This document shows positions 1-64,000 of a DNA stretch of 64,000 nt, in pieces. How positions within the stretch are numbered: the first letter of the stretch is position 1; every line of letters begins with the position of its first letter. A program made the position numbers and the translations under genes. Origin of the DNA: Hypnocyclicus thermotrophus (GTDB lineage Bacteria; Fusobacteriota; Fusobacteriia; Fusobacteriales; Fusobacteriaceae); assembly GCF_004365575.1 (NCBI RefSeq), contig NZ_SOBG01000003.1, positions 124,001-188,000 on the forward strand. Reading direction: 5' to 3'. The notes beneath the pieces are model-generated. The model made no database searches. It was not told where the DNA came from and saw nothing but the letters and a program-made list of their open reading frames with translations.

Positions 1-243
1 GATACTGATGGAGTTAAAGCTGGATTTGATTTAGACCTTTTAAGAGCTATATCAGAAAAAGTAGAAATTCCAATTATCGCTTCTGGGGGTGCTGGAACAA
101 TGAAGCATTTTAAAGAAGTTTTTGATATTCCCGGAGTAGATGCAGGACTTGCTGCCTCTGTATTTCATTATGGTGAAATTGAAATACCAAATTTAAAAAA
201 ATATTTAAAAGAACAAGGTGTTAATATAAGAATGACTAAATAA
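1..243 (+). CDS. hisF: Imidazole glycerol phosphate synthase subunit HisF, 3' end only
   Basis: The reading frame is open from base 1 and ends at TAA 241-243, so only the last 80 codons are present. The visible part contains DTDGVKAGFDLDLL and PIIASGGAGTMKHF, the late beta/alpha-barrel phosphate-binding segments of HisF. HisF is the cyclase half of the HisH/HisF enzyme that makes imidazole glycerol phosphate and AICAR in histidine synthesis. The gene is followed by hisIE after a 120-base AT-rich gap, which matches the usual end of a his operon. The start lies outside the window. Confidence 0.93.
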   Translation, partial: DTDGVKAGFDLDLLRAISEKVEIPIIASGGAGTMKHFKEVFDIPGVDAGLAASVFHYGEIEIPNLKKYLKEQGVNIRMTK

Positions 244-366
244 ACAATCCATTTTATAGATGAATTTAATATAGAAAATCAAAATGATTTTTATACTTAA
301 ATTAATATAAAATTTTTAATTTAATTGTTTTAAAAATAATAAAGTTTCAATATGGAGGATATAATC

Positions 367-978
367 ATGATGAATAAAATAAAATTCGATGAAAAAGGGT
401 TAATCCCTGCAATAATACAGGATATAAATACTAAAGATATACTTATGATGGCATATATGAATAAAGATAGTTTATTAAAAACTCTAGAAACTAAGCAAAC
501 ATGGTTTTATAGTCGTTCTAGACAGGAATTATGGAATAAAGGAGCCACTTCTGGAAATGTACAAAATGTTAAAAAAATAAGTTATGATTGTGATGGTGAC
601 ACTCTCTTAATTGAAGTAGAACAAACTGGAGTAGCCTGCCATACTGGTAAATATTCATGTTTTTTTAATGAACTATATAAAACTGATGATTATAAAATAA
701 ACTTTTCTCTAGATATTTTATACAATGTTATAGAAGATAGAAAAAACAATCCTAAAGAAGGTTCTTACACAAATTATTTATTTGATAAGGGGCTTGATAA
801 AATATTAAAAAAAGTAGGAGAAGAAAACGCAGAAGTAATTATTGCATCAAAAAATGAAGATATTTCAGAATTAAAATATGAAATAGCTGATTTAGTTTAT
901 CATACTTTAGTTCTTATGATAGAAAAAGGTATTAAAATACAAGATATTAAAGAAGAATTATCTAAAAGAGTAAAATAA
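367..978 (+). CDS. hisIE: Bifunctional phosphoribosyl-AMP cyclohydrolase / phosphoribosyl-ATP pyrophosphatase
   Basis: The product carries out steps 2 and 3 of histidine synthesis. Residues 1 to about 110 are the HisI cyclohydrolase, with WNKGATSGN, the metal-binding DCDGD segment and the Cys pair in [11 protein letters not shown]. Residues from about 115 are the HisE pyrophosphohydrolase helical domain, with [12 protein letters not shown]-type and EIADLVYH motifs. An in-frame ATG at 352 overlaps the ribosome site GGAGG (354-358), so the ATG at 367, 8 bases downstream of GGAGG, is the likely start. It follows hisF and is followed one base later by a small DUF6485 gene. Confidence 0.95.
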
Positions 979-979
979 G

Positions 980-1207
980 ATGTCAAATCATTTTTGTAAT
1001 TGTGTAGATACAGAATGTAAGTTTAATCCTAAAAATGGATTTATAAATAATTGTGATTTATGTATACAAAAAAACCTTAAATATCGAGAAATCCCTGCTT
1101 GTTTTTTCAAACTCATCAAAAAAGAATTAACTGATATAAATGATTTTTCTATTGAAAATTTTGCTAAATTAGTAATGTCAAAGAAAAAAGATAAAAAACA
1201 GGATTAA
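980..1207 (+). CDS. Small cysteine-rich DUF6485-type protein
   Basis: This 75-residue protein starts one base after the hisIE stop and is probably cotranscribed with it. It has a Cys pattern (CNCVDTEC near the N-terminus, then CDLCIQKNL and IPACFF) that I recognise as the DUF6485 family of small, probably metal-binding proteins of unknown function. The C-terminus is lysine-rich. Its stop codon lies inside an intrinsic terminator, so it is the last gene of the his unit here. The function is unknown; the family call rests on the Cys spacing and the IPxCFF motif. Confidence 0.75.
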   Translation: MSNHFCNCVDTECKFNPKNGFINNCDLCIQKNLKYREIPACFFKLIKKELTDINDFSIENFAKLVMSKKKDKKQD

Positions 1208-1228
1208 TATAAATTAATCCTGTTTTTT
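1196..1228 (+). terminator. Intrinsic terminator after the his/DUF6485 unit
   Basis: A 13-bp perfect stem (AAACAGGATTAAT / ATTAATCCTGTTT) followed by a T-run. The stop codon of the DUF6485 gene is inside the left arm. Confidence 0.9.
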
Positions 1229-1343
1229 ATCTTTATAAATAGATTGATTTAAAATTAAAATTTTTCTTAATAGAAAAGATTTTTATATTTTTAATTGTAT
1301 TTAAATATGATATAATTATATCAAAATTACTAGGAGCTTATAT

Positions 1344-2048
1344 ATGAATGAAACAGAATTATACAAACCCATTGAAAAATATTTTATTGAAAAAGGATAT
1401 ATTGTTAAAGGTGAGGTTAAAAACTGTGACCTCGTAGCTTTAAAAGAAGAAGAATTAATTGTAATTGAAATGAAACTTTCTATTAATCTTACTTTAATTT
1501 TACAAGCAATAGAAAGACAAAAAGTTGCTGATTATGTATATGTAGCTACTCCTAAACTTCCTAAAAATTTACAAACTAGAAGAAAAATATTAACACTTCT
1601 AAAACGTCTAAATATTGGTTTATTTATTATAAAAAATAATAAATTAGAAGAAATAATATCACCTTTTGAAGAGTATAATTTCTATAACAATAAATCTAAA
1701 AGAAATAAAATAAAAAAAGAAATTTTGACTAGAAAAAATAATCTAAATATCGGTGGGACTAATAAAACTAAAATTATTACTGCATATAGAGAACAAGCTC
1801 TTTTTATAGCTTATGTTCTATTAAAATATGGTAATCTTTCACCAAAAAAAATAAAAAAAATTACTAAAATAGAAAAAAGTGGCCAAATACTTTATACAAA
1901 TTTTTATAACTTTTATACTCATATTAACCGTGGAGTATATGGATTAAGTAATAATGGAAAAAAATATTTAGAAAAATTTATACTAGAATATTCCGAATTA
2001 AAAAAGATTTTTGAAAATATGATAAAAGAAAATGGGGGATTAAAATGA
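1344..2048 (+). CDS. DUF2161 PD-(D/E)XK nuclease-like protein
   Basis: A 234-residue protein resembling the DUF2161 family of putative PD-(D/E)XK phosphodiesterases. The N-terminal core shows an early Glu, the Asp of NCDLVAL near residue 29, the E-M-K signature of IVIEMKLS near residues 41-44 and a Gln-rich helix ILQAIERQ, in the order expected for a PD-(D/E)XK active site. The C-terminal half is Lys-rich and has a helical region resembling a winged helix. A TAGGAG ribosome site precedes the ATG. The stop overlaps the start of the next gene by 4 bases (ATGA), so the two are translationally coupled. Its substrate is unknown. Confidence 0.7.
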   Translation: MNETELYKPIEKYFIEKGYIVKGEVKNCDLVALKEEELIVIEMKLSINLTLILQAIERQKVADYVYVATPKLPKNLQTRRKILTLLKRLNIGLFIIKNNKLEEIISPFEEYNFYNNKSKRNKIKKEILTRKNNLNIGGTNKTKIITAYREQALFIAYVLLKYGNLSPKKIKKITKIEKSGQILYTNFYNFYTHINRGVYGLSNNGKKYLEKFILEYSELKKIFENMIKENGGLK

Positions 2049-2851
2049 AAATTTATGATTATCATACACATAGTAATTTTTCAGAAGATTGTAATATTGA
2101 TATGGAAGACATGATAAAAGGAGCTATCACAAAAAATATTACAGAACTTTGTTTTACAGAACATCATGATATTGATTATCCAGAAGAAAATTTTAATTTT
2201 TTACTTAATGACGAAAAATATTTTATTAAATTTAATGAACTAAAAGAAAAGTACAACAATAAAATTTCATTAAAATTAGGTTTAGAAATTGGTTTACAAA
2301 GTCATATAATTGATGAATGTAAAATGTTTACACATAATAAAGATTATGATTTTATAATTGCTTCACAACATTGTGTAGAAAATGTAGATCTTTATACAAA
2401 AAAGTTTTTTAAAGGTAAAACTGTCGATGAAATTTATACAAAATATTTTGAAGAAATGTATTATAATATTACTCATTACAACAATTTTAATGTAATAGGG
2501 CATATGGATTTACTTCGTCGTTATTCAAAAGAAGTTGCTGATTATGATATAACTCATTCAGAAGAGATTATTAAAATGATTCTGAATCATTTAATAAAAA
2601 ATAATAAGGGAATTGAAGTTAATGCTGGCGGATTGTTTTATCCTTTAAAATCTATTAATCCAAGCATTGAAATCCTTAAAATTTATAAAGAACTTGGTGG
2701 CGAAATTATTACTTATGGTTCTGATGCACATTTCCCTGATAGGTTAGGTGCTCATTATTTTGAAGTAATGAGAATATTAAATGAACTTGAATTTAAATAT
2801 ATTACAAAATTTAATAAACAAAAACCTGAATTTATAAAAATAGAAATATAG
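2045..2851 (+). CDS. PHP-domain phosphatase, histidinol-phosphatase (HisJ/HisK) family, copy 1
   Basis: A 268-residue PHP-superfamily metal-dependent phosphatase. Metal ligands appear intact: the HTH of YHTHSNFSED, TEHHD, GLEIG, ASQHC, GHMDLLRRY and the final SDAHFP. The HisJ/HisK subgroup removes phosphate from histidinol phosphate, and proximity to hisF-hisIE supports that role. The start overlaps the DUF2161 stop (ATGA) and a GGGGG-type ribosome site precedes it. A paralogue follows 8 bases downstream; which copy is the true histidinol phosphatase cannot be told from sequence alone. Confidence 0.85.
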   Translation: MKIYDYHTHSNFSEDCNIDMEDMIKGAITKNITELCFTEHHDIDYPEENFNFLLNDEKYFIKFNELKEKYNNKISLKLGLEIGLQSHIIDECKMFTHNKDYDFIIASQHCVENVDLYTKKFFKGKTVDEIYTKYFEEMYYNITHYNNFNVIGHMDLLRRYSKEVADYDITHSEEIIKMILNHLIKNNKGIEVNAGGLFYPLKSINPSIEILKIYKELGGEIITYGSDAHFPDRLGAHYFEVMRILNELEFKYITKFNKQKPEFIKIEI

Positions 2852-2859
2852 GAGGACTT

Positions 2860-3654
2860 ATGTATATTGCTGATCATCACGTTCATACAAATTGGTCTCA
2901 TGACGGTAAATTTACTATGCAAGAAATTTTAGAAGCAGCTATTAATAAAAAGATCAATAAAATAGTATTTACTGATCATTTTGAGCTCTTAAAAGATATT
3001 GAAAAAATAAATTATAATCAATATGTTATTGAATACAATAAACTAAAATCAAAATATTCTGATAAAATTGAAATGGGTCTTGGTATTGAAATGGGCCTTT
3101 TAATAGATAAATTAGATAAATTTGATAAAATTGTTAAAACTCATAAATTTGATTATGTACTTGCTTCTACTCATAGAGTGAACTATATAAGTGCTCTATG
3201 GGAAGAATATTGGGATGAAATAACACAACTTGAAGGATATGAAAGATATTTTTTATATATGCTTGAAAGTATTAAAAATTTTGATAATTTTGATTGCTAT
3301 GGACATTTAGATTACATTATTAGATATGGTGATTTTGATAAAAAAGGTTTTAAATATAAGGACCTCCAAGATGTTTTAGATGAAATATTAAAACTACTTA
3401 TTTCAAAAGGAAAAGGCATAGAAATAAATACTTCTTTTAGAAATAAAGGTTTTAAAGAATTCCATCCAAATTCTGAAATTATAAAAAGATATATAGAATT
3501 TGGTGGTGAAATAATTACTTTTGGTACTGATTCTCATTCACCTACAACTTTAGGAAATTATGCAAAAGATGTATATGAATTATTAAATAATTTTGGTGTA
3601 AATTATATTTGTAACTTTAAAAATAGGAAACCTGAATTTATAAAAACAAAATAA
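2860..3654 (+). CDS. PHP-domain phosphatase, histidinol-phosphatase (HisJ/HisK) family, copy 2
   Basis: A 264-residue paralogue of the preceding gene with the same motif order: HHVHTNWSHD, FTDHFE, GIEMGLL, ASTHRV, GHLDYIIRYG and GTDSHSPTTLG. All expected metal-binding His and Asp residues are visible, so both copies should be active. It has a clear AGGAGG ribosome site and ends in an intrinsic terminator, closing the DUF2161-PHP-PHP operon. The duplication may be redundant, or one copy may act on another phosphoester; the sequence does not decide. Confidence 0.83.
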   Translation: MYIADHHVHTNWSHDGKFTMQEILEAAINKKINKIVFTDHFELLKDIEKINYNQYVIEYNKLKSKYSDKIEMGLGIEMGLLIDKLDKFDKIVKTHKFDYVLASTHRVNYISALWEEYWDEITQLEGYERYFLYMLESIKNFDNFDCYGHLDYIIRYGDFDKKGFKYKDLQDVLDEILKLLISKGKGIEINTSFRNKGFKEFHPNSEIIKRYIEFGGEIITFGTDSHSPTTLGNYAKDVYELLNNFGVNYICNFKNRKPEFIKTK

Positions 3655-3683
3655 AAAGTTCCTGTATAATACAGGAACTTTTT
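3653..3683 (+). terminator. Intrinsic terminator after the PHP operon
   Basis: A 14-bp perfect stem (AAAAAGTTCCTGTA / TACAGGAACTTTTT) with a 3-base loop, directly after the stop codon of the second PHP gene. Confidence 0.92.
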
Positions 3684-3861
3684 ATTTTGTTTAACTATAT
3701 TTAGTATCTATTTTTTTGTTTTGGTTCAAATAATACTTTTAGGGTTTATTTTTTTCAAAAACAGTGTATTATACATAGTAATAAATATACTTTGTTATTA
3801 TTAAATATTAATTTACTCAATACAAAGTTTTAAAATCATTAAAATTTGGGGAGGTTTTATT

Positions 3862-4766
3862 ATGTCTAGTAAAAATTATGGTTATATGCATTTAGTTGGA
3901 GGTAATATAAAAGTAAAAGATAGTGATTTAAGAAATCAATTTTCTGAAATTTTAAAAAAAAAAATTACACGGTATATGTTTTAGTCCTTATGTAAAAAAT
4001 CAAAAACCTGGAGATAAAATTACTGAAGAACAGATAAAAGAAAGACTTGAAATTATTAAACCTTATACAGAATGGATAAGAATTTTTTCTTGTACTGAAG
4101 GTAATGAATTAATCCCCAAAATTGCCAAAGAAATGGGACTAAAAACTTTAGTAGGAGCATGGATTGGAAAAGAAAAAGAAAAAAATCATATTGAAATAGA
4201 AAATGCTATAAAAATAGCTAAAGAAGGATATGTAGATATTTTAGCAATAGGTAATGAAGTAATGCTTAGAGAAGATATTTCAAAAGAAGAATTAATAGAA
4301 TACATAAATAAAGCTAAAAGTGAAGTTCCTAATATTGAAGTAGGATATGTTGATGCTTATTATGAATTTGAAGAAAAACCAGAAATAGCTGACGCATGTT
4401 ATCTTATTTTAGCAAACTGTTATCCTTTTTGGGAAGGATGTGCTAGAGAATATGCTCTTCCATATATGAAAGATATGTATGCGCGAGCCAAAAAAGCTGC
4501 TAAAAATAAAAAAGTTATAATTACTGAAACGGGGTGGCCAAATATTGGTTCAAGTACTTGGGGGGCTATACCATCAAGAGAAAATGCAATGAAATATTTT
4601 ATTGATACCTATACTTGGGCAAAAAATGATAATATAGAAATATTTTATTTTTGAAGCTTTTGATGAAGATTGGAAAGGTTCAAATAATCCATTAGAACCT
4701 GAAAAACATTGGGGTTTATTTACAATTGATAGAAAACCTAAAAAAGTAATACAAGACTTATATTAA
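3862..4766 (+). pseudogene. Glycoside hydrolase family 17 (beta-1,3-glucanase-like) gene broken by two frameshifts
   Basis: An ATG at 3862 with a GGGGAGG ribosome site opens a frame (MSSKNYGYMHLVGG) that stops at about 3983. The protein continues in another frame (GICFSPYVKNQKPG) after an A11 run at 3954-3964. A second shift occurs in a T5 run near 4648-4653, after which EAFDEDWKG restores the expected C-terminus, ending at TAA 4764-4766. The middle part holds the GH17 signatures AIGNEV (acid/base Glu) and ITETGWPN (nucleophile Glu). Both breaks are cured by removing one base from a homopolymer. The gene may be a recent pseudogene, a phase-variable or slippage-read gene, or contain two sequencing indels. 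Confidence 0.75.
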
Positions 4767-4892
4767 AATATATATCGTACAATTAATAGATTAAAATTAA
4801 ATAAAAATATTTTTTTTAAGTAATATTTAATTTAAAAATGTGAAAATATAGTGTATTATTATAATAGTTAGAAATTAAATGGAGGTAATTTA

Positions 4893-6305
4893 ATGAAAAA
4901 AATATTTTTATTTTTATTCATCTTAATGTTTTCTTTATCTTTTTCTGAGGATACTTTTCATATCTATAAAATTCAAAATAAAGCTCCTTGGTGGTTAAAT
5001 AATTATATTATTACTGGTGTAAATTCTGCTATTGGTTCTGCTGCTAAATCACCTAATAAAACAATTGATCAAATTAGAAAAGAAGCAATAACTAGCGCTA
5101 GAGTAGAACTAGCTGCTAATAAAAAAGTCATGATTAAATCACAATTAAATACTGAAAGAACTAATAACGGCACTAAGACTAAAATCACTACTCAAGAAAA
5201 TATAAAAGAAGAATTATCACCAACTTTAGTTGATAGTTATGAAGATAATGATTTTTATTATGTATGGTTAGTTGAATTAAATAATAATACTGAACAAGAA
5301 AAATTAAATAATTTTATTAAAAATAATAATCTTAATGAAAAAAAATATAAAGAAAACATCTTAAAATATAAAGATGAAATAGTTATTGTAGACAAAAAAT
5401 TAAATACTGTTACTTTAAATTATGGAAAAAATAGAAATATAAAACCTCATCAAATATATAATGTATATCAACTTTCTAATAAATTAAAAAATGCTGTAAC
5501 AAATGAAACTGAAGATTTTGCTAAAGAAAAAATTGGCGAAATTGAAATAACAGAAGTATTTAATACTACAAGTAATGCAAAAATTATCAATCTTACTAAA
5601 TTATTATCAATAAAAAAAGGTAATATAGCTATCTATAGTGGATTTGATAAAGAGTTATACAATTATAAAAAGAAATTAAAAAAAGAAAGAAAATTATCAA
5701 AGTATCCACTAGATACAACTTATTTTTCTACTGGTAACGAAATAGAAAGATCTACTTCTTTAAAACCTCATAATTATTTTCTAAAAATTAAAACTAATTT
5801 TAAGGGGAATAATAATATTTCATTACAATACGGAATATTTGATTTTACAGAATTATCTCTAAAGCAATATTTTGCAAATAATAATTATACAGAATTTGGT
5901 ATCAAATTAGGTATACCTGTAGAAACACCATATTATTCTTATGCAAAATATATTTTTGGAGCAAAATATACTTTTAAAAGTCAAGGATTACAAAATACTT
6001 TAGATGCTTTAGTTGATTATTACATTTCAGATATCACTCTATTAAACATAGACTATAGATTTTATTTAGAGAAAAATAATAATAAACAATATGAAGAATT
6101 ATATACTACTTTAGCATTTTTATTAAATGAAAAAGCTAATTTAGGAATAGAAGGTAACATTGACAATAATTTTGATATAAATTCTGCTTCTCTTGCTACA
6201 AAATTAAATATAAATGTATCTAATGGAAGTAATTTAGAATTTGGTATCAAGTGGGATAATCAAAGAACTTATATGTTATCTTATGAAAATAAAGGTATAT
6301 TTTAA
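4893..6305 (+). CDS. Exported LPP20/FlgT-like protein with beta-rich C-terminus
   Basis: A 470-residue protein with a signal peptide (MKKIFLFLFILMFSLSFS) and no lipobox Cys. Residues 30-130 look like the LPP20 family: an APWW segment, a Gly-rich turn, then an Ala/Arg helix (EAITSARVELAA) and a VWLVEL strand. A middle domain resembles the C-terminal part of FlgT-like proteins. The last 170 residues alternate hydrophobic and polar residues with many aromatics and end in Phe, as in outer-membrane beta-barrels. It is monocistronic with a GGAGG site. The function is unknown; a cell-envelope or surface role is inferred. Confidence 0.65.
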   Translation: MKKIFLFLFILMFSLSFSEDTFHIYKIQNKAPWWLNNYIITGVNSAIGSAAKSPNKTIDQIRKEAITSARVELAANKKVMIKSQLNTERTNNGTKTKITTQENIKEELSPTLVDSYEDNDFYYVWLVELNNNTEQEKLNNFIKNNNLNEKKYKENILKYKDEIVIVDKKLNTVTLNYGKNRNIKPHQIYNVYQLSNKLKNAVTNETEDFAKEKIGEIEITEVFNTTSNAKIINLTKLLSIKKGNIAIYSGFDKELYNYKKKLKKERKLSKYPLDTTYFSTGNEIERSTSLKPHNYFLKIKTNFKGNNNISLQYGIFDFTELSLKQYFANNNYTEFGIKLGIPVETPYYSYAKYIFGAKYTFKSQGLQNTLDALVDYYISDITLLNIDYRFYLEKNNNKQYEELYTTLAFLLNEKANLGIEGNIDNNFDINSASLATKLNINVSNGSNLEFGIKWDNQRTYMLSYENKGIF

Positions 6306-6310
6306 TTAAA

Positions 6311-6348
6311 AATAAAACCACTCAATAAATATTTTGAGTGGTTTTATT
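6311..6348. terminator. Bidirectional intrinsic terminator
   Basis: A 15-bp stem (AATAAAACCACTCAA / TTGAGTGGTTTTATT) with A- and T-runs on both sides lies between the ends of two convergent genes and can serve both. Confidence 0.9.
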
Positions 6349-8553
6349 TTATTTTTCTATTAAATTTACTCCTTTTACAAGTAATGTTGTTGGTAATGTT
6401 TCTGTTAATTCATATATCCTATTTATATAATCTTCTTCTAAACCAAATATAGGATTGGCAAGTCCCATTATTACTAAATCAGCATTTTTTGAATTTTCAT
6501 GTATAATATCTTTTACTTTTTTCCCATTAATATGTATCATTTCTACTTTTGCTTTCATTCCTAAATATTCTAACATATGTTCTAATTTTTCTTTTTTACT
6601 TTCTTGTGTTTCTTTATTTGTTATTATACTTTTCAAAGTAATATTTACATTTTTCCATTCATCATTAAGAGAAAATATATGTGCTATAGTTAACATAAGT
6701 CTTCCGTTATTTTCTAGCCCTCCCCACCATATATCTATCTGTTTTTTATTTCCAAATTCTCTTTCTTCATCATATTTTAATAAAATTATATTTCTATCAA
6801 TATTTATCATATCAATTAAAAAACCTACATAATCTTTATAATGTTCTTTATGTTCTGTAACTCCTAATAAAACAGTATTAGACTTTATACTCCCAAGACC
6901 ATTTGCTTGTACTGCATAAGTGCTAGCTTCTCTCATAGATTTTGCTATTATTACCTCTGGAAATGCCAATATATTGTTTTCTTGAATATACTTTTTCATA
7001 TTTTCCATAACTATTTTTTTTGTTTTTATTTTGTTTTCTATTTCACCAATTATATAAGTAAGTAATATAATAATTCCTTTACCTTTTGAAAGTACATCTG
7101 CAAGATAAACAAGTCTTTGTCTTTGATTTGGAGTTCCTGAAAATACTAAAATATTTGGTTTCCAATTTTTTTCTTTTATATTAATCTCTACATCAGTATC
7201 AAATCTTATTTTTAATAGTGAAAATCTTGCAATTGCTGCCCATATTCCTGTTCTTAGATCGCCCCATGTTGTTTTAAAATTTTTATTACTTAAATAGAAA
7301 TAAATAATTAATATAATAACTATAGAAACTATTGTTGCTGTTTTATTAATTAAAAACATTACCATATAAGAACCTAATGCTCCTATTAAAGATATATACC
7401 ATGGCGTTTTAAAAGTAGGTCTAAAACTTGGATTTCCTACTATAACTTCAAGTCCAGATACTAGATTTACAGCACCATATGTATTCAAAAAAAACATAGT
7501 TATTACAGGTGCTACTATATCAAGTTTTCCCATTAATATAAAAAATAATGCTATAAAAAATGTTATAACTGTTGCTATTTTAGGCTCGTCATTCTTTCCA
7601 CTACCTTTACCAAGTATATTTGGAAGTACTCCATCTCTTGCTAATGCTTGCATTGTCCGTGGTGCTGCGATTATACTTCCTAAAGCTGATGATAATGTTG
7701 CTGCCCATATTCCTAATATTACTATAATTGGAAATTTCGTTATTCCATTTCTTACTAAAATTAGTTTATCCATTGATGCATCTACACTTATATTTTTACT
7801 AAACCAAAATGTCTGAAATAAATATATTACAAAAGTAATTCCTATTGCCCAAAATGTTCCTTTTGGTATATCCTTTTTAGGATTTTTTAAATCTCCCGAC
7901 ATACTCACGCCTGCTAATATCCCTGTTACTGCTGGAAAAAATATTGCAAAAGTCTGAAAATAATTTTTACTTTCACTAAAATTACCCACTAATACAATAT
8001 CATTATTATAATTACCAGAAATAATAATATTTATAAGTGCTAAAATTAAAATCCCAAAAATAAAATATTGTGCTTTAATTGCTAAATCTGCTCCTATTAT
8101 TGATATTGCTCCTATCAATATAGTTATTATTAATGATAATATTAAAGTATTTAAATCTGTATTTATAAATCCTAGTGATATTTTCATACTTTTTTCAAAA
8201 AATGATGGAAATATTTGCTTTATAGATTCAATAAATCCTATTACATATAAAGAAACTGATATAGCTTGTGAGAGGTATAATGGTATTCCTATACTTCCAC
8301 CTATTTCTAGTCCTAAACTTCTAGAAATCATATAATATGCTCCGCCACCTTTTACTTTCATATTTGTAGAGATAGAAGCCATAGATAGTGCTGTTGCTAC
8401 TGTAATAATATGAGCTAGTACAATTATTGATATTGCCCCTAACAATCCTGCATTTCCTACTACCCATCCAAGTCTTAAAAAGTATATAACTCCTATTATA
8501 GTAAGAAACGTAGGTAAAAATACTCCATTAAATGAATTAAATCTCTTTTCCAT
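6349..8553 (-). CDS. SLC12/cation-chloride-cotransporter-type APC permease
   Basis: A 734-residue integral membrane protein. The first 450 residues contain about 12 membrane segments of the APC fold, opening with FNGVFLPTFLTIIGVIYFLRLGW, which is characteristic of bacterial relatives of the Na-K-Cl cotransporters. The last 250 residues are soluble and resemble the C-terminal regulatory/USP-like domain of that family (NILVFSGTPNQRQRLVYLAD). An upstream in-frame ATG at 8568 sits in front of the GGAGGAG site, so the ATG at 8553 is preferred. Likely substrates are inorganic ions or amino acids with cations; these cannot be fixed from sequence. Confidence 0.8.
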   Translation of the reverse strand: MEKRFNSFNGVFLPTFLTIIGVIYFLRLGWVVGNAGLLGAISIIVLAHIITVATALSMASISTNMKVKGGGAYYMISRSLGLEIGGSIGIPLYLSQAISVSLYVIGFIESIKQIFPSFFEKSMKISLGFINTDLNTLILSLIITILIGAISIIGADLAIKAQYFIFGILILALINIIISGNYNNDIVLVGNFSESKNYFQTFAIFFPAVTGILAGVSMSGDLKNPKKDIPKGTFWAIGITFVIYLFQTFWFSKNISVDASMDKLILVRNGITKFPIIVILGIWAATLSSALGSIIAAPRTMQALARDGVLPNILGKGSGKNDEPKIATVITFFIALFFILMGKLDIVAPVITMFFLNTYGAVNLVSGLEVIVGNPSFRPTFKTPWYISLIGALGSYMVMFLINKTATIVSIVIILIIYFYLSNKNFKTTWGDLRTGIWAAIARFSLLKIRFDTDVEINIKEKNWKPNILVFSGTPNQRQRLVYLADVLSKGKGIIILLTYIIGEIENKIKTKKIVMENMKKYIQENNILAFPEVIIAKSMREASTYAVQANGLGSIKSNTVLLGVTEHKEHYKDYVGFLIDMINIDRNIILLKYDEEREFGNKKQIDIWWGGLENNGRLMLTIAHIFSLNDEWKNVNITLKSIITNKETQESKKEKLEHMLEYLGMKAKVEMIHINGKKVKDIIHENSKNADLVIMGLANPIFGLEEDYINRIYELTETLPTTLLVKGVNLIEK

Positions 8554-8644
8554 AATCTCCTCCAGCATTAAAAAATTTTTTATGTATAATTATATTCGAT
8601 ATTTTTTTTATTTTCCTTGTTATTAGTTTATCTTTTTATTCTAT

Positions 8645-8673
8645 TTGAAAAAAATATAAAAATATTATATAAT
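8645..8673 (+). promoter_or_regulatory. Sigma-70-type promoter for the SPOR-like gene
   Basis: TTGAAA (8645-8650), 17-base spacer, TATAAT (8668-8673), about 35 bases before the start codon. In such AT-rich DNA single boxes are common, but the exact spacing and the -35 make this a good candidate. Confidence 0.55.
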
Positions 8674-8707
8674 TGATTTATATTATATATAATACTATGG
8701 AGGAAAA

Positions 8708-9391
8708 ATGCGAAAAATATACTTTTTACTAGGACTTGGGTTTGGTTTTATTTTGGGAGGAATAATTTTTCATTATTCAAAGCCTAAAAAAATCAATATT
8801 CCTATACAATCTCATATAAAATCTGAAAATAATAAAAATATTATTAATGAGATTGAAAATATTTCTAATATTCCTATATCTACTACCTCAAGTGCTTTAA
8901 CTACTGAAGATTCTATAAAATCTAATTTAGATACTCCTTTTGAATTTGATATACCTGATAATTTTTATCAAATTCAAATTATATCTTCAAATAGTATTGA
9001 TATCCCGAAAAAAGTTCAAAAAAATTTAGCTACTATTATTGATACTCAAATTTATAAAATTGGTAATTTTTATAGACTTTTTTCAAAAAAACAATATTCT
9101 ATAAAATTAGCTAGTGATTTAGCAAAAGAGATAAAATCAAATTATAAATATAATCCTGTTATTTGGAAAAATAACTATAAAGTTATCTTTTTAAAATCAA
9201 AAGATAAAAATGAAGTTTATAATATTAATAATAAAATAAATACTATTATTGATACTCAAATTATTCAACATAATAAAAATTTTTTATTAGTTTCAAAGTA
9301 TCTAATTGCTGAAAATTTAGCAAAAGATTTACAAAAAGATATAAAAAAAAGATATAATTTAGATATAATATTAAAAAAATTAGGAGACTAA
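8708..9391 (+). CDS. Membrane-anchored protein with SPOR-like repeats
   Basis: A 227-residue protein with one N-terminal membrane segment (IYFLLGLGFGFILGGIIF), a Ser/Thr/Asn-rich linker to about residue 75, then two similar halves. Each half starts with a short strand and contains IIDTQI followed by K-rich helices with LAKDL/LASDLAKEI, resembling the beta-alpha-beta SPOR fold that binds peptidoglycan. A periplasmic, wall-binding role is inferred. The start is fixed by GGAGG 8 bases upstream. The repeat (TIIDTQIYKIGNFYRLFSKK and TIIDTQIIQHNKNFLLVSK) is visible directly; the SPOR assignment is tentative. Confidence 0.5.
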   Translation: MRKIYFLLGLGFGFILGGIIFHYSKPKKINIPIQSHIKSENNKNIINEIENISNIPISTTSSALTTEDSIKSNLDTPFEFDIPDNFYQIQIISSNSIDIPKKVQKNLATIIDTQIYKIGNFYRLFSKKQYSIKLASDLAKEIKSNYKYNPVIWKNNYKVIFLKSKDKNEVYNINNKINTIIDTQIIQHNKNFLLVSKYLIAENLAKDLQKDIKKRYNLDIILKKLGD

Positions 9392-9399
9392 TCGAAAAT

Positions 9400-9463
9400 G
9401 CACCCCATTTACTAGGCAAGAAAAAGAAAAAACTGTCTATTACTAAATGGAGGTGCGTTTTTT
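9400..9463 (+). terminator. Long hairpin with T-run after the SPOR-like gene
   Basis: Arms GCACCCCATTTA (9400-9411) and TAAATGGAGGTGC (9444-9456), with one bulged or mismatched position, followed by TTTTTT. It may be an intrinsic terminator or the folded end of the neighbouring insertion-sequence remnant. Confidence 0.6.
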
Positions 9464-9486
9464 ATAGCATTGAAAACAAAAAATAA

Positions 9487-9630
9487 AACAATTCTGATAA
9501 AGAGCTTGTAATAAAAATAATTTTCGAAAAGTCAAAACATAAATTATCTTATAAAGAATTGTAAACTAAATATAATGTTAAACCTAATAATATAACAAAT
9601 TGTGTTTATAAATATAAAAATTTTGATTGT
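9487..9630 (+). pseudogene. Remnant of an IS3-family transposase OrfA helix-turn-helix domain
   Basis: Translated from 9487, the frame reads NNSDKELVIKIIFEKSK, then HKLSYKEL, a stop codon, then TKYNVKPNNITNCVYKYKNF. This matches the pattern of an IS3/IS150-type OrfA helix-turn-helix (SYKELAKKYNVKPS.I..WVYKYK) with the codon after KEL mutated to TAA. No OrfB and no clear terminal repeats remain. It fills the spacer between the SPOR-like gene and the pseudouridine synthase gene. Confidence 0.6.
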
Positions 9631-9648
9631 AACAATAAAGGAGATTAT

Positions 9649-10338
9649 ATGAGATTAGATAAATATTTAACTGAATGTGGAATAGGTACAAGAAGTGAAG
9701 TGAAAAATATTATAAAATCTGGAAAAATTAAAGTAAATGATATTATTATAAAAAATAATAATATTAAAATTAATGAAAATAAAGATATTATTTCCTATAA
9801 TAATAATATTCTAAAATATAAAGCATTTAGATATTATGTATTAAATAAACCTAATGGAGTCATTAGTGCTACTGAAGATAATATACACAGAACTGTTTTA
9901 GACATTTTACCTAACTTTGTAATTAAAAAAAATCTTTTCCCTGTTGGTAGACTTGATATTGATACCGAAGGATTATTATTACTTACTAACGACGGGAAAT
10001 TTGCTCATTCTCTTCTTTCACCAAAAAAACATATTGAAAAAACCTATGAAGTACATTTAAAAAATGAAATTTCTAAGGATGATATCTATAAGCTAGAAAA
10101 TGGTGTTATAATTCTTAATAATTATTTAACTAAACCTTCTAAAGTAAATAAATTAAAAAGTAATAAAATTCTTTTAACTATTATAGAAGGAAAATTTCAT
10201 CAAGTAAAAGAGATGCTAAAAGCAATAAATAATGAGGTCGTTTATTTAAAAAGAATAAAATTTGCTAATCTTTCTCTAGATAAATTAAATATTACAACTG
10301 GTGAAGTCATCGAAATAAATAAAGAGGATATTATATGA
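9649..10338 (+). CDS. RsuA/RluB-family rRNA pseudouridine synthase
   Basis: A 229-residue protein with an N-terminal S4 RNA-binding domain (MRLDKYLTECGIGTRSEVKNIIKSGKIKVN) and the RsuA-type catalytic domain. The catalytic Asp is in FPVGRLDIDTEGLLLLTNDG, and a conserved KTYEV segment and GKFHQVKEM follow. It isomerises uridine in rRNA; the RsuA subgroup acts on 16S U516 and RluB/E/F on 23S, and the exact target is not determined here. The start is supported by AAAGGAG. The stop overlaps the next gene by 4 bases. Confidence 0.9.
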   Translation: MRLDKYLTECGIGTRSEVKNIIKSGKIKVNDIIIKNNNIKINENKDIISYNNNILKYKAFRYYVLNKPNGVISATEDNIHRTVLDILPNFVIKKNLFPVGRLDIDTEGLLLLTNDGKFAHSLLSPKKHIEKTYEVHLKNEISKDDIYKLENGVIILNNYLTKPSKVNKLKSNKILLTIIEGKFHQVKEMLKAINNEVVYLKRIKFANLSLDKLNITTGEVIEINKEDII

Positions 10339-10907
10339 ATTATTTAGGGCATTCTATTATAACTACACATATTCCTGAAAAAGATTTTGGAAATATATTT
10401 GGAGATTTTTTTAAAGGAAATCCCTCTTATCTAGACTTACCAAAAAATATAATTAATGGAATTATCTTACATAGACAGTTAGATAGCTTTGTTGATAATA
10501 ATAATATATACCTGAAAAACACTATTTTTTTTAAAGAATATAAATTATATAAAAAGATACTTTTAGATATATATTTTGATCATTTTTTAGCAAAAAATTA
10601 CCAAAAACTTTTTAATGATTCTCTAAAAGAATCTTCAAAATATATTTTTAATTTAGCAATAACTAATAAACAATTTTTATCCGAAGAAAATATATCAAAA
10701 CTTAATTGGTTAATAAAAAATAATTCTCTTTATTATTATAAAGATATTGATTTCATCAAATATACTCTCAATGGTATATCTTATAGATTTAAAAACATTG
10801 ATTTATCAACTAGTATCGAAATCTATAAGAAGAATAATAAAATAATTGATAATAATTTCTTTGAGTTCTTTAATTTATTAACAAAAAAAAGAGAATATTT
10901 ACTCTAA
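10335..10907 (+). CDS. Acyl-carrier-protein phosphodiesterase family protein (AcpH/DUF479)
   Basis: A 190-residue protein matching the AcpH family: MNYLGHS start, NIFGDFFKG, a GIILHRQLDSFVD segment with the conserved His and Asp, and ILLDIYFDHFLAKNY. In E. coli AcpH removes the 4'-phosphopantetheine arm from acyl carrier protein; many relatives are uncharacterised. The start overlaps the upstream stop (ATGA), so it is translationally coupled to the pseudouridine synthase. It ends inside a terminator shared with the convergent kinase gene. Confidence 0.8.
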   Translation: MNYLGHSIITTHIPEKDFGNIFGDFFKGNPSYLDLPKNIINGIILHRQLDSFVDNNNIYLKNTIFFKEYKLYKKILLDIYFDHFLAKNYQKLFNDSLKESSKYIFNLAITNKQFLSEENISKLNWLIKNNSLYYYKDIDFIKYTLNGISYRFKNIDLSTSIEIYKKNNKIIDNNFFEFFNLLTKKREYLL

Positions 10908-10920
10908 TTCTCTTTTTTTT
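10883..10920. terminator. Bidirectional terminator overlapping two convergent stops
   Basis: Arms AAAAAAAAGAGAAT and ATTCTCTTTTTTTT around a 10-base loop. The acpH-like and histidine-kinase genes overlap here tail to tail by 9 bases. Confidence 0.85.
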
Positions 10921-12320
10921 GTTAATATAATTGTTGTTTTTGTTCCTTTTCCAAGCTCACTTTCTATAAAAATATTCCCATTATGCATATCTACTATTGA
11001 TTTTGCAATAGAGAGTCCTAACCCTGTTCCACCTGTTTTTTTTGCTCTTGATTCGTCTACTCTATAAAATCTATTAAATAAATTCGGAATATCTTCTTTT
11101 GGAATCCCTATTCCTGTATCTTCTATAACTATTGCTATTCTATTTTCGGATTCTAAGTAAGTATATATTTTAATTTCTCCTCCAGCTTCTGTATATTTTA
11201 TACTATTTTCTAATATTATACGTATTAATTGTAAGATTAATTTTTTATCTGCATAAATAAAATACTCTATTTCATTTTTAATTATAAAGTTATGCTTATT
11301 TTTATCTATTAATTTTGTATCTTTTGATATTTTATCAATAAGTTCTTTTACATTTATTTTATCTAGATTTAATTGAATTTTTTTATTATCTTCTCTTGCA
11401 ATAAATAAAAGTCTTTCTATAAGATTCGTCATATTCATTACTTCATCTTTTATTGTAACAATTGACTCATCTAATATTTCTTTGTTATCTTTACCCCAAC
11501 TATCTAATATATCTATATAACCATTTATTACTGATAATGGTGTTCGAAGCTCATGTGATGCGTCTGAAATAAATTTACTTTGATTTTTAAAAGAAATTTC
11601 TAACCTTTCTATCATTGTATTTATTACATTTATAAGCTCTGTTATCTCGTCATCATTTTCAGGTAATGTTATTCTTTTATCTAAATTTTTTACTGTTATA
11701 TCTTTTGATGTATTAGTTATATTTTTAATAGGTGTTAATATGCTTTTAGTTAATATTTTTCCTAAAAATATTGATGTTATAAGCGAGATTATTGATGTAA
11801 TAAAAAGTATCATTCTCAATACTGTATAAAAATTATTCAACTCTGTTATATCTTTTATAAGTTGTAAATTTATTTTTAAATCTCCTTTTTCATATTTTGA
11901 ATTAAGATACAAAAAGGTTGTTCCATCTTCTAATCTATAAACATTTATGCTATTTAAATTCTTTTCTAAAGGTATTTTTATTGTCATATTTTTATATGTC
12001 CAATAATAATCATTCTTCTGATATTTTATATTGCTATAGATATATTTATCTTCTCTGTTTAAACTAAGCAATAAATTTTTTAAATTTATTACACTTCCAC
12101 CAAAAGTATTATATTGTTGAAGCTGTGCAAATACATAATTACGTTGATTTATTAACTCATTTTTCATCATTCCGAGTATTATTACATTTGTTAAACTTGA
12201 AACTATTATGTTTATAAAAAGCAATATAACTAAGAAAAACATTGTATAAATAAATGTTATCCTATAAGATATCTTTAATGAATATACTTTATCGCTTATT
12301 TTATTAAAAATATTTTTCAT
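10899..12320 (-). CDS. Membrane sensor histidine kinase
   Basis: A 473-residue two-component sensor. There is one membrane segment near residues 19-50 and a second near 165-185, enclosing a periplasmic sensor domain of about 115 residues. Then come a HAMP-like linker, the HisKA H-box SDASHELRTPLSVINGY, an N-box with LENSIKY, and intact ATP-binding G-boxes DTGIGIP and GGTGLGLSI. It starts directly after its response-regulator gene, with no gap. The signal sensed is unknown. Confidence 0.9.
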   Translation of the reverse strand: MKNIFNKISDKVYSLKISYRITFIYTMFFLVILLFINIIVSSLTNVIILGMMKNELINQRNYVFAQLQQYNTFGGSVINLKNLLLSLNREDKYIYSNIKYQKNDYYWTYKNMTIKIPLEKNLNSINVYRLEDGTTFLYLNSKYEKGDLKINLQLIKDITELNNFYTVLRMILFITSIISLITSIFLGKILTKSILTPIKNITNTSKDITVKNLDKRITLPENDDEITELINVINTMIERLEISFKNQSKFISDASHELRTPLSVINGYIDILDSWGKDNKEILDESIVTIKDEVMNMTNLIERLLFIAREDNKKIQLNLDKINVKELIDKISKDTKLIDKNKHNFIIKNEIEYFIYADKKLILQLIRIILENSIKYTEAGGEIKIYTYLESENRIAIVIEDTGIGIPKEDIPNLFNRFYRVDESRAKKTGGTGLGLSIAKSIVDMHNGNIFIESELGKGTKTTIILTKKRELE

Positions 12321-13007
12321 TTAATCTACCTCTTTTATTATATATCCTACCCCTCTTACTGTTTGTATAAGTTTTTTATCAAATGGTTTATCTACTTTAT
12401 CTCTTAAATATTTTATATACACATCTAAAATATTATCACTTCCGTAATAATCATATCCCCATATTTTATTAAGAATTTTTTCTCTTGTAAGTACTATTCC
12501 TTTATTTTCCATTAGCAAGTATAATAAATCGTATTCTGTTCTTGATAAATCTAATTTTTTACCACCTCTAAAAACTTCAAAAGTATCTTTATTTAATATA
12601 AGATCATTTACTTTTACTATTTCTTTATTTTTTTCTTTTCTTACTTTTCTTAAATTAGCTCTAATTCTAGCTGATAATTCTTTAAATTCAAATGGTTTTG
12701 TTAAATAATCGTCAGCCCCCATATCAAGTCCTTTTACTTTATCATCTATTTCATCTTTTGCAGTTACCATTATTATAGGTACATCACTTATTTCTCTTGT
12801 TCTTTGGCAAACTTCTATTCCACTCATTTTAGGTATCATTAAATCTAATAATATCAAATCATAGTTATTATTTTCTATTTTTTTTATAGCTTCTATTCCA
12901 TCAAAAGCTATATCTGTATTATACCCTTCATGTTTTAACTGTAACTCTATTATTCTAGAAATTTTTATATCATCTTCAACTATTAAAATTTTTTCTTTCT
13001 TTTCCAT
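12321..13007 (-). CDS. OmpR/PhoB-family response regulator
   Basis: A 228-residue regulator. The receiver domain occupies residues 1-120, with acidic residues in VEDD, the phosphoacceptor Asp in LILLDLMIPKMSG and the conserved Lys of LTKPFEF. The winged-helix DNA-binding domain occupies about 130-228 (LSRTEYDLLYLLMEN, VLTREKILNKIWG, DVYIKYLRDKVD, TVRGVGY). It is the first gene of a two-gene operon with the sensor kinase. The start has a strong AAAGGGG site. Confidence 0.94.
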   Translation of the reverse strand: MEKKEKILIVEDDIKISRIIELQLKHEGYNTDIAFDGIEAIKKIENNNYDLILLDLMIPKMSGIEVCQRTREISDVPIIMVTAKDEIDDKVKGLDMGADDYLTKPFEFKELSARIRANLRKVRKEKNKEIVKVNDLILNKDTFEVFRGGKKLDLSRTEYDLLYLLMENKGIVLTREKILNKIWGYDYYGSDNILDVYIKYLRDKVDKPFDKKLIQTVRGVGYIIKEVD

Positions 13008-13201
13008 TTAAACCCCTTTCTTTTTTTACTTTACTATTAATTATATTAGTATTTTTCTATTAAAATATTATTAGTTTTTTATATTATATCATTTTTTTTT
13101 AAAAAAATTCAATTTATACTTATTTTTAAATGACAAAAGATAGTATTATAATGTATAATTATTATATAGGATTCCGTTAAAATTTAATTGAGGTGATTTC
13201 A

Positions 13202-13498
13202 ATGGGAAAACTTCATAATAGAAAAAAACATATAACAATAAGAGAAATTGAACTCTTTATAGAAGAAAAACTTTCAAAACCAGAATTAGAAAATTTAAAA
13301 AACAAATATAAATCTGAATTAATTTTAAATAAGAGTATTTTATTAGATCAAAAGAAACATTTGCCTGATAACGTTTTTGAAATGGAGCTTTCTGAATATA
13401 ATAAACATATTACCAAACAAAAAGAACTTCTTAAAATATTAAAAACTATCTTTCCAGAAGATGATGAATTAAAAAATATTAATATTGATATAGAATAA
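13202..13498 (+). CDS. Hypothetical 98-residue helical protein
   Basis: I do not recognise this protein. It is basic at the N-terminus (MGKLHNRKKHITIREIE), then mainly charged helix (KPELENLKNKYKSEL, KQKELLKILKTI) with an acidic end. There is no signal peptide or membrane segment. The ATG at 13202 lies 6 bases after GAGGTG; the longer GTG frame starts inside that site and is rejected. It is divergent from the two-component operon and followed by the sensor-like gene after 54 bases. Confidence 0.6.
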   Translation: MGKLHNRKKHITIREIELFIEEKLSKPELENLKNKYKSELILNKSILLDQKKHLPDNVFEMELSEYNKHITKQKELLKILKTIFPEDDELKNINIDIE

Positions 13499-13552
13499 TC
13501 TCATTTTATATGATAATATTAATAAATATATAATTTAAAGGTGATAATTAAA

Positions 13553-15508
13553 ATGAGACTTTTTTTAAAATCTATACTTATTTTTATGCTATTTTCAATT
13601 ACTATTTTTGCAAATAAAAAAATCCTAGTTATTCAATCTTATCATAAGGGATTTTATTGGAGTGATAGTATTTCAGAAGGATTTGATTCTGTTTTTAAAG
13701 ATTCTCCTAATGTAGAAATTTTTTATGAATATCTTGATTTAAAACGTAACTATAGTGATAATTATAAAAAATTAATATATGAACTCATAAAAGAAAAAAC
13801 TAAAAATTATACTTTTGATTCTATTTTATTAGTTGATAATTATGCTTTAGATTTTTATTTAAATAAAGGTATTTCAATCTTTAAAGATACTCCTGTTGTT
13901 TTTGTTGGTATAAATAATTTCAATAAAAATTTATTAAATACATACAAAAATATGACTGGTATTATTGAAAAAGTTAATTATCTTGAAAATATTGAACTTA
14001 TGCTTACACTTCATCCAAACACAAAAAAAATTGTTATTATTGCAGACAATACTCTAACTGGTAATCAGTTAAAAAATGAAGTAAAACAATATTTTAGTCG
14101 CTTTAAAAATATTGAATTTGAAATTTTTGATAATTTTACTATTAGTGAATTAAAATTAAAACTAAATAATAGTGATAAAAACACTCTCTATTATTTGTTT
14201 CCTACAAATCAAACAAAAGATCTATCTTTTGTATCATATAATTATATGAAAGAACTTATTAATAGTTATTCTTCTGTTCCAGTATATACATCTTGGGATT
14301 TTTATTTTAATAATGCAGTAGTTGGAGGAGTCATTATAGACGGTAAATTACATGGTAAAGTAGCTGCTGAAATAACATATAAAATTTTAAATGGATATCA
14401 AGCTAAAAATATTAATATTATTGAAAATTTAAAACCTATTTATAAATTTGATTATTTATTATTAAAAAAATATAATATTAATATAAATCTTTTACCTAAA
14501 GACAGTATTATTATTAATCAACCTAAAAATTATTTTATTAAGAATATAAAAATATTACTTTTTTATATTATTTTTACTCTTATAATTTTTTTTATTATCG
14601 CTTTAAAATATTATTACAATTCTATTGCTAATAAAAAAATTAAAGAAATAAATCAAAAACTAGAAAAAGAAGTAGAAAACAAAATTAAAGAATTAAATTT
14701 AGCTAATAAAAAAATCAAAGAACAACAAGAAAAACTTATTAAAGAAGCATATGAAAAAGGTGTAGTAAAAGTCAAATCTGGATTAATGCATAATTTAGGA
14801 AATATTATAAATCCAATATATTTATCAATTCAAAATGAAATTGCTAATAAAGAAAGTGATAACAATCGAGATATTAAATTTTTAAATAATATTGTTTATA
14901 ATGAATTAAAAAATATAAAAAATCCAAATAACAATCTATTAAAAATAATTAATATTTTCCCCGATTTTTTATCTGCATTAAAACTAAAAAAAGAGGAAGA
15001 AATAAAAAAATTAAAATTTTTAGAAAAAGAATTGGATCATATAAAAAGAGTAATAAAATTACAAGAAAATTATCTAGGAATACTTGGTACTGAAAATTAT
15101 ATTGATATAAATAAAATAATAAACGATATTTTATCTAATCTAAAATTAAATAACTCTACACAAATTATTTTGGATTTAAATAATATCCCTAAAATATTAG
15201 GTGATGAATCACAAATAAAACAAACTATACTAAACATTATTCTTCTTAGAATAAAAAATTATTTTAAATTAAATATTTCTACAAAAGAAGAAGAAAATTT
15301 TGTTATAATAAAATTAACTGATAATAATATTGAAATACCTCAAGATGTAATAAAAAATCTAGATAATTTAAATTATATATCTGATTTAAAAAATAAAAAT
15401 TATTTTAAATTATATAATATATTACAAATAACAAAAAAATACAATGGATATTTTATAATAAATTCTTCAACACTAAAAACAGAATTCATCATAAAATTAA
15501 AAAAATAG
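13553..15508 (+). CDS. ABC_sub_bind-type sensor fused to a degenerate histidine-kinase-like module
   Basis: A 651-residue protein. A signal/anchor segment (SILIFMLFSITIFA) precedes a periplasmic domain of about 300 residues of the ABC_sub_bind type (ILVIQSYHKGFYWSDSISEGF, a VVFVGINNF strand, VVGGVIIDGKLHGKVAAE). A membrane helix lies near residues 335-355, followed by a coiled coil and a dimerisation region with MHNLGNIINPI, resembling the HNxGN H-box of some sensor kinases. The final domain has the position of a HATPase but lacks the DxGxG glycines (LTDNNIEIP) and a normal N-box. It may be a pseudokinase or ligand-sensing scaffold. The start is set by AAAGGTGAT. Confidence 0.65.
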   Translation: MRLFLKSILIFMLFSITIFANKKILVIQSYHKGFYWSDSISEGFDSVFKDSPNVEIFYEYLDLKRNYSDNYKKLIYELIKEKTKNYTFDSILLVDNYALDFYLNKGISIFKDTPVVFVGINNFNKNLLNTYKNMTGIIEKVNYLENIELMLTLHPNTKKIVIIADNTLTGNQLKNEVKQYFSRFKNIEFEIFDNFTISELKLKLNNSDKNTLYYLFPTNQTKDLSFVSYNYMKELINSYSSVPVYTSWDFYFNNAVVGGVIIDGKLHGKVAAEITYKILNGYQAKNINIIENLKPIYKFDYLLLKKYNININLLPKDSIIINQPKNYFIKNIKILLFYIIFTLIIFFIIALKYYYNSIANKKIKEINQKLEKEVENKIKELNLANKKIKEQQEKLIKEAYEKGVVKVKSGLMHNLGNIINPIYLSIQNEIANKESDNNRDIKFLNNIVYNELKNIKNPNNNLLKIINIFPDFLSALKLKKEEEIKKLKFLEKELDHIKRVIKLQENYLGILGTENYIDINKIINDILSNLKLNNSTQIILDLNNIPKILGDESQIKQTILNIILLRIKNYFKLNISTKEEENFVIIKLTDNNIEIPQDVIKNLDNLNYISDLKNKNYFKLYNILQITKKYNGYFIINSSTLKTEFIIKLKK

Positions 15509-15516
15509 GTGAGAAT

Positions 15517-16206
15517 ATGTTTATATTAGCTCATAGAGGAGCATCAAATGATTATTTAGAAAATTCCATATCTAGTTTTAAAAACTTAGAAAGTTATTTA
15601 ATTGATGGTGTCGAATTTGATGTCCAATTAACAAAAGATAATAAACTTATTATCTTTCATGACTATAACTTAAAACGTTTGACAAATTCAACTAATTATA
15701 TTTTTAATTTAGATTATGATGAATTAAAGAAAATCCCTTTAATCAATAAAGAATATATTCCTACTTTAGATATCGTCATGAATCTTTTACCAAAAAATAT
15801 AATTATAAATATTGAATTAAAGTTACCCTCTTTTTTAAATAAACATAAATTATTCGCAAAGATAATTATAGATTTTTTAAAAAAAATAAAAAATAAAGAT
15901 AATATAGTGATTTCTTCTTTTAATCATAATCTTTTAAATGAAATTTTTTTATTAGATAATACTATAAATTTATCTCCTATTTTTGCTAATGAAATGGATA
16001 ATTTTAATAAATATATTGATTTTAATTTTGTTCCCTACTCTATTAATTTATCAAAAGAGTATGTTTCAAAAGAAATAGTTGAATTTCTTCATTTTAATAA
16101 TAATAAAATATGGGTTTATTCTACAAATACTATTTATGAAGAAAAATTTTTAGAAAATCTAAATATTGATGCAATTTTTTCTAATATAATAAAAAAATCC
16201 GACTAA
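15517..16206 (+). CDS. Glycerophosphodiester phosphodiesterase family protein
   Basis: A 229-residue TIM-barrel GDPD protein. The catalytic and metal residues are visible in LAHRGAS, LENSISSF, GVEFDVQLTKD and FHDYNLKRLTN, and in the later NIELK strand. GDPD enzymes split glycerophosphodiesters to glycerol-3-phosphate and an alcohol. There is no signal peptide, so it is probably cytoplasmic. It starts 8 bases after the sensor-like gene, so the two may be cotranscribed. Confidence 0.88.
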   Translation: MFILAHRGASNDYLENSISSFKNLESYLIDGVEFDVQLTKDNKLIIFHDYNLKRLTNSTNYIFNLDYDELKKIPLINKEYIPTLDIVMNLLPKNIIINIELKLPSFLNKHKLFAKIIIDFLKKIKNKDNIVISSFNHNLLNEIFLLDNTINLSPIFANEMDNFNKYIDFNFVPYSINLSKEYVSKEIVEFLHFNNNKIWVYSTNTIYEEKFLENLNIDAIFSNIIKKSD

Positions 16207-16215
16207 AAAGTCGGA
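16190..16215 (-). terminator. Intrinsic terminator between convergent genes
   Basis: A 7-bp stem TCCGACT / AGTCGGA (16198-16215). The adjacent A8 run on the plus strand gives a U-run for minus-strand transcription, so it mainly serves the small minus-strand gene. Confidence 0.75.
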
Positions 16216-16216
16216 A

Positions 16217-16579
16217 TTAATTTCTTATTTTTAATTTTGTTTTTTCATTGTGTTTATTTAAACTACGATATTTATGTATTGCTGTATTAGAAAATCTAAA
16301 AATAATATTTTTTATATCTGAATTATTAAATATTTCATTTACTTTTGGATTGCTTAATAATTTATCACTTATTTTATATTCAGTATCGTCGTTAGGTAAG
16401 AGTTTAATATCTTCATATTCTACCTTTATTTCTTCTTCAAATATTTCATTAAGCATTAATGAAATAATTTGAGAGAATATCTTTAATACTTCTACGGGTT
16501 CTTCTGCATTATTAAGTTTGTTTCTAAATTGATGTTGATAGTTTTTTTCATATTGAATAAATGAATATTGACTTGACAT
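16217..16579 (-). CDS. Hypothetical 120-residue protein
   Basis: I do not recognise this protein. It is soluble and mixed-charge with a helical segment (VLKIFSQIISLMLNEIFEEE), a central strand-rich part and a basic C-terminus (HNEKTKLKIRN). The ATG at 16579, 7 bases after GGAGGG, is preferred over the ATG at 16585, which is too close to that site. It is a single gene convergent with GDPD and divergent from the diguanylate cyclase. Confidence 0.6.
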   Translation of the reverse strand: MSSQYSFIQYEKNYQHQFRNKLNNAEEPVEVLKIFSQIISLMLNEIFEEEIKVEYEDIKLLPNDDTEYKISDKLLSNPKVNEIFNNSDIKNIIFRFSNTAIHKYRSLNKHNEKTKLKIRN

Positions 16580-16674
16580 AGGCATACCCTCCTTATATTA
16601 TATGGTAAAATACCTTTTATTAATTATACATTTAATTTTTTTTGATTTCAAATTTTATTTACGAGGTGAGCATA

Positions 16675-17892
16675 ATGAATTCTAAAATCAAATTTTCTTT
16701 TTTACAATTTTTTATAAACTTTTTAATTGTTTTTATTATTCTTTTTTCTTTATCTGGATTATTTTTTTGGCAAATTATAGATACTCAATTTAATTTATAT
16801 AAAAAAAATATTATTTTAGAACAAAAAAAAGATATATATTTTATTGAAAATTTAATAAAAAATAAAATTATACAAATTAAAAATGATATTAACTACATAT
16901 CACAACTATCTAATAAATCAAGTATAATAAAATTTATAACTCTAAATAAATATTATACATTAAAAAATAATTCAAAAAAAAATTTTATTATATTTTCAAA
17001 AGAAGATATAACTATATATTTTGATTTAGAAACTTTTTTTAAAGAATTATCTGTATATTTTGAAAAAAGTCAGAGTCAAATTTATTTTTTAAATAAAGAT
17101 GGAAATTTTATTAATAATAATATTTATAATTTTAAAACACAATTTAAAGAAGAATGGGAAAAAATTAATTCTTATGAAAAATCACAATTTGAGACACAAA
17201 ATGGAATTATTAGTAGTAAAAAAATTGATAATTCAAATATATTCTCTAATAATAATTTTAATATAATATATTTAGTTTCAAGATATAGTTCAAATTATCT
17301 AACTAATACACTAAATAATTTAATATTTAATAAAACAACTATATATAGATACACTTTAATTTTTATTTTACTTTTATCTCTTTTGATTTCATATTATATA
17401 TCAAAATCAAATAAATTATCTTATGAACTTAAGAAAAATACTGTATATGATGCTTTAACAGGAGTATACAATAGACAAGGTGGAATAGATATTTTTGAAT
17501 TAAATCGTAAACTTTTAAAAAGAAGTAAAGATTATATGACTTTATTTTTTATAGATATAAAGAATTTAAAAAAAATAAATGACGATTATGGTCATAGTGA
17601 AGGGGATTTAGTGTTAGCAACAACAGGTCAAATTTTATTAGAGTCTATTAGAGATTCTGACATAGCTTTTAGAATGGGTGGTGACGAATTTGTTATTGCA
17701 TTATCACGATGTAGAGAACCTCAAGCAAAAATTGTCTATAAAAGAATAAAATCTAAATTAGAAAATTTTAATACAAAAAATAAAAAAGATTATATTTTAG
17801 AGTACAATATGAGCAGTATAGAACTTTCACCTTATAGTCTTGATGAATTTGATGATCTTATAAAAAATGCAACTTCAATTAGTAATAAATAA
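16675..17892 (+). CDS. Membrane diguanylate cyclase (GGDEF)
   Basis: A 405-residue protein with two membrane helices (FLQFFINFLIVFIILFSLSG near residue 10 and FILLLSLLISYYI near residue 230) enclosing a periplasmic sensor domain. The C-terminal GGDEF domain has DALTGVYNRQ, DIKNLKKINDDYGHSEGD and the intact active-site loop MGGDEF, so it should make cyclic di-GMP. No EAL domain or RxxD inhibitory site is obvious. The start is the ATG after GAGGTGAG; the longer TTG-initiated frame is rejected. Confidence 0.9.
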   Translation: MNSKIKFSFLQFFINFLIVFIILFSLSGLFFWQIIDTQFNLYKKNIILEQKKDIYFIENLIKNKIIQIKNDINYISQLSNKSSIIKFITLNKYYTLKNNSKKNFIIFSKEDITIYFDLETFFKELSVYFEKSQSQIYFLNKDGNFINNNIYNFKTQFKEEWEKINSYEKSQFETQNGIISSKKIDNSNIFSNNNFNIIYLVSRYSSNYLTNTLNNLIFNKTTIYRYTLIFILLLSLLISYYISKSNKLSYELKKNTVYDALTGVYNRQGGIDIFELNRKLLKRSKDYMTLFFIDIKNLKKINDDYGHSEGDLVLATTGQILLESIRDSDIAFRMGGDEFVIALSRCREPQAKIVYKRIKSKLENFNTKNKKDYILEYNMSSIELSPYSLDEFDDLIKNATSISNK

Positions 17893-17922
17893 AAAGTTCT
17901 CCTAAAATTAGGGGAACTTTTT
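17891..17922. terminator. Bidirectional terminator
   Basis: A stem AAAAAGTTCTCCTA / TAGGGGAACTTTTT with one mismatched or wobble pair, between the convergent GGDEF and symporter genes. Confidence 0.88.
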
Positions 17923-19267
17923 ATTTGTTTACATAACTATATTTTAAATTATTAAAATACATATTTGTTTCGTTTATTATAATTTTTCGTAAACCTAATA
18001 TTGCTATTAAATTTGGAATAGCCATTAATCCATTAACAATATCTGCTAATATCCAAATCAAATCTAATTTCAAATATGGACCTATTGCTATCAAAATTAT
18101 AAATATATATTTATATCCTTTTATACCTTTTACACCAAATAAATACTCTGTACATCTTTCACCATAATAATTCCACCCTATTATAGTTGTAAATGCAAAA
18201 AATATTAATCCTAGTAAAACTACTATTTCTCCAAAATTATTTAAACCAATAGAAAATGCGTATCTTGTTAATTCTGCACCTTTAAGTTTACTAGTCCACG
18301 CACCAGTAAGAACCAGTATAAGCCCTGTCATAGAACAAATAATAATTGTATCAAAAAATGTTCCTGTCATAGATATAAGACCCTGTCTAACTGCCGAATT
18401 TGTTTTAGCTGCAGCTGCAGCTATTGGCGCAGATCCAAGCCCTGATTCATTTGAAAATACTCCTCTTGCAACTCCACTTCTTAATGCTAATATAAGTGTA
18501 GAACCGGCAAATCCTCCAAATGCTGCCGTTTTAGTAAAAGCACTTTTAAATATAAGCCCTATCGCTCCAGGTACTTTATCAAAATTCATTATTATTACTA
18601 TCAAAGAACCTAATACATATAATATTGCCATCACAGGTACTACTATTTCTGCTACTTTTGATATACTTTTTATTCCACCAAGAGTTACCAATGCTACTAA
18701 AATTGTTAGTATTATTCCTACAACTGTTGGAGATACTTTAAATAATATTGTAGAAGCAGTTGTAATTGCATTTACTTGTGCAAAAGTTCCTATCCCAAAA
18801 AATGCTACTGCTATTCCAAATATAGCAAACATTTTTGCCAATACTTTATTATTTAATCCATTTTGAATATAATACATTGGACCGCCAGACATCTGTCCAT
18901 TTTCATCAATTTTTCTATATTTTACTGCAAGAAGTCCTTCAGCATATTTTGTAGCCATTCCAAAAAATGCGGCTAGCCACATCCAAAACATAGCTCCTGG
19001 ACCACCTAATTTTATTGCAGTTGCTACACCAACTATATTTCCTGTTCCAACAGTTGCTGATAATGCAGTACAAAGAGCTGCAAAACTAGATACATCTCCC
19101 TCTTCTTTATCATTATTTTTCATAAAAATATACTTTAATGCTAATGGTAATTTTAGTATTTGTAGCAAATTTAATTTTACAGTTAAATATATCCCTGTTC
19201 CCATAAGTAAAATAAGTAATGGTGGACCCCAAATTATTGAATCAATTTTGTTAAGTAATTCTAACAT
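17921..19267 (-). CDS. Alanine/glycine:cation symporter (AGCS family)
   Basis: A 448-residue transporter with about ten membrane helices. Family signatures include GTGNIVGVATAIKLGGPGAMFWMW, GGPMYYIQNGL and NESGLGSAPIAAAAAKT. It imports alanine or glycine with Na+ or H+. The tandem glycine riboswitch and terminator upstream indicate that glycine is the physiological signal and probably a substrate. A TAGGAGGG site precedes the ATG. Confidence 0.93.
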   Translation of the reverse strand: MLELLNKIDSIIWGPPLLILLMGTGIYLTVKLNLLQILKLPLALKYIFMKNNDKEEGDVSSFAALCTALSATVGTGNIVGVATAIKLGGPGAMFWMWLAAFFGMATKYAEGLLAVKYRKIDENGQMSGGPMYYIQNGLNNKVLAKMFAIFGIAVAFFGIGTFAQVNAITTASTILFKVSPTVVGIILTILVALVTLGGIKSISKVAEIVVPVMAILYVLGSLIVIIMNFDKVPGAIGLIFKSAFTKTAAFGGFAGSTLILALRSGVARGVFSNESGLGSAPIAAAAAKTNSAVRQGLISMTGTFFDTIIICSMTGLILVLTGAWTSKLKGAELTRYAFSIGLNNFGEIVVLLGLIFFAFTTIIGWNYYGERCTEYLFGVKGIKGYKYIFIILIAIGPYLKLDLIWILADIVNGLMAIPNLIAILGLRKIIINETNMYFNNLKYSYVNK

Positions 19268-19308
19268 TTTTCCCTCCTAAATATGTTTATTAGAATAAAC
19301 GATTATAA

Positions 19309-19340
19309 ATAAAAAAAGGCTAAATATAATTATTTAGCCT
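19309..19340 (-). terminator. Riboswitch expression-platform terminator
   Basis: On the minus strand AGGCTAAAT / ATTTAGCCT forms a stem followed by a run of seven Ts, placed between the second glycine aptamer and the symporter start. This is the position of an intrinsic terminator controlled by the riboswitch. Confidence 0.85.
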
Positions 19341-19382
19341 CTAAAATTTAACAACTATAAAAATATTATAAATACTATAATT

Positions 19383-19520
19383 GCCAAATCCTCTGTCCTT
19401 TTACCTGAGAGTGTTACTCCTTCGGTGTCCTTTTGGATCTCTCCAGAGGCTCGTCCAATATAGGTCCTTTTACCTGAAAGATTTACTTCTTCGGTGACTT
19501 AAAAGTTCTCTCCCTATACC
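19383..19520 (-). ncRNA. Tandem glycine riboswitch
   Basis: Two glycine aptamers lie in series on the minus strand. The first (about 19520-19454) has GGGAGAGA, CACCGAAGAAGTAAA and CTTTCAGGTAAAAGGAC. The second (about 19453-19383) has TGGAGAGA, ACACCGAAGGAGTAA and CTCTCAGGTAAAAGGACAGAGG. These are the conserved core elements of the gcvT-type glycine riboswitch, joined by a short linker. The element precedes an AGCS symporter and a terminator hairpin, so glycine controls transporter expression, probably through transcription termination. Confidence 0.96.
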
Positions 19521-19546
19521 TTCAACCGTATTCTATTATACGGACA

Positions 19547-19575
19547 ATTATACTAATTTTTTATTACTGTGTCAA
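19547..19575 (-). promoter_or_regulatory. Consensus sigma-70 promoter of the glycine riboswitch
   Basis: On the minus strand a perfect TTGACA (19570-19575), 17-base spacer and TATAAT (19547-19552). The -35 box overlaps the stop codon of the U32 gene at 19572. Transcription would start near 19540, just before the first aptamer. Confidence 0.9.
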
Positions 19576-20786
19576 GATATTTTTTGTCGTATCATATCCA
19601 TTACATTTAAATCGTTTTCTAGTGTTATTTTTACAGTCATGTTAGGATGTGCTTTATTAATTTCTTCTCCAGTTTTCATGTTTATCATTTTAGGTAATAT
19701 TATTTTTTCTATTTCACTAGATGGTTTTACTACTTCTAATTCTTCCCCAACTTCCAATCTATTTCTTATTCCCAATATATATTCATTATTATCTAATTTT
19801 TCTAAAACTTTTGCTACCAATTTATGTGTTTGACTATATGAATTTCTATCGTTATAATTTTGAGCACTTTCATCTGGCGTTCCAAAATAAAATCCATGCG
19901 TATATAATCTATGACTTATTGTCTGTAATTCTTCTAACCATTTTGGATTATATTGATAATTTCCACTATAATAGCTATCTAATGCTTCTCTATATATTTT
20001 TACAGCATTTGCTACATAATATATCCCTTTCATTCTTCCTTCAATTTTTAAACTATCTACTCCAATATCAAGTATTTTATCAATAAATTCTATTGTACAT
20101 AAATCTTTTGAATTAAATATATGTGTTCCTGTCTCATCTTCATATATTGGATAATATTCTCCTGGTCGCTTTTCTTCAACCAAATTGTAGTTCCATCTGC
20201 ACGCCTGTGCACAATCGCCACCATTAGCATCTCTTCCTGTCATATAGTTACTTAATAGACATCTCCCTGATATTGATATACACATTGCTCCATGTACAAA
20301 GGCTTCTATTTCAATATCTGGCACTCTATCTCTTATTTCTTTTAACTCTTCTAGTGAAACTTCTCTAGCAAGCACTACTCTACTTGCACCAAGTTCTTTC
20401 CACATTTTTACTGATCGCCAATTTGTATTACTTGCTTGAGTACTCACACTTATTTTTAAATTACTATTTTCTTTTACAAGTTGAAATACTCCAAGGTCAG
20501 CTACTATAACTCCATCTACTCCTACTTCATCTAAAAATTTAATATATGGAACCATCATATCTACTTGTTGATTATGAGCTATTATATTTAATGTTACATA
20601 TATTTTTTTCCCTATATTATGTGCATATTCAACTGCCTCTTTTATCTCCTCATTTGAAAAATTATTACTTCCAGATCTTAGATTAAATAATTTTCCACCT
20701 AAAAAACATGCATCTGCTCCGTAATGAAATGCCATTTTTAATTTTTCCATATTTCCAGCAGGTGCTAATAATTCCGCTTTTTTCAT
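19572..20786 (-). CDS. Peptidase U32 family protein, TrhP-like tRNA hydroxylation factor
   Basis: A 404-residue U32 protein. It starts with KAELLAPAGNMEKLKMAFHYGADA and has the family signature EAFVHGAMCISISGRCLLSNY with the following Cys residues (GDCAQACRW), likely Fe-S or metal ligands. Although classed as peptidases, proteins of this length are related to YegQ/TrhP, needed for 5-hydroxyuridine formation at tRNA position 34; that role is inferred from family knowledge. It lies 26 bases downstream of dnaB on the same strand. Its end contains the promoter of the glycine-riboswitch transcript. Confidence 0.85.
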   Translation of the reverse strand: MKKAELLAPAGNMEKLKMAFHYGADACFLGGKLFNLRSGSNNFSNEEIKEAVEYAHNIGKKIYVTLNIIAHNQQVDMMVPYIKFLDEVGVDGVIVADLGVFQLVKENSNLKISVSTQASNTNWRSVKMWKELGASRVVLAREVSLEELKEIRDRVPDIEIEAFVHGAMCISISGRCLLSNYMTGRDANGGDCAQACRWNYNLVEEKRPGEYYPIYEDETGTHIFNSKDLCTIEFIDKILDIGVDSLKIEGRMKGIYYVANAVKIYREALDSYYSGNYQYNPKWLEELQTISHRLYTHGFYFGTPDESAQNYNDRNSYSQTHKLVAKVLEKLDNNEYILGIRNRLEVGEELEVVKPSSEIEKIILPKMINMKTGEEINKAHPNMTVKITLENDLNVMDMIRQKIS

Positions 20787-20812
20787 TTTTTTACCCTTTC
20801 TAAATTTTAAAG

Positions 20813-22147
20813 TTATTTAATTTGTGCTGTATAATCTGCAAATTTTGTTATTTCATTAAAGTATTTTAAAGTTATTGTTCCAACAGGTCCATTTCTTTGT
20901 TTTCCTATAATTATTTCTGCTAAACCTTTATCTTCACTATCTTCATTATAATATTCATCTCTATACAGAAATACTACCATATCTGCATCTTGCTCTATTG
21001 CTCCAGAATCTCTCAAATCTGATAACATTGGTCTTCTATCCGCTCTTTGCTCAGGAGCTCTCGATAACTGTGATAAAGCTATTACAGGTACATCTAGCTC
21101 TCTCGCTATACCTTTTAATGATCTTGAGATATCAGAGATTTCCTGTTGTCTACTTTCTGTTCTACCAGATCCTTTTATCAATTGTAAATAATCTATAAGT
21201 ATCATATCTAATTTACCTGCAGCTTTAAGTCTTCTAGCCATAGCACGTATCTCAAGTACAGTAACATTAGGTACATCAGCTATTTGTATATCTGTATTAG
21301 CTAATTTCCCAGTAGCTAATGCTATATGTCCCCATTCATCTTCTGAAATAAATCCATTTCTTATTTTATTTAATGGAATTTTTGATTCAATTGCTAATAA
21401 TCTTTGAAATATTTGAGAATTTGACATCTCAAGTGAAAATATTAAAACTGATTTATTTTCATTTAAAGCTGCATTTAAAGCCAAATTAAGTACAAAAGCT
21501 GTTTTTCCCATACTTGGCCTTGCTGCTATTATTACTAAATCCGAAGGATGAAATCCAGAAGTCATTTGATCAAATTCTTTAAAATTAGACGATATACCTG
21601 TAGTTGCACCACTATTTTTTACTACTTTTTCTAGTCTTTCAAATTCTTCATTTACCAAGCTACTTATACTCACTACTTCTTTATTTTCTTTAGATTCAGA
21701 GATTTTAAAAATAAGACCTTCTGCTTTATCTAAAATACTATCTACTTCTTCATATCCTGTTTGTGCTAATTCTACTACTTTATTACCTACATTTATAAGT
21801 TCTCTTAATATTGATTTTTCTTTTACAATTTTAGCATAACTTAAAATATTAGCCGCTGTAGGCACCTCATCCAATATTTCATAAATAATATTTTCTCCAC
21901 CTATTTCATCAAATCTATCCATTTTTTTAAGTGAATTTATTAAAACAACCGGATCTATTACTTCACCATGAGAGTAAATATTTAACATTGCTTCATATAT
22001 GTACTTATGTGATAATTTATAAAAATCATTAGGTCTTAATATGTCTATAATATCTGATAACGCATCTTGTTTTAGTAAAATACCTCCTAAAACAGATTTT
22101 TCTGCCTCTTCACTGTAAGGTACACGATTTAAACTTTCTACTTCCAT
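20813..22147 (-). CDS. dnaB: Replicative DNA helicase DnaB
   Basis: A 444-residue hexameric helicase that unwinds DNA at the replication fork. The N-terminal domain (PYSEEAEKSVLGGILL) is followed by the RecA-like motor with Walker A ARPSMGKTAF, Walker B MILIDYLQLI, SRQQEISDISRSLK and QLSRAPEQRADRRP. Length and motifs are normal and no intein is present. The gene sits in the conserved yybS - rplI - (lon) - dnaB neighbourhood. Confidence 0.97.
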   Translation of the reverse strand: MEVESLNRVPYSEEAEKSVLGGILLKQDALSDIIDILRPNDFYKLSHKYIYEAMLNIYSHGEVIDPVVLINSLKKMDRFDEIGGENIIYEILDEVPTAANILSYAKIVKEKSILRELINVGNKVVELAQTGYEEVDSILDKAEGLIFKISESKENKEVVSISSLVNEEFERLEKVVKNSGATTGISSNFKEFDQMTSGFHPSDLVIIAARPSMGKTAFVLNLALNAALNENKSVLIFSLEMSNSQIFQRLLAIESKIPLNKIRNGFISEDEWGHIALATGKLANTDIQIADVPNVTVLEIRAMARRLKAAGKLDMILIDYLQLIKGSGRTESRQQEISDISRSLKGIARELDVPVIALSQLSRAPEQRADRRPMLSDLRDSGAIEQDADMVVFLYRDEYYNEDSEDKGLAEIIIGKQRNGPVGTITLKYFNEITKFADYTAQIK

Positions 22148-22181
22148 TTCTCCTCCATTTATTTTTTCTTAGAATATATAA

Positions 22182-22240
22182 GGAGATATCATTTCAAAAT
22201 TTAAATTATTACTAATTAATATTTTGAAATTTTTATCTCC
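22182..22240. repeat. Large imperfect hairpin between lon and dnaB
   Basis: Outer arms GGAGATATC and TATCTCC, with inner arms ATTTCAAAAT and ATTTTGAAAT separated by about 20 AT-rich bases. No strong U-run follows, so it may be a weak terminator or mRNA processing structure after the Lon-type gene. Confidence 0.45.
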
Positions 22241-22247
22241 CTTTTAA

Positions 22248-24164
22248 TTAACTCAATTCTTTTATTACATCATCAATTGTTTTAACTAATTTTATTTCTA
22301 TATCTTCTATATGTTCTGGTACATCATTTTTATTTTCATAAGGAACTAATACTTTTTTCATTCCAAATTGTTTTGCACCATAAATTTTTTCAACTATTCC
22401 ACCTACTGGTTTTATATCACCTATCAAAGATATCTCTCCAGTTATAGCAACATCTTGTCTCATTGGTAAATTTTTTAATACTGATATAATTAGAGTAGTT
22501 ATAGCTGCGCCCGCTGAAGGCCCATCTACTTTTCCACCTCCTATTATATTTATATGAATATCATATTTTTCAGTATCTAACTTTGTATAATTTTTAGCTA
22601 CTGTTAATGCATTAAAAATAGAATCTTTTGTCATAGAACCAGCTGTTTCATTAAATCTAACTCGTCCTTTTCCTTCTTTATTTTCAAAAATAGCTGCTTC
22701 AAATTCTATTAAACTTCCTAAATATCTATACACTCCTAAACCAAAAACTCGTCCTATTTCTTTTTTGTCTTTTCCTTTGTTACGAGAAAATCTATTTAGT
22801 CTATTTATTTTTATTATTTTTTCTACATCATTCATTTTTATTATAAATTTATCACTTTTTTTATTTTTATAATTTTTATATAATAAAGAACTATACACAT
22901 CAGCTAAAATATTTACAGCCTTTCTTCCTTCAATAGTATAATTTGATATTAAATCTAAAGCATCCTCTTCAATTTCTACATTTAATTTTTCGCATGCATT
23001 TTGAACTATTTTTTTTATATGTATACTATTTAATGGCTCAAAATATATCTCCGCTACTCTTGAACGGAGTGCTATATTTATATCTTTTGGTTCACTTGTT
23101 GTTGCTCCTATTAAAATAAAATCTGCTGGTGCTCCTTTTTCAAATAAACGTTTTATATATTTTGGTATTTTAGGATTTTCAGGGTCATAATATGCTGATT
23201 CAAAATTTACTCTTTTATCTTCTAATACTTTTAATAATTTACTTTGATATTTTATATCAATTTCACCTATTTCATCTATAAATAAAACTCCGCCATGAGC
23301 TTTTGTTACAAGACCTATTTTAGGTTCTGGAATTCCATCACTAGCAAAATCTTTTTGTGCGCCTTGATAAATAGGATCATGTACAGAACCTATTAAAGGA
23401 TTGCTTACATCTCTTGGATCCCATCTTAATGTTGTTCCATCCACTTCTACAAATGGTGCATCTTTTTCAAAATTAGTATAATCTAATTTTTTTATTTCTT
23501 CTAATATCAATCTTGCTGCTGTAGTTTTTCCTACTCCTGGTGGACCGTATAATATAACATGTTGTGGATATGGCGTAGCTAATTTTGTTAAAAGAGCTTG
23601 TATAGCTTTTTCTTGACCAACAATCTCACTAAGTTTTTGTGGTCTAAGTGTCTCCATTACCGTTTTTAGTTTTTTCTTACTTTCTAATTCTTCTATCTCT
23701 TTTAACTTGTTTTTACTAAATTCTGATTCTGGCCCTATCTCTTCAGAAATTATTTTTTTCTTCATTTCTCTTAAATATTCTTTATGTTTTTCTTCCATTA
23801 GTTTATTTACTTTTAAAGTAATTTCTTTTTCTATACTTTTTAATGAAATAATCTCTGCAGCTCTTTCTTCTAATACTTCAAGAGCTTTATCTAATTCTTT
23901 TTCAGTAACAATTATGTCTGTATGTGTATTATTATTTGCTGTAATTACAAGTAAAGCATACGCTCTCTCTTTTACATCTAATGATTTTAATTCTTCTAAA
24001 ACACCTTTAGTTTTAGCTATTTCCACCATATTTTTTGCACCATATACATTTGCTAACAATCCATATAATACATCTATTTTTTTTTCACTTTTTTTTGCTT
24101 TTGAAGCATCTTTAAAAAAAGTTATATCTTTAATACCTCTTATTTTATCTAATAATTTATCCAT
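22248..24164 (-). CDS. Lon-family ATP-dependent protease (LonC-type)
   Basis: A 638-residue protein without the long N-terminal LAN domain of classical Lon. A charged coiled-coil N-terminal region (to about 175) is followed by an AAA+ module with Walker A LYGPPGVGKTTAAR, Walker B GVLFIDEIGEI and sensor TSEPKDINIALRSR. The C-terminal protease domain has the catalytic Ser in GPSAGAAITT and Lys in GDIKPVGGIVEK. This is the architecture of the spore-Lon/LonC group. It lies 15 bases after rplI, so it is part of the yybS-rplI-lon run. Confidence 0.88.
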   Translation of the reverse strand: MDKLLDKIRGIKDITFFKDASKAKKSEKKIDVLYGLLANVYGAKNMVEIAKTKGVLEELKSLDVKERAYALLVITANNNTHTDIIVTEKELDKALEVLEERAAEIISLKSIEKEITLKVNKLMEEKHKEYLREMKKKIISEEIGPESEFSKNKLKEIEELESKKKLKTVMETLRPQKLSEIVGQEKAIQALLTKLATPYPQHVILYGPPGVGKTTAARLILEEIKKLDYTNFEKDAPFVEVDGTTLRWDPRDVSNPLIGSVHDPIYQGAQKDFASDGIPEPKIGLVTKAHGGVLFIDEIGEIDIKYQSKLLKVLEDKRVNFESAYYDPENPKIPKYIKRLFEKGAPADFILIGATTSEPKDINIALRSRVAEIYFEPLNSIHIKKIVQNACEKLNVEIEEDALDLISNYTIEGRKAVNILADVYSSLLYKNYKNKKSDKFIIKMNDVEKIIKINRLNRFSRNKGKDKKEIGRVFGLGVYRYLGSLIEFEAAIFENKEGKGRVRFNETAGSMTKDSIFNALTVAKNYTKLDTEKYDIHINIIGGGKVDGPSAGAAITTLIISVLKNLPMRQDVAITGEISLIGDIKPVGGIVEKIYGAKQFGMKKVLVPYENKNDVPEHIEDIEIKLVKTIDDVIKELS

Positions 24165-24179
24165 TTTCTACCTACTTTT

Positions 24180-24629
24180 CTATTTTCCTTTTACGACTAC
24201 TTTTACATTAGCTTTTACATCATTATGTAATTTTACCTCTGCAATATGTGTCCCTATATTTTTAAAATGTGCATCTATTTTTTTCTTATCTATATCTAAA
24301 TTAAAGTTTTCTTTTATTAATATAGCTATTTCTTTTGAAGTAATTGCTCCAAAACTTTTACCATTATTTCCAACTTTTATAGTTGTTTCCAATGGCTTTG
24401 ATTCTAATAACTCTTTATTTTTTTTTGCTTTTTCTTTTTCTTTTTCTTCTTTTTTAGCTTCTCTTTCTTTTCTAGATTCTAATCTTTTTAATTCTTCTGG
24501 AGTAGCTAATATTGCTTTTTTTTGTGCAAATAAAAAATTTTTAGCATATCCTTCAGATACAGAAATCACCTCACCTTTTTTACCTTGTCCTTTTATATTT
24601 TCTTTTAAAATCACTTTAATCTTTGACAT
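24180..24629 (-). CDS. rplI: 50S ribosomal protein L9
   Basis: A 149-residue protein with the L9 N-terminal domain (MSKIKVILKENIKGQGKKGEVISVSEGYAKNFL), a long charged connecting helix and the C-terminal domain containing GKSFGAITSKEI. L9 binds domain V of 23S rRNA and protrudes from the L1 side of the ribosome. A GAAAGGAG site precedes the ATG. Confidence 0.97.
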   Translation of the reverse strand: MSKIKVILKENIKGQGKKGEVISVSEGYAKNFLFAQKKAILATPEELKRLESRKEREAKKEEKEKEKAKKNKELLESKPLETTIKVGNNGKSFGAITSKEIAILIKENFNLDIDKKKIDAHFKNIGTHIAEVKLHNDVKANVKVVVKGK

Positions 24630-24649
24630 AATTATGCTCCTTTCTTTTG

Positions 24650-25444
24650 CTAAACTTTCTTTTTATTAAAAATATTTAAATCAAAACTTTCAAATGCTCC
24701 AAATAAAAAATATATAAATGGAGAAATCAAAAATATCATTATAACAATACTTAACGACATAAATCTATTTTTAATTTTTAATATACTATAAGCTTTATAT
24801 ACCCCATATATCATATATGTAAATTGAATTATCTGTAATAAATTATTTAAAATATAATTATAGCCTATATATTTTAAATAAATAATACTTATTATAAAAA
24901 ATATTAAATAATAATATTTAAATTTTATATTAGAAAAATATTTTTTGTTAATTAAAAAATATAGTATTAATACATTTAAAAACATATATATAAATATTAT
25001 ATATAACGAATTACTTTTAAAAAATTTAAAATAATTTATAACTTCTTGTTGATTTAATTTAAAATAATTTATATATACTTCTTGTAATAATTTTAAATTT
25101 TTATCAAAAAAATCTTTTTGAATCAAATAAAAAATTAAAAAATTAAAACTACTTAATACTGATGACAAAAATATTTTTTCAAAATTGTTTATTTTATTAA
25201 TAAAGAAATATACAATCTGTATTATAACATAATTTACTACAAAAATCACTACAATTATTTTATCTTCTTTTGCAGTAAATGATAATAGCAATATTAATAT
25301 ATATGTATATATATTAAATTTTATATAACTATTTTTAAATTTTTTCTTTTGATTAATCATAAAAAATGGAAATACAAAAGAAAATAAAGGAGCAAAAAGT
25401 CCCAAATAGAAATATACAACTCCTAGTATTAATGTAAGTATCAT
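24650..25444 (-). CDS. DUF2232/YybS-like membrane protein
   Basis: A 264-residue, very hydrophobic protein with about seven to eight membrane helices and little charge outside loops. Sequence conservation is weak, but a multi-membrane DUF2232 (YybS) protein directly upstream of rplI and dnaB is a common arrangement, and the opening MILTLILGVVYFYLGLFAPL fits. The function is unknown. The adjoining gdpP/yybT seen in many genomes is absent here. Confidence 0.55.
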   Translation of the reverse strand: MILTLILGVVYFYLGLFAPLFSFVFPFFMINQKKKFKNSYIKFNIYTYILILLLSFTAKEDKIIVVIFVVNYVIIQIVYFFINKINNFEKIFLSSVLSSFNFLIFYLIQKDFFDKNLKLLQEVYINYFKLNQQEVINYFKFFKSNSLYIIFIYMFLNVLILYFLINKKYFSNIKFKYYYLIFFIISIIYLKYIGYNYILNNLLQIIQFTYMIYGVYKAYSILKIKNRFMSLSIVIMIFLISPFIYFLFGAFESFDLNIFNKKKV

Positions 25445-25462
25445 TTTTAGCCTCTTTTCCTT

Positions 25463-26545
25463 CTAAATAATTTTGTCGATTTCTAATATTGATAAATATA
25501 AAAGTTCCATACTTTTATTAATCGAATTTATTATTCCAAATTCATCATCTCTACCTAATTTATCCCCTTTTATAACTCCAATAGATACAGCATCTATACC
25601 ATTTTGTAGAACCGGTATAATCTCAATATGTGATGATGTACTATAGCTAGGTATATCTAAAAATTTAGCTGTATTGGTAACAATATTTCCTATTTTTTTC
25701 TCTATATTAGGTTCGTTTATTTTAAATTCTAATTTATTTTTTAATTCTATTTCTACTCTTTCATCTTTAGAAATTTCTTTTAATGCTTTTATAAAATTTT
25801 TTTCTGTTTCATCTAATATATCAATATTAAATCCTCTTATTTCATATTTCACTAATCCTGTATCAGCTAACATATCAAAACTACTTTTAGATTCAATATG
25901 TGACAAATTAAAGATTATATCTTCTGAAGTTAATTTATTAATTTCTCCTATTATTTTATATATTGCATTTATAGGATTTCCTACTCCTATATCTTTCCAG
26001 ACATGTCCACCTTTTCCCTTTATATGAATTTCGCCTCTTTTTATATTTACACACTTTGTATTTATTTCTCCTAAAGATAAACCTTCAAGATTTATAAATG
26101 CTTTTATTTGAGGTTTATATTTTTGAAGAAAATAATTTAATCCAATATTTCCTTTTTTAGAGTCAGTTGTCGCTATAAAATATACTGTATTTTCCAATTT
26201 CTCTAGTTTTAATCTTCTTGCAAGACTTGCTAAAATAAAATGAGGTACAGAAGCCTCTATTACTCCTTTTCCTACAATTTTTTTAAAAGTAAAAAGAGGT
26301 TCTTCGTCTACTATTCCATTATCTAAATTACTATTTATTACTATAATATCATCTTTTTTCTTACCTATTATTTTACCTATTACATTTCCTTTTTCATCAA
26401 TAATTATATCTTTTAGCCCATATGCATATAACAGTTGCTGTACATATTGTGCCTTTAATATTTGATATGAATCACCATTCGATTTTTTTATCAAAGCTTC
26501 ACAATGCGTAAGTAATTCATCTTCATTAATTATAATTTTTTTCAT
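25463..26545 (-). CDS. Degenerate M20-type metallopeptidase-like protein
   Basis: A 360-residue protein with the M20/PepT fold pattern: N-terminal catalytic-domain strands, an inserted dimerisation domain (KRGEIHIKGKGGHVWKDIGVGNPI, NAIYKIIGEIN), and a C-terminal return to the catalytic domain. Key metal ligands appear replaced: the HxD motif reads N73-L-D75 (VINSNLDNG), and the expected Asp-Glu-Glu near residue 128 reads DSKKG. The final metal-binding His is not obvious. It is therefore probably not a normal peptidase and may be a binding protein or pseudoenzyme. It lies 3 bases after a DUF2892 gene. Confidence 0.65.
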   Translation of the reverse strand: MKKIIINEDELLTHCEALIKKSNGDSYQILKAQYVQQLLYAYGLKDIIIDEKGNVIGKIIGKKKDDIIVINSNLDNGIVDEEPLFTFKKIVGKGVIEASVPHFILASLARRLKLEKLENTVYFIATTDSKKGNIGLNYFLQKYKPQIKAFINLEGLSLGEINTKCVNIKRGEIHIKGKGGHVWKDIGVGNPINAIYKIIGEINKLTSEDIIFNLSHIESKSSFDMLADTGLVKYEIRGFNIDILDETEKNFIKALKEISKDERVEIELKNKLEFKINEPNIEKKIGNIVTNTAKFLDIPSYSTSSHIEIIPVLQNGIDAVSIGVIKGDKLGRDDEFGIINSINKSMELLYLSILEIDKII

Positions 26546-26548
26546 TTT

Positions 26549-26755
26549 TTACTCCTGATCATCTATTTTACAAGTATTTATACCAAACAATTGATATAAT
26601 CCACACCATCCTAAAATTCCTGTAACTAATGATATTATTCCTAAAATTAAAGATATCCAAAATAAAATTCCACTAGATATAAATGATATTAATAAAAAAA
26701 TTACTCCTATTACTATTCTTATTATTCTATCTAATTTACCTTCGTTTTTTTTCAT
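26549..26755 (-). CDS. DUF2892 small membrane protein
   Basis: A 68-residue protein with an N-terminal KNEGKLDRIIRIVIG segment and two membrane helices ending in GWCGLYQLFGINTCK, the DUF2892 (YgaP transmembrane-like) signature with its Cys residues. The function is unknown; the family is sometimes linked to rhodanese domains. It is the first gene before the M20-like gene, with a GGGAGGGGA ribosome site. Confidence 0.85.
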   Translation of the reverse strand: MKKNEGKLDRIIRIVIGVIFLLISFISSGILFWISLILGIISLVTGILGWCGLYQLFGINTCKIDDQE

Positions 26756-26928
26756 TCTTTCCCCTCCCTTTAGTTATGATTACTAATAATTGTAAAACTC
26801 TAATTTCTTTTATTTATTAAAAAAATTTTATTTTTAAAAGTTTCTAAAACTTAATATGAGAACTTCTTATTCAGTTATTTTTTACAATCGCATTTATATA
26901 TTACAAAATTTTTATAAATTTTACAACC

Positions 26929-28485
26929 TTATTCAATATCCTTAATATATTTTGTTACCATATTTTTACCATTTCTTTTTGACTTATACAAAGCTGAGTC
27001 TACATTACTAACAAATTTATACATATCTATATTCATGCTTTTGTTATATTCACCAACTCCCATACTTATAGTTATTTTGAGTTTTGCACCTTCATATTCT
27101 ATAATTACATCTTCTACTCCTTTTCGAATTATTTCTGCTATTTCATAAGCTTCTTCTAATTCAGTGTCTGGAAAAAGTACAACAAATTCTTCTCCACCAT
27201 ATCTTGCTGCAATATCTTGTTTTCTTATATATGCTTTTATTGTTTGAGCTAATGTTTTTAATGCTTTATCTCCTGCTACATGTCCATATGTATCATTAAA
27301 TCTTTTAAAATTATCTACATCTATCAATAAAAGACTTGTTTTTACATGCTTATACATTTCTAATTTTAATTGTCTTTCAAAAAAGATATGATTATATAAA
27401 TTAGTAAGTCCATCTGTTATAGCAGAATGATACAATTTCGAATTATTTAATGCTGTTGTTATTTGTAATTTTAAGGTGTTATAAAAATCCGTATCTATCT
27501 TTTCTTCACTTTCAATTATAGCAGCACCTACAATAAGTTGTTTATTTACAAAAGGTATTAAATATGTATTTTCATTTAATTCTATAATTTTTTCTAATCC
27601 TTCTATAATTTCACTATTTTTTAATTCTTTATAATTTTTTATATTTGCACTTGAAAGTATTCTATATTTCAAATTTTCATTAATATAAAAAGTTTTATTA
27701 TCATTTAAAAATACATAACCATTACTTGAATGTAATTTAAATTCTGATTTATCTTCATCAAAATTAAATATAATAAATTTTTTTGCTTTATAAATTTCGA
27801 AAAATATATCTATAACATAATTTATTAATTCATTTAAATCAAGAGTATTATTAAGTAATGTTGAAGCATAATTTAAAACTGTTAAATTAAAATTTGTTTT
27901 ACTTAATTCTTTATTTTTTTCTTCCATTTGATATGTATATGATGAATTTTCAAGTATTATAGATATTTGTCCTGATACTGTAGTTAAAAACTCTGTATCT
28001 ACATCTGTATAATCACCTAATGATTTTTCGCCTATAATTATTATAAAATACTCTATTTCTTCGCCTTTTATTAATTTAAAAGAAATAATATATCCTTTAT
28101 AAAAACTTTCTGTTATCTCTGATAAAAATCCTCTTTGTTTTGCTATATTTATTGATATTACTCTTTGTTTTACTAGTTCTTCTAAAAATTTTTCATTATA
28201 ATTTAATTTAACATTATTATTTTCTATGTTTATCCCTTTTTTATTTAATATTTCTAGTTTTTTATCTGTTATACTAAATGCAAAAGCTTTTTGAACCAAA
28301 TTCACTTCAAAAAACATATCACAAATCACATATTTTAATGTATTTAAATCTTTTTCTAAAGCTATAGTTTGAGTAAGTTGATTTAATGCCATTATCTTAA
28401 AACTTCTCTCAGAATATTTGTTTTTTAGTTCTTGCAATTCTTCTTCTAGTTTTTTATATTTTTCCTGAATATCATTTTCCACCAT
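26929..28485 (-). CDS. GAF-domain diguanylate cyclase (GGDEF)
   Basis: A 518-residue soluble protein. A short coiled coil (EKYKKLEEELQELKNKYSE) is followed by two GAF-like domains (about 45-180 and 200-350) and a C-terminal GGDEF domain with DGLTNLYNHIFFE, DVDNFKRFNDTYGHVAGD and the active loop YGGEEF. It should synthesise cyclic di-GMP under control of a small ligand or partner bound to the GAF domains. It is the last gene of the long unit with dnaX and the HEAT-repeat protein. Confidence 0.88.
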   Translation of the reverse strand: MVENDIQEKYKKLEEELQELKNKYSERSFKIMALNQLTQTIALEKDLNTLKYVICDMFFEVNLVQKAFAFSITDKKLEILNKKGINIENNNVKLNYNEKFLEELVKQRVISINIAKQRGFLSEITESFYKGYIISFKLIKGEEIEYFIIIIGEKSLGDYTDVDTEFLTTVSGQISIILENSSYTYQMEEKNKELSKTNFNLTVLNYASTLLNNTLDLNELINYVIDIFFEIYKAKKFIIFNFDEDKSEFKLHSSNGYVFLNDNKTFYINENLKYRILSSANIKNYKELKNSEIIEGLEKIIELNENTYLIPFVNKQLIVGAAIIESEEKIDTDFYNTLKLQITTALNNSKLYHSAITDGLTNLYNHIFFERQLKLEMYKHVKTSLLLIDVDNFKRFNDTYGHVAGDKALKTLAQTIKAYIRKQDIAARYGGEEFVVLFPDTELEEAYEIAEIIRKGVEDVIIEYEGAKLKITISMGVGEYNKSMNIDMYKFVSNVDSALYKSKRNGKNMVTKYIKDIE

Positions 28486-28501
28486 GCCCTTATGCTCCCT
28501 A

Positions 28502-30166
28502 TTATATTATTTTCATAAATTTTTCTGCTATATTTTTTATATCTTCGTCTTTTAATTTTTCTACTAATAACGCACCATAAAAACTCTTAGCTACATCTTT
28601 TGCTGTTTTTGATAATCTTTCATCTATATTATTTACATATTTAATAACTATATCTATTAAGTTATACAATTTCATGTCTTTTACAACCAATAAAACTATT
28701 TTTTTTAACATCCACCATTCATCATCAGTTTCTAATATTTTCATAAATAATTTTTCTACACTATTTTTATCATATTTTACAGCATTTACTATTAGTTTTG
28801 CTCTTATTTCTCTATCAACTTTTTTATCTATAACAAAATCTTTAAATAATTTAAATGGTATTTGAAATTCTTCTACCATTTTTATAGCTCTTTCCATAAT
28901 AGGTTTTTCATATCTTCTTTTATTAAGTATTTCTATTAATATTTTTTCTACTCTTTCATCTTTATAATTTAATAAAATATCAATTGTTTCAAATTTTATG
29001 TTTTCAATTACATTATTTTCTTTTAAAACATCTTCTAATATTTCATTATAGCCTAATTTAGCTAAAGACTCAATTGCTACTTTCCTTATATCCTGTTTAT
29101 TACTAGTTATATATTTTTTTATATAAGGAATAGCTTTTTCATTTTTTAGGTTTCCCAATTCAACAATTAAAGTTCTAATTATTCTTTCATCACTTTCTTC
29201 TGATAATAGCAATACAAATTGTTTAAATATATTTAAATTTTTAGATTTTCCTAATAACATAATAACAAGTTTTTTTATTAACCACCATTCATTTTCAGTA
29301 AAAAGCATTGTTTTTAATTTTTCTAATATCTCTTCTTCTTCTATATTTGTAAATGAAGTCAATGCCTTTGCTCTAATGTCTCTATCACTATTATCTAATA
29401 ATCTTAATAAAAATTTGTTTTTTTCATTATTTTCTACATTTTCAAGTGATTCTATTAATTTTATTTTATCTTCTTTTTCTTCTAATTTGTCAAATAACTC
29501 TTCATATAATTCTCCTGTTCCTTTTATATGAAGGTCTGCTATACTTGAAATTAATATTTTAATAATATTCTTATCTGTAACTTCAGATATTAATTTTTTT
29601 AATACTACTAAAGCTTTTTCTGCTGGAATTAGTCCTAGAATATTTAAAAGTTCTATTTCACTCATATTTTCTATATAATCTAAGAAAACCTTAGAATCTT
29701 GAATATATAATCTTATTAAATTTTTTATCTCTTTTTCTTTTGAATTATAATATTTTAAAAGTAATTTTATCGCTTCTTCTGTATGAATAATATTTAATGT
29801 ATCTATTATTTCTAATTTTATATTTATATTTTCATTATCAATAAAATCTTTAAAATATTTCACATATTCTTCTGCTTTTAATTTTTTTATTCCATAAATC
29901 AATAATTCTAATATATCTTCATCTTGTATTTTGGATAATGGCAAAAAATTATCTAAAAAACTAGCATCTCCTATTTCTATAAGTGCGTGTATTGCTGATT
30001 CTCTTACTGAAAAACTCTCATTTTCATTTTTAGCTATTTTAATTAAACTATCTTTAGCTACTATACTCTTCATTTTCCCTAATTCTGTTATTGCTTTTAC
30101 TTTTTCATCTTTTGAAACATTTTTACCTAATTTTTCTACATACATAAATTCATAATACTTAGACAT
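28502..30166 (-). CDS. HEAT-repeat protein
   Basis: A 554-residue all-helical protein composed of roughly 14 HEAT-like repeats. Recognisable units include ESFSVRESAIHALIEIGD, NSDRDIRAKALTSFTN, KQDIRKVAIESLAKLGY and DREIRAKLIVNAVKYD. Two units share the sequence ENEWWLIKKLV / DDEWWMLKKIV, suggesting internal duplication. It is probably a protein-interaction scaffold. It lies between dnaX and the GAF-GGDEF gene with spacers of 16 bases, so it may link to the cyclic-di-GMP enzyme. Confidence 0.8.
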   Translation of the reverse strand: MSKYYEFMYVEKLGKNVSKDEKVKAITELGKMKSIVAKDSLIKIAKNENESFSVRESAIHALIEIGDASFLDNFLPLSKIQDEDILELLIYGIKKLKAEEYVKYFKDFIDNENINIKLEIIDTLNIIHTEEAIKLLLKYYNSKEKEIKNLIRLYIQDSKVFLDYIENMSEIELLNILGLIPAEKALVVLKKLISEVTDKNIIKILISSIADLHIKGTGELYEELFDKLEEKEDKIKLIESLENVENNEKNKFLLRLLDNSDRDIRAKALTSFTNIEEEEILEKLKTMLFTENEWWLIKKLVIMLLGKSKNLNIFKQFVLLLSEESDERIIRTLIVELGNLKNEKAIPYIKKYITSNKQDIRKVAIESLAKLGYNEILEDVLKENNVIENIKFETIDILLNYKDERVEKILIEILNKRRYEKPIMERAIKMVEEFQIPFKLFKDFVIDKKVDREIRAKLIVNAVKYDKNSVEKLFMKILETDDEWWMLKKIVLLVVKDMKLYNLIDIVIKYVNNIDERLSKTAKDVAKSFYGALLVEKLKDEDIKNIAEKFMKII

Positions 30167-30182
30167 AATAATCCCCCTTTGG

Positions 30183-31646
30183 CTATTTTATTTCACCATC
30201 AAAAAACTCTATTAATTTTTCTACAAAATCATCTTTTGTTTTTTCTTTAATATTATTATTCCCTAATAATACGTATTTCACTTTAATTTTTATCTTTAAT
30301 ACTTCTTCTATAGCATTTTCTAATATTGAAGAATACTCATCTCTTATCATCATATCTCTATGATATGCTGATTCTTTAGGAAATGAAATATATATAATAT
30401 TTTCAGAATACTTATATAATTTAGCAGTAAATAACATTGCTTTTAATGAAATTTTATTTGAATATGCTACATTTAGTATTTCTTTCCATTTTTCATTTAT
30501 CATTTCAAAAGTAATATTATTATTTATTACTAGTTCTTTTGATATTTCTTTAGTATTCATTTGTAAATTTTTATTTATTGTTGTTTCTTTCATTTCTCTA
30601 ATTATTTTTATATCAGTTTTATTCTCTGACAATATTTTATAAAATATAATATATCCTAATAACCTTTTATCTTCTTCATTTTTAAATTTATTTAATACAT
30701 CAAATATTATTTCTATTATTTTTATATATTCACTTATTTCAAATTCTTTATTATCGGACACTAACATGTCTTTTATATAATATGCTAAATCTTTAAAAAA
30801 TCCTTCTAAATCATATCCTTTATTCCATAATTCATCTAAAAATACTGTCCCTTCTTTAATATTTTTAGATTTTATAATTGTAATAAATTTTTCTATTTTT
30901 TCTTTTGGAATAATCCCTAGTATTCTTTCAACTGATTCTAATACTATATTTTCTTCTATGCTACTTGATATAACTTTTTCTAATATAGAGATAGCATCTC
31001 TCATACTTCCACTAGATTTTTTATATATTAATTTCAAGCTTTCTATATCTATCTCTTTTTTTTCATTTGCCGCTATCTCTAATAATTTTTCTGATGCTTC
31101 ACTAAATGATAATGAGGAAAAATCATATCTTTGACATCTAGATATAATTGTATCAAGTATTTTTTCTGGTTCTGTTGTTGCTAGTATAAATATTACATGA
31201 CTTGGTGGCTCTTCTAATGTTTTTAAAAGTGCATTAAATGCTTCTTTTGTAAGCATATGAACTTCATCTATAATATATATTTTCTTTCTTCCTTTTACTG
31301 GTTGATAATTTATTTTTTCTTTTAATGCTCTTATCTCTTCTATCCCTCTATTTGAAGCTGCATCTATCTCTATTAAATCAATAAAATTATTATTATTTAT
31401 ATCTATACAATTCTCACACTCATTACATGGTGTATCTGTTATACCATTTCTTAAACAACTTACTCCTTTTGCTATAAGCCTAGCAGTTGTAGTTTTCCCT
31501 ACTCCTCTTGGACCAGTAAAAAGATAAGCATGTGCTAACGAATCTCTTTTTAATGAATTTCTTATAGTCTTTATAATATCCTTTTCTCCTGCCACTTCAT
31601 CAAAATTTGTAGGTCTATATTTTCTGTATAACGTCACATGCTTCAT
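30183..31646 (-). CDS. dnaX: DNA polymerase III subunit gamma/tau
   Basis: A 487-residue clamp-loader ATPase. It starts HVTLYRKYRPTNFDEVAGE and has Walker A GPRGVGKTTTARLIAK, a four-Cys zinc site (SCLRNGITDTPCNECENC), Walker B YIIDEVHMLTKEAFNALLKTLEEPP and sensor ATTEPEKILDTIISRCQRYDF. The C-terminal part after about 370 is tau-like and poorly conserved. No obvious internal slippage signal for a gamma form was found. It is placed 12 bases after tonB. Confidence 0.96.
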   Translation of the reverse strand: MKHVTLYRKYRPTNFDEVAGEKDIIKTIRNSLKRDSLAHAYLFTGPRGVGKTTTARLIAKGVSCLRNGITDTPCNECENCIDINNNNFIDLIEIDAASNRGIEEIRALKEKINYQPVKGRKKIYIIDEVHMLTKEAFNALLKTLEEPPSHVIFILATTEPEKILDTIISRCQRYDFSSLSFSEASEKLLEIAANEKKEIDIESLKLIYKKSSGSMRDAISILEKVISSSIEENIVLESVERILGIIPKEKIEKFITIIKSKNIKEGTVFLDELWNKGYDLEGFFKDLAYYIKDMLVSDNKEFEISEYIKIIEIIFDVLNKFKNEEDKRLLGYIIFYKILSENKTDIKIIREMKETTINKNLQMNTKEISKELVINNNITFEMINEKWKEILNVAYSNKISLKAMLFTAKLYKYSENIIYISFPKESAYHRDMMIRDEYSSILENAIEEVLKIKIKVKYVLLGNNNIKEKTKDDFVEKLIEFFDGEIK

Positions 31647-31658
31647 TAAAAAATCCTC

Positions 31659-32606
31659 CTAAAAATTAAAATCTACTTTTATTTTTACTTTCCCATCTAC
31701 TAATATTCCATTATCACTTTCTATTGAAATTTTCCAATCTCTAGCTACTTTTTCCACTGCTCTATCTATTTCCGACTCTCCACTTTTTCTTTCTATTCCT
31801 TCATAAATAGTTTTTGCTCCTTTTACTGTAAATATAACTGTAACATTTCCATTTAATCCTTTTAATTCAGCTTTTCTAGGATATTTAGGCAATTCATTTC
31901 CTTCATACCATATAGCCCTTCCATTTCCTTCTAATACTTGTGAAGTTATATTTTTAGGCATAGCTATCTCTTCTTCTGTCCCATCTAATTCTAAAATATT
32001 TTCTGTATCAATAACCCTATCATTTATATCAAATTTAGTTCCTATATTTTTTGTATTTGTATTTATATAATCTACTTCTTTTGCTTTTACATCAAGTTTC
32101 AAATCTTCAATCATTTTTACTTTTTCTTGAGTAGATTCTTTTTCTAATACAACAATATCTCTATTTATAGTATCATCTACACTCGTTGTTGGTATTTCTA
32201 CGTTTATTTTTCTTGTTGTTAAAGCTCCATCTACATTGGTACTTAAAATCTTTATATCATCTATATTTCTTTTACTTTTTCTTTTTACAGATATTACTGG
32301 TATTTTTTTTAAGTTCTCCTTACTATTTTCCTTTTTTTTTGGACTTTTTTCAAGTTTTTTTTCTATTTTTGTTATTTTAGGTGGAGCTATTTTCTTTTTT
32401 TCTATTATTTTCTTAGGTACAGTACTTTTTTTCTTTGTATCATCTTTTATTGAAATAATCCCAGCTTTTATTGTTTTTATTTCTTGATCTTTTTCTATTT
32501 CTTTTTCCCTAAAACCTGGTAAAAAAATTATTCCTAATAAATGAATTACCATAGAAAAAACAAGTACGATATAAAATAAGTTATTATTTGTTTTTTCATA
32601 ATACAT
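31659..32606 (-). CDS. TonB-like energy transducer
   Basis: A 315-residue protein with one N-terminal membrane helix (NLFYIVLVFSMVIHLLGIIFL). A long periplasmic Lys/Pro/Glu linker (KKIAPPKITKIEKKLEKSPKKKENSKE) follows, and the C-terminal 90 residues resemble the TonB domain (LPKYPRKAELKGLNGNVTVIFTVKG, then DRAVEKVARDWKISI). It couples the inner-membrane proton-driven ExbB/ExbD motor to outer-membrane receptors. The ATG at 32606 follows AGGTGAT; the longer GTG frame begins inside that site. It is preceded by exbD (9 bases) and followed by dnaX. Confidence 0.82.
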   Translation of the reverse strand: MYYEKTNNNLFYIVLVFSMVIHLLGIIFLPGFREKEIEKDQEIKTIKAGIISIKDDTKKKSTVPKKIIEKKKIAPPKITKIEKKLEKSPKKKENSKENLKKIPVISVKRKSKRNIDDIKILSTNVDGALTTRKINVEIPTTSVDDTINRDIVVLEKESTQEKVKMIEDLKLDVKAKEVDYINTNTKNIGTKFDINDRVIDTENILELDGTEEEIAMPKNITSQVLEGNGRAIWYEGNELPKYPRKAELKGLNGNVTVIFTVKGAKTIYEGIERKSGESEIDRAVEKVARDWKISIESDNGILVDGKVKIKVDFNF

Positions 32607-32615
32607 TTTTATCAC

Positions 32616-33059
32616 CTACTTACTATTTTCAGTAGCTATATCTAGTGACAATGCACCTGCATCTTTTGCTTTAGTCATTATATCTACAATAAAACCATGT
32701 GACAAAGATTTATCAGCTTTAATTATAATATTTTTATTTTCACTATTAGCTAATTTTTTAGCTAATATTTCTTTAAGATCATCTGTTTTTTTTATATTTA
32801 CTGTATTTCTTTTTCCATTTTTTTCATTTATTAAAAGTTGTACATTTTCATTTTTATCAGCTAATATTATTATCTCTTTTATTTTAGAAAGTTCTTTTAC
32901 TGTTGATTTTGGTAATTCTATTTTTATTCCTGTATTTACTTCTATAAAAGTTGTTCCCACCATAAAAAATATTAATAATAAGAAAACAACGTCTATTAAT
33001 GGAGTTAAATCTATTGTAAGCATTTTTCTATCTCTATCTCTTATTTTTCTTATTTTCAT
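32616..33059 (-). CDS. exbD: Biopolymer transport protein ExbD/TolR family
   Basis: A 147-residue protein with the family's single N-terminal membrane helix carrying the conserved Asp ([25 protein letters not shown]) and a periplasmic domain ending in [23 protein letters not shown]. It forms the proton channel with ExbB. Its position directly between exbB and tonB favours ExbD over TolR. Confidence 0.93.
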
Positions 33060-33069
33060 AAATTCACTC

Positions 33070-33684
33070 CTACTTTCTTAAGATATTTATTACTTCTACT
33101 GATACTTTTTCCATTTCATTTATTTTTTGTTCTATTTTTCTATTAAAAAAATTATAAAATATAACAGCTGGTATAGCAACTGTCAATCCTGCAGCTGTCG
33201 TTATCAAGGCCTGTGATATACCGTCTGCAAGTACTGCTGGATTCCCTGTCCCAACTTTAGCTATTTCTCTAAATGCTATTATCATTCCTGATACTGTACC
33301 CAATAATCCTACAAGTGGCGTTACTGTAGCTGTTACTCCTAATAACCACATATTTTTTTCTAGACTAGGTATTCTATGTAAGGCTATTTCTCTTGCCTTT
33401 TCTTCTAGATTTTCTATATTTATTTCATGAGCATACTCTACTTCTTCTAATATTCCTTTTAATACAATGATACTTGAATTATTATATAAAGTACATAACT
33501 CTTGAGCTCTTTCTATATCTCTTTTCTCTATATATACCTTTAATTCCTCTTTTATTATATCTGTATTCCCTCTTTCATGTACAAAAAAATATATAAATCT
33601 TTCTATTATTACAGCAAATCCTAATATTGATAATGCTGCTATTAAATACATTAATGGTCCACCCGACTTAAATATCTCTAACAT
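33070..33684 (-). CDS. exbB: MotA/TolQ/ExbB proton channel family protein
   Basis: A 204-residue inner-membrane protein. There is an N-terminal helix ([23 protein letters not shown]), a cytoplasmic loop and two C-terminal helices with [14 protein letters not shown] and [25 protein letters not shown], the ExbB/TolQ signature. It makes the proton-motive motor with ExbD, 10 bases downstream. A GGAG site precedes the ATG. Confidence 0.93.
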
Positions 33685-33780
33685 TTTTCTCCTTTCTATC
33701 CTCTCTTTATTTAATTATAAAAAAAATTATTATTTAAGTTAGTTTGATCTTCAAAAATAATAACTTTTTGTCAATATTTT

Positions 33781-35460
33781 TTAGTATTGCATCTCAAAAT
33801 TCAACATAAGTTTTCTTCCGTTTATAGTATACCCTTTCATTTCTTCACTCTTATTATTAAATAAATTATTTATATTAAAACTAATTTTCATCTCTGGTGA
33901 TAATTTATAATTATATTTAAAGTTTACTAAATTATATGATTTTATTAAATATCTACTTGTGTCCTTAGCATCGGTTGTATAAAACTTACCATAATTTACA
34001 AGTGATAACTCATACATATTTTTCCCCATTTCATAACTACCATTTAATTTTATAGTTGATTTTGGTGAATAAGCTATTTTTTCAAGAGTCGATAAATCAA
34101 GTATAAATTCTCCTTTATAATTATCCTTTGTATATGTAGCTTTTGAAAGTAGTTCTATCCAATTAATATTTGAACTATAATTATATATCTCTATCGCATT
34201 TTCTGTTGCTGATATCGATTTTTCTTGATATACTATTTTATTTTTTGCATTATTTATTTTTAATTTTCCTTCTAAATAAAGAGAATCTTTTATATAATTA
34301 ATTCCCGTTCCTATGTTAAAGTTTTTTTCTGTTAAAAGTTCTGTTTGATTATTACTTGCATCTACTATTTCTATAATATCATCTGCTATTTTAAAATTAT
34401 TTACTAAATTTCTATAATTACTATTTTTATTTATATTATTAATAAATGCTGAAACACTAATATTATTTTTTAATGGTTTTGTCCCTTCAAATCCAAAATT
34501 CAAGCCTGTTTCACTTTTTTCATGTTGCCTATTTGCTATTTCAAGCCCTGCAGTTGCTTTAAAATCTATATCTTTATATTTATCATATTTAAATCTATCA
34601 TTTACATCAACATACAACACACCTGTTCCCGACTCATCAAATCTATCTATATAGTATCCTCCTTCAGTTAATAAAATATGATTAAATTGATTACTATTAA
34701 TAACAGCTTCGTATTCTCCATATAATTTTATAAAATAGTTACTAAAATTTCTTAAAACTTCTGTCGAAGTAGATTCACTTATATACATATTCGTCCCTAA
34801 AAATATAGACTCTTTTGCCTCATTTTTTAATTCATATTTTAAATCAAAATCAGTATTACTATATTTTTTATCAGTTCCTGTCCCTACATTTTTAATTCCT
34901 TCAAAATCTTGATTTAATAACTCATGAGATATTTTCACATTATATTTATCCATATCCATATCTATACTAAAATAATCAGTACTCTTATCACTATGAGTTC
35001 TATATTCTCCAGCAACTTCTCTCTTTAAGTTTATTATATAATTTATATTTTCATATTTACTTGTATAATTAATTCCATAATTAAATGCATCTAATTTTTT
35101 ATAACCTCCTATTCCCATATAAAAAATATTACTATCTTTTTTAGTATTTGATAAATTTTTTACATTTTCAATTATATCATCAATATTTATTTCGTTTAAA
35201 TCATCATTTACATTTAATGCCGTTTCTTTTGTTTCAGCTGTTAAATTTTCAATATCTACTTTTGTATCTATATTTAAATTTTTCAATTCTATATCTTTTA
35301 TATCTATATCCTTTATACCATCTTTTAAATCTCTACCAACATTATAAACTTTTTTTAATTCTCCTTTTACCTCGGTTGATATATCATACTCATTATCTTT
35401 TGTTTCATTTGCAAATATAATACTACTTATCAATAAATATAATAATATTTTTTTATTCAA
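33781..35460 (-). CDS. Outer-membrane beta-barrel, TonB-receptor-like but without a recognisable plug
   Basis: A 559-residue exported protein. The start is taken as TTG at 35460, 9 bases after GGAGG, giving a signal peptide NKKILLYLLISSIIFA; an upstream ATG at 35505 lies inside the TPR gene and before the ribosome site. Residues 20-95 are a charged repeat-like region (DGIKDIDIKDIELKNLNID), not a TonB plug. The rest is antiparallel-strand pattern and ends in FNINNLFNN then GRKLMLNFEMQY, very like the last strands of TonB-dependent receptors. With exbB-exbD-tonB immediately downstream, it is probably an outer-membrane transporter or assembly partner; its ligand is unknown. Confidence 0.7.
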   Translation of the reverse strand: MNKKILLYLLISSIIFANETKDNEYDISTEVKGELKKVYNVGRDLKDGIKDIDIKDIELKNLNIDTKVDIENLTAETKETALNVNDDLNEINIDDIIENVKNLSNTKKDSNIFYMGIGGYKKLDAFNYGINYTSKYENINYIINLKREVAGEYRTHSDKSTDYFSIDMDMDKYNVKISHELLNQDFEGIKNVGTGTDKKYSNTDFDLKYELKNEAKESIFLGTNMYISESTSTEVLRNFSNYFIKLYGEYEAVINSNQFNHILLTEGGYYIDRFDESGTGVLYVDVNDRFKYDKYKDIDFKATAGLEIANRQHEKSETGLNFGFEGTKPLKNNISVSAFINNINKNSNYRNLVNNFKIADDIIEIVDASNNQTELLTEKNFNIGTGINYIKDSLYLEGKLKINNAKNKIVYQEKSISATENAIEIYNYSSNINWIELLSKATYTKDNYKGEFILDLSTLEKIAYSPKSTIKLNGSYEMGKNMYELSLVNYGKFYTTDAKDTSRYLIKSYNLVNFKYNYKLSPEMKISFNINNLFNNKSEEMKGYTINGRKLMLNFEMQY

Positions 35461-35473
35461 AATTCTTTCCTCC

Positions 35474-38296
35474 TTAATTAAAATATTCTTTATATTTAGA
35501 AGCATTTTCTTTGTTTAATTTTTTAAGCTCTATATAGTAGTTCTTTGCTACATTTAATTTTTTATTATTAATATAATAAACCATCAATTTTTCTACAACA
35601 TATGGATAATCACTTCCATGTTTATATTTGTCATAATATTCTTTAAAGCTTAAAAGTGCTTTATTAAATTTACCATCTAACTCATAAAGTTCACCTAATT
35701 TAATCAATACTATATCTTGCAAGTTACTTTCTGTATAAATTAATTTTATTTTTAAAAATGCTGATATTGCCTTTAAATAATTATTTTCTAATTCATAAGA
35801 TTCTCCTATTTTAAATAAGGCTTTATCTTTGTATTCACTTATTTCAAATGACAATACTTTTTCATAATATTCTCTTGCTTTTTCATAGTCATTATCATTA
35901 AAATAATAGTTTCCTATATAATAATTTGCAATATCTCCGTATTTTTTATCTTTTGTTATTTTTAAATATTCTTCAAATGCTTTTTTAGGTTGTTTTGCTT
36001 TATCATAAATAAATCCTTTATATAAAGTTTTGTAATTTTTATCTTTTAATAAATTATTCCATTTTAATGCATTTTGTATATCATTTTCAGCATAGTACAA
36101 TTCCATTATTTTTTTAGCTGTTGTTTCTTTTTTTATTAAATCTGTTGTTTTTGAATATATCTCTTTATATTCTTTTATTGCAAGTTTATTTTCATTTTGT
36201 TTTAAATATATATTTGCTTTAATATAAGAAATATCATTTAAATATTCACTTTTTTTATAATTATCCTCAAACTCTTTTATTTTATTTAATGCTACATCAA
36301 AATTATTATTTATATATTCTATATTTATTAACCAATATTTAGAATTTTCTATATTTTTTTCATTTTTTGAATTCTTTATAACTTTTTCATAATATATTTT
36401 AGCATTTTTATAATTTTTTTCATTATAATATGTCTCTGCTATCATATAAGTAGCTAAGTCTTTATAATCATTATTTTTTTCTAATTCTTTATATATATTT
36501 CTAGCATTTTCATATTGATTCAATCTAAAATACGCAAGTGCTTTATTTTGCATAATAGTATTATAATCAAGTTTATATTGATTTTTTTCATATTCTTGTG
36601 CATACTTTATAACTTTTTCAAATTGCTTTGTTAATAAATATACTTCAACTAATTTTACATTTGCTCTTTCTTTTTCTTTTACAGAAGTTTCTTCCGATTT
36701 TATTAAAGATAAAAAAGCTTTTTCAGCTTCTTTAAAATTACTTAAACCTAAATTTGCTATTCCTCTTAAATATATATTCTCATCATCTATTTCTTCTTTA
36801 TCTAAATAAATTAATAATTCTTTGTATTTTCCTCGTTTTAATAATACTGTGATTAAATTTTCTAAAATTACGCTATCATCTTGAATTTTTAAAAATTCTT
36901 TATAAACTTTTTCTCCTTTTTCTAATTCATTATTTTTTATATATATATTCCCTATTGTCAAGTATATTTCTTTTCTATACTTTCTATCATTAGAAAAATT
37001 TGAATTGTATTCATTATATAAATTTTCAAGTTCATCTAAATTTTCTAAACTAGAATTTATTAATACTAATTTATATAAATCTTCTAAATTTTTACTTTTT
37101 GTATAAATTTTATTATAATATTTTTTTGCTAAATTAAATTCTTTCAATACATAAGCAGATTCAGCTAAAAATATATCTAAATAATTTTCATACTTTACAT
37201 TTCCATTACTGTCATATCCTTCTAATAATGTTAGTACTTCTTTATATTTTTTATCATTATATAATAGATATGCTGTATAGTATAAATATTCATAATGATA
37301 TTTTGTATCTTTTAATTTTTTTAAACTTTCAATAGTTTCATTTTTTTTATTCTCATTAAGCAATACTAATGAATATTTTAATCTTATATCTTCATTTTCA
37401 TTTTTTTCTAATACAAATCTATAGTATTTTTCTGCTTCAGCATATTCTTTTATATCATATTTATAATCAGCTAACAGTATATTAGCTAGCATTTCATATT
37501 TTGTACCTTTTAATTTTAATGCATAGTTTTCAAACTCTTTATAATCTTTTAACTCACGGTATATAAGCATTAAATCTCTAAGCGTCTCATTATAATAAAC
37601 ACTATTTTTATATTCATTTTCTATTTTCACATAATAATCAATAGCAGACATAACATCTTCTAATTCTTTATAAGATACTCCTAGCATGTAATAAGCTCTA
37701 GCTATATTATCTTTATCATTTTTTTCTAAACTAATGTACTCTTCTAAATAAACTGTTGCTTTTATATACTCTCCTTTATTATATGAAATTACTCCTAAGT
37801 TTAATAACCCCTGTTTTTTATTTTCTCCTTGTAATGATATCAATGATTTAAAATAAATTTCTGCTTCGTCTACTTTACCCTTTTTATATAAATATTGTGC
37901 TAAATTATATGTACTTATTTCTCTATATTTACTGTCTCTAGATATTTTTTTTAGTACTACTTTCGCATCTTCTTCTCTATCTTCATTAATATATATAACA
38001 CTTAAATAATAATATGCTTTATCAGAAAATTCAGAATTTAAAATTTTTTTATAATTTTTTTCTGCATTTTCATAATCTTTTGTAATATAATAAGTGTTTC
38101 CTAGCATATATACTGCAGTTGAATAATATTTTGAATTTGGATATTTTAAAATAAAATTTTCTAATTCCATTAATGTTATTTCGTATTCTTTATTTTGATA
38201 TAACTTTTGTATATATTTCATATCATCTAAATCAGATGATAAACTTTGAATATATAAAGAACTAAATAAAATTAATAATAATAATTTTTTCTTCAT
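35474..38296 (-). CDS. Large exported TPR protein
   Basis: A 940-residue protein with a signal peptide (KKKLLLLILFSSLYIQSLS) followed almost entirely by tetratricopeptide repeats, around 25 units of the A-Y-Y-A-x-x-Y-K type (DYENAEKNYKKIL, YAEAEKYYRFVLE, YEKAREYYEKVL). TPR arrays of this kind in the periplasm commonly support outer-membrane protein assembly or receptor function. The ATG at 38296 sits 8 bases after AAAAGGAG; the longer frame begins inside that site. The gene is adjacent to the beta-barrel and ExbB/D/TonB genes, and its stop is 13 bases before the barrel start, so a shared function is inferred. Confidence 0.85.
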   Translation of the reverse strand: MKKKLLLLILFSSLYIQSLSSDLDDMKYIQKLYQNKEYEITLMELENFILKYPNSKYYSTAVYMLGNTYYITKDYENAEKNYKKILNSEFSDKAYYYLSVIYINEDREEDAKVVLKKISRDSKYREISTYNLAQYLYKKGKVDEAEIYFKSLISLQGENKKQGLLNLGVISYNKGEYIKATVYLEEYISLEKNDKDNIARAYYMLGVSYKELEDVMSAIDYYVKIENEYKNSVYYNETLRDLMLIYRELKDYKEFENYALKLKGTKYEMLANILLADYKYDIKEYAEAEKYYRFVLEKNENEDIRLKYSLVLLNENKKNETIESLKKLKDTKYHYEYLYYTAYLLYNDKKYKEVLTLLEGYDSNGNVKYENYLDIFLAESAYVLKEFNLAKKYYNKIYTKSKNLEDLYKLVLINSSLENLDELENLYNEYNSNFSNDRKYRKEIYLTIGNIYIKNNELEKGEKVYKEFLKIQDDSVILENLITVLLKRGKYKELLIYLDKEEIDDENIYLRGIANLGLSNFKEAEKAFLSLIKSEETSVKEKERANVKLVEVYLLTKQFEKVIKYAQEYEKNQYKLDYNTIMQNKALAYFRLNQYENARNIYKELEKNNDYKDLATYMIAETYYNEKNYKNAKIYYEKVIKNSKNEKNIENSKYWLINIEYINNNFDVALNKIKEFEDNYKKSEYLNDISYIKANIYLKQNENKLAIKEYKEIYSKTTDLIKKETTAKKIMELYYAENDIQNALKWNNLLKDKNYKTLYKGFIYDKAKQPKKAFEEYLKITKDKKYGDIANYYIGNYYFNDNDYEKAREYYEKVLSFEISEYKDKALFKIGESYELENNYLKAISAFLKIKLIYTESNLQDIVLIKLGELYELDGKFNKALLSFKEYYDKYKHGSDYPYVVEKLMVYYINNKKLNVAKNYYIELKKLNKENASKYKEYFN

Positions 38297-38303
38297 ATAG
38301 CTA

Positions 38304-38855
38304 TTACTCCTTTTCACTTATAGTTTTTATTACAGTTTCAATTTCTTCAACATTTACATTAGTATTTATGCAAGGCCCATTTTCTCTTGTATTAAATATT
38401 CCATAAACAAGAAGTGGAATTGAATCATAAATACCTGATATTAAATCTCTTTCACAAGCTACAGCTATTACTAATTTTGGTCTATGCTTTTTTAAGAATA
38501 TTCTCGCTAAAGTTCCACCTGTAGCTACTTTTACACTAATACCATATTTTTTCTTTAATTTAATGATTTTATCTATTACACACTTTCCACACTCTTTACA
38601 ATTTTCTATATCACTAGTTATTTTAAATGTACACTCATATGCTTGCAAACAATGTGGCAATAATAATGCTATTTCATTGCTTTTTATTTTTTTATTCTTA
38701 ATTATTTTCATTACCCTTTTATTATTAAATTGAATAAATTTTTCTGATATATTAGAATTTGTATAATCCTCTTTTCTAATTTTTATGAAAATTAATATAA
38801 TTATATAATATAAAGAATACAGTATTTTAATTAGAATAATATTAATTTTTTTCAT
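38304..38855 (-). CDS. DUF116 family protein
   Basis: A 183-residue protein with an N-terminal membrane helix (IILIKILYSLYYIIILIFI) and a cytoplasmic domain with LLPHCLQAYECTFKI then CKECGKCVIDKI, GISVKVATGGTLARIFL and AVACERDLISGI. This Cys-rich pattern is the DUF116 family, possibly metal- or cluster-binding; its function is unknown. The ATG at 38855 follows GGGTGAT. It is the first gene of the TPR/barrel/ExbBD/TonB/dnaX run. Confidence 0.85.
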   Translation of the reverse strand: MKKINIILIKILYSLYYIIILIFIKIRKEDYTNSNISEKFIQFNNKRVMKIIKNKKIKSNEIALLLPHCLQAYECTFKITSDIENCKECGKCVIDKIIKLKKKYGISVKVATGGTLARIFLKKHRPKLVIAVACERDLISGIYDSIPLLVYGIFNTRENGPCINTNVNVEEIETVIKTISEKE

Positions 38856-39072
38856 TTTTATCACCCACTTTATTTTTTACACTAGTTTTATTCTACCATA
38901 ATTAAACTCAATATTCTAGAGTTTAAAAAGAGAATTTTTTATTTTTAAAAAATATTATAAAGAATATTTATATAGTTGTGAAAAATAAGTTCAAATTACT
39001 AAATTATTAAATTATTTAATAGAAAAACTTATAAATTAAGTTTAAAAGAAATATTAAAAAACTATACAAAAC

Positions 39073-39112
39073 AAAAATATGGCCGTGAAAAAAATTTCAC
39101 GGCCATATTTTT
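39073..39112. terminator. Strong bidirectional terminator
   Basis: An 18-bp perfect stem AAAAATATGGCCGTGAAA / TTTCACGGCCATATTTTT with a 4-base loop, at the end of the small outer-membrane protein gene (stop at 39111). The 220 bases from here to the DUF116 gene hold nothing recognisable beyond AT-rich spacer. Confidence 0.93.
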
Positions 39113-39704
39113 AAAAAAAGAAAAATTTAATTCCAAATTTTAAATTTAAAGTTTTTAACGAAAGATAAGTTAACGCTGCTGCTGTCGTTATATCATATTT
39201 AGATTCTGAATAACTCGCTTCTAACATTATATCATAATATTCTATCCCCATTCCTATTTCATAAAAACTTACTCCTTTTAGAGTTACACTTCCTCCAGTT
39301 ACACTATTTGTTACTAAAACCGGCCTTCCAACTGTTCCATAAAAATAAGGAATTATATTCAAATCCTCACCCTGGTCATTATACCCATATACATTTAATT
39401 TAAATGTACCATATGGACTAACATCTAATATTTTTAAGTCTTCTCCTAACGAGGACACTGTATTAGATATTCTAAATAAACTTGTTTTAGCACCTAATAA
39501 AAATTCTGTTGGCCCTCCTGTAGGAATAGAAAGTTCTGTATCAAATGCTAACTTTGATAAACTATCCGCTTTTTGAATAGCTGATGTTCCTGCAGTATCT
39601 ACTGCAACATTTTGCATTATCGGATATCCCGCTTTAATGTTTATGTTTATTTTTGCAAAACTTATGCTTCCAATTAATAAAAAAAGTATTAATATTTTTT
39701 TCAT
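39111..39704 (-). CDS. Small outer-membrane beta-barrel-like protein
   Basis: A 197-residue protein with a signal peptide (MKKILILFLLIGSISFA) and alternating strand pattern with Gly turns. It ends KTLNLKFGIKFFFF, an aromatic C-terminus typical of outer-membrane barrels. The size fits an eight-stranded barrel, but no specific family is recognised. The ATG at 39704 follows AGGTG. It is monocistronic and followed by a strong terminator. Confidence 0.65.
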   Translation of the reverse strand: MKKILILFLLIGSISFAKININIKAGYPIMQNVAVDTAGTSAIQKADSLSKLAFDTELSIPTGGPTEFLLGAKTSLFRISNTVSSLGEDLKILDVSPYGTFKLNVYGYNDQGEDLNIIPYFYGTVGRPVLVTNSVTGGSVTLKGVSFYEIGMGIEYYDIMLEASYSESKYDITTAAALTYLSLKTLNLKFGIKFFFF

Positions 39705-39774
39705 TATTTTCACCTACTTTCTTAATATTCCTATATATTTATCGTCATTTTTTCTTTTTTTTTAATATCTATAT

Positions 39775-39800
39775 AAAAAAAGCAGACTTGTAGCCTGCTT
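39775..39800 (-). terminator. Intrinsic terminator after glgB
   Basis: On the minus strand, AAGCAG / CTGCTT around a 9-base loop, then a T7 run, directly after the glgB stop at 39807. Confidence 0.8.
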
Positions 39801-39806
39801 ATAAAA

Positions 39807-42005
39807 TTATTTTTTTAATTTAAAATAAACTCCTGCCAAAGGAGGAATATTTATTCTTATTGAATCATTTCTTCCGTGTATAGGAATTGGTTCTGAATAA
39901 ACTCCACCTAAATTTCCAACATTTGATCCATAAAATATTTCTGAATCACTATTTAATATTTCTTCGTAATATCCTGATTCAGGAACTCCTATTCTATAAT
40001 CATTTTGAACTGCTGGCGTAAAATTAAACGCACATATAATTTTTTCTCCGTCTTTAGATTTTCTAACAAATGAAATTATACAATTATCTGAGTCATTAAA
40101 ATCTATCCATTCAAATCCTTCATAACTAAAATCTATTTCCCATAATGCTTTGTTTTCTTTATATACTTTATTTAATGTTTTTACAAATTCTAATAATTTT
40201 TTATGAGGTTCATATTGTAATAAATGCCAGTCTATACTTTGATTACAGTTCCATTCATTCCATTGACCAAATTCACTTCCCATAAAGAAAAGCTTTTTCC
40301 CTGGATGTGCATATGCATAAGAATAAAATAATCTCATATTTGCAAATTTTTGCCAATCATCACCAGGCATTTTATTAATTAAGCTTCCTTTTCCATGTAC
40401 TACCTCATCATGAGATATAACTAATTTAAAGTTTTCAGAAAATGCATATATTAATGAAAAAGTTAAATCTCCTTGATGATATTTTCTATATATAGGATCT
40501 TTAGATATATATTCAAGCGAATCATTCATCCATCCCATATTCCACTTTAATGAAAATCCAAGTCCACCTAAATATGTAGGCTTTGTTACTGCTGGAAATG
40601 AAGTAGATTCTTCTGCTATTGTAAGTATCCCTGGATGATACTGATGTGTTATTGAATTAAAGTATTTCAAAAATTCAATTGCCTCTAAATTTTCTCTTCC
40701 ACCAAATTGATTTGGTATCCATTCTCCATCTTTTCTAGAATAATCTAGATATAACATAGAAGCAACAGCATCTACCCTTAATCCATCTATATGATATTTA
40801 TCCATCCAAAATAAAGCATTTGAAATCAAAAAGTTTTTAACTTCATTTCTTCCATAATTAAATATATATGTGCCCCAATCCATATGTTCACCTTGTTTAG
40901 GATCTTCATGTTCATATAATGCCGAACCATCAAATCTCCCTAATCCATGAGCATCTTTAGGAAAATGTCCTGGAACCCAGTCCATAATAACTCCTATTCC
41001 ATTTTGATGCATAAGATCTACAAAATACATAAATTCATGTGGTTCTCCAAATCTACTAGTAACCGCATAATATCCTGTTACTTGATATCCCCATGATTCA
41101 TCTAATGGATGTTCTGCTACTGGCATTACTTCTATATGTGTATAATTATTCTCTTTAACATATTCCATTATTTGATGTGCCAAGTCTTTATAATCTAAGA
41201 ATTCATTTTCATTTTTTCTTTTCCAAGAGCCTAAATGCAATTCATATACTGATACTGGTCTTTCTAACCAATTAATTTTTGGCCTCTCATTCATCCATTT
41301 TTCATCTTTCCATTCGTGTTTATTTTCAATATCATAAACAATAGAAGCTGTTGATGGTCTTTTTTCTCCTTTAAACGCATATGGATCTGATTTTAAATTA
41401 ATTGCTCCTGATTTTGTTTTCACTTCAAATTTATATATATCATTTTCACATACTTCAGGAATAAATATTTCCCATACTCCTGTGGCACCAAGAATTCTCA
41501 TTGTATGAACTCTTCCATCCCAATTATTAAAATTCCCTACTACACTTACTCTTTGTGCTTCAGGTGCCCATACAGCAAATTGAGTTCCTTTCACTCCTTC
41601 ATGAGTAATTACATGTGCTCCTAATTTTTCATATATTTTATGGTGATTTCCTTCATTAAATAAATATAAATCATAATCAGTAAGAACTGGTAAAAAAGAA
41701 TAAGGATCTCTTGTTCTAAATGTATTTCCACTAAAATACTCATATTCTATCTCATATTTAAAAACTTTTTTTGAATCAAATACTTCTTCAAATAATCCTC
41801 TTTCATCTATTTTAGTAAGATATCTATCTTCTATATCAGAATAAAATCTCACTTTTTTTGCTTCTGGATTAAATACTCTTACAACAACTTGCTCTTCATT
41901 TAATTTATGCATTCCTAAAAATAAAAATGGATCTGCAAGTGATGCATTTACTATCCTTTCTATCTCTTCTTGTAATAATATTATATTTGTTTTACTTGAC
42001 TGCAT
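39807..42005 (-). CDS. glgB: 1,4-alpha-glucan branching enzyme
   Basis: A 732-residue GH13 enzyme that makes alpha-1,6 branches in glycogen. It has N-terminal carbohydrate-binding domains (DPFLFLGMHKL; QFAVWAPEAQRVSVVGNFNNWDG) and the catalytic barrel with GVIMDWVPGHFPKD, the nucleophile region GLRVDAVASMLYLDY, the acid/base Glu in TIAEESTSFP and SHDEVVHGKGS, then the C-terminal beta domain. No other glycogen genes are in the window, so it is not part of a glg operon here. It follows dnaN after 24 bases. Confidence 0.96.
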   Translation of the reverse strand: MQSSKTNIILLQEEIERIVNASLADPFLFLGMHKLNEEQVVVRVFNPEAKKVRFYSDIEDRYLTKIDERGLFEEVFDSKKVFKYEIEYEYFSGNTFRTRDPYSFLPVLTDYDLYLFNEGNHHKIYEKLGAHVITHEGVKGTQFAVWAPEAQRVSVVGNFNNWDGRVHTMRILGATGVWEIFIPEVCENDIYKFEVKTKSGAINLKSDPYAFKGEKRPSTASIVYDIENKHEWKDEKWMNERPKINWLERPVSVYELHLGSWKRKNENEFLDYKDLAHQIMEYVKENNYTHIEVMPVAEHPLDESWGYQVTGYYAVTSRFGEPHEFMYFVDLMHQNGIGVIMDWVPGHFPKDAHGLGRFDGSALYEHEDPKQGEHMDWGTYIFNYGRNEVKNFLISNALFWMDKYHIDGLRVDAVASMLYLDYSRKDGEWIPNQFGGRENLEAIEFLKYFNSITHQYHPGILTIAEESTSFPAVTKPTYLGGLGFSLKWNMGWMNDSLEYISKDPIYRKYHQGDLTFSLIYAFSENFKLVISHDEVVHGKGSLINKMPGDDWQKFANMRLFYSYAYAHPGKKLFFMGSEFGQWNEWNCNQSIDWHLLQYEPHKKLLEFVKTLNKVYKENKALWEIDFSYEGFEWIDFNDSDNCIISFVRKSKDGEKIICAFNFTPAVQNDYRIGVPESGYYEEILNSDSEIFYGSNVGNLGGVYSEPIPIHGRNDSIRINIPPLAGVYFKLKK

Positions 42006-42029
42006 TTTCCTTCCCCCTTCATGTCGCCT

Positions 42030-43151
42030 TTAATCTCTTAATGCTAAAGGCATTGCTATATATATACTTTTTGGATTACTCACACTTTTTATTGTTACTG
42101 CACTTTTAGAATCGTATAATTTTATTTCTGTTTTTTCGTTTTTATCTAAAAATTGAAGATAATCTAATAAAAATTTTACATTAAGAGATATCAATAAATC
42201 TTCTCCTACTTTATTTATATCTACTTCATCAATAATTTTTGCTATATCTGATACTCCTTTTACAATCAATTTATTATCTTTAAATTTAAATATAGCACTA
42301 TTTTTATTTTCATTATTATTTTTTACAAATACACTTACTCTTTTTAAAAGTGCTATAAATTTTTCTGTATCTACTAACACTTCTTTATTAGAATTAATAT
42401 TTCTCAATATATTCCCATAATCTGGAAATGCTAAATCAACAAGCCGAGTTTGAAACACTTCTTTTTCAAACTTAAACGCTATTTGATTTTCATTTATTAA
42501 AATTTTAACAAAATCATCTGCTACTGATTTTAAAGTCTTAATAAGAGCTTCAACACTTAAAAGGGGTATACTTATTTTATATGATTCACCATATGCTTCG
42601 TCCAAATCATCTTCTAAATAAAGTAATCTATATGTATCTGAAGACACAAATTTTATTTTTCCTTCTTCAAATTCTAATCTAACACAATTAATTGCTGGAT
42701 TTTCATTTGATGTCGCTGCAGCAATTTTAGATTTTTCAAACATTTCTTCTAATAACATCTTCGATACTTCGTACTCTTTTCCTTCTTTAAATTCTTTTAA
42801 TTTTGGATATTCTGTTACATCAAAAAGAGAAAATTCTGATGATGAATCTTCTGTCTCAATAATTAATATATTATTTTCAACATATAAATTTATTTCTTCA
42901 TCATTTATTTCTCTTAAATATTCATCTATTAAACTAGGTGAAAAAACTATTGCACCTTCTTCAAATATTTTACCAAACATAAAAGCACTAATTGTCATTT
43001 CCAAATTAGTTCCTTTTAAATATATTTTATTATTTATTGCTTCTAAATAAACTCCCGATAAAACCGGTCTTATTTTATTTTCGCTTACTGCTTTTTCTAC
43101 TATTTTTAGTGCTTTTATAAATTTATTTCTATTTACAGTAATATTTAGCAT
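42030..43151 (-). CDS. dnaN: DNA polymerase III beta clamp
   Basis: A 373-residue sliding-clamp subunit with the typical three-domain pattern: MLNITVNRNKFIKALKIVEKAV, LSGVYLEAINNKIYLKGTNLEM, then VRLEFEEGKIKFVSSDTYRL and a C-terminal YIAMPLALRD. It encircles DNA and tethers polymerase III. Its location away from dnaA, next to glgB and a STAS gene, is unusual for dnaN. Whether another clamp gene exists in the genome cannot be seen. Confidence 0.9.
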   Translation of the reverse strand: MLNITVNRNKFIKALKIVEKAVSENKIRPVLSGVYLEAINNKIYLKGTNLEMTISAFMFGKIFEEGAIVFSPSLIDEYLREINDEEINLYVENNILIIETEDSSSEFSLFDVTEYPKLKEFKEGKEYEVSKMLLEEMFEKSKIAAATSNENPAINCVRLEFEEGKIKFVSSDTYRLLYLEDDLDEAYGESYKISIPLLSVEALIKTLKSVADDFVKILINENQIAFKFEKEVFQTRLVDLAFPDYGNILRNINSNKEVLVDTEKFIALLKRVSVFVKNNNENKNSAIFKFKDNKLIVKGVSDIAKIIDEVDINKVGEDLLISLNVKFLLDYLQFLDKNEKTEIKLYDSKSAVTIKSVSNPKSIYIAMPLALRD

Positions 43152-43167
43152 TATTTCCTCCTAAAAA

Positions 43168-43503
43168 TTAAAAACTATTTATAGCATTATCTAAATCATT
43201 ATAGATTTCAAAAAATTTAGTAAGTCTTGTTAATTCAAATATTTTAGCTACACTAGGAGGTAAATTTAAAAGTTTTAATTGTCCTTCTTCTGTTTTTATT
43301 CTTTTTAATAAAGCAACTAATACTCCTAACCCTGAACTATCCATATATGTTACATTTTCTAAGTCAATTATTAGTTTATGACTACCATTATCTACTAAAT
43401 TGTTAAGTTCTAATTTTAAATCAATAGAAGTATATACATCTATTTCACCTTGAATATCAATTTTTTTTATACTTTCATTTATATCTGTAGTTGTTATATT
43501 CAT
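43168..43503 (-). CDS. STAS-domain anti-sigma factor antagonist
   Basis: A 111-residue single STAS domain of the SpoIIAA/RsbV type. The phosphorylatable Ser is in LENVTYMDSSGLGVLVALLKR. Unphosphorylated proteins of this type bind an anti-sigma kinase and free its sigma factor. The gene lies between dnaN (16 bases) and a sigma-70 gene (29 bases), suggesting partner-switching control of that sigma factor, but no anti-sigma kinase is in the window. Confidence 0.9.
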   Translation of the reverse strand: MNITTTDINESIKKIDIQGEIDVYTSIDLKLELNNLVDNGSHKLIIDLENVTYMDSSGLGVLVALLKRIKTEEGQLKLLNLPPSVAKIFELTRLTKFFEIYNDLDNAINSF

Positions 43504-43532
43504 TAATTACCTCCTATTTTATACTTTAAAAT

Positions 43533-44357
43533 TTATTTCAAATATATTTTTAATTTATCACTATACTTATCTCTTAGCTTTTGAAGCGTTTTCTTTTCTA
43601 TTTGTCTTACTCTTTCTCTAGTAATATTAAATTTTCGCCCTACTTCCTCTAAAGTATGCATTTCATTACCTTCAAGTCCATATCTTAATATTATTATTTC
43701 TCTTTCTCTTGGCTTTAAAAATGATAATATTTTGTTTATTTCTTCTCTAGCAATTTGATTAATAATCTTTTCTTCTAGTGTTTCTTCATCATCATCACTT
43801 ATAGTATCTTCTAAATAAATGTCTTCACCTATTACAGAATTTAAAGACATCATCTCTTGAAATTCTAGCATAACTTTTTCCACTTTTTCAATGCTTAATT
43901 CAGTTCCTTTTGAAATTTCTTGAATAGTAGGATAAGAACTATTTTTAGTGATATAATTCATTATAAATTTATTTACTTTATTTAATAAATCATGTTTATA
44001 TGATGGAATTCTTATTTCTCTTCCTTTACTTATTATAGCTTTTGATATAGCTTGTTTTATCCACCATACAGCATAAGTGGAAAATCTATAGCCTCTATCA
44101 GGATCAAATCTTTCTATTGCATGAATAAGTCCAAAATTTCCTTCACTTATCAAATCTATAAAACTAAGTCCTTTTTTAGTATATGATTTTGCTATATTTA
44201 CTACAAGTCTTAAATTGGATAATATAAGTTTTTGTTTTGCTTCTTTATCATTTTGCTGTGCTTTTTTTAAAAGTTCAAATTCCTCTTCTTTTGTAAGAAT
44301 ATCATATTTTCTTATATCTTTTAAATATAATGAAACTAAGTCTTTTTCTCTCTCCAC
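43533..44357 (-). CDS. RNA polymerase sigma factor, sigma-70 group 1/2
   Basis: A 274-residue sigma factor, shorter than most primary sigma factors because region 1.1 is absent. Region 1.2 ([21 protein letters not shown]), region 2 ([44 protein letters not shown]), region 3 and region 4 ([35 protein letters not shown]) are all present. It starts at GTG 44357 after GGTGA. It could be the primary sigma or a group 2 (RpoS-like) factor; the STAS neighbour favours a regulated alternative factor. Confidence 0.88.
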
Positions 44358-44385
44358 TAGCTTTCACCACTTTTTCATTTGATTT

Positions 44386-45387
44386 CTAATAAAATTCTTC
44401 TTTTAAATCTCTCTCCATTAAAACTTTTGCTATTTTTAAAATGTTTTCATTTTCATATATTATTCTATATAGAGACTCTATTATTGGCATATCAATATTC
44501 TTATCTTTAGATATTTCATGTACAGCTTTTATAGTAGGTACTCCTTCTGCTACCATATTCATACCATTCAATATATCATCTATTTTTTTACCTTTCCCCA
44601 GTTCTTCTCCTACATATCTATTTCTACTGTGCTGACTTGTACAAGTAACTATTAGGTCCCCCATTCCCGCAAGACCTGAAAAAGTTTTCTCAAAAGCATT
44701 AAAATTTTTACTAAATCTTGATATTTCTGCAAGACCTCTAGTAATTACTGCTGCTTTTGTGTTATCTCCATAACCGAGACCATCTACTATTCCTGCAGCT
44801 ATTGCTATACAATTTTTTAAAGCTCCTCCTAATTCAACTCCTGTTATATCTGTACTATAATACACTCTAAAATAATTATTACTAAATAATTCCTGTACTT
44901 TTTGTGCTTTTTCTTCTTCTCCAGCTGCTACAATTGTAGTAGGTAATTTTTTTACAACTTCCTCTGCATGAGTAGGCCCTGATAAAGCTACTATATTTTT
45001 ATGATACTTTCCTAAAATTTCCTCTTTTATTACTTCAGAAAGTCTAAGTTTTGTAGAAACTTCTATTCCTTTTCCAGTATTTATAATAATAATATCCTCT
45101 GTCAATTGTGATGAAACAAGCTGAATAGCGTTTCTTAAATTTTGTGATGGTATAGAAAATAATAAATATTCTGCTCCATCTAATATATTTTCGATTTTAT
45201 TTGTTATTGTTATATTATCTGGTAAATCAATACCGCCTAAATAATAGTTGTTTCTTCTAGTTTTTTGCATCTCTTTAGCTCTTTCTTCAAAAAATTCCCA
45301 CAAAACAACTTCGTTTCCATTTTCTGCTAGTAAAAGAGCTAATGCTGTTCCCCAACTTCCTGCTCCCATTACAACTATCTTACTCAT
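44386..45387 (-). CDS. gpsA: Glycerol-3-phosphate dehydrogenase [NAD(P)+]
   Basis: A 333-residue enzyme reducing dihydroxyacetone phosphate to sn-glycerol-3-phosphate for phospholipid synthesis. The Rossmann motif VVMGAGSWGTALALLLAENG, the catalytic Lys region ELGGALKNCIAIAAGI and FSGLAGMGDLIVTCTSQHSRNRYVGE are intact. ATG 45387 after AAGGAG is preferred over the ATG at 45393 or the longer frame. It forms a pair with plsY, 10 bases upstream. Confidence 0.95.
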   Translation of the reverse strand: MSKIVVMGAGSWGTALALLLAENGNEVVLWEFFEERAKEMQKTRRNNYYLGGIDLPDNITITNKIENILDGAEYLLFSIPSQNLRNAIQLVSSQLTEDIIIINTGKGIEVSTKLRLSEVIKEEILGKYHKNIVALSGPTHAEEVVKKLPTTIVAAGEEEKAQKVQELFSNNYFRVYYSTDITGVELGGALKNCIAIAAGIVDGLGYGDNTKAAVITRGLAEISRFSKNFNAFEKTFSGLAGMGDLIVTCTSQHSRNRYVGEELGKGKKIDDILNGMNMVAEGVPTIKAVHEISKDKNIDMPIIESLYRIIYENENILKIAKVLMERDLKEEFY

Positions 45388-45397
45388 TTTCATCTCC

Positions 45398-45997
45398 TTA
45401 AAAATTAAATTTATTTTCATTATGATTAATTAATCTTTTTATATTAGCTTTATGTTTGTATATAACATACGCTCCTAATAATAAACTTAAAACTGATATT
45501 AATCTTTTATCACTAATCACTTTGTTTACAGGTAATAATAAAACTAATGTTGGTAATATTATCGCACTAATTATAGAGCCTAATGATATATATCTCGACA
45601 AATATACTATAATTATAAATATAATAATTGATATTAATGATTGGATTGGTGCTAAAAATATAAACATTCCAAAACTTGTAGCAACTCCTTTACCACCTTT
45701 AAATTTTGCAAATATAGAAAAAGTATGCCCGATAACACTTATAAAGCCTATTAATACTAAATAGTTATCTTTTATTCCAAAAGTAGATGCAAAAATTAAT
45801 GGTAACATTCCTTTAAACATATCCATTAAAAATACTATAATACCGTATTTTCTTCCTAATACTCTATATGCATTTGTTGCACCGATATTTTTACTACCGT
45901 GCTCTCTAACATCAATATTTTGTATTTTACCTACAATTAATGCTGATGGTATGCTTCCTATTATATAAGACACAATTAAGAAAATAAAAAACTTCAC
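45398..45997 (-). CDS. plsY: Glycerol-3-phosphate acyltransferase PlsY
   Basis: A 199-residue membrane enzyme that transfers acyl groups from acyl phosphate to glycerol-3-phosphate, the first step of phospholipid synthesis. Signatures are GSIPSALIVGK, DVREHGSKNIGATNAYRVLG, GKFKGGKGVATSFG and several membrane helices. The start is taken as GTG 45997, 5 bases after GGAGG; a TTG at 46009 lies inside that site. It is followed by gpsA, which makes its substrate. It is the last intact host gene before the mobile region. Confidence 0.94.
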   Translation of the reverse strand: MKFFIFLIVSYIIGSIPSALIVGKIQNIDVREHGSKNIGATNAYRVLGRKYGIIVFLMDMFKGMLPLIFASTFGIKDNYLVLIGFISVIGHTFSIFAKFKGGKGVATSFGMFIFLAPIQSLISIIIFIIIVYLSRYISLGSIISAIILPTLVLLLPVNKVISDKRLISVLSLLLGAYVIYKHKANIKRLINHNENKFNF

Positions 45998-46120
45998 GTT
46001 AACCTCCAAAATTAATAATTTTTTTCTTGTTCAATTATAACATGTAATTTTACATTTTAACAATATTTTTTTTTAAATATATAGAAAATATAAGCTTTTA
46101 AGAGAATTTATAAAAAAAAT

Positions 46121-46144
46121 AAAAAGAGATAATAATCTCTTTTT
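46121..46144. terminator. Hairpin with A/T flanks, probably the terminator of a lost host gene
   Basis: AGAGAT (46125-46130) / ATCTCT (46135-46140) with a 4-base loop, A-run before and T-run after. It lies upstream of plsY and 60 bases after the stop codon of the 16-codon gene tail, so on the minus strand it could terminate that disrupted gene. Confidence 0.6.
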
Positions 46145-46203
46145 ATTTTTTAATTCTTTTTATACTATTCTTTTATTTTTTAATCTAACTACACATGAAG
46201 TAT

Positions 46204-46254
46204 TTATTTTATATATAGATTTTCTAAAGCTAATTTCTCTATTCTAGTTAATAT
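46204..46254 (-). pseudogene. Possible 3'-terminal fragment of a disrupted host gene
   Basis: Minus-strand codons from 46254 to the TAA at 46204 read ILTRIEKLALENLYIK, then stop. Two stop codons lie immediately upstream (46255-46260), close to where composition changes, and a terminator hairpin follows downstream. The peptide looks like ordinary host coding sequence. Sixteen codons in AT-rich DNA are weak evidence on their own; the call rests on the combination of position, stop, terminator and boundary. Confidence 0.35.
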
Positions 46255-46271
46255 TTATTATTTCTTTTTAA

Positions 46272-46388
46272 TCAATGCCACACACTCCACATGGCTCGAG
46301 AGGACTTATATAATGTCAACTCAACCCACTTTCGTTTAGGTAACATATTATAATAACTTCGACCGCTTTTCACTCTTATATTTACCAT
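46272..46388 (-). CDS. Possible 38-residue peptide at the element edge
   Basis: An open frame from ATG 46388 to TGA 46272. The peptide is basic at the start (MVNIRVKSGRSYYNM) and Trp-rich at the end (MWSVWH). Base composition is much richer in GC than the host. No convincing ribosome site precedes it, so it may be a fragment of a foreign gene rather than a translated peptide. I do not recognise it. Confidence 0.25.
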   Translation of the reverse strand: MVNIRVKSGRSYYNMLPKRKWVELTLYKSSRAMWSVWH

Positions 46389-46496
46389 ATTATGTAATTA
46401 TTGTTGAAACTACCTAAGGCATATCGTTGATAGCCAAAAGGTTGTGGCGATAGGCTTGATGTCCTAATTAAAATTTATGTATTTAATTTAAAAATG

Positions 46497-48428
46497 TTAT
46501 ATAAGCCTATTTAATAAATTATTGGTATAAAATATATTTCTTATTTTATCCACATCATTTTTTCTTAAATTACCTGTATGTGCACCACTTTTTCTTAATT
46601 TATTGACACTATATAAATCTCCTAAGTACTGATTATAAGGACTAATTCTATTGTTTCTGATTGTATAAAGTACACCACCTAATGTTTTTGCATCACTAGG
46701 AACTCTAGACCCTAAAAGCACTCTTAATTGTTTTTCTACAACTTTACAGTATTCTACAACAATGGGTGCAAAATCAATAATGCTAAATTTATGGATTTCA
46801 TACAGTGTTTCAGCAGTGATTAAAAATTCTTTTGCGACATTATTTAAATGCGCGAATGTTGAATTAACAAAGGTCTCTGCATTTCTATAAACAATGCTTT
46901 CTTTATTAATTATCTTAGACATCTCATTTAATATGTTTTCCATTTCTTTTTCATACTCTGTCCAGTCATCATCTTCATTGAGATTTAATTGCTCCGAATT
47001 ATTTTGAAGTTGCATCAGTTTAAATGCCCAATTTCTAATAAAATTTTTTTGAGCACTAATGCACTTCTCTATTTCTGTAAGTTTCATTTTAATTTCTTTA
47101 TGTTTTTCTAAGGTTACCTCGATTTCTGGCAATGTTTGATCCCATATCTCCCAATCACTCTTTTGGGGAAGTTTTTCTTTTGCAATTTCTAAATAAGCTT
47201 TTGCATTCTCATAATCTCTTAGTAAATTAAAAGATGATATTAAACCTTTTAATATTTCATATAATATCAGATCTAAACTATTGTTGGATGCAATGGAATA
47301 CATTTTATATTTGTTAGTATCGTTAAACTTATAAACATTTTCCCCAGCATTTATATGTCCTAGACACAACTGATACATTTCAACTGCATCTTTGTATTTT
47401 TTCATTCTTTTATAAATATCGGCAACCACCAATAATGTAGTATCATCTTCTATTAAAAAAAGTGCCTTGTTTCCCCAACCTAGTGCTTCTTCAAAACGAC
47501 CCTGACGTTTCAATAACTCTGCATAATTAGAAAAGTTTTGATTGCATGGATTTATTTTAATTAGATCCAATATTAATTTTTCTGCTTTTTCAAAATGCTT
47601 GTTCTCCATTAATGCAACAAAATAATTACCTCTTATCTGAGTTTTTTGTTTATCATCATTTGAAAGTTCTATCGCTTTGAGAAAGTAAGATATCGCATCT
47701 TCTTTTCTTTTAATTTCTGAATTTAGACATATCCAACCCAGGCTATTATATGTTGATGAATTAGGCCACTCTTCAATGCATCTTTTTCCCAATTCGTACG
47801 CTCTTATTGTATCATTTCCAATGCCAAGATAATACATAATCGCTACTCCGCACAGACCTGCATTCATGCCAAATTTATTGAACAACGTGTCCGTAATTTT
47901 ATCTAATCCTTCTTTTATTGTTTGAGAGTAATTATCTCTATTTGCATACTCAATTGCATTCTGATATTCTTCAATAATTTGTATACTCATCGGACTAAAA
48001 ATATTTGTGTCCTTATATTTACTTAAATATAAACAGGCATCTTGGTATTCTTTTAATTCCAAACATATACCATACATGTTTTTTAAGGCAGCTTGATTAG
48101 TGTCTTTTAATTCAAGTGCCTTATTACAGTATATTTTTGCATCTTTCAAGTCAGATAAATTATGATTTAAACAATAAAGTACTCGTTTTGCCAAAGCCAT
48201 GTTCACATATGTACCGGTTATACAAGCATGTCTTGAATTTTTTGATACAATTCGCTTCCCGATCTCTAATATTGTATGACAATTTTTCTCATTTTTAAGT
48301 CCTCTTGTTAACTCCAATTGCTTGAGATATAATTCTTCTACATTTTGTTCAGATAATTTATTAATACAACATTTTTTATATTTTTTCCCACTGCCACAAG
48401 GACATGGGTCATTTCTCCCAATTTTCAT
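46497..48428 (-). CDS. SEC-C / TPR protein with HEPN-like C-terminus
   Basis: A 643-residue protein. Residues 3-21 are a SEC-C zinc motif (GRNDPCPCGSGKKYKKCC). Residues about 60-420 are TPR-like helical repeats (ALELKDTNQAALKNMYGICLELKEY, KNSSTYNSLGW-type units). A coiled region follows to about 530. The last 100 residues are helical with RKSGAH (R612 to H617), an RX4H pattern resembling the catalytic motif of HEPN ribonucleases. It is the last gene of the operon, 14 bases after the membrane protein. SEC-C motifs often bind proteins or ribosomes. A toxin or effector role is inferred from the HEPN-like motif and neighbours. Confidence 0.7.
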   Translation of the reverse strand: MKIGRNDPCPCGSGKKYKKCCINKLSEQNVEELYLKQLELTRGLKNEKNCHTILEIGKRIVSKNSRHACITGTYVNMALAKRVLYCLNHNLSDLKDAKIYCNKALELKDTNQAALKNMYGICLELKEYQDACLYLSKYKDTNIFSPMSIQIIEEYQNAIEYANRDNYSQTIKEGLDKITDTLFNKFGMNAGLCGVAIMYYLGIGNDTIRAYELGKRCIEEWPNSSTYNSLGWICLNSEIKRKEDAISYFLKAIELSNDDKQKTQIRGNYFVALMENKHFEKAEKLILDLIKINPCNQNFSNYAELLKRQGRFEEALGWGNKALFLIEDDTTLLVVADIYKRMKKYKDAVEMYQLCLGHINAGENVYKFNDTNKYKMYSIASNNSLDLILYEILKGLISSFNLLRDYENAKAYLEIAKEKLPQKSDWEIWDQTLPEIEVTLEKHKEIKMKLTEIEKCISAQKNFIRNWAFKLMQLQNNSEQLNLNEDDDWTEYEKEMENILNEMSKIINKESIVYRNAETFVNSTFAHLNNVAKEFLITAETLYEIHKFSIIDFAPIVVEYCKVVEKQLRVLLGSRVPSDAKTLGGVLYTIRNNRISPYNQYLGDLYSVNKLRKSGAHTGNLRKNDVDKIRNIFYTNNLLNRLI

Positions 48429-48442
48429 CGTTCACCTTCATT

Positions 48443-48946
48443 CTACAGCTTTGTTTTTGGCAACTTTATATTAGTGTTACTACCAAGAATACTTGCCCCT
48501 ATACCAATAACCGTAAAAACAGCCACTGCGCCTAATGAAATCATTTTCCAGTTAAATTCCTTGTTTTCTGTATCTTTACTTTCAGCCATTTTTGCAATTT
48601 CCATCATTTTCTCGATGTAATATTTTTTCTCATCAAAAGGTACATGATCTTTCGCCAGACAACTTTTCAAAGCATCCATCACTTCATTGTATATGTCATA
48701 GCACTGCTTACTACTCGCTGAATTTTCATCCAAAGTTTTTTCCATGACCCCTTTATAATCTTTCAATACCTCCAGAGTCATTTTTGCAAATTCCGGAAAT
48801 TGCTCTAATGCTTTCTTAGCAACTTCTGGTTCCATATTCTGCAACATAGATGCAAAGGTCATCACTTTATCTTTTGTAATATGTCGAAAATCGGGAATAT
48901 CCAATCGCTGCAGTACTTCTCGTTCTGTTAATTGATTAATCATCAT
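48443..48946 (-). CDS. Tail-anchored single-helix membrane protein
   Basis: I do not recognise this 167-residue protein. Residues 1-130 are soluble and helical, rich in Met, Glu and Lys (TFASMLQNMEPEVAKKALEQF, KKYYIEKMMEIAKMAESK). A single membrane helix (WKMISLGAVAVFTVIGIGASIL) lies near the C-terminus, followed by a short basic tail, so the bulk faces the cytoplasm. A GGAGG site precedes tandem ATGs at 48946 and 48943. It starts 9 bases after the DUF262 gene. A membrane effector or anchor for the neighbouring proteins is a plausible inference. Confidence 0.65.
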   Translation of the reverse strand: MMINQLTEREVLQRLDIPDFRHITKDKVMTFASMLQNMEPEVAKKALEQFPEFAKMTLEVLKDYKGVMEKTLDENSASSKQCYDIYNEVMDALKSCLAKDHVPFDEKKYYIEKMMEIAKMAESKDTENKEFNWKMISLGAVAVFTVIGIGASILGSNTNIKLPKTKL

Positions 48947-48955
48947 TTTATCCTC

Positions 48956-50646
48956 CTATCCCAATAAAGCACGAATTCTTTCCGTAAGAATTGTCTTTCT
49001 CTTTTCATAGAACTCATCAAAATTCTCAAGTTCAAGTGAAATACCTTGTGGAATGAAAGACTGCTTGCAGAACTCTGCTTTTTGTTCATCATTCATATCA
49101 TTGTAAAAATCAACAAGTCTCATATCGTTCTTGCTGCCATTGCTTCTTCCTTCCAAAAGATGCAGATTAGCCAGTCTATTACGGTTGCCTCTCCATCTTC
49201 GCCACTCTTCCATAGAAACGGATATCGGCTTACTACCGTCAAACCTATCGAAGGGATGTAGATGGTCTTGCTCATACTTGAAATTTTTATTTATCCAGTC
49301 TAAACTGAGATAATACAAGGCCTCCCCTGCAACTCTACTACCTTTTTCAGTATTAAGAATATCTTCAATTTTACCATCAGTGACTCTGAGATCATTCATC
49401 TGATTAAGCATATCAACAGTAATTTCATAGTCATTTTCGTTGATTCTACTCTTCATCTGCTGTAGTTTTCCTGTTGTACCAGATTGGAAATATGTAAAAA
49501 GAATTGCTCTAATCAAGTAAGCACGGATTCCATCAAGGTTATTTCCATAATCGGGGTTATAATAAATAAAGTAGAGTATAGGCAATAGGACGTTCCAGCT
49601 ACTTGAAAAACGCCTAACTTCAATCTTCATTCCTTTTAGCACGGTTTCCAAATTCTTTAATGCCCTTTTAAATTCACTCCAATTGTTCTTAAGTTCCTCA
49701 GCTATTTGTTTGCTAATATTGGACTTTACAACATCACCATAAAGCATAAGAGCAGAACGGATAATAAAATCCGAGCCAAATCCGGCATAAGAATCTACGA
49801 GAAGTCTTCCAAATTCAGTTTTTGCACTTGGCCAGTATGCCTCAAGAATAGACATTGTTATTTCAGATTTTTTAAGAGCTTTTCCACCGCTATTGAATCT
49901 TACAAACATTTCCAAAGCATCATCCTGTTTCATATCATGTATTTCCGTAAACCGAATCAGCTTATCCACAAATATTTTATTGTACAGCTTATTCAAAATA
50001 CCTCTTGCATACTCTTTACTATCTGACGGAACATTAGCAATGGCATCTTCGATAGCTTTATCCCTAGTTGTTTCATCTTGAAATCTAGAATCTAAGATAC
50101 ATTTAATTTCAAATTGAGTTGGACTTAGCTTTCCAACTTTTTCACTGAATTTAATGTCATATTTCTTGCTATTGTACTCTTCTTCATCAACCGTCAATTT
50201 ATTCTTATTAAGTTCAATCAACAATTTTGTAACAATGCCACCTCCATTTTTTCTTCTTGCGTGCTTTTGGCGAATAAAAGCTTGACCTAATAAAGAAAGA
50301 AACAGTGAAGTTAATCTCTGCTGTCCATCAAGAACTGCTGTATTCGTAATCTTTACATCAATATTACTTAATTCATAATTCACGCTATCTGCTTGTTTTC
50401 TGCTGTCAAAAGTAACCTCAGACAAAAAATTGCAGAAATATGTGTCCCAAGTTACGTTGTTATCATCCACATGCCAAAATAAGAATGTTGCTATTGGATA
50501 ATCCAAGAGAATTGAATCCCATAGTTTTTCTATCTGCTCCATATTCCAGACATACTGCCTTTGGAATGCAGGCATAACATATTTTCCATTTTTAATATTT
50601 TGTATAGCCTCATAGATACTTATGCTGTCATCAATTAACTCGCTCA
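48956..50646 (-). CDS. DUF262/DUF1524 protein (GmrSD-like)
   Basis: A 563-residue protein. The N-terminal DUF262 (ParB/sulfiredoxin-like NTPase) has FQRQYVW near residues 28-34 and the signature VLDGQQRLTSL near 106-116. The C-terminal part has an HNH-type DUF1524 pattern: DHLHP at 461-465, NRLANLHLL near 490 and NGSK near 503. This single-chain order is that of GmrSD type IV restriction enzymes and related anti-phage nucleases that cut modified DNA. The start is taken as ATG 50646; a GTG at 50659 is the alternative. It sits in the RHH/HNH/membrane/SEC-C operon. Confidence 0.82.
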
Positions 50647-50662
50647 TTGTGATACCCACACA

Positions 50663-50785
50663 TTATTCTTTAATATTTTCCACTTTTCCACATGACATTG
50701 TTCTTTCAGTACATGTAGTTTCAAAATTGTACATCAAGGCATAGATCCCTTCGTTCTTGAAAAACAATCTACCTTGAATTTTCAC
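50663..50785 (-). CDS. Possible 40-residue peptide between HNH and DUF262 genes
   Basis: An open frame from GTG 50785 to TAA 50663, starting 5 bases after the HNH stop and ending 16 bases before the DUF262 start. The predicted peptide begins VKIQGRLFFKNEGIYALMYN and contains two Cys (TTCTERTMSC). It neatly fills an otherwise unexplained 144-base gap in a tightly packed operon. The ribosome site is weak, and no family is recognised. Confidence 0.35.
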   Translation of the reverse strand: MKIQGRLFFKNEGIYALMYNFETTCTERTMSCGKVENIKE

Positions 50786-50790
50786 AACAC

Positions 50791-51546
50791 TTAGTACGCA
50801 CTTTGATACAATGTACTTGTCTTACTGTTATCTGATTTTTTTAAATTACAATCCTTACATGATAATTGGATGTTACAAACATCATTTAATCCGCCTTCAT
50901 TCAATGACACAATATGGTCAAAATGTTTTTCATTATCTTCTAACAATGAATATAACCCTGTTAAATCCTTTTTGCAGAACACACAGCATCCTTTGTCCCT
51001 AAATAGAACTGCACGTTTTACCCATTCTGGTATATACACTCTTTTTCTTGGATTGTCTTCAAATGCAACCGCTTGTTGCTCATTAAATCTTAGTAAAAAA
51101 TCTCTATTTTGAAACAAAATGTACTCCACTTCAGTGGCAATATCATAAAGAACATCATAAAATAAGCCATCCTCAAATTTATCAAGATATGATATGTATT
51201 CATTATATGTTTCTAAAAAATCCTCATAATCAATTGTAAAATCATTGTTTATCGAAACATTTATTCCTTTATATTTCAAAATAGCCTGGTTAATCCAATT
51301 AATAGGATTAAAATCTGCGACTTCTCCTGAATTTGATATGGAATTTGCCTGCTCGTAAAAAACTCTATCAATAAGCCATGAGCAATACTCTCTTAATACT
51401 GATACTTTAGGAAAGTCCTCTGGTTCTATTTCAAACTGTCGTTCTGTAAATTCAGCATTTGTTCTAGCATAGTTAAACTCTCCCATACTTTCATTTGCAA
51501 GATGGCAAAAATAATACACATTAAAGAACTTCATATCAATAGTCAT
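50791..51546 (-). CDS. HNH endonuclease domain protein
   Basis: A 251-residue protein. The first 180 residues are acidic and helical with no recognised family. The C-terminus is an HNH/treble-clef nuclease: RDKGCCVFC, DHIVSLNEGG with the catalytic His, and VCNIQLSCKDCNLKKSD, with two Cys pairs for zinc. It starts 2 bases after the RHH gene, with GGAGG before the ATG. HNH proteins paired with DUF262 proteins are frequent in restriction and other defence loci; its target is unknown. Confidence 0.82.
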   Translation of the reverse strand: MTIDMKFFNVYYFCHLANESMGEFNYARTNAEFTERQFEIEPEDFPKVSVLREYCSWLIDRVFYEQANSISNSGEVADFNPINWINQAILKYKGINVSINNDFTIDYEDFLETYNEYISYLDKFEDGLFYDVLYDIATEVEYILFQNRDFLLRFNEQQAVAFEDNPRKRVYIPEWVKRAVLFRDKGCCVFCKKDLTGLYSLLEDNEKHFDHIVSLNEGGLNDVCNIQLSCKDCNLKKSDNSKTSTLYQSAY

Positions 51547-51548
51547 TT

Positions 51549-52070
51549 CTATTCCTCCAAATTATAAAAACTTGATTTATATTTCATGAGCGTTTCTTCA
51601 ACTTCACTCCAAATCCATACGTTATTGCCATCATCCTCAAACACCTTTCCATGACTTTTAGGACCATCAATTTTCATCTGGGAATAATTATTCTTGAAAG
51701 TTGGAACATATAATTCTGGATGTTCTTTATCACTGCACAATTGCTCCATCATTGTAATAGTGGCTTGTCCTGCAATATTAACTGCTTCAAAATATGCTCT
51801 GATAATTTTATGATTATACTGAGTAGGTTTTAATGCCCAAACAGGTATACGCTGAATAGCCTTTCCATAATAATCATTACTTTCATTTGCAATTTTCTTT
51901 GTTGCTACTTTCGGATTATAATCTTGAGATGCCTTTTCAAACGTCTTGGCAATATACCATCTCATGGAAGTTTCTATCGCATCATTTTCCTTATCTTTTG
52001 TTAGATTCACCGCAAGACAAAACTTTTCATATACATCTTCATCTATGGAAATATTAATATTTCTATTCAT
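51549..52070 (-). CDS. Ribbon-helix-helix (CopG/Arc-like) regulator, probable operon autorepressor
   Basis: A 173-residue protein. The first 45 residues match a ribbon-helix-helix fold: the strand NRNINISIDEDVYEKF followed by helices including KENDAIETSMRWYIAKTF. The remaining 120 residues are an unrecognised domain (VWALKPTQYNHKIIRAYFEA). It is the first gene of the defence-like operon. A perfect palindrome overlaps its -35 box, so autorepression is likely. GGAGGT precedes the ATG. In the operon it would keep nuclease levels low. Confidence 0.7.
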   Translation of the reverse strand: MNRNINISIDEDVYEKFCLAVNLTKDKENDAIETSMRWYIAKTFEKASQDYNPKVATKKIANESNDYYGKAIQRIPVWALKPTQYNHKIIRAYFEAVNIAGQATITMMEQLCSDKEHPELYVPTFKNNYSQMKIDGPKSHGKVFEDDGNNVWIWSEVEETLMKYKSSFYNLEE

Positions 52071-52104
52071 TGGTTATACCTCCGTACACTAATTTACTGT
52101 TTCT

Positions 52105-52133
52105 AGTATAATGCAGAAATTAGTATTAGTCAA
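52105..52133 (-). promoter_or_regulatory. Promoter of the RHH-HNH-DUF262 operon
   Basis: On the minus strand TTGACT (52128-52133), 17-base spacer, TATACT (52105-52110), about 35 bases before the RHH start codon. It lies downstream of the recombinase terminator, so the operon is a separate transcription unit. Confidence 0.85.
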
Positions 52134-52138
52134 TACTA
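52121..52138. promoter_or_regulatory. Palindromic operator overlapping the -35 box
   Basis: TAGTATTAGTCAATACTA has 7-bp inverted arms (TAGTATT / AATACTA) around a 4-base centre and covers the -35 hexamer. A related TTAGTATT-like half site (ACTAATT) recurs at about 52143-52164. This is the expected place for binding of the ribbon-helix-helix protein encoded next. Confidence 0.65.
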
Positions 52139-52175
52139 ATAGACTAATTTGTATTTACTAATTACAAAAATCAGA

Positions 52176-52216
52176 AAAACACCTTGCCAAATTATAACTA
52201 TCCAACAAGGTGTTTT
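52176..52216. terminator. Terminator between recombinases and the defence-like operon
   Basis: An 11-bp perfect stem AAAACACCTTG / CAAGGTGTTTT with a 19-base loop, 23 bases after the end of the last recombinase gene. Confidence 0.8.
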
Positions 52217-52238
52217 ATCTCTTATTTGCTATTAACAT

Positions 52239-53807
52239 CTACATCTCCACATCAAGCTCCATTCCTGATTTGAACTCAACTGTAAGTTTTTCATCATAGA
52301 CCGTAATCTTTTCTATCAATTTACGTACTATATGCTCATCGTATTCCTTACCAATACTTTTCTGATTTTTAAGAAATTTTGTCATTTCAGTCATTCTTTG
52401 TTTTTGACTTGCGAATCCAGCATTTTTAACCATAGCTGTTTCCTTCTCATCTCGAAGTCTGTAAATTTCATTTGCAAGAATAGAATAATCCTGATTGTTA
52501 TTTGCTTGCTTAAGCAGTTCCTTTTGCAACTGTTCCAATTTTTGATTTATCAGTTCTATTTCACTGCTATCAATTTGATTCATAACCACTGAAATATTTC
52601 GATTCAAAATATCCATAAATTGTGTTTTTGATTCAAACACTTTATTGACTGCCTGCACCACTGCACTTTTCAAATCTTCTTCTCGTATAGTTCGTGCCAA
52701 ACAATCCGCTGCTGTTTTGTCAAGTCTGCTAGCACATCGCCAAACAATGGATTTACAGCCATGGTTATTCCAATGGACTCTTCTAAATATATCGCCACAG
52801 CGTCCACAAATTACTATAGTGGAAAGAGCATATTTACTACTATAAACCCTCTTTTTTCCACTTTTCCCACTGTGGATATTTTTTCTACGTTCCATTTCTT
52901 CTTGAACCTGCAGATATAAATCACGTGGTATGATAGGTTCATGGTTGTTTTCCACATAATACTGAGGAACAATACCATCATTTTTTACTCGTTTTTTAGT
53001 AAGAAAGTCCACTGTATAGGTTTTTTGCAAAAGAGCATCTCCGATATATTTTTCATTTTGTAATATCTTTTTGATAGTTTCGGATCGCCATTTTTCTTTC
53101 CCTGCAGATGTCAAAATATTGTCTGCCATTAAACCCCTTGCTATTTCAATTAAGCTTGCCCCTTCTAAATACTCACGATAAATCCTTTTTACAACCTCAG
53201 CACCTTTCGGCTCTATAATTAAATGGCCTTCCTCATCTTTAGTATATCCGAGAAATCTATTGTGGTTAACTTGGACAATGCCTTGTTGATACCGATATTG
53301 CAACCCAAGCTTTACGTTCTGACTCAATGACTGGCTCTCCTGTTGGGCAAGGGATGCCATAATTGTAAGTAGTACCTCTCCCTTAGCATCCATTGTGTTT
53401 ATAGACTCTTTTTCAAAAAATACAGGGATATTCTTATCTTTAAGTTGACGGATATATCTCAAACAATCAAGAGTATTTCGTGCAAATCGACTGATAGATT
53501 TAGTCACTATCATATCAATGTTTCCCGCCATACACTCATCAATCATGCGATTAAACTCTTCACGCTTTTTAGTATTAGTACCACTTATTCCATCATCGGC
53601 ATAAATTCCTGCAAGTTTCCATTCTGGATTCTTATTAATCAGTTCTGTATAATGCTCTATCTGTGCCTCGTAACTAGTAGCCTGCTCATCACTTTCCGTA
53701 GAAACACGACAGTAAGCAGCTACTCTCAATTTGGGTATCTGTACTTCTGATGCGGTGTTTCCAACTCTTGCTTTAGCAGGAATAACTGTTATGTTTCTTA
53801 CTGCCAT
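52239..53807 (-). CDS. Large serine recombinase (third of three)
   Basis: A 522-residue serine recombinase. The resolvase domain has [21 protein letters not shown] with the nucleophile Ser, and [17 protein letters not shown]. Then come the recombinase domain, a zinc ribbon ([12 protein letters not shown], later C residues), and a coiled coil ([20 protein letters not shown]). Such proteins integrate and excise phages and transposons at specific sites. It starts one base after the stop of the short middle gene (TGAAATG). It is followed by a terminator. GC is higher than the host's. Confidence 0.92.
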
Positions 53808-53808
53808 T

Positions 53809-54243
53809 TCAACTCATCTCACTTTCTATTAGGCTATAAGCAAATTCAGCCTGTTTATAGGGGTCTTGAAATTTAATCTCTAACGGTTTCATCCAAAACT
53901 TTGGCGGGGCAGGAGGTACATCCAGTGCAGGTGGCTCATTTGCAGTTTCCTCTTTAACTCTCCCCAATGCCACTGCTCTTCTATGGCGCTCTTTCTGAAC
54001 AGTTTCAAATGTATCTCTTTCAATAATAGAAGGATAATACTTTGTCCCAGTATACTTTTTATTTTCAAGTATTCTTGATACTGTTCCATGCCATGTATTG
54101 ATACCTGCTTTGGCAGCTGCATTTTGCAAACTATCACCAGACAAATAATTTTCATACAGTTGTCTAACCTGCTTAGCACAAACTTCATCAATTACGGCCT
54201 TACCATCTTTAATTATATAACCATAAGGTATGTGTGCTGCCAC
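53809..54243 (-). CDS. Short recombinase-family protein without catalytic domain (second of three)
   Basis: A 144-residue protein matching only the central recombinase domain: [33 protein letters not shown], then [21 protein letters not shown]. It has no resolvase domain, so no catalytic Ser, and no zinc ribbon. A proline-rich segment and short helix end it. It starts at GTG 54243 directly after the TAA of the upstream gene and is followed one base later by the third gene. It may be a DNA-binding accessory or directionality factor for the two full-length recombinases. Confidence 0.8.
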
Positions 54244-55809
54244 TTAATTCACCATCCTTTCTCTCAGAGTAATTCCACATTTCATGCAAAAACCGATTTC
54301 ATTTCTAGAATACACAACGATATTCTCTACAAATCGTTCAAAGAGGGTATCTTCAAATTCTCTAATCTCTGGCTTTTTAACAATATAATGAATAAGGGTA
54401 TCCAATTCTAAACGCTGTTTTTGATTTCCTGTGGCTGAATTTTCAAGCCTTTTTTTCTCTTGTGCCAGCATTTCTGCCTCTGCCGCTATGTCCGACAACT
54501 CTTTAGTAAAAAAGGTCGCATCCAAAAATCCTTTTCCCACAAGTTCTGTTATAACACGCTTACGGTCTGTATTTTTTACTATGCGTTCATCTAAATTGGC
54601 AAGTGCTGTAATTCTTTCTTCACCGTTCATTGTTTTTAACGCAGCCTGCAAAGGTTTCAGCACTACCTTATACCCATATATCAGCTTATTCATCATGAGC
54701 ACAAAAGCTTTATGAATTTCATCATCTCTGATATATTTCATTGTACATTTATCTTTATGTTCAATATGAGTTTGACAAGTCCAAGCAATGTAGGACCCCT
54801 TAGCTGTATAATGCGTTCTCCTTTTAAAATGGCTCCCACAGTTTCCACATATGATTTTTCCAGACAAAACATATCTGTTTAAATATTTTGAACTGCCTTT
54901 TTTTACGCTTTTCTCACTACCACGTTGTCTAATAACCGCCTGAACCCTATCAAAGTCCTTGTGGTTTATAATAGCCTCATGATGGTTGGTTACAAGATAC
55001 TGTTCCTGTTGACCAGAATTTATATGACGATTAAATTGACTGTCTGTATATGTCTTTTGAAAAAGAGCATCTCCAGTGTATTTTTCATTGGATAATATTC
55101 CTCTAACAGATGTTCCAGTCCATTTTCCACCTTTTTTTGTTGGTGTATTACTTTCATTTAATTCTCTGGCAATGGTATAGCAACCTTTACCAGCTAGAGC
55201 CTCTCTAAAAATGCCCCTTACTATTTCTGCTTTTTCTGGGATAACTTCCATTTTTCCATCAATATTAGCATAGCCATACGGAGGGTAAGAAATTTTAAAT
55301 GTACCTTTCTTAAAACGTGATTGTACACTCCACTTGCTATTTTGTGAGATGGATGTGGATTCATCTTGTGCCATACTGCTTAAAATAGAAAGAATTAATT
55401 CGCTTTCCATCGATTGCGTATTTAGGTTTTCCTTCTCGAAATATAAGAATATCCCAAGACCTATCAGTTTTCGAACCATTTCCAAGCAATCCAATGTATT
55501 CCTTGCAAACCTGCTGATTGATTTGGTAATAATAAAATCAATTTGTTTTAATTCACAAGCAGTAAGCATTGCCTTTAATCCTTTACGCTTTTCTTTCTTG
55601 GTACCTGTAATACCCTCATCATAATATAACCCAACAAACTCCCAATCTGGATGAGCCTTTATATATTTCTCATAATGTTCCTTTTGAGCATTTAGGCTCT
55701 CAAGTTGTTCTTCACTTGTTGTTGATACTCGACAATAAGCTGCAACTCGTAATTTTCTCTGAACAAGGGAAGAAACAGATGCTGGTTCAATTTTTGTTAC
55801 TTTCTTCAC
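54244..55809 (-). CDS. Large serine recombinase (first of three)
   Basis: A 521-residue serine recombinase with [21 protein letters not shown] (nucleophile Ser), [31 protein letters not shown], a recombinase domain (YGYANIDGKMEVIPEKAEIVRGIF), zinc ribbon (KIICGNCGSHFKRR then CQTHIEHKDKC) and coiled coil. GTG 55809, 8 bases after AGGAGG, is preferred; the GTG at 55818 overlaps that site. It is the first of three packed recombinase genes and presumably forms the integration/excision machinery with its paralogue. Confidence 0.92.
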   Translation of the reverse strand: MKKVTKIEPASVSSLVQRKLRVAAYCRVSTTSEEQLESLNAQKEHYEKYIKAHPDWEFVGLYYDEGITGTKKEKRKGLKAMLTACELKQIDFIITKSISRFARNTLDCLEMVRKLIGLGIFLYFEKENLNTQSMESELILSILSSMAQDESTSISQNSKWSVQSRFKKGTFKISYPPYGYANIDGKMEVIPEKAEIVRGIFREALAGKGCYTIARELNESNTPTKKGGKWTGTSVRGILSNEKYTGDALFQKTYTDSQFNRHINSGQQEQYLVTNHHEAIINHKDFDRVQAVIRQRGSEKSVKKGSSKYLNRYVLSGKIICGNCGSHFKRRTHYTAKGSYIAWTCQTHIEHKDKCTMKYIRDDEIHKAFVLMMNKLIYGYKVVLKPLQAALKTMNGEERITALANLDERIVKNTDRKRVITELVGKGFLDATFFTKELSDIAAEAEMLAQEKKRLENSATGNQKQRLELDTLIHYIVKKPEIREFEDTLFERFVENIVVYSRNEIGFCMKCGITLRERMVN

Positions 55810-55860
55810 AGTTTTCACCTCCTTTTCAGTGTCACATATTACCTCTTAAACCTTTATATA

Positions 55861-56085
55861 TCAACGATTACAAGGCATTATCTCGACTAAACTTGGGGAG
55901 AAATACTTGCGATTCAATTCAGTTATTTTGTTTAATTCATCCTCAGTAATAAGGCCTTTTTCAAACATCCTTTTTGTTATTTGATCTGCTCTAATATAGT
56001 CATATTCCCGTTGTAACTGTTCATTTGATTTTTTCTTTACTTTACTTGATAATCTATAGTTACCATCTATCTTTGTTACGTTCAT
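55861..56085 (-). CDS. SHOCT-like small protein upstream of recombinases
   Basis: A 74-residue protein with EYDYIRADQITKRMFEKGLITEDELNKI, a short helical-pair domain resembling SHOCT, common beside recombinase clusters of clostridial prophages. The function is unknown, possibly a nucleic-acid-binding regulator. Its leader carries copy 1 of the 42-nt motif, and its ribosome site GGAGGTG lies inside a predicted pairing. It lies 51 bases before the first recombinase. Confidence 0.7.
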   Translation of the reverse strand: MNVTKIDGNYRLSSKVKKKSNEQLQREYDYIRADQITKRMFEKGLITEDELNKITELNRKYFSPSLVEIMPCNR

Positions 56086-56098
56086 ATAAAAACACCTC

Positions 56099-56140
56099 CT
56101 ACCTGGTAGCCGTGGTAAGAGGTGAAATCTGACGTTTTTA
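56099..56140 (-). promoter_or_regulatory. Leader motif copy 1 (upstream of SHOCT/recombinases), candidate RNA switch
   Basis: On the plus strand: dyad CTACCTGGTAG (56099-56109), CC, 12 variable bases, then GAAATCTGACGTTTTTA (56124-56140). In the minus-strand transcript, CACCUC after the conserved AGAUUU can pair with GAGGUG, the Shine-Dalgarno site, and UAAAAA upstream can pair with UUUUUA downstream. The inner CUAC/GUAG hairpin is also present. The copy at 60430-60471 has the same spacing. Confidence 0.6.
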
Positions 56141-56150
56141 TAAAATTACA

Positions 56151-58118
56151 TTAATCTTTTTGATAGAAATCACAAGTGTAGCCATCAGCTCGAAGGAGCA
56201 AGCCTTTTGCCCAGTGAGGGACTCTACCCATCTGTTCACATACAACAAGGGATAGGTTTGAATCAGCCTCTATGATAATTTCATCATGTACATGAGCAAC
56301 AATTGAACAATCCCTAAGTGTTTGCATCGCATAAACTAAAATATCACGGGAAGAACCCTGAACGATGTTTTCCACAAATTTTGGACCATAGCTTTCTAAA
56401 CGCTCCCATTTTTTTGTTCCACCAACACCTTCATAGGTAACTGATTCACCACCAAACCTATTCTCTCCAATACGTGGTTTGACATAGGCAAGTTTTCTTC
56501 CAGAAGGTAGTACTATAAATAACATTCCACTTTGATAAAAGAACTTTATCCCATGAGTTTCTTTCGGCTGCCTCTCCTTAATGCACTTCTTAACGGCATT
56601 ATCAACATCCCACCAGAGCCTTACAATATTTGGATTGGTTTGTCTCCATGCATCAACAAGTGGCCTAAGTTCTTCTTCATCAAGTCCCATTTCTAATGCA
56701 CCCATGGATTTTAATGCACCAACTGATCCACCATAGCCAAGTGCCAATTCTGCAATTTTACCTTTCTGCCTTAGATGCCCATTAACACCATGCTTTTGGA
56801 CAGGAACTTTGAACATCTGACTTGCTGATGCACAATAGATATCACCACCACTTGCAAAAACATCTGCTCGCCACTGTTCTCCTGCAAACCATGCTATCAC
56901 ACGAGCCTCAATTGCAGAAAAGTCAGCTACTATAAACCGTGTCCCTTCTTTTGGTACAAAAGCTGTGCGGATAAGCTGTGATAAAGTATCTGGGATGTCT
57001 TCATATAACATATCAATGGCATTGTAGTTGCCACTTTTTACAAGCGCACGAGCCTCGCTAAGGTCTGACATATGATTCTGTGGTAAATTCTGCAACTGCA
57101 CAAGCCTTCCAGCAAAGCGCCCCGTCCTGTTTGCACCATAAAATTGGAACATACCTCTGACACGATTATCCCTACACATTGCATTTTCCATTGCTGTATA
57201 TTTCTTTACAGATGATTTGGCAAGTTGCTGTCTAAGTTTAAGTACTTTTACTAAACGTTCTGGAGCATCCTCTATAAGTTTTGCTACTGCTTTTTTACCA
57301 AGAGTATCTGTTTTAAGTCCATTTTCCAAAAGCCACTGTTTCATCTGTTGGACAGAATTTGGATTTTCAAGTTTGGTTAGTTCCTGCATAACTGTCATAA
57401 GCTTGTCATGAGAAATCTTATCCGCTGCAATTGCCTGTTTTACAAACACCTTATCTACTTTAATACCACGATCATTTATCTCCTGGTCAAGGTGATATTC
57501 ATCCCATACACTATCTGGCACAGGGAATTTAGAAAGCCTCTGTTGAATTTGCATTTCAGTTTCTACATCTCTTTTGTTATATGTTTTAAAACGCTTCCAT
57601 TTTTCTATATCATGCTTTGGAAGATTACGAGTACGTCCGCCATTTCTCTTAGTAGGATTACATGGAACACAAAAATATCGAATTAGGTCTTTGCCTTCAG
57701 TAAGTTTCTGCTTTTCAAGTCCAAGAACAGCTCCTACACCTACCAACGATAAAGGAAGTCCCATATAGGCGGACCACACCATTGAACATTTCCATGATGC
57801 AGGATTTAAATATCTCTTAGGTTCTGTTGAAAGGGGATTTAAACTTATTCCTAAATCAGATAAAAACCTTGAAATACAAATTCGCTCAAACTGAGCATTG
57901 AATGCCCATTTAGTAACAGCATCATCAGTTAAAGCATTAAGTACTTCAGCAGGAATTGTTTCTCCATTAGCAATATCTATTACATTTACCTTGCCACCAT
58001 CGATTGAATATCCAAACAGTAGTATTTCAAAATCACTTGCCTCCGCATAACGATAAACACCGCTTTTGGCAAGATTCACTGAAGAATATGTTTCAATATC
58101 TATTTCTAAATTCTTCAT
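56151..58118 (-). CDS. Phage family A DNA polymerase
   Basis: A 655-residue polymerase. An N-terminal 3'-5' exonuclease (LEIDIETYS with the DxE motif; AFNAQFERICISRFL) precedes a Pol I palm and fingers: motif A RFIVADFSAIEARVIAWFAGE, motif B RQKGKIAELALGYGG and motif C AHVHDEIIIEAD. There is no 5' nuclease. This is the polymerase found in many clostridial temperate phages next to DUF2815 and DUF2800 genes. It starts after a hairpin with a long U-run that may attenuate it. The helicase and nuclease genes that usually follow are missing; the SHOCT/recombinase block follows instead. Confidence 0.93.
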   Translation of the reverse strand: MKNLEIDIETYSSVNLAKSGVYRYAEASDFEILLFGYSIDGGKVNVIDIANGETIPAEVLNALTDDAVTKWAFNAQFERICISRFLSDLGISLNPLSTEPKRYLNPASWKCSMVWSAYMGLPLSLVGVGAVLGLEKQKLTEGKDLIRYFCVPCNPTKRNGGRTRNLPKHDIEKWKRFKTYNKRDVETEMQIQQRLSKFPVPDSVWDEYHLDQEINDRGIKVDKVFVKQAIAADKISHDKLMTVMQELTKLENPNSVQQMKQWLLENGLKTDTLGKKAVAKLIEDAPERLVKVLKLRQQLAKSSVKKYTAMENAMCRDNRVRGMFQFYGANRTGRFAGRLVQLQNLPQNHMSDLSEARALVKSGNYNAIDMLYEDIPDTLSQLIRTAFVPKEGTRFIVADFSAIEARVIAWFAGEQWRADVFASGGDIYCASASQMFKVPVQKHGVNGHLRQKGKIAELALGYGGSVGALKSMGALEMGLDEEELRPLVDAWRQTNPNIVRLWWDVDNAVKKCIKERQPKETHGIKFFYQSGMLFIVLPSGRKLAYVKPRIGENRFGGESVTYEGVGGTKKWERLESYGPKFVENIVQGSSRDILVYAMQTLRDCSIVAHVHDEIIIEADSNLSLVVCEQMGRVPHWAKGLLLRADGYTCDFYQKD

Positions 58119-58135
58119 TACGCACCTCTCTTCCT

Positions 58136-58176
58136 AAAAAAAAAATAAGGTGGCAAAGGGTATTCCTCCACCACCT
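58136..58176 (-). terminator. Terminator-like hairpin between DUF2815 and DNA polymerase
   Basis: On the minus strand AGGTGG / CCACCT (58148-58176) is followed by TTATTTTTTTTTT, then the polymerase ribosome site GAGAGGTG. It would reduce read-through into the polymerase gene unless antiterminated. Confidence 0.7.
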
Positions 58177-58193
58177 GTAAGTAAGTATTCTTA

Positions 58194-58745
58194 TTAAGCA
58201 AGAAAGTCATCATCCTCAAGAGTTGTGAAATCATCTGCTGCAGAAGTTTTTCCTCCGAGAGGTTCTCCGTCCTTAATTTTCTGGATATTACCAAGTCCAC
58301 AGGCAACACCCTTATTGCCATTAGAATTGAAGGCATAAAAATTTAGAGATACTCTAGAATAACACCCACTATACACTTCAGAACGATCCAAGATAGGCTT
58401 TACGGCTTTGTCTACAATTTGAGGTGCTGTCATGCTATTAGCATTGATAAAATAGTGCCCCTTGTAAGCTTCATCATCACGCTCAACATCTCCATTACGG
58501 AGCGGAAGTTTTATAGCAGCCTTATTTGGTTTCTTACCACCAAACTTAGCAATACCTTCTTCGATTGCTGCATCAACAGCTGCATTGACTGCATTAATCG
58601 TTTCCTTATCATCCTTTGGAATAAGAACAGATACACTATATTTTTCAGCACCACCGTTAATAGATACTGGCTCCCATCCATGAAAATAAGAAAGTCTTGT
58701 GTTTATACCTGTGATAACCTTTGTCCTATTAATATTATTAGCCAT
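58194..58745 (-). CDS. DUF2815 phage protein, probable single-strand DNA-binding protein
   Basis: A 183-residue protein of the DUF2815 family: KVITGINTRLSYFHGWEPVSINGGAEKYSVSVLIPKDD, PLRNGDVERDDEAYKGHYFINA and an acidic C-terminus (AADDFTTLEDDDFLA) like those of single-strand DNA-binding proteins. The family is found next to phage family A polymerases. It starts one base after the DUF2800 gene, with AGGAGG. Confidence 0.88.
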   Translation of the reverse strand: MANNINRTKVITGINTRLSYFHGWEPVSINGGAEKYSVSVLIPKDDKETINAVNAAVDAAIEEGIAKFGGKKPNKAAIKLPLRNGDVERDDEAYKGHYFINANSMTAPQIVDKAVKPILDRSEVYSGCYSRVSLNFYAFNSNGNKGVACGLGNIQKIKDGEPLGGKTSAADDFTTLEDDDFLA

Positions 58746-58746
58746 T

Positions 58747-59886
58747 TTACATTTCCTCCTTGTATTTGTTAAATTCGTTTATGGCATTTGTTACGTTATA
58801 AGTCTTACGCTTATCTGAGTTTGGAACAAGTGTAGGCTTTCCTGGTGGCTTGTAAATAAGGTCACCAAGAATTTTCTCAAATTTGGTTTTACCCATTAAT
58901 TTCTGCATCTGTGTCAATGGAATAAGTGACTTTCGATAAATGTCCTTATATCCATTTGCCATTGCCTTTTCTGCTACAGCATCTTCATCCTTATACTTAC
59001 GAACCGAACGTCCTTCCACAACTTTAAAGCCGTACCACTCTTTCCCATGGTTAACTGCTGCATCTAAAGCATACGCTGTAATTTTATTTGCCCATTTTGT
59101 AAGGTCAGGAAGAATAGCAAGAATTTCTTCTATCTCTGCATCTGTAAGCAATGGTGGAAGTTTAAACTCTGATTGTGCTAATTTTAACTTTTCTTCGGCT
59201 CTAGCCCTGCAACGAACAGCTGCCCTACAAAAAGTACACCACTCGCCAGGTACATATTCACCTTCTCCGTTATAGACCATAATAGCTTTTGGTTTTAGTT
59301 CATTTTCTGCCCAAGTTTTTAGCTCATCAACAGCAATAGTCCAAGTGCTGACATTCTCACGTCTTGGCTGGAAGATGGTCATTGCCACTTCCTTTATATC
59401 ATAAAGGCTATCATAGATTTCAAGCGCACCCAAAGCATATAATTTCATCTGAGGATTGTCTTCTGCATCAACAAGAACCCCCATACCGTATTTAAAATCA
59501 ATTATATGCAATTTATCATCAGCAATTATGATACAGTCTCCTGTGCCAAATCCATCTGGTACATAGCATGAGAAATCAAGATGCTGTTCAATAAGAACAA
59601 TAGGGTCTTTGCATACTTGCTTTGCCATTTCATACTGTTCCATAACAAAATCCACATACGTATCAGTGTATTTTTCCATGTCATTATCGTCATATTCTGA
59701 AACAGGGCGCTTACTCTTCATATGGAGTGCTTTCTTTAATTTATGCTCACACAATTCATGAGCTGCCGTTCCTTCCTTTGCGGCCTCAGAACTTTTATTT
59801 TCAAATTCTAGTTCAAGCCTTGCTGACGGTAGACAATTTAGCCACCTGTGTGAAGCGGATGCAGATAGAACTGCGTGATTATTCAT
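58747..59886 (-). CDS. DUF2800 phage protein, PD-(D/E)XK/RecB-like nuclease family
   Basis: A 379-residue protein. SASASHRWLNCLPSARLE at the start, AAKEGTAAHELCEHKL, then GTGDCIIIADDKLHIIDFKYG with the D-x-K pair, and a C-terminal Cys cluster (WCTFCRAAVRCRARAEEKL) are typical of RecB/Cas4-like nucleases grouped as DUF2800. It is probably a phage recombination exonuclease. The start overlaps the preceding gene's stop by 8 bases. It is part of the early operon. Confidence 0.88.
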   Translation of the reverse strand: MNNHAVLSASASHRWLNCLPSARLELEFENKSSEAAKEGTAAHELCEHKLKKALHMKSKRPVSEYDDNDMEKYTDTYVDFVMEQYEMAKQVCKDPIVLIEQHLDFSCYVPDGFGTGDCIIIADDKLHIIDFKYGMGVLVDAEDNPQMKLYALGALEIYDSLYDIKEVAMTIFQPRRENVSTWTIAVDELKTWAENELKPKAIMVYNGEGEYVPGEWCTFCRAAVRCRARAEEKLKLAQSEFKLPPLLTDAEIEEILAILPDLTKWANKITAYALDAAVNHGKEWYGFKVVEGRSVRKYKDEDAVAEKAMANGYKDIYRKSLIPLTQMQKLMGKTKFEKILGDLIYKPPGKPTLVPNSDKRKTYNVTNAINEFNKYKEEM

Positions 59887-60199
59887 TGCCTAATTCCTCC
59901 GCTGATTTTAAGATTTTAGCATAGTGCTTTGGATCAACTTCACTTAAACGGTTGACACCATACTTTTGAATAATTGCTCTTACTTCTGATGTAAACCCAA
60001 TCTGGCTCTTTTGGGCAAGCACACCACGTACTTCTTCAAGTGTTAATTTTGTTTCTTTCGTTGGCTTTGTTTCTGTGGTTAATTTAGTAGATTCTGCAGA
60101 TTCATCAGTACCCATTGCATCACAAACTGCTTGTATGCTATCTGCAAGTGAACGCATATCACCAACCACATCAAGCAGTAACTTGATTTTGCTCATCAT
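59879..60199 (-). CDS. Small phage early protein with two regions
   Basis: A protein of about 106 residues from ATG 60199 (or 60196), 5-8 bases after AGGAGG; a longer frame from 60259 starts inside the preceding gene without a site. The N-terminal helix (KIKLLLDVVGDMRSLADSIQAV) is followed by a Thr/Lys linker and a C-terminal LTLEEVRGVLAQKSQIGFTSEVRAIIQKYGVNRLSEV region. Proteins of this kind commonly precede DUF2800 in clostridial phages; the function is unknown. Confidence 0.65.
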   Translation of the reverse strand: MMSKIKLLLDVVGDMRSLADSIQAVCDAMGTDESAESTKLTTETKPTKETKLTLEEVRGVLAQKSQIGFTSEVRAIIQKYGVNRLSEVDPKHYAKILKSAEELGNE

Positions 60200-60389
60200 C
60201 GGTTCCTCCTTTCTTAGTTTCACAAATGGCAAGTTCCTCGATGCTATCTCCTGGAACAAGAATAGTTACTCGTTGTTTATTTCCAAAGAGAAAACAAAGT
60301 ATCTTTTCCCTAATGCTGACATTACGGCAAGTAACAATTCCGCCTGTTTGTGGTTCTTTTGAAACACTTATCTTCAAATTGTGTTTCAT
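60171..60389 (-). CDS. Small phage early protein (first gene of early operon)
   Basis: A 72-residue basic protein from ATG 60389, 6 bases after AGAGGTG; the GTG at 60398 lies within that site. It contains VSIREKILCFLFGNKQRVTILVPGDSIEELAI and an acidic end. It is a common small gene in these phages, and its function is unknown. It overlaps the next gene by 29 bases. Its leader contains motif copy 2. Confidence 0.65.
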   Translation of the reverse strand: MKHNLKISVSKEPQTGGIVTCRNVSIREKILCFLFGNKQRVTILVPGDSIEELAICETKKGGTDDEQNQVTA

Positions 60390-60429
60390 AACTTTCACCT
60401 CTTTCTGAGAGCGTTTAATTTGTTGCCCT

Positions 60430-60471
60430 CTACTTAGTAGCCTTAAGAGAAAGAGAAATCTGACGTTTTTA
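60430..60471 (-). promoter_or_regulatory. Leader motif copy 2 (upstream of early operon), candidate RNA switch
   Basis: On the plus strand: dyad CTACTTAGTAG (60430-60440), CC, 12 variable bases, then GAAATCTGACGTTTTTA (60455-60471), identical in spacing to copy 1. In the minus-strand transcript CUCUUUCU following the conserved AGAUUU is an exact 8-base complement of AGAAAGAG, which contains the Shine-Dalgarno site of the first early gene. No obvious promoter is seen between the lysis terminator and this motif. It may correspond to phage leader RNA motifs reported upstream of DUF2800/DUF2815 genes. Confidence 0.6.
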
Positions 60472-60481
60472 GAAAAAAGAT

Positions 60482-60523
60482 AAAAAAATAATGCCCTCAG
60501 AAGTTTTAAACCTCCAAGGGCAT
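60482..60523 (-). terminator. Terminator after the lysis genes
   Basis: On the minus strand ATGCCCT / AGGGCAT (60491-60523) is followed by a T-run, 6 bases after the amidase stop. Confidence 0.82.
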
Positions 60524-60528
60524 ACGTT

Positions 60529-61467
60529 TTAGTTAGGGATTTTCAATATTTGACCGCTGTAAATAGTATTAGATGTAAGATTGTTAAGCGCCTTAATTTC
60601 TGTATAGCGTATACCGCTGCCCAGCAGTTTATGTGCAATGGTCCACAGTGAATCTCCTTTAACAACTGTATATTCTCTGTAGGTTATGTTTTTAGAAATT
60701 GGATAAATGCGTACACCACTATCAGAAAAGACCTGATATCCAGGATTTTTATCTGCCTGTGCCTTGGCATTAACAAGTACTCGGTATGCTCCAAGCTGTG
60801 ACTTCTTATCTTCCCAAGTTTTACGAACACGATAATAACCTGTGGACAACTTTTCGGGATAACTGCCTTTAGTATCCCCGATTGAAACAGATAAATTTTT
60901 ATTTTCCATTTTCTCCTTAACAGCAGCACGAAAAGTGTCCATTGTATAGCCAATATTAAGTTGATTCCATAAATGTTCTGGATCTGCATGATTTGATGCA
61001 ACTCCACGTTTATGTCCTTCCGAGTGGGAAATAATCACACCATCTGCAAGGGGGTCTAGATTAAACTTCTCACACAAATATGCAAAAAGCTCTACAGCAG
61101 CATTATATGTTCTCGTTGCTACCTCTTTTGCCATAGCCATATCAGAGCAAATGAATGTAGCGCCACCAGTATATTTAATACAGTCTGGCTCACACATTTC
61201 AATACCAATATGAGTGTTATTTGCCGCTGCACCAGAGTGCCAACCTCTATGATTCCACGGCAAAGTCTGATAAATCGTACCATCATTTCCATCAATAAAG
61301 CCATGCACACAGGCTCTATTATAGCTTTCACTATTCCAATTTTTAATAAATACAGCTGCACTCGGCTGAGGACAACCAACTGAATGCAGCATCAAACCTT
61401 TAATGGTTATCGTTTTCCCTGCAACATAACATGGATTTTTTGTCAAAATATTTTTAACTAACTTCAT
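60529..61467 (-). CDS. Phage endolysin: N-acetylmuramoyl-L-alanine amidase with LysM
   Basis: A 312-residue lysin. Residues about 20-190 form an Amidase_2 domain with zinc ligands in GLMLHSVG and VIISHSEGHKRGVASNHADPEHLW, and WNHRGWHSG. The middle region (YYRVRKTWEDKKSQLGAYRVL) resembles a SPOR-like wall-binding repeat, and residues 265-311 are a LysM domain (YTVVKGDSLWTIAHKLLG). It cuts the peptidoglycan amide bond to free phage progeny. It overlaps the holin stop by 4 bases. The wall-binding modules fit a Gram-positive host rather than the surrounding genome. Confidence 0.94.
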   Translation of the reverse strand: MKLVKNILTKNPCYVAGKTITIKGLMLHSVGCPQPSAAVFIKNWNSESYNRACVHGFIDGNDGTIYQTLPWNHRGWHSGAAANNTHIGIEMCEPDCIKYTGGATFICSDMAMAKEVATRTYNAAVELFAYLCEKFNLDPLADGVIISHSEGHKRGVASNHADPEHLWNQLNIGYTMDTFRAAVKEKMENKNLSVSIGDTKGSYPEKLSTGYYRVRKTWEDKKSQLGAYRVLVNAKAQADKNPGYQVFSDSGVRIYPISKNITYREYTVVKGDSLWTIAHKLLGSGIRYTEIKALNNLTSNTIYSGQILKIPN

Positions 61468-61874
61468 TCATTTTCACCGCCTTTGTTATGTAACTGCTCT
61501 AAAACTTCTTTCAATTTCTCGGGAATTGGAAGCCCAATATGTGCAGCATTTTCTAATAGAGAGATACCTTCATTGGACAAATAGAAAAAAATGACGGCAG
61601 TTCTTACAGCATTTCCTTCTCCAAGCACATAATTGTCCAATATATTCCCAATACCCACCAAAGTGAAAATAAGCACTTTAAGGCAAATTCCTTTGAAACC
61701 CACTTCACTTGATAGTTTCTTATCTACAATGGCACACATAACACCTGTAAGATAGTCAATGACCACAAAAGCAATCAGTGCATATAGAAACCCATCTACA
61801 CCTCCCAAGAACCAACCAAGAAATCCGCCGACCGCCGTAAATACGGCTTGAATAACACTCCAAATCTGTTTCAT
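61464..61874 (-). CDS. Phage holin (toxin secretion/phage lysis holin family)
   Basis: A 136-residue membrane protein with FLGWFLGGVDGFLYALIAFVVIDYLTGVMCAIVDKKLSSEVGFKG, the signature of the holin_4/phi105 group, and about three to four membrane helices. It forms the lesion that releases the endolysin encoded next. Its stop overlaps the amidase start. GGAGG precedes the ATG. Confidence 0.93.
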   Translation of the reverse strand: MKQIWSVIQAVFTAVGGFLGWFLGGVDGFLYALIAFVVIDYLTGVMCAIVDKKLSSEVGFKGICLKVLIFTLVGIGNILDNYVLGEGNAVRTAVIFFYLSNEGISLLENAAHIGLPIPEKLKEVLEQLHNKGGENE

Positions 61875-61904
61875 AAACTCATATCCTCCTTTAAAATCTG
61901 TATT

Positions 61905-61930
61905 AAAAAAGCACCTGCTTTTGCAGATGC
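61905..61930 (-). terminator. Terminator between tail gene and lysis genes
   Basis: On the minus strand GCATCTGC AAAA GCAGGTGC (one G-U pair) is followed by T6, between the GH18-type gene and holin. Confidence 0.85.
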
Positions 61931-61941
61931 CTGTAACACCA

Positions 61942-64000
61942 TTATGTTTGTTTTGGCAACCATTCCCACAACCTCATATCTTCTTGACCGAGTGACCATA
62001 TACACATTCCTCGTAACTTCCATCGGTATGCCGCCTCGTTTGCCCAATATACAAGACTATCTACATCTTGGTAGTAAAGAATGGAAAAACCATCAGCATC
62101 ACCCAAGAAAATTCTTGATATCCAAATATTGATATCCCTCGGCACAATCCTTGCTGTGTAATCATTACCACAAGCAACAGAAGTCATTATGTCTGAATGA
62201 AAGAAATCATAATCAAGAGAAATATCCTCAGTTCTAGTTGATGGCTCTTCTATATCCGATGTGAGAGTAAATACCTTAAATTTATTATCCCATATGCAGT
62301 GACTACGAGATATTCTGCCATAGCTTTTAAAGCTACCATCTGGCATATAAACATCAAACTGTTCATATGGTTCATAAGTCCATGCATCACCTAATCTTAA
62401 AAGCTGACAATTAACGTTACTATCTGAACGAATACCAGCATAACCGCTGCCACTGCTAACTGTAGCTGTAAAACGCAAAGTATGAGATGCAGACGAATAC
62501 ACCCTCACTGTATTCCCACGTTTACGCATTTCAAGTGTATACACATTTGGATTAGAACGAAGATCTTCATCAGTAGTTTTGGAAAAGCTAGTAAAATAAC
62601 TTCCTTTAAGTGTAGCACCTTCATACAATTCAATTGCTTGTGTACCATAGTTAAAGCAACAAAATAAGTTCCCAAGAAAAATGCCAGCCTTACCACTGAA
62701 ATTTTCTGGAAATATTATCTGTGCTCGTAAATGTATATCAGAAAAACTGTTATAGTTCCAAGCAAGCTCGCCGTATCCTTCTAATTGTGAGTACGGCCTT
62801 GTTTCAATACTACTCCCATCCTGCCAGACACTCCATTGTCCAGATAGAGTTGTCCAATAGCTCTCAGGTAACGGAGTATCATCTCTAAAATCCTCATACC
62901 AAACAAGCGCTGAATCTGGCTTTCTTCGCAACATTTCAAGCGTCAGTTTAAAACCTGTGGCAGGGCCTACCATATCACCATTTACATCTTTAAATTGTCT
63001 GGGTGCAAGTCTATATGTAGCCTCTCCAACTGTAGGTTCTTCACTAAATGAAGAACAAACTTTAAAGCCATAAAACTGCACACCATTTACTCCAACAGAA
63101 ATGGTAATTGTATGAGTCCCCACTGATAGAGAAACACCGCTTGCAAGAGTTGTCCAAAAGGTAGTCCTCCAATATGGCCACCATAGTCGGCTCTCAGAAA
63201 AATGCACAATATCACCATCAAGAGATACATAAATGCTGTTTTTATCCCAAAAAGGATAGCAAAGCTGTATTGCTATATCATAAGTACCAGATTGTGATAC
63301 CGAAAAATTATATGTAGCCTCACCTTCATCACCAAGGGTAGTCATCGTCTCAGATACAGAAACAACACCTAAATAGCTGTCTGGCATAGCATCGTGGTCA
63401 ATATAAATTGTTCCAAATTCTGTATGCTGTTGTTTACTATATGCTGTTAGATAATGCCTTCCGTTATATGTTTCCTGCATTTGAGGATATTCATAACTTA
63501 TAGCGTCCCTTCCTTCCATATAATCATAAACATGAGGTAATGCCCATGGCACTTTATTATTATCATCCCAATAAGCTACTATAGGAATAAAAGGTTGTGG
63601 AGGTGCATCATCTGTAAAATTATATATTCCAGTCATCCAGTATTTTGCCGCATAGTAAGTATTAGAAGTTCCTCGATAAGTCCTACCGAGATTTTCGGGT
63701 GTATCATGAATTCGCCAATTCCATCCATATGCAGGCATTCCAAAAAATATTTTCTCTGGGTTTATAACAGTAACCGCATAATCATATATACCCTCAAGCC
63801 AACTGCGGGGAGAAACAGGCCCAGGAGCAGATCCAGCCCATGCCATTCCATAACTCATAATAGAAACCGTATCACAATAATTGTTTAAATCAGCATAAAC
63901 GCACCAGTTTTCACCACCAACTGAACCGTTGACGCTTGTCATTCCAGGAAGGCAGATATTCATGAGTTTCGTTGAATCATATGCTTTTACTGTATTGTAT
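61942..64000 (-). CDS. Phage tail-associated GH18-type glycoside hydrolase, 5' end outside the window
   Basis: The frame is open to the right edge, so the protein is longer than the 685 residues seen. The first visible part is the middle of a GH18 barrel (YCDTVSIMSYGMAW, EKIFFGMPAYGWNWRIHD); the catalytic DxxDxDxE would be upstream, beyond the edge. Then come a CBM-like jelly roll (GTYDIAIQLCYPFW) and a laminin-G-like domain (LVWYEDFRDDTPLPESYWTTLSG). The final residues (SLVYWANEAAYRWKLRGMCIWSLGQED) look like the last strand of the GH18 barrel, so the binding domains appear inserted in it. Probably a tail or wall-degrading protein that helps phage entry. Confidence 0.8.
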   Translation of the reverse strand, partial: YNTVKAYDSTKLMNICLPGMTSVNGSVGGENWCVYADLNNYCDTVSIMSYGMAWAGSAPGPVSPRSWLEGIYDYAVTVINPEKIFFGMPAYGWNWRIHDTPENLGRTYRGTSNTYYAAKYWMTGIYNFTDDAPPQPFIPIVAYWDDNNKVPWALPHVYDYMEGRDAISYEYPQMQETYNGRHYLTAYSKQQHTEFGTIYIDHDAMPDSYLGVVSVSETMTTLGDEGEATYNFSVSQSGTYDIAIQLCYPFWDKNSIYVSLDGDIVHFSESRLWWPYWRTTFWTTLASGVSLSVGTHTITISVGVNGVQFYGFKVCSSFSEEPTVGEATYRLAPRQFKDVNGDMVGPATGFKLTLEMLRRKPDSALVWYEDFRDDTPLPESYWTTLSGQWSVWQDGSSIETRPYSQLEGYGELAWNYNSFSDIHLRAQIIFPENFSGKAGIFLGNLFCCFNYGTQAIELYEGATLKGSYFTSFSKTTDEDLRSNPNVYTLEMRKRGNTVRVYSSASHTLRFTATVSSGSGYAGIRSDSNVNCQLLRLGDAWTYEPYEQFDVYMPDGSFKSYGRISRSHCIWDNKFKVFTLTSDIEEPSTRTEDISLDYDFFHSDIMTSVACGNDYTARIVPRDINIWISRIFLGDADGFSILYYQDVDSLVYWANEAAYRWKLRGMCIWSLGQEDMRLWEWLPKQT

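What the first reader, a model, noticed from the sequence alone, without database searches (positions are those of the whole stretch)
31659..38855. Plugless TonB-receptor-like barrel with dedicated ExbB-ExbD-TonB and a 940-residue TPR protein, leading into dnaX
The barrel ends like a TonB-dependent receptor but has a repetitive charged N-terminus instead of a plug, and it is encoded beside its own motor genes, a large periplasmic TPR protein and DUF116. The set resembles a purpose-built outer-membrane energy-coupled machine rather than an ordinary siderophore system.
Basis: partly seen in the sequence, partly recalled or inferred. Interest (0 to 1): 0.5.

Follow-up and report, generated by a model that had tools for sequence, protein, structure and literature searches.

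The report
Fusobacterial Ton-motor operon with swappable anchor
A bacterial gene set beside the DNA-replication gene dnaX encodes a proton-driven motor, a long periplasmic scaffold and an outer-membrane barrel without the usual plug; nearly all sampled relatives outside one family keep the set, but most replace the barrel with a tiny, usually tailed protein, so it is probably an unstudied cell-envelope machine and not a nutrient importer.

Summary
The minus strand reads DUF116, 947-aa TPR, 559-aa barrel, ExbB, ExbD, TonB, dnaX. The barrel is of TonB-receptor type (all 50 listed Foldseek hits are receptors, though model confidence is low), with no Pfam Plug hit and no confident structure before strand 1.

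New: what stays constant. The TPR gene is strong in 58 of 61 own-family genomes and in the single f2, f3 and f6 genomes (f5 weak, locus seen), but in 0 of 33 f4 genomes. In 61 genomes whose loci I read, the slot between TPR and ExbB holds the plugless barrel in 8 and a 98-130-aa protein in 51 (2 undetermined). The short protein has a signal peptide, a motif like I-D-K-E-V-T-G-V-N-K and, in 45 of 51, a hydrophobic tail; barrel N-termini carry a similar motif. Eight genomes at least 90% complete have the operon but no detected plugged receptor. TolB_N gives only 4 weak hits in 98.

Best reading: a proton-driven, Tol-Pal-like trans-envelope module whose membrane partner has a TonB-box-like N-terminus and an exchangeable anchor; the barrel anchors and does not transport. 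Function is inferred. "Dedicated motor" is doubtful here: it is this genome's only ExbD and only TonB_C match.

The parts
38304..38864 (-). DUF116 protein, 186 aa, first gene of the conserved block
   Evidence: PF01976 163 bits; directly before the TPR gene in most of the 62 loci
35474..38317 (-). TPR protein, 947 aa, signal peptide by eye, inferred periplasmic scaffold
   Evidence: Pfam TPRs; TIGR02795 ybgF-type TPR 127.8 bits, cut-off 90.1; AF2 mean pLDDT 87.7, all helical from residue 29 to 946, about 26 helical hairpins; strong match in 58 of 61 family genomes
35469..35474 (-). ribosome-binding-site-like AGGAGG before the probable TTG start at 35460
   Evidence: sequence
33781..35460 (-). 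plugless TonB-receptor-type barrel protein, 559 aa
   Evidence: PF00593 18.7 bits, below its cut-off of 27; all 50 listed Foldseek hits are TonB-dependent receptors; VIA best Z 20.2
35344..35388 (-). TonB-box-like motif YDISTEVKGELKKVY (residues 25-39), resembling that of the short protein of relatives
35131..35406 (-). mature N-terminal leader (residues 19-110), charged and repetitive, without confident structure, in place of a plug
   Evidence: block pLDDT 22-35 up to residue 110; no Plug hit
33784..35130 (-). barrel domain, residues 111-559, 23 strand segments in the model
33070..33684 (-). ExbB/TolQ-type motor subunit, 204 aa
   Evidence: PF01618; TIGR02796 tolQ 97.9 bits against TIGR02797 exbB 82.8, both below cut-off; best PDB match is an ExbB, E 1.2e-17, TolQ next at 3.1e-14
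32616..33059 (-). ExbD/TolR-type subunit, 147 aa; the only ExbD match in this genome
   Evidence: PF02472
31659..32615 (-). TonB-family force transducer, 318 aa; the only TonB_C match in this genome
   Evidence: PF03544
30183..31646 (-). dnaX, the next gene; housekeeping neighbour, no functional link shown

Best explanation
The operon encodes a proton-motive-force-driven trans-envelope module that is widespread in the sampled phylum outside family f4. SHOWN by sequence: a Ton/Tol-type motor (ExbB, ExbD), a TonB-family transducer and a ~950-aa exported TPR protein are kept together. The gene between TPR and ExbB encodes one of two exported proteins with a similar short N-terminal motif: a plugless TonB-receptor-type barrel, or a 98-130-aa protein that usually ends in a hydrophobic tail. 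INFERRED: the motif is a TonB-box-like handle that TonB grips; barrel and tail are alternative membrane anchors, so the barrel is an anchor and not a transporter; the TPR superhelix is the periplasmic scaffold around the link. Cycles of motor-driven pulling would act on the outer membrane and its tethering, a Tol-Pal-like job in a phylum where TolB is barely detectable. In this genome the same motor probably also serves the single plugged receptor.
For: Order DUF116-TPR-(barrel or short protein)-ExbB-ExbD-TonB-(NtrC-like)-dnaX in most of 62 TPR-bearing loci from 61 genomes; ExbB follows in 51 of 51 short-form loci and in 6 of 6 barrel-form loci whose contig continues. TPR strong in 58 of 61 family genomes plus f2, f3, f6, weak in f5 (f5 locus). 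A HMM of five full barrels lists 7 of 29 short proteins at E 3.4e-7 to 1.4e-4, signal peptide included, and no ORF outside the barrel and short-protein set among 941. With signal peptides cut, the first 24 hits of the barrel-leader HMM among 2139 sequences are short proteins, but only 5 reach E 0.01. In whole genomes the barrel profile hits the short gene within its positions 1-90 in 6 genomes. 8 genomes at least 90% complete carry the operon with no Plug match (in G051 the contig ends after ExbD). TolB_N: 4 of 98, 3 of them barely over the cut-off. TPR protein over the YbgF cut-off. Structure.
Against: No functional data. Family f4 lacks both a strong TPR match and TolB, so a Tol-Pal substitute is not indispensable in the phylum. 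Pal is not excluded: 0 of 98 pass the Pal cut-off, but only 2 of the 4 ringing control genomes pass it either, and 96 of 98 have sub-cut-off OmpA-like matches. Without the signal peptide the barrel/short-protein similarity rests on about 13-20 residues: in the reverse search only 1 of 9 barrels (L022, E 0.097, place 5) is near the top; hhalign probability is 13.6%; on a motif PSSM L022 beats all 1391 background ORFs and L031 all but 5, while the window's barrel is beaten by 111. The motif is not the phylum's canonical TonB box: 13 plugged receptors have 101-892 of 1391 background ORFs above them on that PSSM. Motor HMMs and PDB matches disagree on TolQR or ExbBD. The short protein's tail has lysines on its N-terminal flank, odd for an inner-membrane anchor, and 6 of 51 have no hydrophobic tail, so its membrane is unknown.
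Confidence: 0.42

Rival explanations
1. Export conduit: the TPR protein and the open barrel form a secretion or polysaccharide export route, like TPR-plus-barrel exporters (BcsC, AlgK/AlgE, recalled), energised by the Ton motor.
For: Large exported TPR next to a plugless barrel; a TonB-dependent transporter is required for PopC secretion in Myxococcus (PMC6434023, start of abstract seen).
Against: In 51 of 61 genomes no barrel sits in the slot while TPR and motor stay; in those genomes the barrel profile finds only partial matches of at most about 180 of 560 positions, mostly receptor C-termini; no synthase or cargo gene among the neighbours scanned.
Confidence: 0.15
2. Degenerate nutrient receptor: the barrel is a TonB-dependent importer that lost or diverged its plug, with an ordinary Ton motor beside it.
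For: Barrel fold is that of receptors; TonB and ExbBD are adjacent.
Against: Only about 90 mature residues before strand 1, about 50 by eye in L044, short for a plug (107 positions in PF07715); the short form has no pore; the operon is present in genomes with no Plug match, one of them only 0.8 Mb (G001, 91% complete).
Confidence: 0.12
3. Envelope sensor: the barrel or short protein signals through TonB to the NtrC-like regulator encoded next to it.
For: NtrC-like gene directly after TonB in most loci.
Against: The regulator is absent at this place in the window's genus and in f5; no signalling domain was seen in the barrel.
Confidence: 0.08
4. Surface-motility or trafficking machine of the Agl-Glt type: the motor drags the TPR and outer-membrane parts.
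For: Myxococcus gliding uses a TolQR-like motor with exported TPR proteins and predicted outer-membrane proteins (PMC3169522, passages read).
Against: No other Glt-like parts were sought; a core replication neighbourhood suits housekeeping better.
Confidence: 0.06

Closest known systems
Ton system with TonB-dependent receptor (BtuB, FhuA)
   Same: ExbB, ExbD and TonB families; receptor-type barrel fold
   Different: no plug found; barrel replaced by a short protein in 51 of 61 genomes; tied to a 947-aa TPR protein
Tol-Pal system (TolQRA, TolB, Pal, CpoB/YbgF)
   Same: same motor superfamily; an exported TPR protein that passes the YbgF TPR model
   Different: transducer has a TonB C-terminus; TolB barely detectable in the phylum; Pal unresolved; TPR protein far larger; a barrel or short protein takes part
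Agl-Glt gliding machinery of Myxococcus
   Same: TolQR-like motor, exported TPR proteins, predicted outer-membrane proteins (PMC3169522, passages)
   Different: no TonB there (recalled); other gene content not compared
vWA force-transducer systems with TPR and TolQR-like genes in the PVC group
   Same: TPR gene next to 5:2 motor genes, function unknown (PMC12204202, passages)
   Different: transducer is a vWA protein, not TonB; the passages seen describe no barrel or short protein

Membership tests
TonB-dependent receptor | receptor-type barrel of about 22 strands | tested here: met
   23 strand segments, all 50 listed Foldseek hits are receptors, VIA best Z 20.2; model confidence low, mean pLDDT 51
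TonB-dependent receptor | N-terminal plug domain | tested here: not met
   no PF07715 hit up to E 0.1; leader of about 90 residues without confident structure
TonB-dependent receptor | TonB box at the mature N-terminus | tested here: inconclusive
   a short conserved motif near the mature N-terminus, but not the canonical box of the phylum's plugged receptors
Ton motor | ExbB, ExbD and TonB_C domains over their cut-offs | tested here: met
   108, 88 and 36 bits against cut-offs 22.9, 25.4 and 24.6
Tol-Pal | TolB | tested here: not met
   no TolB_N match in the own genome; 4 of 98 weak matches in the phylum, 3 just over the cut-off
Tol-Pal | Pal lipoprotein | tested here: inconclusive
   0 of 98 over the TIGR02802 cut-off, but it is passed in only 2 of 4 ringing controls; 96 of 98 have sub-cut-off matches
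Tol-Pal | TolQ and TolR | tested here: inconclusive
   TolQ/TolR models score above ExbB/ExbD models but below cut-off; PDB matches favour ExbB/ExbD
Tol-Pal | CpoB/YbgF TPR protein | tested here: inconclusive
   TIGR02795 127.8 bits over 90.1 in 5 stretches, CpoB model PRK10803 only 25.3 of 383; protein is 947 aa
Agl-Glt gliding machinery | set of Glt proteins | not tested
   only the motor/TPR resemblance was noted

The most novel reading that the evidence does not exclude
A third kind of proton-driven outer-membrane machine, neither plug-gated import nor Tol-Pal: TonB pulls on a TonB-box-like handle whose membrane anchor is evolutionarily interchangeable, a whole plugless receptor barrel or a short tail, on a long periplasmic TPR scaffold, and does the envelope-maintenance work of Tol-Pal in Fusobacteriota, in some species with no plugged TonB-dependent receptor at all.
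Probability: 0.33. Interest if true: 0.82.

Novelty: new variant of a known kind. Interest (0 to 1): 0.62.

Why it matters
How diderm phyla without a clear Tol-Pal system energise and maintain their outer membrane is open. This operon is a widespread, apparently vertically kept candidate in the sampled Fusobacteriota, with parts small enough to delete and test. A receptor barrel turned into a replaceable anchor would also show how Ton components can be re-used for something other than import.

Tried and rejected
Attributing the published F. nucleatum delta-tonB phenotype (mutant obtained; sensitive to carbenicillin, not erythromycin; PMC11705814, passages, outline, sections) to this operon: rejected. 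The upstream flank in the paper's primers encodes an ORF end ...TFYE-stop, which fits the other motor's ExbD class (L112, L114, L119, L120, L122 end in FYE) and not the operon's (ends like LDIDTASPGK, LDIATENEK). Of six primer stretches none matches a fetched locus exactly; det_F is best at 3 of 23 mismatches, inside a non-operon ExbD (L112), but upF's best matches (4 of 22 mismatches, L085 and L086) lie near the 3' end of operon tonB genes. The flank is the stronger evidence; F. nucleatum's own locus was not identified among the fetched ones.

Homology of barrel leader and short protein over their whole length: not supported once signal peptides are removed; only the motif carries it.

Naming the motor TolQR instead of ExbBD: conflicting evidence, left open.

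A clean clade of operon ExbB: the quick tree needs 3 changes for 57 operon against 23 other ExbB rows; receptor-linked ExbB of family f1 fall between operon rows, support is moderate and some branches are long.

Spread beyond the phylum: a MAG labelled Spirochaetes (G098) has TPR and barrel on one contig (L063) and an NtrC-like gene with ExbB-ExbD-TonB on another (L076); its DnaX scores lowest of 9 genomes compared; the contigs' GC is 0.365 and 0.413. Mis-binning or transfer not resolved.

The first barrel scan of genome contigs with the single protein found no relative.

Papers: eight searches that combined Fusobacterium, F. nucleatum, Fusobacteria or Fusobacteriota with TonB, Tol-Pal, ExbB/ExbD or outer-membrane terms (one search listed 12 of 95) showed no paper in their listings that is about this operon; most subscription papers are not held.

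Full report
What is there. On the minus strand of the window lie, in transcription order, DUF116 (38304-38864), a 947-aa TPR protein, a barrel protein, ExbB, ExbD, TonB and dnaX. The barrel gene most likely starts at TTG 35460, behind AGGAGG, not at ATG 35505. A terminator-like hairpin (39072-39113) and a promoter-like site (38954-38982) precede DUF116, but promoter-like sites are no commoner than in shuffles, 102 against 101.9. The genome is 2.2 Mb. Related loci found by name come from records titled Fusobacteriales, Fusobacteriaceae, Psychrilyobacter, Propionigenium maris, Ilyobacter polytropus, Fusobacteria and, once, Spirochaetes; that the phylum is Fusobacteriota is inferred from these.

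The barrel. Pfam gives only a sub-threshold receptor-barrel match, 18.7 bits against 27, and no Plug. NCBIfam receptor models match only about the last 80-100 residues. AF2 with five sequences gives 23 strand segments from residue 112 to 554 and, in the mature leader, only two low-confidence helices (mean pLDDT 51, pTM 0.46, so only the fold class should be trusted). The 50 Foldseek matches listed, of 189 at E<=0.001, are all TonB-dependent receptors, BtuB first at E 1.9e-11. VIA gives Z up to 20.2 with rmsd about 3-4.5 over about 370-410 residues; 32 of 50 rows start at model residue 109-112 on the receptors' barrel part, 18 start at model residue 36-42.

Conservation. The TPR protein has a match in 71 of 98 phylum genomes at E<=0.001. 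By my count of the listing 61 are strong (E below 1e-20): 58 of 61 in the own family (the three misses are 62-82% complete) and the single genomes of f2, f3 and f6. The other ten are weak, nine of the 33 in f4 and one in f5. I fetched loci around the TPR gene and annotated them with phmmer. Of 62 TPR-bearing loci in 61 genomes (one genome split over two contigs; the window not counted, G060 not fetched; one genome is the Spirochaetes-labelled MAG), 51 genomes have the short protein, 8 the barrel and 2 cannot be told: L102 ends inside the TPR gene, and L053 has a 1134-aa TPR ORF directly before ExbD. The f5 barrel (L044) was labelled by a profile HMM that did not contain it, E 1.5e-15. Because f2, f3, f5, f6 and two genera of the own family have the barrel, it is probably the older state; this is inference, not a tree test.

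The short protein. It has 98-130 aa, a signal peptide by eye, a motif of the type I-D-K-E-V-T-G-V-N-K behind it, and in 45 of 51 a hydrophobic C-terminus; six have an amphipathic or truncated end instead. A simple pattern, [KTEQNS][EDKTQ][VI]xGx near the N-terminus, is in 47 of 51 short proteins (scanned at residues 15-70) and in 38 of 1391 other ORFs (residues 15-50). Barrel leaders show YDISTEVKGELKK (window), NLGEKDVVGKDKR, NIREKEIVGEDKW, YQITKDVIGVNEK, LEVNKEVQGVNQK, NLGSKTVQGVAPQ, DLGEKKVIGEDKR and, by eye, NIEVVGKKRKK. The HMM of five full barrels lists 7 of 29 short proteins at E 3.4e-7 to 1.4e-4, signal peptides included, and nothing outside the barrel and short-protein set among 941 ORFs. 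With signal peptides cut, the barrel-leader HMM ranks short proteins in the first 24 places of 2139, E 0.0015 to 0.18, five at E<=0.01. In whole genomes the nine-row barrel profile hits six short genes at E<=0.001 within its positions 1-90. Against: in the reverse search only L022's barrel comes near the top (E 0.097); hhalign probability is 13.6%; on the motif PSSM (built from 50 of 51 short proteins) the best window is the motif in 8 of 9 barrels, but only L022 and L031 stand out from background. I therefore call the motif shared, and its TonB-box role plausible but unproven.

Motor and partners. The own genome has one ExbD, one TonB_C and one Plug match. Eight genomes at least 90% complete carry the operon with no Plug match: G040, G021, G041, G042, G044, G051, G097 and G001 (G001's TPR match is weak; G051's contig ends after ExbD; G021 has a second ExbD elsewhere). 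No receptor-like ORF at E<1e-10 lies in the operon loci read, while 14 of 20 fetched non-operon motor regions hold one. TolB_N gives 4 of 98 weak matches, 3 just over the cut-off (G044, G045, G046). No genome passes the Pal cut-off, but the control shows that the cut-off is strict: 2 of 4 ringing controls pass. The TPR protein is modelled as a pure helical-repeat protein, about 26 hairpins, mean pLDDT 87.7, and passes the cut-off of the YbgF TPR model. In Propionigenium maris the operon lies between gpsA, a sigma factor and dnaN on one side and dnaX, rplI and dnaB on the other: a core chromosomal setting that suggests vertical inheritance, not a functional link.

Mechanism. The constant parts are motor, transducer, TPR protein and a motif-bearing exported protein; the variable part is that protein's C-terminal anchor. 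The simplest account is that TonB pulls on the motif, with barrel or tail as anchor, to do mechanical work on the envelope. Shown: gene content, order, fold class, shared motif, near-absence of TolB_N. Inferred: export and topology, TonB binding, anchor role, Tol-like purpose. Against a general Tol substitute stands f4, which has neither.

Prior knowledge. A 2025 survey of force transducers cites earlier work that detected TonB in Fusobacteria and places curated Tol-Pal systems in Gracilicutes only (PMC12204202, passages and section 11 read). The one Fusobacterium tonB deletion found most likely concerns another motor (PMC11705814). I found no description of this operon in the searches listed under Tried and rejected.

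Noticed in passing
window 26929-30166: A HEAT-repeat and a GGDEF protein follow dnaX here and in barrel-form loci L023 and L067 (HEAT in L025, GGDEF in L031), but not in the barrel-form L043 and L044; Propionigenium maris (short form) has a 266-aa unknown, rplI and dnaB after dnaX.
   Followed up: partly
window 39111-39713: A 200-aa ORF with a signal-peptide-like start that looks by eye like a small outer-membrane protein, just before the operon, with a terminator-like hairpin at 39072-39113.
   Followed up: no
L063 and L076 (G098): A MAG labelled Spirochaetes carries the TPR-barrel pair (38% identity to the window TPR) and, on another contig, an NtrC-like gene with ExbB-ExbD-TonB.
   Followed up: partly
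between TonB and dnaX in most relatives: An NtrC-like sigma-54 regulator of about 465 aa sits there in most loci but not in this genus or in f5; its receiver domain is below the Pfam cut-off in Propionigenium maris.
   Followed up: partly
G097:C50:6609-8090: A second barrel-profile match in a 1133-aa ORF of the f6 genome, away from the operon.
   Followed up: no
family f4 genomes (G064-G096): No strong TPR match in any of 33; in 4 of the 5 f4 ExbD regions fetched (L110, L116, L117, L124; not L111) a receptor-like ORF sits next to the motor.
   Followed up: partly
window 48000-64000: GC content rises to 0.32-0.39, against 0.18-0.30 in the rest of the window.
   Followed up: no
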